Assembly: GCA_013331615.1 (NCBI GenBank)
Contig: DUGA01000012.1
Location: 20,376 to 53,037 of the forward strand
DNA length: 32,662 nt
Direction of reading: 5' to 3'
Source: Candidatus Woesearchaeota archaeon
Lineage (GTDB): Archaea > Nanobdellota > Nanobdellia > Woesearchaeales > UBA10200
Part shown: one piece after another, positions 1 to 32,662 of the stretch
How positions within the stretch are numbered: position 1 is the stretch's first letter
Layout of the letters: every line of letters starts with the position of its first letter
Notes under the pieces: generated by a model
What the model was told of the DNA's origin: nothing
The model's input: the letters and a program-made list of their open reading frames with translations, nothing else
The model's database searches: none
Program-made: the position numbers and the translations under genes

Positions 1-3000
1 AAAGCTAATGACTATCCTGGGATTTATGTCTATTCTGACATATTTAGGGTTCCTCAAACACTAAACAGGAAGATAGATGTTTCTTTCTATTACAAGACAG
101 TGCTCTCTAAGATAAATTCAGTTAAAATAAAAGCAGAGATATTCTGGTATGCAGATAAAAACAATAATCTAGTCGATATAAATAATCCTCCTAAAGATCC
201 TTTACCTACTGTACTTAAGGAGATAATAGATAATTCAGACTGGAATAAATTCAGCATTAATGTAGGGGTTCCTGCAAACTTTGATTATGGAAGGATTGTC
301 TTATCAGTTGAGCAGTATGATAAAGGAGGTACAGGCACAGCATACTTTGACAAGTTTACCCTAGGAGAAAGGTATTATTGCGTTCCAGATATAGCAGGCT
401 TAGAAGATGACACTATCTGGGAAAATAATCTGGATGCGAGCAATAAAAAATCCTGTGAAAATGCAGGAGATAAAGAATTCGGAAAAGGCTTTACGTGGAC
501 AGGTGACCATTGTTGCGGAGATAAGGCAAATGAATTTTACACTGATGATGGATATAGTAAGGAAGCAGGATGCTGGAATAGCACAAAAGTTACGAATGGT
601 AGCTTAGTGCAAGATGATAACAGAGTATTAAACTTCAATGGTAAATTCTATTCATGTAATGTAGATGCAGGAGACAGATTATTTACAGATGTTAAAAATA
701 CAGATTATATCACTCCTACTCCATTAATAGAAGCAACCGATGCAGATGAAAATGTCAAATTATGCACGACGTTCAATAGCAGAAATAATATTGGCATAGC
801 ACAAGGATATTATTGCTCGCCAAATGGTGCAAATGGAAAGAGTATCTGGAAAAATGATGCAGTAAAAGATACAAAAGTTTTAGGTGCAGAGAGAGTAGCA
901 TATAAAAGAACAAAGCTCTCCAGCACAGCACAAAGCATGTTTGCATTAGTTAAAAATGAATGCTGCCCGCAAAATACTTGCTGGAACGGAACAGAATGCA
1001 TGCATGACCAGACAGGAATGCCATGGGAAAGGCCAAGCTATAACTACAGATGTGTTGAAAATGAGACAGGAAGTGTAGATTGGAGAGTGCCTGTCAAGAA
1101 AATATCATGGGATGGCATGCAGGAAGGATATTGTCCGACAGAAAGCTACTGTCTTGTGCCGAATGCAAACATCAACAGCATCAAATGCATAAAATCTCAG
1201 GAGTATATCGGCAACCATTATTGTGACGATGGGCAATGGAGCACTAGAACAAGACTTGTTGCAGAAGCATTGCTTAACTATACCTTAGATAATTCTCCAG
1301 ATGATTTTACATTATATTGTGATGAATATAAGAATGCTCTTCCAGATATAAAAAGCAATCCTGAGTATGTAGGAGACCAGCAGGCAACTGCTGAAGTATT
1401 CCTTACAAAAGCAGGAGCTACTCATGTTTGTGTTTTGGAAACAGGCGATGGCAAAAAGCTAGTAGGTACTGCTGCAGACGTTCCTATAGATGCAGAGCTA
1501 AATTTTGGAAGCGCTGCACAATCTAGCCAATCATCAGCTGCAAAAAAATTCCAGTTTATCTCTTTATTCAGTCCTAATCCTGATGCATGCAAGAACATCA
1601 TACTTAACAGCAATGAATTTACAAAATGCACAGGAGATACATCTTCAGGCGCGATCAATAGAAATATATGGGTCAACAACAAGACAAAGCTTGTGATATT
1701 CAGCAATAAGGACATAACTCTTAATCCAAAGCCTACAGCACTTAGCATACTCGAATTTTTAGTGAATCCTTTGCAGGCAACTATTAGCTTTATCAGGAAT
1801 ATCCTAAGACCTAAAATAATAGTAGCTAACATAAATCTTGATATCATCAAAAAGCCAAAAGATTTCACAAGATTTTATTTTGCAAAGTATAAGAAAGATG
1901 GCAAGGACCTTATGATAAGAAGCGTGATAGAAACACAAAGAGATAAAGACAGCTTGTTAGCAGAGTATGAAGGATATTCTACAGATATCTGCCAAAGAGC
2001 AATAGAAGCATATGATGATAAAAGAGTAAATAAAGATATCAATGACCCATTGGCAATAACAGATGACATCCAATGTTATCCTGCTATCAATACAAGTGAT
2101 TCTGCTAACAGCAAAATAATTTATAAGGTGGTGATGCAGAAGGATTCTAGAGAAGGCATTCCAACTAAGTTTTGGCAGGATCTGACAGGTAAGATAAGGC
2201 CTAAACAATATGCTGCTAGTGATGCTAGCCAATCTAATCTGCCTGTACCTAATGCAGAAATATTATTGCCTTTAGCGTTATATAGAGTTTCTGAGCTGAT
2301 GCAGCAAGGATTAAGGTTGACATCTGGCAAGAATACTGATGCTGTATCATATTACTGGAATCTAGATACTCATGAAGATTATGCAGGTATATTTGGGAGC
2401 GCAGGAGAATTGCAATACAACAAAACTTTTATGCTTTCAGACCTATATGCTAATCCAAAACGAGTTTCTGGCAATTATAATATAAGCTTGATAGTAATAG
2501 GCAGAGATGGCAAGTTCAGCTTTACTTCCAAGCAGGTTAATTTTGAATCTGTATTGGGCACAGGAATTCAGCAAGGATGCAAGAAAAAATTAGGGGATGC
2601 AAACAATGATAATAAGGTTGACCTAACCGATTATCCTCTTCTAAGAGCAATAGCAAAAAGCTGTATAGAAACTTATAACAAACCATTGACACAAGGAGCA
2701 GTCGTTTCTGGCGAGGGTTATGATCTGATGAATGAAACTTGCGTTTGCGCAGACATGGACCAAAAAGAAGGCCTTCAGTATGGCTCTCCAACAACTGCAT
2801 ATGATGTTGATCCACAGACAGATCCAACCAAGCAGGATGAGAATGAGTTTGTCGAAGTTTGCGGAAATCAAATATGCGATGCAGATGATGATGGATTTAT
2901 AGATCAGCCTAATATTGATAACTGTGTTGACGTTTCTAATCATGACCAAAGAGATACTGATCATGCCAGAGATTACGAGCTAAAAAATGCAGACCAGATA

Positions 3001-5901
3001 GATTTAGGCGCTGGAATCCCAAAATTGCTGAAAATAGAGAGAAGCATCGGAGATGCATGCGATAACTGTACAGATACAGACCATGACGGCTTTGGAAATC
3101 CAGGCTTTAAAATCTCTGGATGCGAGTTAAACCAGACAGAGTATGACAACTGCCAAGATAATAAATTTAATCCTTTGCAGGAAGACATGGATAATGATGA
3201 TATAGGAGATGCATGTGATGATGATATAGACGGAGACGGGAAAAACAATCAGGAAGATGGTGCTATCATCTATAGAGACTGTTCTTTAGAAAACAGTAAA
3301 AAATGCAGCGTATTTCAAGAATTTAAATCAGAATCTGGATGTTGCGAAAAAAGAAATATGTTCTTGCAGGCTGATGCAGAATTAAAGAATTCTTGCATGC
3401 AAAATGAGGTTGCAGTATTATGCCTATCTGGAGAATTAAATGCGCATGGAGCAACAGTTCTTCCTGCTACAGCAGCTCCTAATACTTGTCCTGCTGGATA
3501 TAAACCAATCTGTTATCCTAAAACTCCAGTCACAGGATTAACGAGCAATACTTGCAACACACAAAATTCAACAGTTGCATTGAACTTATCAGATGCACCT
3601 AATAATATGAATGCACATGCAGCAAGTAAATTATTACAATCATTAGATGCAAGAAGAAACATTTCAACTTCGATTTCAGGAAAATCTGTGGATCTAGGCA
3701 GCAGAAAGAAAATCGTTAAGGTAAAAGCTAATGTATGCGGCAAAAAGATTTGGTCAGGAAGTGTTAATACACCATGGACAGACTCAGTAAAATGGAAGAT
3801 TCAATTGTTTAACCCATCAAATATAGCTGCTGCAGACGGTTACAAAGAATTATCCCTAACACATACTTCAGGCAGTTGCCAAGACATAACTTTTGACTTT
3901 GGCGCAGGAGTTGACGCAGAAAAAATAGGGATAAGTTATGATTATACTCCTGCTGAAACCTGTTGGGACAGGATACAGAACAATCAGGAAACATTTATTG
4001 ACTGCGGCGGACCTAACTGCAATGCCTGCGTATGCGATTGGTATTTCTGCAGGCCTTGGTTTTATACAGGAAGAGAACCTGAAGCAGGATGGGCTAATTT
4101 TGGATGCGAGGGCAAAGGATGTAAAGGACGTGGTCCAGGCTTAACCTGCATTGCAGATATGGATATCCCTAGAGACCATACTCTAAGCCCTACTTCTCCT
4201 ATTTCTGTTGCTTGGTATGCAGATTATAATTTTAGGTTTGGAACTTTTGCTAATCCAATTCCGGAAAAACAATACAATACAGCATATACTAAATATGAAT
4301 ATTGCGGCAAAGCTCCAGGAGTGAATGTAATACTAGAAAGTGAACCTTATTTATCTTTGACAAGCTATGAGGAAGAAGTAGGCAGCATATTAACTGGCCA
4401 ATCAATAGGTTATAATACTCCAGTCTGCGTGCAGTCAGAGCTAGGCAATATGACATGTACATATGCAGAAAGATGTATGGCAAATGAATTCTGCTTAGTT
4501 ACATTATCTCCAGGAACAAATAACCTACATCTGGCAGAATGCGATTCATCTGAAGATTCTAAAGCATATTCTCAGAAAGTCTGCTGTACATTAGGCAATG
4601 AAATGAGAAAAACTTGCCTGACAAGAGCAAATCAAGAAACACCATGCACTAGAAAATGCGGTAACGGAATCAGAGAATCTCCAGAAAACGACGAGGGAGT
4701 TAATGAAGACTGCGATGGAAAAGATCTAGGTGGTAAAACACAATGCAACCAGTTAGATCCTGAATATGTTGCAGGAGACTTAAAATGCACATCTGGCTGT
4801 ACATATGATACTGCAGGATGCTTTGATCAAGAGCAGTATGACAAAGCACAAGCATTGCCTACATCTCCTAAATGCGGAAATGGTGTTGTTGACACGCAAT
4901 TTGGAGAAGAATGCGATGGAAGAGATCTACAAAGCAAAATTTTTTGCACTGATTTAAACAAAGGTGGAAGAAAAATTTATGAGACAGGCAAGTTAAGCTG
5001 CATACGCCCAGGAGAGTCTAATGCATGCAAATATAACACAATAAATTGCCGTGGAAGCTGTGGTAATAATAAGATAGATGCAAATGAGAAATGCGATCCG
5101 ACAGTAAATCCTGTTTTAGATTATACTTGTTATAATTATAGCACAATAACGCCTCTTATAAGAACATTTGGAATGATAACAAGATGCTCTGCTTTATGCG
5201 AGTATGATACTAGCCATTGTAATCCTGTAATCCCAGATCAAGATACAGATAGAAAATGTGTTCCAGACGGCAAATTGCAGTGGTGGAATGGAGAGCAATG
5301 CGATCCGTTATTAACCCCAATAGATACAACATGCGAGGAGCAAGGATATGGTGCAGGAACATTAGGATGTAATAGTGATTGCGGATATGAATTTGCAAGC
5401 TGTGGAGCTAACTTAGGGAATACATGCGGAAATGGCAATGTTGAAACACATGAAGACTGTGATAAAGGAGCTGATCTAACAGCAGGAACAGAAGATGATG
5501 TATTCAGAACAGATAAGTTAATTCCTATAAAAGAAAGAAGACAGGTGCATGCGATAAATCCAGACGGGACATTAAAAACAGATCCATATGGCTCTCCTAT
5601 ATGGACAGATGAATGGGTGGTAACAGGAACACAAAGAGTTCCAGAGACTTGTGTAGACCATGATTATGGAACAGGTGAACTAGGCTGCAACAATGACTGC
5701 ACAATAAATATTGAAGGCTGCGATGACTCTAGCTTATTATGCGGCAATAGGATAATAGATTCAGCAGAAGATTGCGATCCAAGCGCTGTTCCGGAGTTTA
5801 CTACTGATAAAGATTCATGCAGTGAGATCGGCTTAGGGTTTACAGGCGGAGAATTAAGGTGTACAAACAGATGTGAGTATGACCCAACCAAATGCACATG
5901 A
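1..5901 (+). CDS. Giant secreted Cys-rich multidomain surface protein (5' end missing)
   Basis: The reading frame is open from base 1, so the gene begins before the window; the visible part is 1966 residues. The GTG at base 100 is an internal codon and not a credible start. Domains in order (numbering of the visible part): a jelly-roll/carbohydrate-binding-like beta domain (about 1-125, with a closing AYFDKFTLGE strand); Cys-rich segments with paired YYC, CCGD and GCWN motifs (about 125-500); a mixed region; a dockerin-like or EF-hand-like loop GDANNDNKVDLTDYPLL near 865; TSP3-like Asp-rich calcium repeats (about 953-1085); a CGGPNCNAC motif near 1337, typical of the DCGGxxC repeat seen in many secreted microbial proteins; and six CGNG-type Cys repeats to the C terminus. 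There is no C-terminal membrane helix, so anchoring must be through the missing N terminus or non-covalent. Inferred role: extracellular adhesin or cell-envelope stalk. The exact function is unknown. Confidence 0.85.
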   Translation, partial: KANDYPGIYVYSDIFRVPQTLNRKIDVSFYYKTVLSKINSVKIKAEIFWYADKNNNLVDINNPPKDPLPTVLKEIIDNSDWNKFSINVGVPANFDYGRIVLSVEQYDKGGTGTAYFDKFTLGERYYCVPDIAGLEDDTIWENNLDASNKKSCENAGDKEFGKGFTWTGDHCCGDKANEFYTDDGYSKEAGCWNSTKVTNGSLVQDDNRVLNFNGKFYSCNVDAGDRLFTDVKNTDYITPTPLIEATDADENVKLCTTFNSRNNIGIAQGYYCSPNGANGKSIWKNDAVKDTKVLGAERVAYKRTKLSSTAQSMFALVKNECCPQNTCWNGTECMHDQTGMPWERPSYNYRCVENETGSVDWRVPVKKISWDGMQEGYCPTESYCLVPNANINSIKCIKSQEYIGNHYCDDGQWSTRTRLVAEALLNYTLDNSPDDFTLYCDEYKNALPDIKSNPEYVGDQQATAEVFLTKAGATHVCVLETGDGKKLVGTAADVPIDAELNFGSAAQSSQSSAAKKFQFISLFSPNPDACKNIILNSNEFTKCTGDTSSGAINRNIWVNNKTKLVIFSNKDITLNPKPTALSILEFLVNPLQATISFIRNILRPKIIVANINLDIIKKPKDFTRFYFAKYKKDGKDLMIRSVIETQRDKDSLLAEYEGYSTDICQRAIEAYDDKRVNKDINDPLAITDDIQCYPAINTSDSANSKIIYKVVMQKDSREGIPTKFWQDLTGKIRPKQYAASDASQSNLPVPNAEILLPLALYRVSELMQQGLRLTSGKNTDAVSYYWNLDTHEDYAGIFGSAGELQYNKTFMLSDLYANPKRVSGNYNISLIVIGRDGKFSFTSKQVNFESVLGTGIQQGCKKKLGDANNDNKVDLTDYPLLRAIAKSCIETYNKPLTQGAVVSGEGYDLMNETCVCADMDQKEGLQYGSPTTAYDVDPQTDPTKQDENEFVEVCGNQICDADDDGFIDQPNIDNCVDVSNHDQRDTDHARDYELKNADQIDLGAGIPKLLKIERSIGDACDNCTDTDHDGFGNPGFKISGCELNQTEYDNCQDNKFNPLQEDMDNDDIGDACDDDIDGDGKNNQEDGAIIYRDCSLENSKKCSVFQEFKSESGCCEKRNMFLQADAELKNSCMQNEVAVLCLSGELNAHGATVLPATAAPNTCPAGYKPICYPKTPVTGLTSNTCNTQNSTVALNLSDAPNNMNAHAASKLLQSLDARRNISTSISGKSVDLGSRKKIVKVKANVCGKKIWSGSVNTPWTDSVKWKIQLFNPSNIAAADGYKELSLTHTSGSCQDITFDFGAGVDAEKIGISYDYTPAETCWDRIQNNQETFIDCGGPNCNACVCDWYFCRPWFYTGREPEAGWANFGCEGKGCKGRGPGLTCIADMDIPRDHTLSPTSPISVAWYADYNFRFGTFANPIPEKQYNTAYTKYEYCGKAPGVNVILESEPYLSLTSYEEEVGSILTGQSIGYNTPVCVQSELGNMTCTYAERCMANEFCLVTLSPGTNNLHLAECDSSEDSKAYSQKVCCTLGNEMRKTCLTRANQETPCTRKCGNGIRESPENDEGVNEDCDGKDLGGKTQCNQLDPEYVAGDLKCTSGCTYDTAGCFDQEQYDKAQALPTSPKCGNGVVDTQFGEECDGRDLQSKIFCTDLNKGGRKIYETGKLSCIRPGESNACKYNTINCRGSCGNNKIDANEKCDPTVNPVLDYTCYNYSTITPLIRTFGMITRCSALCEYDTSHCNPVIPDQDTDRKCVPDGKLQWWNGEQCDPLLTPIDTTCEEQGYGAGTLGCNSDCGYEFASCGANLGNTCGNGNVETHEDCDKGADLTAGTEDDVFRTDKLIPIKERRQVHAINPDGTLKTDPYGSPIWTDEWVVTGTQRVPETCVDHDYGTGELGCNNDCTINIEGCDDSSLLCGNRIIDSAEDCDPSAVPEFTTDKDSCSEIGLGFTGGELRCTNRCEYDPTKCT
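4657..5895 (+). repeat. Six-copy Cys-rich protein repeat array (CGNG...ECD type)
   Basis: Six degenerate protein repeats fill the C terminus of the giant protein, at about 4657-4821, 4873-5049, 5059-5220, 5257-5403, 5425-5721 and 5740-5895. Each opens with a Cys-Gly-Asn-Gly-like motif followed by E-x-C-D (CGNGVVDTQFGEECDG is the clearest) and closes with C-x-Y-[D/N]-x3-C (CTYDTAGC, CKYNTINC, CEYDTSHC, CEYDPTKC). Copy 4 has lost the CGNG opening but keeps the EQCDP core and CGYEFASC end; copy 5 ends CTINIEGC and carries an insertion. They resemble the Cys-rich repeats of large secreted myxobacterial and archaeal proteins (DUF4215-like), probably disulfide-stabilised modules. The family name is from memory; the repeat pattern is seen directly. 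Confidence 0.8.
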
Positions 5902-5933
5902 AAATTAAGATGATCAATTATTTGCACATTGAA

Positions 5934-5941
5934 TATAAAAG
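5934..5941 (+). promoter_or_regulatory. TATA box candidate for the 228-aa protein gene
   Basis: TATAAAAG is a near-perfect archaeal TATA box. Transcription would begin near 5960-5965, giving a leader of about 30 bases that contains the GGTGG ribosome-binding site ahead of the ATG at 5993. A second AT-rich candidate (ATATATAATT, 5961-5970) would instead give an almost leaderless message. Confidence 0.5.
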
Positions 5942-5992
5942 ATTAAAATGATAGAAAAGTATATATAATTATTAATAATGAAGGTGGTAAAA

Positions 5993-6679
5993 ATGAAAAT
6001 AACTATAAATATCTTGAAAAGGCATCTGTATGTTACAGCAATCTTGATTGCAGTTTTTCTAGGTGCTTTATTCGCAATTGCATATAATAGTGCAGGTACA
6101 GGAGGAAATCCTCCTAGCATGGGACATAGTATAGATGAGATTGATTGGAGCAAGAAGATCCCTGTTGCTGTAGTTATTGATAATACTTTAACTGCCAAAG
6201 ATTTGCAAGTCAATGGAAGAATACGGGCAGTAGGTTATGATATATCAGACAATGCAGGTGTCTCTACATTGGTAGGGGGAAAGCTTGGGACAATCCAGAA
6301 TGGCTATGGTTCAGGAGAGTCATGCATGGAAATAGATTTTTCTAAAACTACCTGTTTTCAAAGAGGTTCATATTGTACATTTGTTGTTATCACAGATTAT
6401 AATGGCAATGATGATGTTAGAGTATTGAGGTCACAGGTTGCAGCTTCACATGATGATAAGCCAGATACAGCTAACATTGTGCATGTAAGGCATACTTCAG
6501 GAGGAGAAGCTCATTTGAGATGGACATCTTCTCAACAATTTGAATTGGGTTGGAGCAGAGCTTTTGTAAGAAATTTTAGGTGTGCAGATGATGAATTATT
6601 ACCTTGGGGTAAACTCTCTTTCAAGGTTGCAGATAATATTAAAGCTACCATATATTGGGAAGGCCCTGGAAAAATATAA
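5993..6679 (+). CDS. Membrane-anchored extracellular protein with GHSxDEIDW motif
   Basis: The start is placed at 5993 because AAGGTGG lies six bases before it; the in-frame ATG at 5978 has no such site and would use the ribosome-binding site as coding sequence. The product is 228 residues: a short basic N terminus (MKITINILKRH), one hydrophobic helix (about residues 13-31), then NPPSMGHSIDEIDWS just outside the membrane. The P-x-x-MGHSxDEIDW signature is one I recall from short secreted proteins of DPANN and CPR genomes, where it follows the membrane helix; its function is not established. The remainder is beta-rich, with four Cys (around CMEIDFSKTTCF, YCTF and FRCADD) that could form disulfides. 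It sits between two larger surface-protein genes on the same strand. Inferred: a small surface or fibre-associated protein. Confidence 0.75.
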   Translation: MKITINILKRHLYVTAILIAVFLGALFAIAYNSAGTGGNPPSMGHSIDEIDWSKKIPVAVVIDNTLTAKDLQVNGRIRAVGYDISDNAGVSTLVGGKLGTIQNGYGSGESCMEIDFSKTTCFQRGSYCTFVVITDYNGNDDVRVLRSQVAASHDDKPDTANIVHVRHTSGGEAHLRWTSSQQFELGWSRAFVRNFRCADDELLPWGKLSFKVADNIKATIYWEGPGKI

Positions 6680-6699
6680 AATATAATTCTTCTATTTAA

Positions 6700-6712
6700 T
6701 TTTCTTTTTTCT
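6700..6712 (+). terminator. T-rich archaeal-type terminator candidate
   Basis: A pyrimidine run with T6 (TTTCTTTTTT at 6701-6710) follows the 228-aa gene by about 20 bases without a strong preceding hairpin, as expected of archaeal oligo-T termination. A new TATA-like sequence follows immediately, which supports separate transcription of the next gene. Confidence 0.45.
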
Positions 6713-6717
6713 TAAAT

Positions 6718-6726
6718 CTTATATAG
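6718..6726 (+). promoter_or_regulatory. TATA box candidate for the 759-aa protein gene
   Basis: CTTATATAG in an A/T-rich setting. It predicts a start near 6745-6750 and a leader of roughly 95 bases, longer than usual for this window, so a closer unrecognised promoter is possible. Confidence 0.35.
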
Positions 6727-6842
6727 TTTAATATACTACTAAAATAAGAGAAAATAAATACTTCCACTTATTACTATCTGTAAAATTCAGGATAAAGATG
6801 TTGCATCATCTTAACTCATATTAAAAGATAAAAAAGAGGGCA

Positions 6843-9122
6843 ATGCTTAAAATAAAACTATCAAAAAGATCCCAGCTAACAATATTCATGCTGATGGCAG
6901 TAGTCGCATTAGTCATATTCGGATTTGTGTATTTCAGCAAAAGTGAGTCTGCACAGACACAGGTGAAAGCAGAGGAGGAAAAGCTTGTCACAAACAAGAT
7001 GGCTGCTTCCCAAATCGAGTTCTTTGTCCAGGCATGCTTAGATAAATCATTTCAGGAATCCTTAGAGTTTTTATCAAAGCAAGGCGGCTACATAATGCAG
7101 GAACAGAGAGGAAGCATGATACCTTTCCCTATTCCTAATGCAAATCATACAATCGATAACAAAACATATCTCATTGCATATAGGATCACTAGAGACCAGA
7201 AAGACTTATTGCCAAAATATCCATGCAAAGACGAGTCAGATTCGCCATTATTTTGTATGTATCTGAACGATGCTGTGCGATTTACAAAGCTCAATGAAAT
7301 CACTTATGGCATTACAAAAAATATTGTGGTAGATGGGCAAGGAGGTTATCTGACTCTTCAAAAACAGATAGAAAGATATGTTGAAAACCAGACAGTGGAA
7401 TGCATCAATTTCTCAAGCTTTGCCGGATTTAATGTGACATTTGGAAACGCAAGCGCAACAGCCACTATCCAGGACGAGCAGGTAAGTGTGACTTTATTCT
7501 TGCCTATCACTGTATTGATCCAGGATGTTTCTCCAATAATACAAAAATTTAAGTTTTCATCTGTGCAGAGAGCAAGGCTGAAAAAAGTGCATAATGCAGT
7601 CCAGGAGCTGTTGAATTTTGACAATAGAGACATAGATTTCAGATTAAAAGAAGATGGAGCAGTAGGAAAGTTTAAGAGTACAATATTCAGGAACAAAGAG
7701 CTTGGTCTTGAGATCGAAAAGGTCAATAATGTCAAGGAGAACGATGATCTCTTCATATTTACAGATGCAAAATCAACTTTAAGCGGTAAGCCATTAAAAT
7801 ATGCAGTGACCAGGGAGAACAGGATGCCTGCGCTTGATGTAATCAAACAAAGCTCAAAAAACCCAAGTTATGATATCCTTCTTAGCCCTGGGCAAAAGCT
7901 TGAGTTCAATCCAAGAGCATCTGACCCAGATGAAGATAACCTAATCTACAGCTATGACGGCTACTCAGATGATGAAAGATATCTTGAAAAAGCAAAAATG
8001 ATAGCTAGTGAGCTAACAGATTCCATGAAACAGCAGGAAGAGGACTGTGAAAACAGATGCGCATCTTATTATGTTACTGAAAATGATGAAGGAGAATACA
8101 TCATCACTGTAAAAGCAAGCGATGGAGAGTTTACAGATTTCCAAAATGTAAGAGTTAAGGTAAGCTCAAAAATATTAGCAGTGCCTAAAGCCTATAGCTT
8201 GTATGAATTTACAGGAGAGAAAACTAAATGGCTTTCAAATGAAGAAGCTGCATTTTTTGATGGAAAAGAAAGCTTATTGCCAGATCCAGGCGCAGAATAT
8301 AATTATATCTGGCTTGATAGTTATATCAAGCAGACAGATGGAAGCAGACAAAATGAGCAGGCAACAGATGAATTCCTTAAGGAAAAATGCATCGTAAAAT
8401 TTAGCGATTTTGTCAAGCCTTGTGAGGATGCTGGAAGCATATTAGATATAAAAAAGCCAGTTACACTTAACCCAATTGTCTATGCAAATACAGGAAGGAA
8501 GCCTGTGTTCAGCTTTGATGCAGAGCAAAAAACAGATGATGATGGCGAATATTATAGTCATAACATCACTTTAGGTGTTAAATTAATCTCTGAAGAGCAA
8601 AGCCAGGAGAGTGTTGAATCAACAGACATAAAAGTGAAAGAATGTTTGCCTTATGAAGTCAGTACATCATCTACTGAATATCCTGATCTTACCCAGACCT
8701 ATCCTTTTATGTATGCAAGAAAATCCAATCAGGCAGGATATGATACAGCAACAGTTGAGCAGCTTGATAATCCTTCTTCTCTTGATTTTAAAGGAGCACA
8801 TACTGGGCAGAGCAGCCAAAAAATAGGATGCTGCACAAAAGAAGGTATTAGAGAAGATACAAATAAGGTATGTTTTGAGTATAGCACAAGAATGCTAAAA
8901 GATGATCTTGAAGCAAACAGCTTTAATGCAGTCAATGTATTAAAAACAAAATTAGTGAAGGATTCTACTGCAGGAGATGGCAGTTTACAGGTTCTTGATT
9001 CTGTGCAGCCTACATTAAAAACTTGCGATACAAGCCCATGTGAAATAACATTTAGGCAATATTGTGGGCTGAGAGGAAATGCGTGCTCAGGAAATATAAA
9101 ATGGGAGATTGTTAATTCGTGA
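6843..9122 (+). CDS. Large pilin-like protein with cadherin/PKD-like ectodomain
   Basis: The 759-residue product starts with a class III (pilin-type) signal: basic residues to K8-R9, then S10-Q11 and a hydrophobic helix LTIFMLMAVVALVIFGF. Cleavage by a prepilin peptidase would be expected next to Q11 (inference). The ectodomain starts with a charged helix and FFVQACLDKSF, a segment I recall as common in DPANN surface proteins. At about 342-442 is a cadherin/PKD-like beta sandwich: LSPGQKLEFNPRASDPDEDN followed by EGEYIITVKASDGEFTDF, a typical calcium-binding-type fold. The C-terminal third has Cys pairs (IGCCTKEG, KTCDTSPCEI, YCGLRGNACSG). An AGAGGG site precedes the ATG. A pilin head with a very large cargo domain suggests a fibre-tip adhesin or minor subunit, not a bulk pilin. 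Confidence 0.8.
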   Translation: MLKIKLSKRSQLTIFMLMAVVALVIFGFVYFSKSESAQTQVKAEEEKLVTNKMAASQIEFFVQACLDKSFQESLEFLSKQGGYIMQEQRGSMIPFPIPNANHTIDNKTYLIAYRITRDQKDLLPKYPCKDESDSPLFCMYLNDAVRFTKLNEITYGITKNIVVDGQGGYLTLQKQIERYVENQTVECINFSSFAGFNVTFGNASATATIQDEQVSVTLFLPITVLIQDVSPIIQKFKFSSVQRARLKKVHNAVQELLNFDNRDIDFRLKEDGAVGKFKSTIFRNKELGLEIEKVNNVKENDDLFIFTDAKSTLSGKPLKYAVTRENRMPALDVIKQSSKNPSYDILLSPGQKLEFNPRASDPDEDNLIYSYDGYSDDERYLEKAKMIASELTDSMKQQEEDCENRCASYYVTENDEGEYIITVKASDGEFTDFQNVRVKVSSKILAVPKAYSLYEFTGEKTKWLSNEEAAFFDGKESLLPDPGAEYNYIWLDSYIKQTDGSRQNEQATDEFLKEKCIVKFSDFVKPCEDAGSILDIKKPVTLNPIVYANTGRKPVFSFDAEQKTDDDGEYYSHNITLGVKLISEEQSQESVESTDIKVKECLPYEVSTSSTEYPDLTQTYPFMYARKSNQAGYDTATVEQLDNPSSLDFKGAHTGQSSQKIGCCTKEGIREDTNKVCFEYSTRMLKDDLEANSFNAVNVLKTKLVKDSTAGDGSLQVLDSVQPTLKTCDTSPCEITFRQYCGLRGNACSGNIKWEIVNS

Positions 9123-9140
9123 TTAGATTTTTTATACTTA

Positions 9141-9149
9141 TCTATATTA
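9141..9149 (+). promoter_or_regulatory. Possible TATA box for the structured intergenic element
   Basis: TCTATATTA lies about 26 bases before 9171, where the 5' strand of the closing stem begins. This is the spacing expected if the structured element is an independently transcribed RNA. The surroundings are AT-rich, so a chance match is quite possible. A T6 run at 9128-9133 may end the upstream transcript. Confidence 0.3.
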
Positions 9150-9170
9150 TGGTTATTACTTAAATAATTT

Positions 9171-9399
9171 GCTAGGCGCCTTAATCTTTACAGATTAAAA
9201 GCGGCGGCTGCCTGCGAGCATTTACAGATAAGGTGGAAGAGTTGCTCCTCCCAAATTTTACGAAAATTTGATAAAAGTGTGCGACATGAAGTCGCACTAA
9301 CGGCTTAGCCAATGGTTTGCCTTGCCCGTCGCAACTTAGTTTAGTTACTATTATTTATGCTCGCAAAAATTGGCAGCCGCTACTTTTTAGGCGGCTAGC
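9171..9399 (+). ncRNA. GC-rich structured intergenic element, candidate non-coding RNA
   Basis: This fills most of the only gene-free stretch over 300 bases (9123-9497) and is visibly richer in G+C than its flanks. Direct base pairing: 9171-9180 with 9390-9399 (nine of ten pairs, one G-G mismatch); hairpin TTAATCT/AGATTAA at 9181-9198 with loop TTAC; 9204-9212 with 9372-9380 (GCGGCTGCC, perfect) continuing as 9213-9220 with 9358-9365 (TGCGAGCA, perfect) with a six-base bulge; hairpin CAAATTTT/AAAATTTG at 9252-9270; hairpin GTGCGAC/GTCGCAC at 9279-9297. The 3' arm can instead form a local hairpin (9375-9396). I do not recognise it as tRNA, SRP RNA or RNase P RNA. A degraded copy of the 5' quarter occurs at 22705-22760, so it could also be a dispersed structured repeat. 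Strand is assumed from the promoter-like sequence and neighbouring genes. Confidence 0.45.
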
Positions 9400-9437
9400 G
9401 TATTGATAATCATAAATTCCCTTTTTGCTAAGAAACA

Positions 9438-9445
9438 TTTATATA
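9438..9445 (+). promoter_or_regulatory. TATA box candidate for the 2831-aa giant gene
   Basis: TTTATATA within AAACATTTATATAGG predicts initiation near 9466-9470. That gives a leader of about 30 bases containing GAGGG at 9486-9490, seven bases before the ATG at 9498. Confidence 0.5.
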
Positions 9446-9497
9446 GGAAGAATAGTTTAATTAGCTCAATAGTAGAATGAAAAAAGAGGGTTTGTTC

Positions 9498-12400
9498 ATG
9501 CCAAGAAACAAGATAGGATTAGTAATATTTCTAGTGTTATTTACTTTGATAATTGCAGCTATGAATTCAGTTATTGTGTTTGCGCCTACTAATGAACAAG
9601 CATGCTGCATAAATCCGGAAGTGCCGTCTTTCTGCCTTGATGAAAAAGCATATCCAGGAACCCAAAATCCATATGCAGATATCACTGACTGCTGTTTTGG
9701 AGACCAAAGCTGTGCATCAAAATTCTTAAGAAAAGGAACATCCTGCAACTCACTGGATGAATGCAAAACAGGCGCAATTACCGGATGTTGTACAGATGAA
9801 TGTACTGCAGGAACACAATCGACATGCAAAGATTCATCAAGCTTTAGCGCAGTAAGCTGTGATAATGTAGCAAAATGCAGCACAGGATGCTGCCTTTGTA
9901 CTGAGAATGATAATCAAAAAATCGCTTTCAATCTGATCACAGAGCCAGAGTGCAAAAGCGATTGTCAAGATAGAGGATATGGCACTTATGACTTTAATCC
10001 GCAACAGCAAGACTGCAGGATAGGAACTAAACTTGCAGGCAAGACTGTCAAAGGAAGAGTTACTGATACATCAGGAGTGCCATTGGAAAAAGCAACTGTA
10101 ATCCTTGAAGGCATAGCACAGTATGAGACATTGCCAGACGGCAAGTTTGAAATTGCAGATGTGCCTCCAAAAGCAGATCCCTATAAGATAAAAGTAATAA
10201 AGTCAAGGTATCTCTCAAATTTTACCTCATTTACTCTTGTTTCAACAGATGCAGAAAAGATAATAAATTTTGAGCTTGGACGGGCATCATTTGGGACAAT
10301 CTCTGGCATTATAACTGAAGATGGAGATCAATTAAAGCCTGTGCCTAATGCAGTAATAAGCGTAAGCGGCATTGGCCAAGATACAACTTATTTATCAGAT
10401 GAGAAAGGCGAATATTCCTTATTGTTTCATCTAGCTGGGCAGCCAATAGATTATATAATTCAAGTTTCTGCACAAGGATATGTTTCAAAATCAGAGATAG
10501 TTACACTACCTTCTTCTATGGGTAAGAATGATGTATTACAAGATTTTAGATTGCCAAGAAAAAAGCCAGGAATATTAAGGGTAGTAGTAAAAGAAATTAA
10601 AGGCAACATAGAAATTGGTGTAGTTGGAGCAAAGGTAACTCTTAACACAGGATTGCAAAGATTTACTCTAAGCGACGGAAGTGTAGTATTTGGCGGAGCA
10701 GATAGATTCTCTGATAATCTCTTTGAAGGCAATTATACTGTAGATGTGTTTAAGGGAAATTACCTCTCTAATAGGACAACAGACTTTGATGTAAAGCCAT
10801 GGTTTGAAAATGTTCTTAAGGTAATTCTAGCAAAGGATAATGACCTATGCCATATGCAGGGAAGTACAAGGCCGCTAATATTTGAGGAGTATATCAGAAA
10901 TGGCACATGCTCGCAATTAAACAAGCCATACTACTGTCAAAACGGAGACCTAGCAAACAACCTAAATGAAGTTGTCTATACCAGATGCCAAGGCAGAGAT
11001 AATATTCCAGGGACAGTAGATGACTGCTGCCCAGCAAATGAAGAATGCCAGTCAACAGGATATTGCCTGCCAAAAGATACTGAATGCACAAGCTCATGCA
11101 CATATAAAAACAGCTTAGTGTGCAGAAGCGAATGCAATGGATTAGCAGGCTGTACTTTTCCAAATGATGTTGTAAATAGGTCATGCAATGGAAAACTTTC
11201 CGGAATTGATATGATACAATATGGCGTAGATGCAGAAGGCTTGCCTATGAATGTTATCTGCTGCAATAACTGGCCACCAAGAACATCAAAAAAAGAAGAT
11301 TGCACTAACAATGCAGATGATGACGGAGATACAAAAAAAGATTGTGAAGATGAAGATTGTTATCAAAAACAATGCCATTCTACGAACAAAAACAAAATCT
11401 GCCAAACATATAATTTTGGTGATGATAAAGGCAAATTAGGAGAATGCAGAGCAAAGCCATGCACTTCTGGCGAGATTACAGCTGATAATGCAGGATGCTT
11501 ATGCAATGGGGTAGAGACAATAGAAGGAAATTTTTGCTGCGATCTTGACAATAATGATATTAATCACGGAAGATATACTACAAATGCAGAAAATGATTTT
11601 ATAAATTCTCCATGCGGCAATACTCCATGCAGATTAGCTCAGCCAAGGCAAGGAACATGCTGCAGGGCATGCAAAGAAACTACTACACCGGGCAGCTTGT
11701 TAAGATTAGGAGAGAATGCCTGCAATGCACTAGGTATCAAATGCTGCTTGCAATGTGACATAACTCCAGAGGATGTTTGTGAATATAGGTCATTATGTCC
11801 TGCAATTTTTGATACGATCGAAACAGATCCGACAAAAACAACAAATGTAAGGTGCGCAGGCAAATGCAATAAAGTTCAGGAATGTGTTGCAAATAAGCCA
11901 ATATATGATTTTACTTATAACTCGCCTTTATGCAGATGTGGAGAGCGAACTTTCCTTGTGCCTTCATCAGATGCATTTAACAATAATTGCTGCAGAGATA
12001 CAGCAGATGGACCATTATATGTCACTAGGCAAAATTGTCTTGGAGCACCAGAGCTTGGAAAGATAACTGGCTATGTAAAAAAATCACCTGACCTAACGCC
12101 GATAAAAGATGCAACAATCTGCAGTTCGCCAACTAATTGTTATGAGACAACAGATGAAAATGGAAAATTCGAGATAAGGGTGCCGTTTGGTGCCCAGCGT
12201 TCTTATTATGCAACAAAAAAAGGATTTAAGGATTATACAGTGTTAAGCAAAAATCCTAATACTGCATCATCTATTACAGGAAATCAACTTAAGCAAAGTG
12301 TAATCATTTCAAAACCTCCTACTTCTGGAGCATCAAGTACGAGTGTACCAAGCTCAAGCGCAGCAGCACTTCCTCCTAATATATTAGAGCAAGACTTAAC

Positions 12401-15400
12401 TCTTGGTACCATAAAGCTAACAGATTTTGTGTTAGAGCAAGATATAGATATCTGCACAGAAGTATTGCCTCCTGTAAAAAACTTTACAGTTAATCATACA
12501 TTAGGAGAAGTTAAAAAGATCAAGCTCAAATGGGGCGTCCCTATCGAGTGTATCAATAATATAATGGGGTATAGAATAACCAGAACACTTGTGCCTATTG
12601 TGCCTAGCACAGGTTCTGGCAGCAGTACATCTTCATCTACATTATCAGGCAGCGCACAACCAGTTGAACTTCCTTTTGTACCTCGCACTAAAGATGGATA
12701 TCTTGATATTGATGTCAATTATGACACTACTTACAGCTACGAAATAAAAGTGCAATACTTAGGCAAGGAGCAATTAAGTGAGGCAAACACTTCAAGAATA
12801 AGAGTTGGTGAGCTTAAATGCGAAGGGATGTTCAGGAATAATCAGCCTGTACAGTTCTGCGCATTAAATGTAAACAATAAATTAGTTGATAAGAGAGTAT
12901 GTAACACCCAAAACAGGGTGATAGAGCAAGTTATAGAAAGCTGTGATCCAAATACTCAAGTTTGCTCAGGGCCTAATGTAGCAGGATTAGCAATCTGCAA
13001 AAACCTCTCTCAATGCAGCACAAGAAAGCAGAATGCATTTCCGTTTGGGCTGTATTTCGAGAAGGAAAAATGTTTAGGAACAGATTCTTTAGGCAATGTT
13101 GACTATAGCAATAACTGTTTTTTCGATTACTATAAATCAGATGAAGCAGATCCAAATAAGATATATGATGTTGTTGAAAGGTTTGGGACAGAAGTAATAA
13201 ACCATCAGGTAACTCCATTTGATAAATGCCTTAGCTGTCCTGTGTCACAAGCAAGCAAGATGAGCTGCTTTAATTATAGGTCAGAGTATGCATGCACAAC
13301 AGATAACTGCAATCGCGGCAATGGAGCATGCAGCTGGATAAATGCAAGCTTCAGCGAGTTTGGGTTAGGCTATTGTTATGCAGAAAATTACACAGGCAGT
13401 GATAATTGTGATATGTGCAGCGAAAGTAATGATGTATTCTTCAACACAAGATGCAGCCAAAAATTATGCTCAAAATTAGGAAGATGTTTTGCAGCAGAGC
13501 AGGAAGCAGCGTGCAAAAAATGTTCTGAAGCAAGATGCGAGGATCTCAAGACACAAGAGTTATGTGTATCAGGAAGCGCAGACGGAGAGATCAAGATAGG
13601 GAGAGATGCAATTATCAACTACAGCAAGGATGCATGCAGTTTAGGCAGGTGCAAATGGCAGGCAGATAAATGTATAAAAGATGGAAATGCAAATGATGTG
13701 GATGATTGTGATGTAGTTGAATTAAGAAATATAGATCCTGATTCAGGAAGATTACTTGAAGCATGTAAGCATGATAATAATGCAACCGTGACAAAATTAG
13801 ATAGGCCTCGAGCATTATCATTGATAAACAGGCAAACCCAAGATTTATTTTTTGCAGTTGAATCAAATGAGCAAAATGCATATACCTTCTCTTACTGCAT
13901 AGACAAACAGGACAAAGCAATTAAATGTTATCCGGGGGCAAACACTTTAGGCGGAGGGGAGATTGCATATGGTGGTAAAAAAGAAGTTAAGCTTCAAGTA
14001 GAAGATATAATCAGAAGCTTAGAAAAGCAAGGATATGATAATCCAGACTTAGATTACTCAGACACTTATTACATCAGATTTTTCTCAACAGATAAATTCT
14101 ATAACCAAGAAGATGTAAAAATATTGCCTGTGTATATTGATATATGGGCGCCTAAGCTTACATCTAGTATTATTAAAAATATAAACATGGAAGGAACTCC
14201 AGTCAATAAAGACACAAAAAGCCAGCTATTGTTTACAATAAGCAGTAATGAAGATGTGCATTGTAATTTTGAGGATTTAAGGATTAAAGGCATCGGAAGC
14301 ATTGATGCAAGCAAGACAATAAGAATCCTGACAAAGAATGATAAAGATGAAGATCTTTATGATGATGAGTTCAACAGCCAGTATGTTGTGAAAGATGGGT
14401 TATATAGCTATAGAGTAACCTGCCACGATAAAAGCTTTAACTCAGCAGAAATACTTTACGATGGAGATACTGCAGTACATATAGATGCATTCGGTGATAT
14501 AACTGTCCTTGAGCCTGTGACTAAACGAGTTTTTAATGATAACAATGTATTCTTTAAGGTCAAAACAACAGACTCAAGCATATGCAAACTAGCAAGTCTT
14601 CCTTCTGGGAATACGCTTACAGGTGCTGATGCTGAGTTCAAGTCAACAGACAAGCTAATACATACTTTAACTTATCCTGTAACGGTGCTGAATACAGACA
14701 GGGTTTCTGGCACTGATTTCAAAAGCCAGCATTATCCAGACATTTCTGGTTCAGGGTATGGTGTCAAATGCACTTCTATTTTAGGGGAGCTAGAAGATCT
14801 TGAAGCATTTGAATTTACAGTTGACACGACTCCGCCAAATATTACTTTAGTCATTGCATCTAATCAAATAGGAGGCCAGTTAAACTTTGACAAAGTTAAT
14901 GATGACCAGTTTTTTAAGGAATATGGAGATACTATCGGATTAAGCATCTTATGCCAAGACACGCAGATACAAGGAAGCGCTCAGGTATTTGGAGCAAAGC
15001 CAAGCTCAGAAAAGATATGCATGACAGAAGACATTACAGGATGTGATAATCTGCAAAGGGATAAGTTTGTTTCAATAACTTCTGTTGGCAGCATTCAGGA
15101 AACCCAACATCTTTGCTTTACATGTGAAGATAAAGGCGGCAATATTGCGCCTGTAAAATGCGGAGATATAATTGTAGATAAGCAAGGGCCTCAATTTATA
15201 TTCACTGTTTATGACGATTCTGTTACAGCAAATACTGCAGTAAAAATTCTGAAAAGACAGCCTTTAAACTCTAAGTTTTACAGGGCAGAAGTTATTTCTA
15301 CAGAAAATCTAACTGGAGATGCAGTCTTATTATTCAGAATCAAAAGGTATGATAAAGATGGGTTCATTGAGTATGCGCCAACAATAAAAATTCAGAAAAA

Positions 15401-17993
15401 GCTAAACCAGCTTGCAAATCCTTTAAGAGTAGTTTATGAAGGGAGTTTTGCTGTCCCATTGGCAGAGGAATTCAACAATTTAGATAATAGGGATACTGTT
15501 CAGATTGTGATAATAGGCAAAGATAAATTCAATAATCAGGGAAGGTTAGCGCAAAATTATACCTTTGATACTACTTCACCTAAAGCTCCTCTCTTCAACC
15601 AATATGAAAATACAGCAACAAGATATGCAGGACAAGGGATATTTGACCAGACAGGATTTGAAGCAGATAAGGTTGCTAATAGGAATATAATAATTGAAAG
15701 AGGAAACAGACCAAATATAGTGAGAGTGAAAACTCTTAATGTTAGGGGAGTGACTATGAATACGTTGCAAGAGGTCGGTGTTTCTAGAGCACAGAATCTA
15801 GTACAGCAAACACAAGATCAATCTCAACCTTCTCAACCATTACAAACAACAACTTCATTGCCACAAACTACAACAGCACAACCACAAACCTCTCTTTCAA
15901 GAAAATCTTTTTCAACCTATTCGACACCAGATCCTGTCCTAAGAAAAAGAATAAAACTAGATGCTCTACTTGAAGGTGATAAGTTAAAATTAAAGGATGC
16001 TGCAGATTTAGACCTAACAAAGTATTATCTTGAATTCCCTGACATCAAACTTCCGACAAAAAGATTCTATAAGATAGAAAAAGTTCTTGATGGCACAGAG
16101 GTTGATACTATCAAGCAAAGAATTGTAAATAGGTTGACATTGAAACAAAGCCACTTGGCTGCACAAGCAACAAATAAGGCAGCTAATTCAGCAGATAATA
16201 AAAATAAAGGCAGAAATGACGACGATGATAACAATGATAGAGATAACAAAGGTAATAGTAATGCTAATAACGATCATGATAACAACAATAACAGAAACAT
16301 AGTCAGCTCAACCGGCAGGGTAGTTCTTAACTTGATAACAGGAAACGCAGCAGGGGATGCAACAACTAATAGTGATACATTAACAAGCTCAACGACAACT
16401 GGATTTATATTATCTTCTCCCTCCTTAACTGCAGTTGAGCAGCAAGATCCAAATTCTAAATTTATAAATATCGGCAGGACATTATATGGATTGGAAACTG
16501 TTAAAGAGGAAGACCTTGATACGCAGTCACAGTATAAAAAAGATCTGGTCGTCAATGTTTATGAAAGAGCAGAGCCTTTGGGATGGTTCAATGCTAATAT
16601 GGACTTGCCAGAAGGCAGCACTTGGTTCTATGCATATGCAATCGATGAGAATAATAACCTAGGATTGCCTACAGGCGTGAAGAAAGTTATCAAGGACACT
16701 AAGGCTCCAGAGATACTTCATTATGGGCCAAGTGAAAACTCAAAAATCAGCGCAAATTTAGGAGTTAATGTATTTGCAACATTCACTGATCTTAATTCAG
16801 GCGTGAAAAGAGAGACAGCTGTATTGGAGATAGATGGCAAGAGGCATACATGCGATGACCCAGATGATCCTGTAGTCTGCATTGGAACAAAAACATTCAC
16901 AATCTCAATAACACTTCCATTAAAACAACAAGGGCAATACACTGCAAAAGCAAGTGTGTCAGATGTATTAGGCAACTCACCACAGCCATTTGTGTGGAAT
17001 TTTGTTATCAACAATGATGCGCCAAGCAATATCAGGTCAGAGGCTTTAGCAGGAGCTTGCATCCAGAACGATAAATGCTATGTAAATAATACAAAGCCAG
17101 AATTTAAGCTGCAGTATGATGCTTTGCCAGAAGTTAACATAACTGCAGAGTTTAAGTCTGATATTATTACAGCATTAATCCAGAAGATAAATGATTTTTT
17201 CAACATACAGCCTGCGCAAGAGTTGACTGAAGGCCAGCATTCAATCGATGTGATGCATAAAAATTCAATAACATCAGCAGAGTATCCTAATTTTGTCAAA
17301 TTTGTTGTTGATACCACTTACCCTGATGTATCGATAGATAGTATAGCACCAACAAGCTCTAAATCAATAAATATCACTGGCAATTATACTGAAGATAACG
17401 TATATGAGATCAGGTTTTCAGGAGATATCAAGCAGACAGAGCCAATGACATATAGAGAGCTTCCTACTGATCTGCTTACAGACGATGCTGGAAAATCACA
17501 ATATCTGTTCATCAAGAATGTTGAGCTAGATATAAGCAATGCAAGTAAGCCTGGAAAAGAAGTGAAGATCACTATAATAGATAAGGCAAACAATGCTAAG
17601 GAAATCACTCTTACTGTGTATTATGATGTTATTCCTCCTAATTTTGAAAATGTAACAGTAAAGACGATAGCAGCTGGCAAAAAAATATTTGCAACAGAAG
17701 GCAAGAATGAGACTGCGTATAAGACAAATGATGTAAATGTAAAGATCTCTGGCAAAAGCACAAAATCATTGTATAGCATGATGCTGGCAACAGAGTATAT
17801 CACTAAAGTTGTCAACATTGACAGCACTGGATTGAATTTTGATGTTGATCTTGAGCTCATTAACACATTATCACAGACAAAAGAAGAGCATGTGTTATTG
17901 CAGGCAGAAGATGATGCAGGCAACAAACAGTTTTATTTCATGCTTGTAGAGCTTGATATACATAAACCAGAGGTTGAGATAAAGATCATATAA
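9498..17993 (+). CDS. Giant secreted multidomain surface protein (2831 aa)
   Basis: The start at 9498 is preferred over the in-frame ATG at 9477 because GAGGG sits seven bases before it and it gives a clean Sec-type signal (basic PRNK, then hydrophobic 5-25). Regions (from 9498): Cys-rich segment with CCINP, DCCFGD and CCTDECTAG motifs; three carboxypeptidase-regulatory-like beta domains (about 182-262, 266-340, 357-445) of the GRVTDxxGxPLxxATV type; more Cys modules, including EDCTNNADDDGDTKKDC at 600 (the CxNxxDDDGDxxxDC metal-binding-type motif); a fourth regulatory-like domain (about 853-925); a Ser/Pro linker; an FN3-like domain (about 990-1107); another Cys-rich stretch; several Ig-like repeats; a Gln/Ser/Thr linker (about 2098-2145); an Asp/Asn-rich linker (about 2228-2270); then further Ig-like repeats to the end. 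No C-terminal anchor is visible. Likely an extracellular adhesin or stalk; no catalytic motif was recognised. Confidence 0.85.
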   Translation: MPRNKIGLVIFLVLFTLIIAAMNSVIVFAPTNEQACCINPEVPSFCLDEKAYPGTQNPYADITDCCFGDQSCASKFLRKGTSCNSLDECKTGAITGCCTDECTAGTQSTCKDSSSFSAVSCDNVAKCSTGCCLCTENDNQKIAFNLITEPECKSDCQDRGYGTYDFNPQQQDCRIGTKLAGKTVKGRVTDTSGVPLEKATVILEGIAQYETLPDGKFEIADVPPKADPYKIKVIKSRYLSNFTSFTLVSTDAEKIINFELGRASFGTISGIITEDGDQLKPVPNAVISVSGIGQDTTYLSDEKGEYSLLFHLAGQPIDYIIQVSAQGYVSKSEIVTLPSSMGKNDVLQDFRLPRKKPGILRVVVKEIKGNIEIGVVGAKVTLNTGLQRFTLSDGSVVFGGADRFSDNLFEGNYTVDVFKGNYLSNRTTDFDVKPWFENVLKVILAKDNDLCHMQGSTRPLIFEEYIRNGTCSQLNKPYYCQNGDLANNLNEVVYTRCQGRDNIPGTVDDCCPANEECQSTGYCLPKDTECTSSCTYKNSLVCRSECNGLAGCTFPNDVVNRSCNGKLSGIDMIQYGVDAEGLPMNVICCNNWPPRTSKKEDCTNNADDDGDTKKDCEDEDCYQKQCHSTNKNKICQTYNFGDDKGKLGECRAKPCTSGEITADNAGCLCNGVETIEGNFCCDLDNNDINHGRYTTNAENDFINSPCGNTPCRLAQPRQGTCCRACKETTTPGSLLRLGENACNALGIKCCLQCDITPEDVCEYRSLCPAIFDTIETDPTKTTNVRCAGKCNKVQECVANKPIYDFTYNSPLCRCGERTFLVPSSDAFNNNCCRDTADGPLYVTRQNCLGAPELGKITGYVKKSPDLTPIKDATICSSPTNCYETTDENGKFEIRVPFGAQRSYYATKKGFKDYTVLSKNPNTASSITGNQLKQSVIISKPPTSGASSTSVPSSSAAALPPNILEQDLTLGTIKLTDFVLEQDIDICTEVLPPVKNFTVNHTLGEVKKIKLKWGVPIECINNIMGYRITRTLVPIVPSTGSGSSTSSSTLSGSAQPVELPFVPRTKDGYLDIDVNYDTTYSYEIKVQYLGKEQLSEANTSRIRVGELKCEGMFRNNQPVQFCALNVNNKLVDKRVCNTQNRVIEQVIESCDPNTQVCSGPNVAGLAICKNLSQCSTRKQNAFPFGLYFEKEKCLGTDSLGNVDYSNNCFFDYYKSDEADPNKIYDVVERFGTEVINHQVTPFDKCLSCPVSQASKMSCFNYRSEYACTTDNCNRGNGACSWINASFSEFGLGYCYAENYTGSDNCDMCSESNDVFFNTRCSQKLCSKLGRCFAAEQEAACKKCSEARCEDLKTQELCVSGSADGEIKIGRDAIINYSKDACSLGRCKWQADKCIKDGNANDVDDCDVVELRNIDPDSGRLLEACKHDNNATVTKLDRPRALSLINRQTQDLFFAVESNEQNAYTFSYCIDKQDKAIKCYPGANTLGGGEIAYGGKKEVKLQVEDIIRSLEKQGYDNPDLDYSDTYYIRFFSTDKFYNQEDVKILPVYIDIWAPKLTSSIIKNINMEGTPVNKDTKSQLLFTISSNEDVHCNFEDLRIKGIGSIDASKTIRILTKNDKDEDLYDDEFNSQYVVKDGLYSYRVTCHDKSFNSAEILYDGDTAVHIDAFGDITVLEPVTKRVFNDNNVFFKVKTTDSSICKLASLPSGNTLTGADAEFKSTDKLIHTLTYPVTVLNTDRVSGTDFKSQHYPDISGSGYGVKCTSILGELEDLEAFEFTVDTTPPNITLVIASNQIGGQLNFDKVNDDQFFKEYGDTIGLSILCQDTQIQGSAQVFGAKPSSEKICMTEDITGCDNLQRDKFVSITSVGSIQETQHLCFTCEDKGGNIAPVKCGDIIVDKQGPQFIFTVYDDSVTANTAVKILKRQPLNSKFYRAEVISTENLTGDAVLLFRIKRYDKDGFIEYAPTIKIQKKLNQLANPLRVVYEGSFAVPLAEEFNNLDNRDTVQIVIIGKDKFNNQGRLAQNYTFDTTSPKAPLFNQYENTATRYAGQGIFDQTGFEADKVANRNIIIERGNRPNIVRVKTLNVRGVTMNTLQEVGVSRAQNLVQQTQDQSQPSQPLQTTTSLPQTTTAQPQTSLSRKSFSTYSTPDPVLRKRIKLDALLEGDKLKLKDAADLDLTKYYLEFPDIKLPTKRFYKIEKVLDGTEVDTIKQRIVNRLTLKQSHLAAQATNKAANSADNKNKGRNDDDDNNDRDNKGNSNANNDHDNNNNRNIVSSTGRVVLNLITGNAAGDATTNSDTLTSSTTTGFILSSPSLTAVEQQDPNSKFINIGRTLYGLETVKEEDLDTQSQYKKDLVVNVYERAEPLGWFNANMDLPEGSTWFYAYAIDENNNLGLPTGVKKVIKDTKAPEILHYGPSENSKISANLGVNVFATFTDLNSGVKRETAVLEIDGKRHTCDDPDDPVVCIGTKTFTISITLPLKQQGQYTAKASVSDVLGNSPQPFVWNFVINNDAPSNIRSEALAGACIQNDKCYVNNTKPEFKLQYDALPEVNITAEFKSDIITALIQKINDFFNIQPAQELTEGQHSIDVMHKNSITSAEYPNFVKFVVDTTYPDVSIDSIAPTSSKSINITGNYTEDNVYEIRFSGDIKQTEPMTYRELPTDLLTDDAGKSQYLFIKNVELDISNASKPGKEVKITIIDKANNAKEITLTVYYDVIPPNFENVTVKTIAAGKKIFATEGKNETAYKTNDVNVKISGKSTKSLYSMMLATEYITKVVNIDSTGLNFDVDLELINTLSQTKEEHVLLQAEDDAGNKQFYFMLVELDIHKPEVEIKII

Positions 17994-18037
17994 ATTAAAG
18001 ATAAACATATTATTAATAATCAATAGTTATTATTTTG

Positions 18038-18047
18038 CTTATATATC
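18038..18047 (+). promoter_or_regulatory. TATA box candidate for the 1296-aa protein gene
   Basis: CTTATATATC centred about 45 bases before the ATG at 18087. Initiation near 18068-18072 would leave a short leader with no clear ribosome-binding site. Confidence 0.45.
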
Positions 18048-18086
18048 ATTAGTTATTTCAAAGTTTTTAGATAAACATGCGCAATC

Positions 18087-21000
18087 ATGCCAAAGAATTA
18101 TCTTTCAAAAAGAGGTGAAAAGCTAGCTGATAGCATAGTTAAAGTAGCAGCAGCCAGATTATTTCTTTTAAGATTTTTTCTTTTATCTCCAAGATTATTA
18201 ATCTTATCTACAATCATTTTAATCTTATTATTGCTTATCTCTTCAGCTTTTGTATCTGCAAGCCATGGAGCAAGCTGCTTAGAGATCACAAACAGACGCC
18301 CTATATTCCAAGTTAATTTTGATGAGCCTAGCAACCTGAGCCTTTTTGAACTCATAGCAATAAAAGGCAATGCTAAAACTCCTGTGCCTGTAACTGTTCC
18401 AGATCTCTTGATCAATTTTTCCAAATATTATGAAGCAAGCGTGAATGATCTATTAGACCCAAGCGTAAAAGATTATATCTTAAAGCTTAAGGCAATTGAT
18501 TTTTTTGACAATGAAAAGGATTATGAGCAGTGCTATCATTATGTTCCAAGAGCTACTAAGATCACTCTTGTAGAGCCTGAGTTTGGGTATTCTTCAGTCA
18601 AGCCATTTACTGTAAAGATAAAGACAGATGCATATGCAACATGCAGATACAGCATAAACACAGATCTTAATTATGCAGATCCTAATCCTGCACAATCGAT
18701 GGCGGCTTTTAAGGAAACAGCTTATGTGTTAGAGCATACAGTAGATATTAAGGCAGAATTATTTCCAGACAATAATACAAATATAGCAATTAAGCTATAT
18801 GTAAAATGCAATCGCACAGATGGAGAGATTAATCAAAGGTCAGAAGCTTTTGAGTTTCATGTAGATAGCACAAAGCCATTCATACAAGAGGTTAGGCTTT
18901 CTCCCCAAGGCGGAAATAAAGTCTCAAACAAGCCATTGCAGACAACTGTGATGGCGACAACAGATGAGGCAGCAAGATGCAAGTACAGTCTAACGGGCAT
19001 AGCAGATTATAATCTGATGGAATCAAGATTTGATGATTATAACAGCTTCTCAGCAGCAAGCACTTCACGTAGCCATAGCTTGAATTTTCCAGGATTAGAA
19101 GATAAGAAAACATATAACTTAAAGATTGCTTGCGAGAATAAAGCAAAATTAATCTCTGATGTAAATGATTTTATGTTTGAGACAGATAAGAATGCAGATG
19201 ATACGATAACCATATTAAAGCCAAACTTCACGCAAATATCTAAACTGCCTGTAGAGCTTGAAGTATTGACAAACAGGGATGCACAGTGTGTAATAAGCAT
19301 GCTGCCAGCGCCTGGAAGCCCGATTCAACCACATAACACTAATCTATTAATCCATAAGCTGAACAGTATTCCTGGAATAAGCGCTCAAGGTAGATATAAT
19401 TTTACGGTGCATTGTGATTTCTTAAAGTCAGGCGGAGCAAAAGCGCCAAAAGAGCTTGCATTAAATCTTCTCTATGACTCACAGGCTCCAGAGATTCTTA
19501 ATTTTACAACTCAAAATACATGCATCGCAAATCAGGTGCATGTCAAATGGACAGCAAAAGACCTGATATCTGAGATCACTGGATATAGGTATAAATTAAA
19601 CGCAAATACAGTTGAGCTCTTTAACTGGTCAGAAACAAGAAAATCTGAAGTAAGGCTTGACGTTTCAAGATATGATGTGAATGCATCTGCTGATACAACT
19701 TATACTATAATAGTGGCAGCTAAAGACAGCGCAGGCAACCTAGATGCTGTAGGCAAAAAAAGCCAGAAATTAGAAGTGTCTAATCCAGGTAAAGCAGAAT
19801 GCCTTGAAACTATTGCTCCAAAAAGTAATCTAACTAAAGAGTTTAAGGACAATGCAGCATATATCACAGTCACATGCCAGGATTTAGGCGGCTCTGGATG
19901 CAATCCTGAAAGCTACCTCTATAATGCAGTTGATCTAAGCGCTTCTTGTTCTGCTTCACAAAAATATACAGCAGCTGTTAAAGTTACCAATACTGCAATC
20001 TTCTGCTGGAAAGTTAGCGACCATGCAGGAAATAGCCATCAAGGAGAAGAAAAAATAATCCTAAACATAGATTCAGATGGTGATGGAATTCCAGATAGTA
20101 TAGATAAATGCAGCAACACTCCTAAATCTGAGAAAGCAGATTCTATAGGGTGCTCTCCAAGCCAAAAAGATGATGATAATGATGGCATCCCAAATGACAA
20201 AGACATCTGCCCAGAAACAATACAAGAAGCAATTGATGCTCAGGCAGTAAATTCTTCAGGATGCTTAAAAGACAGTGATAATGACGGCATGCCAGACTAC
20301 TGGGAGATGAAGTATAAGTTTGATATCAATGATCCGAGCGATGCAAGTAAAAACCCAGACCTTGACGGAGCAAATAATCTTCAGGAATATTTACAAGGCA
20401 CAGACCCATTAGTCTCTGATGTTGACTCAACAAAAATCCCAGATAAAGATGGAGATGGAGTGCCAGATACTCTTGATAAATGCCCAGAAACTACAGCAGG
20501 AGATAAGGTAAATCCTCAGACAGGGTGCTCAACAAAGGACATTGACAAGGATGAAGATGGAATGTCAAATGAGTGCGAGCAAAAATATGGTTTAGATAGT
20601 GAGAATGCAGGTGATGCTGAAGAGGATAAAGATAATGATGGCTTAATTAATACAGAAGAATGCAATTTTGAAGGATGCGAGCTTGAGCTGGATCCAAATA
20701 ACCCAGATACAGATGAAGATGGATATAATGACGGCAAGGAATATGAACAAGATACAAGCCCTTGTGATGCTGAAGATAAGCCGGCATCTGCAATATTGCA
20801 GTATATATTGCTAGGAATAGGAATCCTCTTTTTATCTACAGGAATAGGATATTTAGCATATAAGAAATTTGTTTTAAAAGAATCTATAAGCTCTTCTGGC
20901 TATGGTAATAGAACTTCTAAAGAATATAAATTAGGTTCTTTAGAACATCCTCAAAGCATAAAAACAAGTTTATCTCAACAGTCTAAAGCAGTAGCTCAAC

Positions 21001-21977
21001 ATAGGCAGATATTTGTAAAAAAACAGCTTACATCAGAGCAAAAAAGAAAAGCTGCTCTGCAAAAAATAAAGGAAGAAAGAAAACAAGGAAAAGTAAAGGA
21101 ACTAAACAGAGCATTTTCTGGGTTTGGAACCGGAGAATCTGCTAAAGAAGAGCCAGAGATCAAGAAGATTGAGCTGCCGACAAGAAAAGCGCATAGGATA
21201 GATGCTAGAGATATGACTGGAGATGCATCAGATGGAGTATTGCATACCTCTCTTATACACCCAATTAAAAAAGCAGGTACTGCAATCAAGAATATTATTT
21301 TGCCAGAATCAATTTCTAGCCAAACTAAAGAACTAAGCTCTAAAGAACCGACAACCAAAGAAGAAATCGGAAGCCGTCTAAAAATACAAGATAAAAGATC
21401 ATCTGGATATAATAAAATAGAGGAATTAACCAATTCAAATACAGCTATCACAAGGCTTAAAACATTGGCTAAGTCAGCAGGCACAAATAACCGCATCAAA
21501 GAAATGATCACTGCTCCATTATTTAAATTTAAAGACTTGCTTCAAGCAAAAACCTATGGTACATTAGAAAACCTTACAAGGAAAGAAGTTCCATTAGAGC
21601 AATTAAAAAAATATACTCTGCATAAAGAAGACATCAAAAAAATAGTAAATGAAGCTAAAGATGGGAAGGATGAAACACAAGTAAAAAAAATATTCAATGA
21701 ATTGGCAAGCATGAACAAAGATGATGCGCAAAAAGCAGATGCATTCTTAAAGCTATCGCAGGCAGTTAAAGGAAACTTAGATATAGATGAAAAGGATATA
21801 TTCAAGGAACTGCCTAAGAAACTAGTACCTGAGACAAGCAAGGAAGCTGCTGCTTTCACTAAATTAAGCAACATATTAGAAGGAAAGCCCGTAGATGATG
21901 GTATCAAAGAATTATCTAAATTACGCGCTAAAAAGACGAGCATTGATTATCTGAAGATGATGGCTGGGAAAAAATGA
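18087..21977 (+). CDS. Transmembrane surface protein: Ig-like and TSP3-like ectodomain, long cytoplasmic tail
   Basis: The 1296-residue product has a long basic and hydrophobic N-terminal signal (about 23-58). It is followed by at least three Ig-like repeats, each with a similar strand carrying a Cys (YATCRYSINT, AARCKYSLTG, AQCVISML), and an FN3-like domain near 470-560 with WTAKD and SAGN. At about 661-898 is a run of Asp-rich calcium-binding repeats (DSDGDGIPDSIDKC, DKDGDGVPDTLDKCPET, DTDEDGYNDGKEYEQ), typical of TSP3-like rigid stalks. A single membrane helix follows (about 900-926, LQYILLGIGILFLSTGIGYL) with basic residues after it, putting a tail of about 370 residues inside the cell. 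The tail is Lys/Glu-rich with coiled-coil-like stretches (KRKAALQKIKEERKQGK near 985) and helical repeats near the end. Unlike the other giants it crosses the membrane, so it could anchor the apparatus or pass a signal inward; that is inference. Confidence 0.85.
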   Translation: MPKNYLSKRGEKLADSIVKVAAARLFLLRFFLLSPRLLILSTIILILLLLISSAFVSASHGASCLEITNRRPIFQVNFDEPSNLSLFELIAIKGNAKTPVPVTVPDLLINFSKYYEASVNDLLDPSVKDYILKLKAIDFFDNEKDYEQCYHYVPRATKITLVEPEFGYSSVKPFTVKIKTDAYATCRYSINTDLNYADPNPAQSMAAFKETAYVLEHTVDIKAELFPDNNTNIAIKLYVKCNRTDGEINQRSEAFEFHVDSTKPFIQEVRLSPQGGNKVSNKPLQTTVMATTDEAARCKYSLTGIADYNLMESRFDDYNSFSAASTSRSHSLNFPGLEDKKTYNLKIACENKAKLISDVNDFMFETDKNADDTITILKPNFTQISKLPVELEVLTNRDAQCVISMLPAPGSPIQPHNTNLLIHKLNSIPGISAQGRYNFTVHCDFLKSGGAKAPKELALNLLYDSQAPEILNFTTQNTCIANQVHVKWTAKDLISEITGYRYKLNANTVELFNWSETRKSEVRLDVSRYDVNASADTTYTIIVAAKDSAGNLDAVGKKSQKLEVSNPGKAECLETIAPKSNLTKEFKDNAAYITVTCQDLGGSGCNPESYLYNAVDLSASCSASQKYTAAVKVTNTAIFCWKVSDHAGNSHQGEEKIILNIDSDGDGIPDSIDKCSNTPKSEKADSIGCSPSQKDDDNDGIPNDKDICPETIQEAIDAQAVNSSGCLKDSDNDGMPDYWEMKYKFDINDPSDASKNPDLDGANNLQEYLQGTDPLVSDVDSTKIPDKDGDGVPDTLDKCPETTAGDKVNPQTGCSTKDIDKDEDGMSNECEQKYGLDSENAGDAEEDKDNDGLINTEECNFEGCELELDPNNPDTDEDGYNDGKEYEQDTSPCDAEDKPASAILQYILLGIGILFLSTGIGYLAYKKFVLKESISSSGYGNRTSKEYKLGSLEHPQSIKTSLSQQSKAVAQHRQIFVKKQLTSEQKRKAALQKIKEERKQGKVKELNRAFSGFGTGESAKEEPEIKKIELPTRKAHRIDARDMTGDASDGVLHTSLIHPIKKAGTAIKNIILPESISSQTKELSSKEPTTKEEIGSRLKIQDKRSSGYNKIEELTNSNTAITRLKTLAKSAGTNNRIKEMITAPLFKFKDLLQAKTYGTLENLTRKEVPLEQLKKYTLHKEDIKKIVNEAKDGKDETQVKKIFNELASMNKDDAQKADAFLKLSQAVKGNLDIDEKDIFKELPKKLVPETSKEAAAFTKLSNILEGKPVDDGIKELSKLRAKKTSIDYLKMMAGKK

Positions 21978-22062
21978 TAAAAAAAGATATTACCTGTCAA
22001 GCGAAGCAAATACGAAACTTTAATATAACTTAATCCAATATGGTTAGAATGCTAATAACTTA

Positions 22063-22075
22063 ATATTAAAATATA
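22063..22075 (+). promoter_or_regulatory. Possible TATA region for the pilin-like gene set
   Basis: An AT-rich ATATTAAAATATA tract lies about 27 bases before the ATG at 22096, which would make the message leaderless. The 118 bases between the stop at 21977 and this gene favour a promoter here, but the exact box is uncertain. Confidence 0.3.
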
Positions 22076-22095
22076 CGTATATCGACAATTAAAAA

Positions 22096-22698
22096 ATGAC
22101 ATCCTCAAAACTTTTTGATAACAAAAAACATAGCAAAAAAGCTGAAGTTGCTTCACAGATATTTGTCTATATAATAGCATTAGTGGTAGTAGGCATGGTA
22201 ATCGTCTTTGGGTATAAGGCAGTAAAAAGCTTTGCTTCAAGAAGCGATGAAGTCGCATTGATAAAGTTCAAGACAGAGGTTGAAAACACTTTTAAGCAAG
22301 TGAGCTCAAACTTCAACACAATCAAGGTAGAAGATTTTGACATACCTTCAGGGTATGAGGAGATATGCATAGTTAACCTTAATGCGCACCAGAGCATAAG
22401 CGAGTTTACATATGAAGAGTTTGAAAGATATAATCCTATACTATATGAGGGCGTCCAGGAAAAGAAAAACTTGTTTTTAGTAAATGGAATATATATAGAG
22501 CCTTTTAATGTCGGCAAAGTGGCATTGGATATAGACACGCAAACATCGGCAAATAAGCCAGATGCGTGCAACGGAGACGGCAAGGAAAACCCTACTGCAG
22601 ATGATGGGTATCTGATGTGCATCAAATCTAAAAACTCAAAAGTCAGGATGAAGCTTAAAGGCAAAGGAGATAAAACTTTTGTCTCATGCGTACAGTAA
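22096..22698 (+). CDS. Pilin-like minor subunit candidate (200 aa)
   Basis: The N terminus is MTSSKLFDNKKHSKKAEVAS, followed by the hydrophobic helix QIFVYIIALVVVGMVIVFGY. K14-K15-A16-E17 matches the basic, small, acidic/Gln pattern of archaeal class III signals, so cleavage is expected between A16 and E17 (inference). The ectodomain of about 155 residues begins with an amphipathic helical stretch (SDEVALIKFKTEVENTFKQV), as in pilins where the N-terminal helix runs on beyond the membrane, then a beta-rich head with Cys at EEICIV, DACNGD, LMCIKS and VSCVQ. I recall similar proteins in DPANN genomes but know no characterised function. It is the first of four mid-sized pilin-like genes. Confidence 0.75.
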   Translation: MTSSKLFDNKKHSKKAEVASQIFVYIIALVVVGMVIVFGYKAVKSFASRSDEVALIKFKTEVENTFKQVSSNFNTIKVEDFDIPSGYEEICIVNLNAHQSISEFTYEEFERYNPILYEGVQEKKNLFLVNGIYIEPFNVGKVALDIDTQTSANKPDACNGDGKENPTADDGYLMCIKSKNSKVRMKLKGKGDKTFVSCVQ

Positions 22699-22704
22699 AA
22701 ACAA

Positions 22705-22760
22705 GCTACTTAAATTTATAGATTAAAAATGGCGACTGCCGGCGAACACTTTTCGGATGA
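22705..22760 (+). repeat. Degenerate partial copy of the 9171 structured element
   Basis: In the gap between two pilin-like genes, the AGATTAAAA segment followed by a GGC-rich CTGCC and GCGA-CA stretch lines up with the 5' quarter of the element at 9171-9230 (AGATTAAAA, GGC, CTGCC, GCGA and CA are shared in the same order and spacing). The copy lacks the distal half and the 3' pairing arm, so it could not form the same closed structure. Similarity was judged by eye over about 30-50 bases. Confidence 0.45.
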
Positions 22761-22796
22761 CCTAATTAAAGATATCATCATTTATATTTTATACTC

Positions 22797-23987
22797 ATGT
22801 TCAAGAATCTTAAAAAGAGGCTGCATAAGAAAGCAGATGTGGAGATCCAGATAAACTGGATTTTTATAATAATTGTAGGCGGAATAATATTGATATTCTT
22901 CATTGGCCTTATAATGAAGCAGAAAACAGTCTCAACAACTAAGCTTAACATAAACATAAGAGAAAGCCTAGATACGATATTCACTAGCTCTCAGGTTGCA
23001 TCTGGCACTGCAAACCTGATCAACACTCCAGATCTGGAAGTTGATTTTGACTGTGATAATTATTATATAGGAGATTTTGATTCAGGGATAAGCAAGTCAT
23101 TAGGCAAGACAAGAATCATCTTTGTGCCAGACAGGTTAGAAGGCAAGCAGCTTGTTACCTGGAGCATGGAATGGAATATGCCATATAAGATCGTAGATTT
23201 TCTCTACATAATACCTAAAGATGTAAGGTATATCTTTATTTATAATTCTCAAGATGAAAAAACATTTGCAGAAGAGATTATCAGCTTAATGCCAAAGGAT
23301 GTACAGCCAGAGTTAGTGCATGTGAATGAGATTAACGCATTAAAGCATACAAACAGTTATAAGACAAGATTTGTCCGTTTTTCTAATGAAAGATTATCAG
23401 GACAGCTTGATAAATCATTTGAAAAAAAGGACCTTAGCTATATAAGCATTGTTCCAGACCAAAACAGCAAGGAATCTGGCAAGGTTGTATTTGTAATTTA
23501 TGCAAAAAATGCAGCAAGCAATTCTTATGACTTTGAACTTGCACGTAATACACAAGATGCGAGTACTCTACCATACATGGATTACAATCCAGAGTTTGTG
23601 ACTGAAAAAAGATATCCTACATTATTTGGCGCAATCATCTCAGATAATATAGACCTCTATGAATGCATGCTCAAAAGAGCTCTAAATAGGCATTCTTATA
23701 TCACCTCAATCTATGATAATAGGATGCAAAAAATAATTGCAGCAACTAACCAGGATAACCATCCTTTGAAACAGCGCAACTGTGTTTCAGGGATGTATGA
23801 TGTTACTGACCCTCTACAATTGGGTAATTTAGGCAATTGTTTAACAGCTAATCCTCTTCCATGTCTAAGCAAAACTATTGAATATTGTAAGGGAGATTTA
23901 GGCAATTGTGATCCTTATCCTAATGTGCAGGCATTAGTAAGCGTAAACAAGAAAGTTCAGGATAATTCATGCCCATTGGTATATTAA
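22797..23987 (+). CDS. Pilin-like protein with large ectodomain (396 aa)
   Basis: The N terminus is MFKNLKKRLHKKADVEIQ, then the hydrophobic helix INWIFIIIVGGIILIFFIGL. K11-K12-A13-D14 fits the same class III pattern as its neighbours, with Glu at +3 of the expected mature protein. The ectodomain of about 350 residues has an initial polar helix (NINIRESLDTIFTSSQ), then alternating beta/alpha-like segments (RIIFVPDRL, YIFIYNSQDEKTFAEEI, GKVVFVIYAK), and a C-terminal Cys-rich part (ECML, RNCVSG, NCLTANPLPCLS, EYCKGDLGNCDPYP, NSCPLVY). No catalytic signature was recognised. Its place between other pilin-like genes suggests it acts with them, perhaps as the largest, tip-located minor subunit; this is inference. 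The upstream gap holds the partial repeat. Confidence 0.75.
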   Translation: MFKNLKKRLHKKADVEIQINWIFIIIVGGIILIFFIGLIMKQKTVSTTKLNINIRESLDTIFTSSQVASGTANLINTPDLEVDFDCDNYYIGDFDSGISKSLGKTRIIFVPDRLEGKQLVTWSMEWNMPYKIVDFLYIIPKDVRYIFIYNSQDEKTFAEEIISLMPKDVQPELVHVNEINALKHTNSYKTRFVRFSNERLSGQLDKSFEKKDLSYISIVPDQNSKESGKVVFVIYAKNAASNSYDFELARNTQDASTLPYMDYNPEFVTEKRYPTLFGAIISDNIDLYECMLKRALNRHSYITSIYDNRMQKIIAATNQDNHPLKQRNCVSGMYDVTDPLQLGNLGNCLTANPLPCLSKTIEYCKGDLGNCDPYPNVQALVSVNKKVQDNSCPLVY

Positions 23988-24018
23988 AACAAAAGAAGTA
24001 TCTTACAGATTCAACAAT

Positions 24019-24555
24019 ATGGCAAAAAATATATTATTAAAATTACAGCACAAAAACAGAAAAGCCCAGATGAAGATGATGGAGAATGTAGCAATAATGA
24101 TAATATTCTTCATGCTCTTGACATTAGGGTTTATTTTCTATGGCAAGATAGGAGGCCATAGCGCAAAGCAAGACATAGAAAAATTTGCTCAGCAGAGAGC
24201 AGTAAAGCTTGCAAAAATTGTGGCAGCATTGCCTGAAGTAAGATGCTCAGAAGAAAATGTACCTGTACAAGACTGTTATGACCTGTTAAGAGTGGAAAGC
24301 GCAAAAACCCTTATCGAGAATAATTATCAGTATTATCTTGAGATATTAGGCTATAGTAGAGTCGCAATCGAAGAGAAATATCCTGGCAATGCAACATTGA
24401 TCATATATGACAATCAGCCAGACATAAATGCAGTGTCAAATATCGAGGAGATAAGGTTCAGCTATATACCTATCTATATTCCAATTACATTATTCAATGC
24501 AACTATCAATCAATATTCATTTGGGGTGCTAGAGGTAGGGACTTATGATAAGTAA
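24019..24555 (+). CDS. Pilin-like minor subunit candidate (178 aa)
   Basis: The N terminus carries K12-N13-R14-K15-A16-Q17 and then MKMMENVAIMIIFFMLLTLG, again a class III signal (expected cleavage before Q17). A Glu at +6 of the predicted mature protein sits near the Glu5 position important in many pilins. The helix continues beyond the membrane as a charged, amphipathic run (AKQDIEKFAQQRAVKLAKIV), a classical pilin feature. The head contains a Cys pair (RCSEENVPVQDC) and a beta-rich C terminus with PIYIPITLFN. It begins 31 bases after the 396-aa gene, so both are probably on one transcript. Confidence 0.75.
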   Translation: MAKNILLKLQHKNRKAQMKMMENVAIMIIFFMLLTLGFIFYGKIGGHSAKQDIEKFAQQRAVKLAKIVAALPEVRCSEENVPVQDCYDLLRVESAKTLIENNYQYYLEILGYSRVAIEEKYPGNATLIIYDNQPDINAVSNIEEIRFSYIPIYIPITLFNATINQYSFGVLEVGTYDK

Positions 24556-24599
24556 GAAAAAATTTAATGAACTAAAAAAATCAAGATAAAAATCAAAAA

Positions 24600-25169
24600 A
24601 TGATTAAAAATAATCTATGCACAAAATCACAGATGGAAATAATGGGAATAGTTATCATAATCATATTATTCTCTGTAGGATTATTGTTTGCAATACAGTA
24701 TATCATATTAAAAAAGCCAAGCGATGTCAAGAAATCATTTCTGCAGGCAGAACTATCATCCAATAGCTTGAATGCGATGCTTAAAACCAATGTAAAAGAA
24801 TGCAATAATGCAGACATGGCTGCTCTATTTAAAGACTGCGCAGGAGCTTCACAAGAGCTTGACTGCTGCATCAAGCTTGCACCAGATCAAGACTGCATAT
24901 ATGATGATAGTCAAGGCACTATGGGCATAGCAGACAGCTGTCATATGTTGAATGAAACAGTCTCAAAGATACTTCGTAATACTTTATTTTTATGGAGAGT
25001 GCCATATGTATTTACAGCATATTATGTTGAATCAGACCCATTGCCATGGACAGAAGGCATAACAAGCAGTCCAGAAATGCCTTGCAGCTTGGAAGATATC
25101 GGAAGGCCGCAGGAATTTACCCTGCCGACAACCCAAGGTAACCTTAGGATTGTGCTGAAGGTGTGTTGA
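24600..25169 (+). CDS. Pilin-like minor subunit candidate (189 aa)
   Basis: The N terminus MIKNNLCTKSQMEIMG leads into the helix IVIIIILFSVGLLFAIQYII; K9-S10-Q11 is the class III site. The ectodomain starts with a polar helix (DVKKSFLQAELSSNSLNAML), then Cys-rich segments (VKECNN, KDCAGA, LDCCIKL, QDCIYD, DSCHML) and a final beta region ending in VLKVC. Nine or so ectodomain Cys suggest disulfide stabilisation outside the cell. The gene lies 44 bases after the 178-aa gene and before a gap with its own TATA box, so it probably ends the mid-sized set. Function unknown. Confidence 0.75.
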   Translation: MIKNNLCTKSQMEIMGIVIIIILFSVGLLFAIQYIILKKPSDVKKSFLQAELSSNSLNAMLKTNVKECNNADMAALFKDCAGASQELDCCIKLAPDQDCIYDDSQGTMGIADSCHMLNETVSKILRNTLFLWRVPYVFTAYYVESDPLPWTEGITSSPEMPCSLEDIGRPQEFTLPTTQGNLRIVLKVC

Positions 25170-25256
25170 GTGTGTAATGTAATAAAATCTAATCAAAATC
25201 CTCATTATTTGCCTAAAGCCATAGAAATATTTAAATACATCATATTATAATAGTCA

Positions 25257-25267
25257 AGTATATAAAT
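25257..25267 (+). promoter_or_regulatory. TATA box for the micro-pilin cluster
   Basis: AGTATATAAAT is a strong archaeal TATA match. It predicts initiation near 25288-25292 and a leader of about 25 bases that ends in GAGGTG before the ATG at 25313. This is the clearest promoter/ribosome-site combination in the surface block and suggests independent, possibly high, expression of the four small genes. Confidence 0.6.
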
Positions 25268-25300
25268 TTAATACGTTTATACTAAAACATTATGATTAAA

Positions 25301-25306
25301 GAGGTG
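25301..25306 (+). promoter_or_regulatory. Strong ribosome-binding site fixing the start at 25313
   Basis: GAGGTG lies six bases before ATG 25313. It falls inside the reading frame if the upstream ATG at 25292 were used, so it argues for the downstream start. Confidence 0.65.
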
Positions 25307-25312
25307 TTGTCT

Positions 25313-25597
25313 ATGTTTAAATCAAAAAAAGGCCAGGGAATGACTTTAAATGTCGTAGTAGTTGCAGCGATTGTGCTGTTAGTTCTAGTCGTGCTTGTTC
25401 TTATATTTACAGGCAAAATAGGCAATTTTGTAGGAGAAAGCGAAAAGTGCGTAACCAAAGGCGGAACATGCATTGCAGCTAGAGATGGGTGCAATAGGGC
25501 AAATTTAGAAGCACCGGTAAACGCTAAATGCTATAAAGCAACAGATCCTACTGCAGTAGATGATAGCCAAGTTTGCTGCATAAAAGTTGGCGCATAA
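25313..25597 (+). CDS. Six-Cys micro-pilin 1 (94 aa)
   Basis: The first of four tandem paralogues. MFKSKKGQGMTLN leads into VVVVAAIVLLVLVVLVLIF. The KKG-Q site is an almost textbook archaeal class III cleavage context, with the mature protein expected to begin QGM. After the helix comes TGKIGNF, a juxtamembrane [S/T]GK-[I/L/F]-x-x-F motif shared by all four. The head of about 50 residues has exactly six Cys: C-x6-C (CVTKGGTC), x6-C, x12-C and a terminal CC. The mature size of about 87 residues is small for a pilin. Inferred: bulk subunit of a thin disulfide-stapled fibre. Alternatively it could be a small membrane-resident protein that is never polymerised. Confidence 0.8.
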   Translation: MFKSKKGQGMTLNVVVVAAIVLLVLVVLVLIFTGKIGNFVGESEKCVTKGGTCIAARDGCNRANLEAPVNAKCYKATDPTAVDDSQVCCIKVGA

Positions 25598-25630
25598 TTA
25601 TCTTAATTGTTTTATTTATCTTATCTTAAA

Positions 25631-25891
25631 ATGAAATCCAAGAAAGCCCAAGGAATGCCTATAAATGTTATCATCATAGCAGTCATAGCTTTGATTCTCC
25701 TTGTTGTTATCCTTGCAATTACATCAGGCAAATTAAAGGTATTTGGGAAAGGGACGGCTAACTGCAAAGCGCAAGGTGGAGACTGTGAGCCAGTAACATT
25801 TTGTGTAAAACCAAAATATACAGATGTATTGGGAACAGATTGCGAATCTAGAACAGATGGAAAAACACTCTGTTGCATAGCATTATATTAA
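25631..25891 (+). CDS. Six-Cys micro-pilin 2 (86 aa)
   Basis: The start at 25631 gives MKSKKAQGMPIN followed by VIIIAVIALILLVVILAI; an upstream in-frame TTG at 25607 would add residues unlike the paralogues. The class III site is KKA-Q. SGKLKVF follows the helix. The six-Cys head is C-x6-C (CKAQGGDC), x5-C, x12-C, and CC near the end, matching micro-pilin 1. The gene starts 33 bases after its neighbour, with no obvious ribosome-binding site, consistent with co-transcription. Shortest of the four. Confidence 0.8.
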   Translation: MKSKKAQGMPINVIIIAVIALILLVVILAITSGKLKVFGKGTANCKAQGGDCEPVTFCVKPKYTDVLGTDCESRTDGKTLCCIALY

Positions 25892-25892
25892 C

Positions 25893-26246
25893 ATGAAATC
25901 AAATAAAAAAGCAGATCTCTCTATCCAATTGATAGTTGTTGTTGTTATTGCATTAGTTATCTTGGTTGTTGTTTTAGGCATTACTTCAGGAAAATTAAAG
26001 ATATTCGGAAGCAGTGCAGCAAGCTGTGCAGTAAGAGGTGGTGAATGTGTGTCATCAGGTGCTTTGGCAAGCGGAAAATGCCGTGAAGGATCAGTAGAAA
26101 TCCCAGGAACAGATTGTGAATTACCAAGCAAATGCTGCCAGGAAATATTTAAGACAGACCAATTAAAGGAAAAAGGCTTAACTTCTGGAATAGATTTTGA
26201 AGATAAAGTAGTACCAGCAGCTGCAAAAGATAGAAGCTTAGTATAA
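25893..26246 (+). CDS. Six-Cys micro-pilin 3 with C-terminal extension (117 aa)
   Basis: MKSNKKADLSIQ leads into LIVVVVIALVILVVVLGI and then SGKLKIF. The class III site is KKA-D, so the usual Gln is replaced by Asp, as in the 396-aa protein. The head keeps the six-Cys layout: C-x6-C (CAVRGGEC), x10-C, x11-C, then CC. Unlike its siblings it carries about 30 extra polar residues after the CC pair (from QEIFKTDQ to the end), which could be an exposed tail or a contact surface. Only one base separates it from micro-pilin 2, so the two are surely co-transcribed and perhaps translationally coupled. Confidence 0.8.
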   Translation: MKSNKKADLSIQLIVVVVIALVILVVVLGITSGKLKIFGSSAASCAVRGGECVSSGALASGKCREGSVEIPGTDCELPSKCCQEIFKTDQLKEKGLTSGIDFEDKVVPAAAKDRSLV

Positions 26247-26255
26247 ATTATCAAA

Positions 26256-26573
26256 ATGAAAATTAAAAATTCAATAATGATACAAGATACAAAAAAGGCC
26301 CAGGGAATGCCGATAAATATAATCATCATTGCAGCAATAGCTTTGATTGTGCTGGTTGTGCTAGTTGTAGTCTTCTCTGGTAAATTCGGCAAATTCGGAA
26401 CCGGTGTAGATGATACTGCTAATAGTTTCAAGAATATGTGTGAAATACCTGGAACGAGCAGGGAATGCGTTTCTTCAATTGCACAATGCACACCAGATAA
26501 AGGCACAGAAATCCGTGGAATATTTACAGACTGCGATAAAAAAAGCTCCGGTAGTATTTGCTGTGAAAAATAG
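26256..26573 (+). CDS. Six-Cys micro-pilin 4 (105 aa)
   Basis: Two in-frame ATGs are possible (26256 and 26277); the second gives MIQDTKKAQGMPIN, closest in length to the siblings. The helix is IIIIAAIALIVLVVLVVVF, then SGKFGKF. The class III site KKA-Q and the QGMPIN start of the mature protein are identical to micro-pilin 2. The Cys spacing is looser: C-x8-C (CEIPGTSREC), x6-C, x14-C and a terminal CC, and the GG before the second Cys is lost. It follows micro-pilin 3 by nine bases and is the last gene of the surface block. Confidence 0.8.
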   Translation: MKIKNSIMIQDTKKAQGMPINIIIIAAIALIVLVVLVVVFSGKFGKFGTGVDDTANSFKNMCEIPGTSRECVSSIAQCTPDKGTEIRGIFTDCDKKSSGSICCEK

Positions 26574-26623
26574 GTAAATATACTAAATAATCCTATTATT
26601 CTATCTGATTTTTATAACAATAT

Positions 26624-26633
26624 CTTTATAAAT
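26624..26633 (+). promoter_or_regulatory. TATA box for the LeuRS gene
   Basis: CTTTATAAAT centred about 31 bases before the ATG at 26659. Initiation would fall within a few bases of the start codon, so the message should be leaderless or nearly so; no ribosome-binding site is seen. Confidence 0.5.
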
Positions 26634-26658
26634 TATCCTCTATTCTACGTTCTTTATC

Positions 26659-29625
26659 ATGGCAGAACTGAACTTTAAGGAAATCGAGCTGAAATGGCAG
26701 GAAACCTGGGACAAAGCTAAGATATTTGAAGCAGATTCTAAGCCAGATAAAAAGAAATACAAAAAATATTATACGCATTTTACTTACCCTTATGTCAATG
26801 CATACCCACACTTAGGTCATTTCTATACTTTAATGCGACCAGAAGCAACTGCTCGCTTCAAAAGAATGCAAGGCTATAATGTATTAATGCCGCAAGGATG
26901 GCATGCAACTGGCTCTCCTATTGTCAATGCTGCGCAGCGCGTTAAAGAAAGAGAGCCGAAACAGATTCATATTCTTGCAGAGATGGGTATTACAGATGAA
27001 GCACATCTAAAGAAGTTCGAGAATGCCGGTTATTGGATAGAGTATTTCATGCCAGAATTCAAGAAAGACTTTAAACGCATAGGGATTTCGATAGACTGGA
27101 GAAGAGAATATTTTACGACTTCATTGAATCCTCATTACGACAAGTTTGTACGCTGGCAATTTAACAAGCTCAAAGAAAAAAATTATGTTAGAGTTGGAAA
27201 GTTCCCTGTTGTTTATTGTCCAAAAGAAAATGCTCCAGTTAGTGACCATGCAAGAAGCGAAGGAGAAGGAGAAGTTCCGCAGGAATTCACATTATTGAAA
27301 CATAAATATCAAGATGGGTTTATAGTCACAGCAACCTTGCGTCCAGAAACTTGCTTAGGGATAACTAACTTATTCATCGGACCAAATGTCGAGTATGTCA
27401 AGGCAAAAGTTACCTCTAACAAAAAAACTGAAATCTGGTATCTTAGCAAAGAAGCTGTTGAAAAACTTACTAATCAGGAATTTTTAATCGAAATTCTTTC
27501 TAATGTCCACGGCAAAGATTTTATTGGCAAATACGCAGAACTTTTTACTGGCGAAAAAATACTCATTTTGCCTGCTGAATTCTGCAATCCTAATCTAGGC
27601 ACAGGAATAGTCCATAGCTGCCCAAGCGATTCGCCAGATGACTGGATCGTATTGAAAGATTTTCAGGAAAATAAGAAAGAGTGCGAAAAATACGGATTGA
27701 ACCAAGAGGAAATAAAAAAGATCGTTCCTAAGCCTGTGTTACATACACCTGGATATGGCGATGTTCCTGCAATAAAGATGATTGAGGAGCTCAAGATCAA
27801 AACAAGGCACGAATCATCTAAGATAGAAGAGGCAAAAAAAGCTCTCTATAAAAAAAGCTTCTATGAAAGTACAATGAACTCAAGATATAATAATAGTAAA
27901 TACTTCTCAAGAGACTATTCTGGCATGAAAGTTACTGATGCAAAAGACCTGATAAAAAAAGATTTGATAAACAAAGGAATTGCAGACGTATTTTATGAGT
28001 TAACTGGCAAAGTTGTCTGCAGATGCCTGACTCCATGTACAGTAAAGATCGTTGCTGACCAATGGTTCATCGCTTATGGAGATGAAGTTTGGAAAAAAGA
28101 AGCAAGTGAATGCCTTAAACAGATGAAATTATATCCAGAAAAATCCCGTACTCAGTTGGAGTACACCATAGGCTGGCTCCATGAATGGGCATGCACAAGG
28201 GAAGAAGGTCTTGGCACAAGATTGCCTTGGGATGAGAAATGGCTTATAGAAAGCTTAAGCGATTCTACAATTTATCTTGCATTTGATACTATCTCACATT
28301 TATTGCAGAAAGTAAATCCTAAACTGCTGAATGATAAGGTATTTGATTATATCTTTTTGGGCAAGGATTCTGAAGAAGCAAGAAAAATAAAAAATATTGA
28401 TAAAATCAGGCAGGAGTTTGATTATTGGTATCCTTATGACTTCAACAGCTCAGGAAAAGACCTTATTCAAAACCATCTTACATTTGCATTGTTCAACCAT
28501 ACAGCATGCTTTCCAAGAGATAAATGGCCTGCAGGCTATGGGATAAATGGCTGGGTCATGGTAGATGGCAAAAAGATGTCAAAAAGTCTTGGCAACTTTA
28601 TTTTATTAAGAGATCTTCCGGATAAATATGGTGTAGATGCTTCTCGAATTACAGTTCTTTCCGGCGGCGAAGAGATGGATGACCCTAACTTTGATTCAGA
28701 GTTTGCAAAATCAATGAAAAATAAGCTGCAGGCAATGTATGAATTCAGCATAGCAAATTATATTCAAGAATCAGATGATAAAAGTACAGCTACAAAACAA
28801 ACCGACAAGAAAAAAACAAAAGTAGATGCATGGTTCGAATCTGAATTAAACTCTATAATAAAAGACACAACTGAACTTATGGAATTAACATTGTTCAGGA
28901 GTGCAATTCAGCGAGGGTATTTTGACCTGCAGCAAACAATCAGATGGTACCTTAAAAGGTCATCTAATGATCCAAATAAAGCATTGTTGAATAAAGCCAT
29001 TGAAACACAGCTGCTCTTGCTTGCTCCATTTGCGCCGTTTATCTGTGAAGAAATATGGCAAAAAATAGGTAATAATCCATCTAAAGAAAATAAGGAAAAT
29101 CGAGAAAATCAAGAGAATGCTGCAGTAGGAAAGAAATTTATCTCTCTTGCAAAATGGCCATCTTATAACGAAAAGAAAATCAAATCAGAATTAAATGCAG
29201 TTGAGAGCTTAATAAGAAACACAGAATATGACTTGAATGAGGTAATCAAATTATCTAAAGTGGAAAAACCTGCTTTGATACAGCTGTTTGTAGCGCATTC
29301 CTGGAAATATTCATTATTTGCAGAGCTTAAAAAGTTAACTTTGGAAACTAAAAATCCAGGAGAGATATTAAAAAAAGTCATGCAGCTTGACCAGTTCAAG
29401 AAATATGGCCAAGAGATAAGCAGATTTTTGCCTAGATTAGTTGGTTCAGGAAAAATACCAAATGAAGTCCTCTCACAAAAGTTAGAGCATTCTTCACTGC
29501 AGGATGCAGAGCAATTTTTCGAGAAAGCCTTCAACTGCAGATTTGAAGTAATCAAAGCAGAAGATACTAAAGAGCAGAAAGCGATGCAGGCAACTCCTGG
29601 AAAGGCAGCGATTGTGGTGAAATAA
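26659..29625 (+). CDS. leuS: Leucyl-tRNA synthetase, archaeal type
   Basis: A class I synthetase that charges tRNA-Leu with leucine in the cytoplasm. The 988-residue length fits archaeal/eukaryotic-type LeuRS. The HIGH motif is PHLGH at 50-54 and the KMSKS motif is KKMSKSLGN at 638-646. The CP1 editing domain is inserted between them: TLRPETCLGITN near 225 and GTGIVHSCPSDSPDDW near 314 are its conserved segments. The catalytic core also contains YTIGWLHEWACTREEGLGTR and VADQWFIAYGDEVWK, as expected for this family. A class Ia anticodon-binding helical domain follows, with a short Asn/Glu/Lys-rich insertion (near 812-822), then a C-terminal domain. The first gene after the surface block, with its own promoter; the aminotransferase gene follows after 12 bases. 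Confidence 0.95.
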   Translation: MAELNFKEIELKWQETWDKAKIFEADSKPDKKKYKKYYTHFTYPYVNAYPHLGHFYTLMRPEATARFKRMQGYNVLMPQGWHATGSPIVNAAQRVKEREPKQIHILAEMGITDEAHLKKFENAGYWIEYFMPEFKKDFKRIGISIDWRREYFTTSLNPHYDKFVRWQFNKLKEKNYVRVGKFPVVYCPKENAPVSDHARSEGEGEVPQEFTLLKHKYQDGFIVTATLRPETCLGITNLFIGPNVEYVKAKVTSNKKTEIWYLSKEAVEKLTNQEFLIEILSNVHGKDFIGKYAELFTGEKILILPAEFCNPNLGTGIVHSCPSDSPDDWIVLKDFQENKKECEKYGLNQEEIKKIVPKPVLHTPGYGDVPAIKMIEELKIKTRHESSKIEEAKKALYKKSFYESTMNSRYNNSKYFSRDYSGMKVTDAKDLIKKDLINKGIADVFYELTGKVVCRCLTPCTVKIVADQWFIAYGDEVWKKEASECLKQMKLYPEKSRTQLEYTIGWLHEWACTREEGLGTRLPWDEKWLIESLSDSTIYLAFDTISHLLQKVNPKLLNDKVFDYIFLGKDSEEARKIKNIDKIRQEFDYWYPYDFNSSGKDLIQNHLTFALFNHTACFPRDKWPAGYGINGWVMVDGKKMSKSLGNFILLRDLPDKYGVDASRITVLSGGEEMDDPNFDSEFAKSMKNKLQAMYEFSIANYIQESDDKSTATKQTDKKKTKVDAWFESELNSIIKDTTELMELTLFRSAIQRGYFDLQQTIRWYLKRSSNDPNKALLNKAIETQLLLLAPFAPFICEEIWQKIGNNPSKENKENRENQENAAVGKKFISLAKWPSYNEKKIKSELNAVESLIRNTEYDLNEVIKLSKVEKPALIQLFVAHSWKYSLFAELKKLTLETKNPGEILKKVMQLDQFKKYGQEISRFLPRLVGSGKIPNEVLSQKLEHSSLQDAEQFFEKAFNCRFEVIKAEDTKEQKAMQATPGKAAIVVK

Positions 29626-29637
29626 AAGAGGTCATGC

Positions 29638-30888
29638 ATGGCAAAAACACGTTCATCCCTTGAAGCAGCAGGCTTAACCCAGCGTACTGCAAACATCTCA
29701 GAGAGAGTAAAAAAGATAGTTGTTTCTCCTATTAAAGAGATGCGCATACTTGCAGAGAAGGTTCCTGGTGCTATCTCATTTGGCCAAGGAATGCCTTATG
29801 TTGACACTTCTCCTGAAATAAAAGAAAAATTAATCTTTGCATTAAAGACAAAAGACATCAGCAAATATTCTACAAGCCCTGGATTGCCTGAGTTAAGGCA
29901 GAAGCTTGCAGAGCGTGTAATGAAAAAACGTGGTTTGCAGGGGATTCTGTCTGAAAATATCTTAGTTACAGTCGGCGCAATGGAAGGCCTAGGCGCAGCA
30001 ATAATGACTGTCATCAATCCAGGGGATGAAGTTATTGTCGTAACACCAGGATTCTCTTCCCATATTGAGCAGATATTATTAGCAGGAGGAAAACCTGTAT
30101 TTGTGCCATTGATCGAGAAGAAAAGCTGGGCTCTTGATGCAAATGCTTTCAAGAAGGCAATAACCAAAAAGACAAAAGCCATCTTACTCTGTAATCCAAG
30201 CAATCCTACTGGCACAGTTTATTCTAAAAAAGATCTGCAGGAGATTGAGCAGCTTGTATTGAAAAATAATCTTATATTAATCTTGGATGAGCCATATGAC
30301 TTTTTGCTTTATGACAATGCAGAATTTTACAGTCCTGCATCTAATCCTGCACTAAAAAACAATCTGATTGCATGCTTCAGCTTCTCAAAGGAATTTGCAA
30401 TGACTGGATACAGGATAGGTTATGTCTATGCAGATTCTGGCATAATAAACCAGATGATGAAAGTTCATGATGCATTCTGCATTTGCGCAGCAAGAATCTC
30501 TCAGGAAGCAGCATTGGCAGCGCTTTCTATTTCTGATGAATTTACTAAAGACTTAGTGAAAAAATTAGATTACAACAGAAAGTTAGTAATGTCATGGCTT
30601 GATAAGATGCCTGAACTCTTTGAATATCAGGTTCCCAAAGGAGCATATTATATTTTTCCAAGGTATAAGATAGAAAATCTTACTAAAAAAAATCCAAAAT
30701 TAAAAGATATAAATTCATTTGACTTCTGCCTGAAATTATTGTACGAAGCAAAAGTAGAAACAGTGCCAGGCGCAGCATTTGGGCCTGCAGGAGAGAACCA
30801 TATCAGGATGAGCTTTGGCGCAAAGCCTGAAGAATTAGAGGAAGGGATGAAGAGATTGAAGAAGTGGAGCGAAAATTTAACTCAATAA
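29638..30888 (+). CDS. Class I/II PLP-dependent aminotransferase (aspartate/aromatic type)
   Basis: A 416-residue fold-type I aminotransferase. Visible active-site residues: the PLP-binding lysine K251 in SFSKEFAMTGYRIGY; N189 in NPSNPTGT; D217 and Y220 in LDEPYD, which position the cofactor; and the substrate-carboxylate arginine R390 in NHIRMSFG. The N-terminal SFGQGMPYVDTSPE and KYSTSPGLPELRQKLA segments are typical of the AspB-like group. Exact substrates (aspartate, aromatic amino acids, alanine) cannot be fixed from sequence. GAGGT lies five bases before the ATG at 29638, and the gene follows leuS by 12 bases, so they are probably one transcript. A functional link to LeuRS is not evident. 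Confidence 0.9.
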   Translation: MAKTRSSLEAAGLTQRTANISERVKKIVVSPIKEMRILAEKVPGAISFGQGMPYVDTSPEIKEKLIFALKTKDISKYSTSPGLPELRQKLAERVMKKRGLQGILSENILVTVGAMEGLGAAIMTVINPGDEVIVVTPGFSSHIEQILLAGGKPVFVPLIEKKSWALDANAFKKAITKKTKAILLCNPSNPTGTVYSKKDLQEIEQLVLKNNLILILDEPYDFLLYDNAEFYSPASNPALKNNLIACFSFSKEFAMTGYRIGYVYADSGIINQMMKVHDAFCICAARISQEAALAALSISDEFTKDLVKKLDYNRKLVMSWLDKMPELFEYQVPKGAYYIFPRYKIENLTKKNPKLKDINSFDFCLKLLYEAKVETVPGAAFGPAGENHIRMSFGAKPEELEEGMKRLKKWSENLTQ

Positions 30889-30900
30889 AAAATCTCTTAT

Positions 30901-31242
30901 TTATTCTTTATATATATTCACTAATCCCTGTAAAATTAATGTTAGTGATAACACAACTAATATTATTATTCCAACTACAAAAACAACAAAATTTGTTTTT
31001 AGTATTAATCCATTTAGAATAATACTTGTAGCTACGTGTCCTGTAACACCTATATCATTATCTGGGCGATCTTTTATTTCACCGGTCCATGTATCTGTTA
31101 AAGCTTTGGTGTTTCCTGTTAAAGTTTCAACATAAAAGTTCTTAAATATCAAATAACTTCCAATAACACTTGATAATAAAATAATAATTCCTATCACTAG
31201 CTGAATCTTACCAATATTCTTAATAATTTTCTTATTTTCCAT
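30901..31242 (-). CDS. Small two-helix membrane protein
   Basis: A 113-residue protein with a basic N terminus (MENKKIIKNIGK), a first membrane helix (about 13-33, LVIGIIILLSSVIGSYLIF), a polar loop of about 45 residues (LTGNTKALTDTWTGEIKDRP), and a second helix (about 83-107, FVVFVVGIIILVVLSLTLIL). The start overlaps the end of pheT by 11 bases (ATGGAAAATAA shares both), which suggests translational coupling. It is not recognised as a known family. Its 3' end is only 12 bases from the convergent aminotransferase gene. Confidence 0.65.
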   Translation of the reverse strand: MENKKIIKNIGKIQLVIGIIILLSSVIGSYLIFKNFYVETLTGNTKALTDTWTGEIKDRPDNDIGVTGHVATSIILNGLILKTNFVVFVVGIIILVVLSLTLILQGLVNIYKE

Positions 31243-32662
31243 TGTTCAGCATCTCAAAAACTTCGCTGACATTCAGCTCAAAAGCAACAACTGGAGTTTC
31301 TATTCCAAAATTAGCAAGCACTTTAGGATGTATCTCACCGATAAATGCTACTTTTTTGCCTTCTTTGTCATCTTTATTTTGTTTTACTATAACTCTTCCA
31401 ACTCTTCCTGGCACAAAGCTTGGATGCTCAACTGGAATAATTTCGTTTGGCAGTTGCAATAACTTTAGCAAATACTCGATTACCTGTTTTGCCTGGGTGA
31501 AATCAGCATTATTATGGCAGATGACTGCAGCTAAATGCTTAAACTCCTCTATGCCTGTCTCTTCTGTTGTTAATGATGAAATGTTTATTCTGCCTGCATT
31601 TATATTTTCTTCTTCACTCTTTTTTCTCTTATCTGCTTTTCTAGCGACTAACCCAATCTCAAACACATTTTGCGGAAATTCATTGTGCTTGTTTTCGCTC
31701 AAGATCTTCAACAAATTAGGCAGCATCCAGTTTCTGATTGCATTGTAATCTTCTGTTAAAGCATTTGCTAATTCAACAACTTGCGAAGCATCTTTCTCTC
31801 CCAGAGCCATCTTATTAACCAATTCATTCTTATTACTAATATGATAAGTATTTGCTTCTGTAAAACCTAATCCTACAAATATGTCTGAAATATGCCTGAT
31901 AAAATTATCTTCAGCATCTTCCTCTGCAATTGTAGCAACTTTTGGTATCTCTGAAGTGAAGTTATCATAACCATAAGCGATTGCAACATCTTCCATCAGA
32001 TCTGCCTGATGCAAAATGTCTGCTCTATATGCAGGTATTAATGCAGCTGCATTATCAGCTTTATCTATTCCAAATCCCATCTGTTCGAGAAATCCATTGA
32101 TCTCTTTTTTTCCCAGTGATAATCCAAGCATCCTGTTTATGTACTCATAATCAATCATCATCTTTTTTGGAACCATATTAGGAACATCAAATTTTCCATC
32201 TTTGCCAACTTTCTTATCGTCATACACCATCTCGATTGTTTCGATTTTTGCACCCATATCATATAAAGAAGCAGCAATTATATTTATTGCATAAGTTATC
32301 ACATTAAGATTTGGTCCAGTGCCTTCTACAAACAGCTCTGTAGTGCTTTCATCTATCTTTCCGACAGTATTAGAATTTATCAACGGCGGCATTGACATTA
32401 TTTCATTATTATCATCCACAAACACAGAAAATATTTTCCAGCTCTTACAGATGTGCCCATACTCTTTTCCTTTTGGATGATGTTCTAATATTTCTAAAGC
32501 ATCCATCTCTTTAGCGAAGCCTAAAGGTATAAATTTTATTTTCTTTGGTTCAATTCCTTTAAATCTGACTGGAAACTTTATCTTTTCTAATGGATATAAA
32601 CCTAATCCACCTTTCTTTCTCTTTCTTGTAAGAGTCATGCCTAATTTTTCCTGCAATTGTAT
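31232..32662 (-). CDS. pheT: Phenylalanyl-tRNA synthetase beta subunit, archaeal type (5' end missing)
   Basis: The beta chain of the (alpha-beta)2 class II synthetase that charges tRNA-Phe. The frame is open to the window edge, so about 100 N-terminal residues (by comparison with the usual archaeal length) lie outside; the TTG near 32656 is internal. The visible 476 residues contain the B3/4 domain (PPLINSNTVGKIDESTTELF, with FVEGTG following), the B5 domain (MMIDYEYINRMLGLSLGKKE), the diagnostic DLMEDVAIAYGYDNF, and the catalytic-like core of the beta chain (FVGLGFTEANTYHISN, AIRNWMLPNLLKIL, FEIG). This is the archaeal/eukaryotic-type beta subunit, which lacks the bacterial N-terminal EMAP domain. 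The alpha subunit gene is not in the window and may lie upstream. Confidence 0.92.
   Translation of the reverse strand: MQLQEKLGMTLTRKRKKGGLGLYPLEKIKFPVRFKGIEPKKIKFIPLGFAKEMDALEILEHHPKGKEYGHICKSWKIFSVFVDDNNEIMSMPPLINSNTVGKIDESTTELFVEGTGPNLNVITYAINIIAASLYDMGAKIETIEMVYDDKKVGKDGKFDVPNMVPKKMMIDYEYINRMLGLSLGKKEINGFLEQMGFGIDKADNAAALIPAYRADILHQADLMEDVAIAYGYDNFTSEIPKVATIAEEDAEDNFIRHISDIFVGLGFTEANTYHISNKNELVNKMALGEKDASQVVELANALTEDYNAIRNWMLPNLLKILSENKHNEFPQNVFEIGLVARKADKRKKSEEENINAGRINISSLTTEETGIEEFKHLAAVICHNNADFTQAKQVIEYLLKLLQLPNEIIPVEHPSFVPGRVGRVIVKQNKDDKEGKKVAFIGEIHPKVLANFGIETPVVAFELNVSEVFEMLNNGK

Follow-up and report, generated by a model that had tools for sequence, protein, structure and literature searches.

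What is the self-complementary element that lies between genes at this locus, directly before the largest gene? The locus sits in the window, the whole stretch of 32,662 nucleotides of Candidatus Woesearchaeota DNA that was analyzed, and the original prediction offered several readings of the element: a new structured RNA, a mobile repeat, a part of the leader region of the large gene, or a transcriptional boundary. The element extends from 9169 to 9402 (234 bp, + strand, which is also the family orientation), with subfamily ends TTGCTAGGCGCC and GGCGGCTAGCGTA that were placed by eye against other copies and are uncertain by a few bases. The predicted architecture is present, while several of its details require correction. 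The outer 10-bp stem with a single mismatch is seen in both the sequence and the folds (9171-9180 pairing with 9390-9399), followed by a 6-bp local hairpin, TTAATC..GATTAA, in the fold (9181-9198). The inner stem (9203-9221 with 9357-9381) had been described as 17 perfect base pairs and instead contains 18 Watson-Crick pairs and one G-U, while its bulge is as predicted, with the six bases AAAATT on the 3′ side (9366-9371) and a similar bulge retained across copies. The pairs inside this bulge form stem P2 (9213-9221 with 9357-9365) and those outside it stem P1 (9203-9212 with 9372-9381).

The interior is built from short hairpins and two conserved boxes. The boxes, GTTGCTCCTCC (9241-9251) and CCCGTCGCAAC (9325-9335), make up the 5′ and 3′ parts of stem P3 and are exact in 114 and 117 of 123 copies, respectively, a conservation that is partly by construction because copies L068-L153 were retrieved with the exact two-box pattern. 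Hairpin hp1, CAAATTTTACGAAAATTTG (9252-9270, 8 bp), is followed by the linker GATAAAAG (9270-9277), which is invariant among the nine A1 sequences, and by hairpin hp2, GTGCGACATGAAGTCGCAC (9279-9297, 7 bp). These are the only two that reach the 7-8 bp predicted for at least three hairpins, the third being the 6-bp hairpin above. An hp3-like hairpin, ACGGC..CCCGT (9300-9329), folds on both strands. The element is GC-rich only relative to its surroundings, since its GC content is 44.4%, whereas that of the window is 36.8% and the 300 bases on either side reach 33-34%. It is also predicted to fold stably on either strand (z = -6.3 on + and -9.0 on -), and none of 200 shuffles per strand was equally stable. 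That it fits no known RNA class was borne out, as searches of the window with Rfam (gathering and permissive thresholds) and ARAGORN gave nothing; no family reached its cut-off, and the best sub-threshold hit was a snoRNA with E = 3.

Beyond the window, the element is one copy of a dispersed, palindromic, gene-less family with dozens of copies per genome. Its own genome (G000) has 19 places that match it at E ≤ 0.001, and matches are found in four of 60 genomes comprising its own and relatives: G000, G001 and G002, all from one genus, and G042 from another family. The exact two-box pattern identifies 86 stretches in species-representative genomes, where all records are Candidatus Woesearchaeota. 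We collected 123 distinct copies from four Woesearchaeota genomes, and the counts per genome are lower bounds, with at least 57 copies in G002, at least 47 in G001, at least 17 in G000 and at least 2 in the fourth. Cores and linkers are mosaic between copies, and the consensus folds of core classes a-c (labels a-d are text rules of our own) show weak interior structure. Protein coding was rejected because the reading frames, judged by eye, shift between copies. A viral, plasmid or phage origin was likewise rejected, since two patterns had 0 matches in viral contigs and searches of plasmids and phages also came back empty. An extra inner hairpin, GGTTTGGAGACGTAACTCCAAACC, is present in four copies, L071 (5690-), L022, L036 and L040, and the arms of L022 and L040 are drawn from different subfamilies. 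L135 (180-860) has the same frame of stem and bulge with a wholly different core.

The family carries the traces of transposition. Both terminal repeats, of one of two types and with at most 3 mismatches, are found in 45 of the 114 copies with enough flank; 21 copies have type A ends (GTATGTGCATAG) and 24 have type B ends (GTATTTGTTTAGC). Target duplications of 8 bp, identical at 7 or more of 8 positions, flank 24 of these 45 two-ended copies, compared to 0.25% in a control that joined left and right flanks from different copies. Occupied and empty orthologous sites can be compared in five cases (L029, L103, L123, L126 and L139), and at L130 and L144 two copies apparently inserted independently at one site, within about ten bases of each other. 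Copies of the exact type-B end number 73 in G002, 8 in G001 and 2 in G000, which suggests a burst in a single lineage, that of G002. Terminal inverted repeats, a duplication of fixed length, variation in occupancy, and the lack of a transposase gene in combination with the ends of an autonomous transposon are the features of a MITE. For the family, the reading as a mobile repeat is therefore right, supported by the target duplications, the terminal repeats and the empty sites.

The identity of the transposase can be approached through these ends. Among 336 genomes of the order, 36 encode IS66-family transposases, and ends and duplications were sought around 24 of these transposases. In other Woesearchaeota, the IS66 transposon L308 has GTATGTGCATAGCT at both ends and an 8/8 duplication, corresponding to type A, and L314 has GTATTTGTTTAGCT (13/14 between its ends) and an 8/8 duplication, corresponding to type B; the proteins of both exceed the NCBIfam cut-off for IS66 transposases. 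Duplications of 8/8 also flank four further loci (L302, L309, L313 and L319), whose ends are related or of other kinds, and L296, where the repeat is poor; the remaining IS66 loci among the 24 examined gave no convincing end pair. In the window's own genome, a truncated IS66 gene (L293) lies at the end of contig C62, with a type-B-like right end (3 mismatches) immediately past its stop codon. The type A and B ends of L308 and L314 with their 8/8 duplications, together with the L293 remnant, strongly suggest, and do not prove, that IS66 moved the MITE family. Like IS66 insertion sequences in their single-transposase form, the MITE has repeats starting with GTAT/GTA and 8-bp duplications, whereas it differs from them in being gene-less and about 220-260 bp long, and in that the ends of the window copy are its own. 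No IS66 gene is present in G001 or G002, and G000, G001 and G002 contain no intact IS66 donor. An autonomous element with the same ends was rejected for the genus, where the single candidate among the loci examined was an 852-bp pair of type-B ends without a duplication (1/8); the exact type-B end list, inspected by eye, holds no pair 1-4 kb apart. Transposases of PF01609 are present in 2 of 6 genomes without linkage to the element and were also set aside.

Where does the window copy stand within this family? Its ends are of neither type A nor type B, with the 10-bp outer stem present, and its candidate target duplications, TAAATAAT (9161-9168) and TTGATAAT (9403-9410), agree at only 6/8 positions, which is weak evidence because 3.8% of mismatched control pairs reach 6/8 or more. 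An empty site was not found for this copy, as G001 gave no match and G002 is occupied. The orthologous site in G002 contains a degraded copy with the same kind of arms and a different core. The window copy, whose ends have diverged, is an old insertion that G002 has too. Between these two orthologues, 14 pairs of P1 and P2 are unchanged, 4 are changed on both sides and 1 is broken, so that the compensatory changes sought by the original prediction are present at this site. Three other orthologous occupied pairs (L016/L093, L032/L048 and L057/L047) also keep their arms and differ in their cores; L032/L048 has 2 double-sided changes, L016/L093 and L057/L047 have none, and 3 pairs are broken in total. 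Because orthologous copies keep their arms yet differ in core, the cores appear to have been exchanged after insertion, probably by conversion. In the sequence of events that we propose, an IS66 transposase supplied in trans would have mobilized the MITE, a burst of copies would have followed in G002, and the copies would then have swapped their inner cores, probably by gene conversion.

In the window copy, the core is made up of two hairpins joined by GATAAAAG, and the same core recurs in a longer multi-hairpin domain. The exact first part of the core is present in 4 of 352 genomes of the order, while R1, a model built on the core piece, has matches in 29 of 336, and a longer domain of five hairpins surrounds many of these matches. 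In A2, an alignment of 16 long forms from six families, 96.3% of the cells pair and 16 of 34 pairs have a double-sided change, with 50 such cells compared to 11.6 in shuffles (0/500), a result that the slid control flatters because only R1 matches with the complete set of five hairpins were hand-picked as long forms and part of the structure derives from the consensus of these forms themselves. The consensus fold of A2 has 55 GU and 14 AC mismatches, but of the GU, 32 sit in two invariant columns belonging to a doubtful helix. In Rfam searches of six long-form loci, the only matches apart from weak noise were tRNAs, in a single locus and outside the long form. R2, a model of the five-hairpin domain, was run on 371 genomes from across the phylum and has matches in 67, of which 65 belong to the window's order and 2 to other orders of the class. 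The window copy, which was outside the training set, matches R2 with 41.9 bits (9238-9339, + strand), in an alignment that covers hairpins 1 and 2 and a portion of 3; lacking hairpins 4 and 5, the copy shares the module without being a full five-hairpin member. Hairpin hp1 is common to the domain and hp2 covaries between families, whereas core classes a-c gave 1 match to R2 in 86 loci. In G042, the long form is found inside IS66-type MITEs, and 5 of 9 of these have 8-bp duplications of at least 7/8 (controls 0/72). The window core contains the front part of this structured domain, which is widespread in the order.

The stems of the family are maintained across copies. P2 was located in 113 of 117 copies, where 967 of 1017 cells are Watson-Crick pairs in 38 strand pairs, some of which are one stem shifted in register; five low-scoring arms among the 117 belong to chimeric or truncated copies, which were counted in the arm alignment, while 4 were dropped from the P2 analysis. 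Since P1 and P2 stayed paired by compensatory change, the fold probably matters, whether it acts as a DNA hairpin or, in transcripts, as RNA. Which strand would act as RNA is less clear from the mismatches, as GU and AC number 23 and 40 in P1 and P2 and 193 and 238 in the wider arm alignment, counts that do not favor + as the RNA strand and, if anything, lean to -. The prediction of a new structured RNA is thus upheld in part, by a covarying domain without an Rfam match, and in part not, as the GU and AC counts single out no RNA strand. It is possible that selection does not act on the fold and that the stems covary only because the palindromic arms correct each other, through conversion or template switching; the absent GU/AC strand bias, the mosaic cores and linkers, and the differing cores at orthologous sites would all agree with this. 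We nevertheless hold it to be on the unlikely side, because most copies keep an asymmetric bulge between P2 and P1, about 5-7 bases in size, that such correction would tend to erase, and because the hairpins of the wide-spread domain also covary between families.

A role for the host has to be judged from the surroundings of the element. The gene beside it (9498-17993) encodes a 2831-residue protein with carboxypeptidase-regulatory-like domains and is followed by a gene (18087-21977) for a 1296-residue protein that matches thrombospondin-3 and, weakly, fn3; on these domain matches, both are probably surface proteins. Two further genes of the window (100-5901 and 6843-9122) encode proteins of 1933 and 759 residues with no Pfam match at E ≤ 0.001. 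The TATA-like sequence that had been noted upstream of the element is an AT-rich stretch, while a TATA-like box, TTTATATA (9437-9444), lies downstream of the element and is kept in the G002 orthologue. Because this conserved box separates the large gene from the element, the element probably precedes that gene's predicted promoter, and the proposed action in its leader is unsupported. That the element is primarily a structured RNA useful to the host, as a leader, terminator or small RNA, and repeated only by chance, appears improbable. The stable fold, the compensatory changes at the orthologous site, the conserved inner boxes, the covariation of the domain across six families and the placement between genes (2 of 100 copy midpoints lie inside a long ORF) would be expected of such an RNA, yet orthologous sites occur without a copy, neither strand shows a GU excess, the conserved box lies downstream of the window copy, and the orientation to neighboring genes is mixed, leaning antisense (-- 41, -+ 21, ++ 20 and +- 17 among 100 examined). 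A mover other than IS66 that also makes 8-bp duplications is very improbable; the genomes richest in copies do lack an intact IS66, with many assemblies incomplete, whereas both end types recur exactly on IS66 transposons with 8-bp duplications. The best explanation, and in our view a highly likely one, is that the element is a MITE, most likely moved by IS66 in trans, present here as an old insertion with a probably exchanged core. This reading draws on the target duplications and empty sites of the family and on terminal repeats that match those of IS66 transposons.

In other genomes, the domain is also found in tRNA genes. Of 20 R2 loci given to Rfam, 5 have the match overlapping a tRNA or lying at most about a dozen bases away (L273, L275, L281, L284 and L285), and at L281 (1493-1653) Rfam reads a single tRNA through the R2 match (161 bases). 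Of 16 loci picked by eye from 30, 8 yield a tRNA spanning the junction once the insert is deleted in silico; each locus was given many deletions, with the 8 tRNA-less loci as the sole contrast and no random-deletion control. The junction is at the T-loop in L280, L286, L289 and L292; in L284 the tRNA is detected without removing the insert, and the tRNA model of L283 is doubtful. Long direct repeats flank 6 of the 42 R2 matches on a hand-made list (L240, L242, L253, L254, L273 and L276), compared to 0/42 in the control. By our reading, L240, L242, L254 and L273 lie at tRNA genes: each is a short hairpin inserted at the end of a tRNA and bounded by direct repeats, 17-29 bp long, of that end. 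A group I intron was rejected: among 12 loci that carry the domain within or close to a tRNA gene, none matches the Rfam group I model at E ≤ 0.5, and the window gave no group I match either. These insertions outside the window are a lead and not a result on the window copy, and where the domain interrupts tRNA genes it may be an undescribed mobile tRNA intron. More tentatively still, and with considerable doubt, we raise the idea of an undescribed mobile structured RNA in Woesearchaeales that would occupy three settings, namely the inside of tRNA genes (T-loop and anticodon loop), tRNA ends with long target duplications, and the cores of IS66-type MITEs; it would be an intron-like unit that hitch-hikes on, and swaps between, DNA transposons, with the window copy as a reduced form.

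Bacterial palindromic repeats such as bcr1, ERIC and Correia are short, gene-less, multicopy sequences between genes that fold into long stems. The family described here is likewise short and gene-less with many intergenic copies and long stems, and unlike them it has an archaeal host, two families of IS66-type ends, and exchangeable cores, one of which is shared with a domain of tRNA genes. Compared to archaeal tRNA introns (PMC4090602; PMC3293823), the likeness is that the domain lies inside tRNA genes and that tRNAs emerge when the insert is removed; the window copy, in contrast, is not in a tRNA gene. For the tRNA-gene copies, the comparison with bulge-helix-bulge (BHB) tRNA introns covers insertion inside tRNA genes. 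Archaeal group I introns also occur in Woesearchaeota, with rRNA sites reported (PMC6125680), whereas the 12 domain loci searched have no group I match. The family is undescribed in the literature covered on Woesearchaeota and DPANN MITEs, archaeal IS66 MITEs (including PMC2246112), Woesearchaeota group I introns and tRNA introns, a scope outside which preprints and most subscription papers fall. For these uncultured archaea, on which the literature covered has no MITE report, the result defines how a high-copy MITE ends and which transposase probably moves it. If the module of the MITEs and the tRNA genes is one mobile RNA, it would open a direct route to the origin and spread of archaeal tRNA introns.

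Follow-up and report, generated by a model that had tools for sequence, protein, structure and literature searches.

The window (the whole stretch of 32,662 nucleotides analysed here) lies on contig C63 of a 1.54 Mb, 64%-complete genome. At 25313-26573 it carries four small genes in tandem, each encoding a protein with six cysteines. Judged by gene order among relatives, they form the end of a larger conserved operon, whose make-up is relevant to their function. Its members, all on the forward strand, are as follows.

18087..21977, + strand: 1296-aa bitopic membrane protein with a TSP3-repeat, Cys-containing exterior; operon partner at 26 loci.
22096..22698, + strand: 200-aa pilin-like protein, 4 Cys; conserved operon partner at 22 loci.
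22797..23987, + strand: 396-aa pilin-like protein with 8 Cys beyond the helix; conserved operon partner at 26 loci.
24019..24555, + strand: 178-aa pilin-like protein, 2 Cys; conserved operon partner at 26 loci.
24600..25169, + strand: 189-aa pilin-like single-pass protein, Cys-rich; usually directly before the tandem, its ortholog group present at 29/41 loci.
25313..25597, + strand: six-Cys class III-type protein 1, 94 aa, head C-x6-C-x6-C-x12-C-x14-CC; an upstream ATG at 25292 is also open.
25631..25891, + strand: six-Cys class III-type protein 2, 86 aa, head C-x6-C-x5-C-x12-C-x9-CC; AlphaFold model mc3f87dc2eca7.
25893..26246, + strand: six-Cys class III-type protein 3, 117 aa, extended at its C-terminus; head C-x6-C-x10-C-x11-C-x5-CC.
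26256..26573, + strand: six-Cys class III-type protein 4, 105 aa (98 aa from an alternative start at 26277), head C-x8-C-x6-C-x14-C-x8-CC.

Ortholog grouping across 41 loci defines a conserved order: the giant protein, the 200-, 396-, 178- and 189-aa pilin-like proteins, and then the six-Cys tandem. Nearly all of the 26 homologues of the giant protein share its Cys-containing exterior, C-terminal helix and Lys/Arg-rich, Cys-free cytosolic tail. In many relatives the cluster continues downstream of the tandem with more pilin-like proteins, as far as a class III-like protein that precedes an RPA-like gene. In the window an aminoacyl-tRNA-synthetase-like gene follows the tandem; the second half of the cluster, including a fifth six-Cys protein of 113 aa, is found on contig C74 of the same genome. 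In some relatives, cell-wall hydrolase domains occur on the late class III-like proteins of this extended cluster: Peptidase_M23 at L070, L071, L064, L072 and L043, SLT at L067 and L063, and VanY/M15 at L051 and L063, the matches in L043 and L051 being below the cut-off. In archaea that lack peptidoglycan such domains would be surprising, unless bacteria are their target. No hydrolase domain was seen in the window's operon, and none was apparent in the proteins of the C74 half-cluster, which were inspected by eye. Further upstream, at 100-17993, the window encodes very large Cys-rich proteins (one of 1933 aa or more, another of 2838 aa) and a 759-aa class III-type protein; homologues of the 2838- and 759-aa proteins group with proteins in a few relative loci.

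The first-pass annotation had attributed a shared design to the four small genes, and the ORFs are as it described them. Each begins with a class III-type site (KKG/Q, KKA/Q, KKA/D and KKA/Q in proteins 1 to 4), followed by a long uninterrupted hydrophobic helix, the motif [ST]GK-[ILF]-x-x-F and a head with exactly six Cys that end in CC. Because dN/dS is 0.08-0.37 for each gene in synonymous-site tests against two congeners, we regard all four ORFs as real genes under purifying selection. An antisense ORF at 25883-26506 was rejected in favor of the two conserved sense genes located there. Distances between genes inside the tandem are 1-33 bp. The 143-bp gap (25170-25312) that precedes the tandem includes, near 25230, the AT-rich stretch TTTAAATA and may hold a promoter dedicated to the tandem.

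A history of tandem duplication and divergence had also been proposed. Paralogy is evident, with identities to the second protein of 37-48% among the window paralogues. In the tree, the pairing of genes 2 and 3 is younger and lies within the genus, whereas gene 4 falls in an older, distinct clade that spans families (support 100/92); most deeper forks are poorly resolved. Protein 4 is thereby a member of an order-wide paralogue clade marked by a longer linker and a CxxPG...C motif. On the topology of this tree, the tandem duplication is partly old.

A profile built from the four proteins detects the family in 93/99 relatives, nearly all of the same order and usually in tandem, so that the arrangement itself is conserved. 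A wider profile has matches in 341/371 genomes of a sample of the phylum; those examined in other orders of the class have a different Cys pattern that lacks CC. A profile of the head only matches 6/8 genomes of the order as against 1/12 outside it. Because of these two observations we consider the defensin-like head described below to be largely a trait of this order, as far as profile matches define it. The earlier reading had been staked on homologues retaining both the Cys pattern and the class III site: within the order both are retained, while sister orders keep the site and the six Cys in another pattern. The six-Cys class III proteins of the sister orders resemble those of the window in their N-terminus, mostly six Cys, small size and sometimes tandem arrangement, but differ in the spacing C-x3-C-x8-17-C-x13-32-C-x6-31-C-x4-12-C, without CC. 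Cys-rich class III proteins, mostly with six Cys, were noted there at L123, L125, L127, L133, L135 and L137, and in several cases the neighbouring gene encodes a tiny class III protein (about 50-66 aa) that has no Cys. Viral contigs yielded no member of the family.

The class III site that the first-pass annotation recognized is kept across the order: basic residues occupy each of the two positions before Ala/Gly in 52/53 members, and Ala or Gly stands at the cleavage-type position in 51/53. The helix that follows is predicted to span residues 11-42 in the AlphaFold model of protein 2. Glu at +5 of the predicted mature protein was not found; the position is mostly M, I or L, followed by Asn. 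Canonical pilins of the same genome do have Glu at +5 (KKAQGATEYL). By its sequence, then, the family has the features of archaeal class III pilins but lacks the Glu at +5 of canonical QGxxE-type major pilins.

Conservation of the six Cys was assessed on small class III-type ORFs that were picked on their N-terminus alone from the 41 relative loci (n=65). Exactly six head Cys are present in 55/65, in the order C-C-C-C-CC in 53 of these 55, and the number of head Cys is even in 65/65; when each head is shuffled, the pattern is expected by chance in a mean of 3.84/65. The six Cys are nearly invariant across members, and in the relative loci examined the defensin-like head is essentially confined to small proteins. 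The spacing is less uniform: C4-8C3-6C9-13C4-7CC fits 15/45 heads. Core net charge has a median of -2, being negative in 34/45 heads and positive in 3/45, so that the net positive charge typical of cationic antimicrobial defensins is rare among them. VKOR, a possible disulfide-forming partner, is present in only 34/99 relatives and is therefore no argument for or against oxidation.

No Pfam or NCBIfam family reaches its cut-off with these proteins, in line with the earlier statement that no characterized family has this pattern. Single-protein Pfam matches (AtDEF-like, DUF948, WSS_VP and others) fell below the cut-off and were discarded, and single heads gave no significant Pfam defensin match. 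A head-only profile, built from 26 heads that we selected for regular spacing, gave 19 matches in the PDB, all of defensin fold: the best were tick carboxypeptidase inhibitor (E=3.6e-5 and 3.8e-5), followed by beta-defensin 1, defensin-like peptides and crotamine. When the Cys of the same heads were held fixed and the other residues shuffled, no PDB match was obtained, as a control that the match exceeds the six Cys. The whole-protein profile gave only sub-threshold PDB matches, many of them to defensin folds.

Structure prediction of the monomer, which the first-pass annotation had suggested, gave a divided answer. The model of homologue L078 (53-row alignment) has a pLDDT of 86 and consists of a helix at 5-40, a short helix at 43-46 and strands at 49-52, 60-62 and 72-77. 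Among its Foldseek matches avian beta-defensin 11 ranks first, aligned over 35 columns at 1.4 A with a target-based TM of 0.68 and a probability of 0.87 but a non-significant E of 0.6, and the nine best matches are all defensins or other small Cys-rich peptides, mostly beta-defensins, with E of 0.6 or worse. For window protein 2 itself the model reaches a pLDDT of 74.7, the head is of low confidence (about 57-73), and a Foldseek search with this model returned no match. Profile and model together point to a head that is likely defensin-like. Since the heads match the beta-defensin fold, disulfides would more likely form within each head than between subunits.

The closest structural parallels are the trans-defensins (beta- and big defensins) and the tick carboxypeptidase inhibitor domains, the latter being the significant profile match for the selected regular heads. 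As in these domains, the series of six Cys in the archaeal heads closes with CC; a spacing near-identical to that of trans-defensins is seen in some members (15/45), and a short helix and three strands are predicted. They differ from trans-defensins in being membrane-anchored and acidic and in having longer loops. Trans-defensins have been described as having arisen exclusively in animals (PMC7203481). The domain is short, and it is possible that the archaeal-animal likeness reflects convergence rather than homology.

If the proteins are pilins, a peptidase and an assembly engine should serve them. An A24 prepilin peptidase is present in 90/99 relatives, with a copy in the window genome at G000:C31. 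Contig C89 of the window genome also carries a canonical TadA/TadC locus, which includes a KKAQGATEYL pilin. Near-universal in the relatives is a divergent TadA-like ATPase of 760 aa (PF00437, E about 1e-14 to 1e-17), found in the window genome at C86:31981-34233 (L201:3973-6252); its partner is a 724-760-aa multi-TM protein with weak full-length similarity to T2SSF, that is, divergent and TadC-like. This ~760-aa ATPase is about 50-70% identical across the order, and coiled-coil and TM genes adjoin it. At G040:C29, G054:C21, G009:C1 and G063:C16, open frames of 1263-1333 aa contain the ATPase match in two parts, with the break near residues 490-550, the layout that an intein would give. Two of the smaller weak ATPase matches were rejected as pilus engines, since a scan shows them to be PIN-KH proteins.

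An earlier count of our own, of 14 good genomes without any engine (PF00482 and strong PF00437 missing), was withdrawn: in nearly all of them the weak ATPase matches proved to be the conserved 760-aa ATPase with its TadC-like partner. Among these 14 genomes, which lack a recognizable PF00482 platform, the six-Cys proteins and the peptidase occur in 14/14 and the divergent ATPase in 13/14; only G068 has the operon with no ATPase or engine match. Because neither engine pair (the canonical one on C89 or the divergent one) is linked to the six-Cys genes, and because the divergent engine is present also in genomes in which no six-Cys gene was detected, we infer its assignment to the six-Cys proteins from the phyletic link only.

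These observations can be set against archaeal type IV pilins and minor pilins (PMC4858521). Shared are the short basic leader, the KK[AG] site, the continuous hydrophobic helix and the small exterior domain, as well as an operon that includes genes for larger pilin-like and giant adhesin-like proteins, and the presence in the genome of an A24 peptidase and a TadA/TadC-like engine. What sets the window's proteins apart is the lack of Glu at +5, the head of about 40 residues with six Cys and a defensin-like character, the unlinked and divergent engine, and the absence of any Pfam or NCBIfam match above cut-off. The parts of the census drawn on here list 90 archaellin and pilin subfamilies and describe Cys-rich type IV pilus loci of Thermoproteales in which conserved cysteines are found in almost all components; those loci likewise combine large S-layer- or adhesin-like proteins with small minor pilins (PMC4858521). 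They belong to another archaeal lineage, and in the same parts of that source, compared by description only, the six-Cys CC head is not described. An earlier description of the family was not found in the open-access literature on Woesearchaeota pilins and type IV pili or on defensin-like archaeal pilins.

It is probable, on sequence and model, that each gene product is a processed class III protein whose defensin-like head is bridged intramolecularly. The cross-linked thin fibre envisaged in the first-pass annotation, with disulfides between subunits, draws on the abundance of Cys in almost every exterior portion of the operon's proteins; we consider it very improbable, as the six Cys of a single defensin-like head are consistent with three bonds inside that head and the number of head Cys is always even. 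What the helix does is less certain. It may simply anchor each head in the membrane, the tandem then supplying a dense, disulfide-rich coat together with the giant Cys-rich proteins, without polymerization. The absence of Glu at +5, the bitopic membrane nature of the giant partner, the lack of linkage between engine genes and operon, and the operon of G068 with no detected engine all agree with such a coat. The class III-type site with a long aliphatic helix is nevertheless typical of pilins, the prepilin peptidase and the divergent TadA/TadC-like engine are near-universal, and several paralogues stand beside four single-copy larger pilin-like genes, as in pilus operons; a non-polymerizing coat is to us a minor, if real, possibility. 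We lean, by a little, towards assembly of the six-Cys proteins into a filament, and the family probably works like a pilin.

The heads might alternatively be weapons: antimicrobial or enzyme-inhibiting surface domains, similar to beta-defensins or carboxypeptidase inhibitors, that act with the cluster's cell-wall hydrolases against bacteria. Both the defensin-like profile and the predicted fold are in keeping with this, as are the M23, SLT or VanY/M15 domains on extended-cluster class III-like proteins of some relatives. Peptidoglycan degradation, together with predation, has been proposed for Woesearchaeota (PMC9723730), and peptidoglycan hydrolases have been found in Nanoarchaeota (PMC12352652). 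The heads are, however, mostly acidic, unlike cationic defensins, and a classical antimicrobial role fits poorly with their mostly negative charge; neither a soluble nor a secreted form was seen, and hydrolase domains were seen neither in the window operon nor, by eye, in the C74 half-cluster. We regard this role as quite unlikely. Also unlikely, if slightly less so, is an order-wide, dedicated pilus-like machine for holding and breaching bacterial cells. It would combine a divergent TadA/TadC engine and minor pilins with six-Cys, defensin-headed shaft subunits and a base formed by the giant bitopic protein; some lineages would add a peptidoglycan hydrolase of class III-like type.

The reading we prefer, with somewhat better than even confidence, is that the four gene products, small and of class III, serve as type IV pilin-like subunits in a surface structure near-universal in the order. 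The A24 peptidase would cleave after KKA/KKG, and the helix would then anchor the subunit or pack into a filament whose assembly is driven by the divergent TadA/TadC-like engine encoded elsewhere. Outside the cell each head is predicted to fold into a three-disulfide, beta-defensin-like domain, and the heads would stud the shaft as hard, protease-resistant knobs; a base or tip may be formed by the giant membrane protein together with the four longer pilin-like proteins. Contact with a host or prey cell is the likely role.

The archaea of this order are tiny and probably host-dependent, and how DPANN archaea touch their hosts or prey is, to our knowledge, an open question. The six-Cys family offers a near-universal and testable candidate for a surface appendage in one of the largest DPANN orders. 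It would also place a defensin-like Cys scaffold, described as an animal invention, in archaea as the head of a pilin, and so bears on how often the defensin-like fold arose and on how very small subunits may stabilize a fibre.
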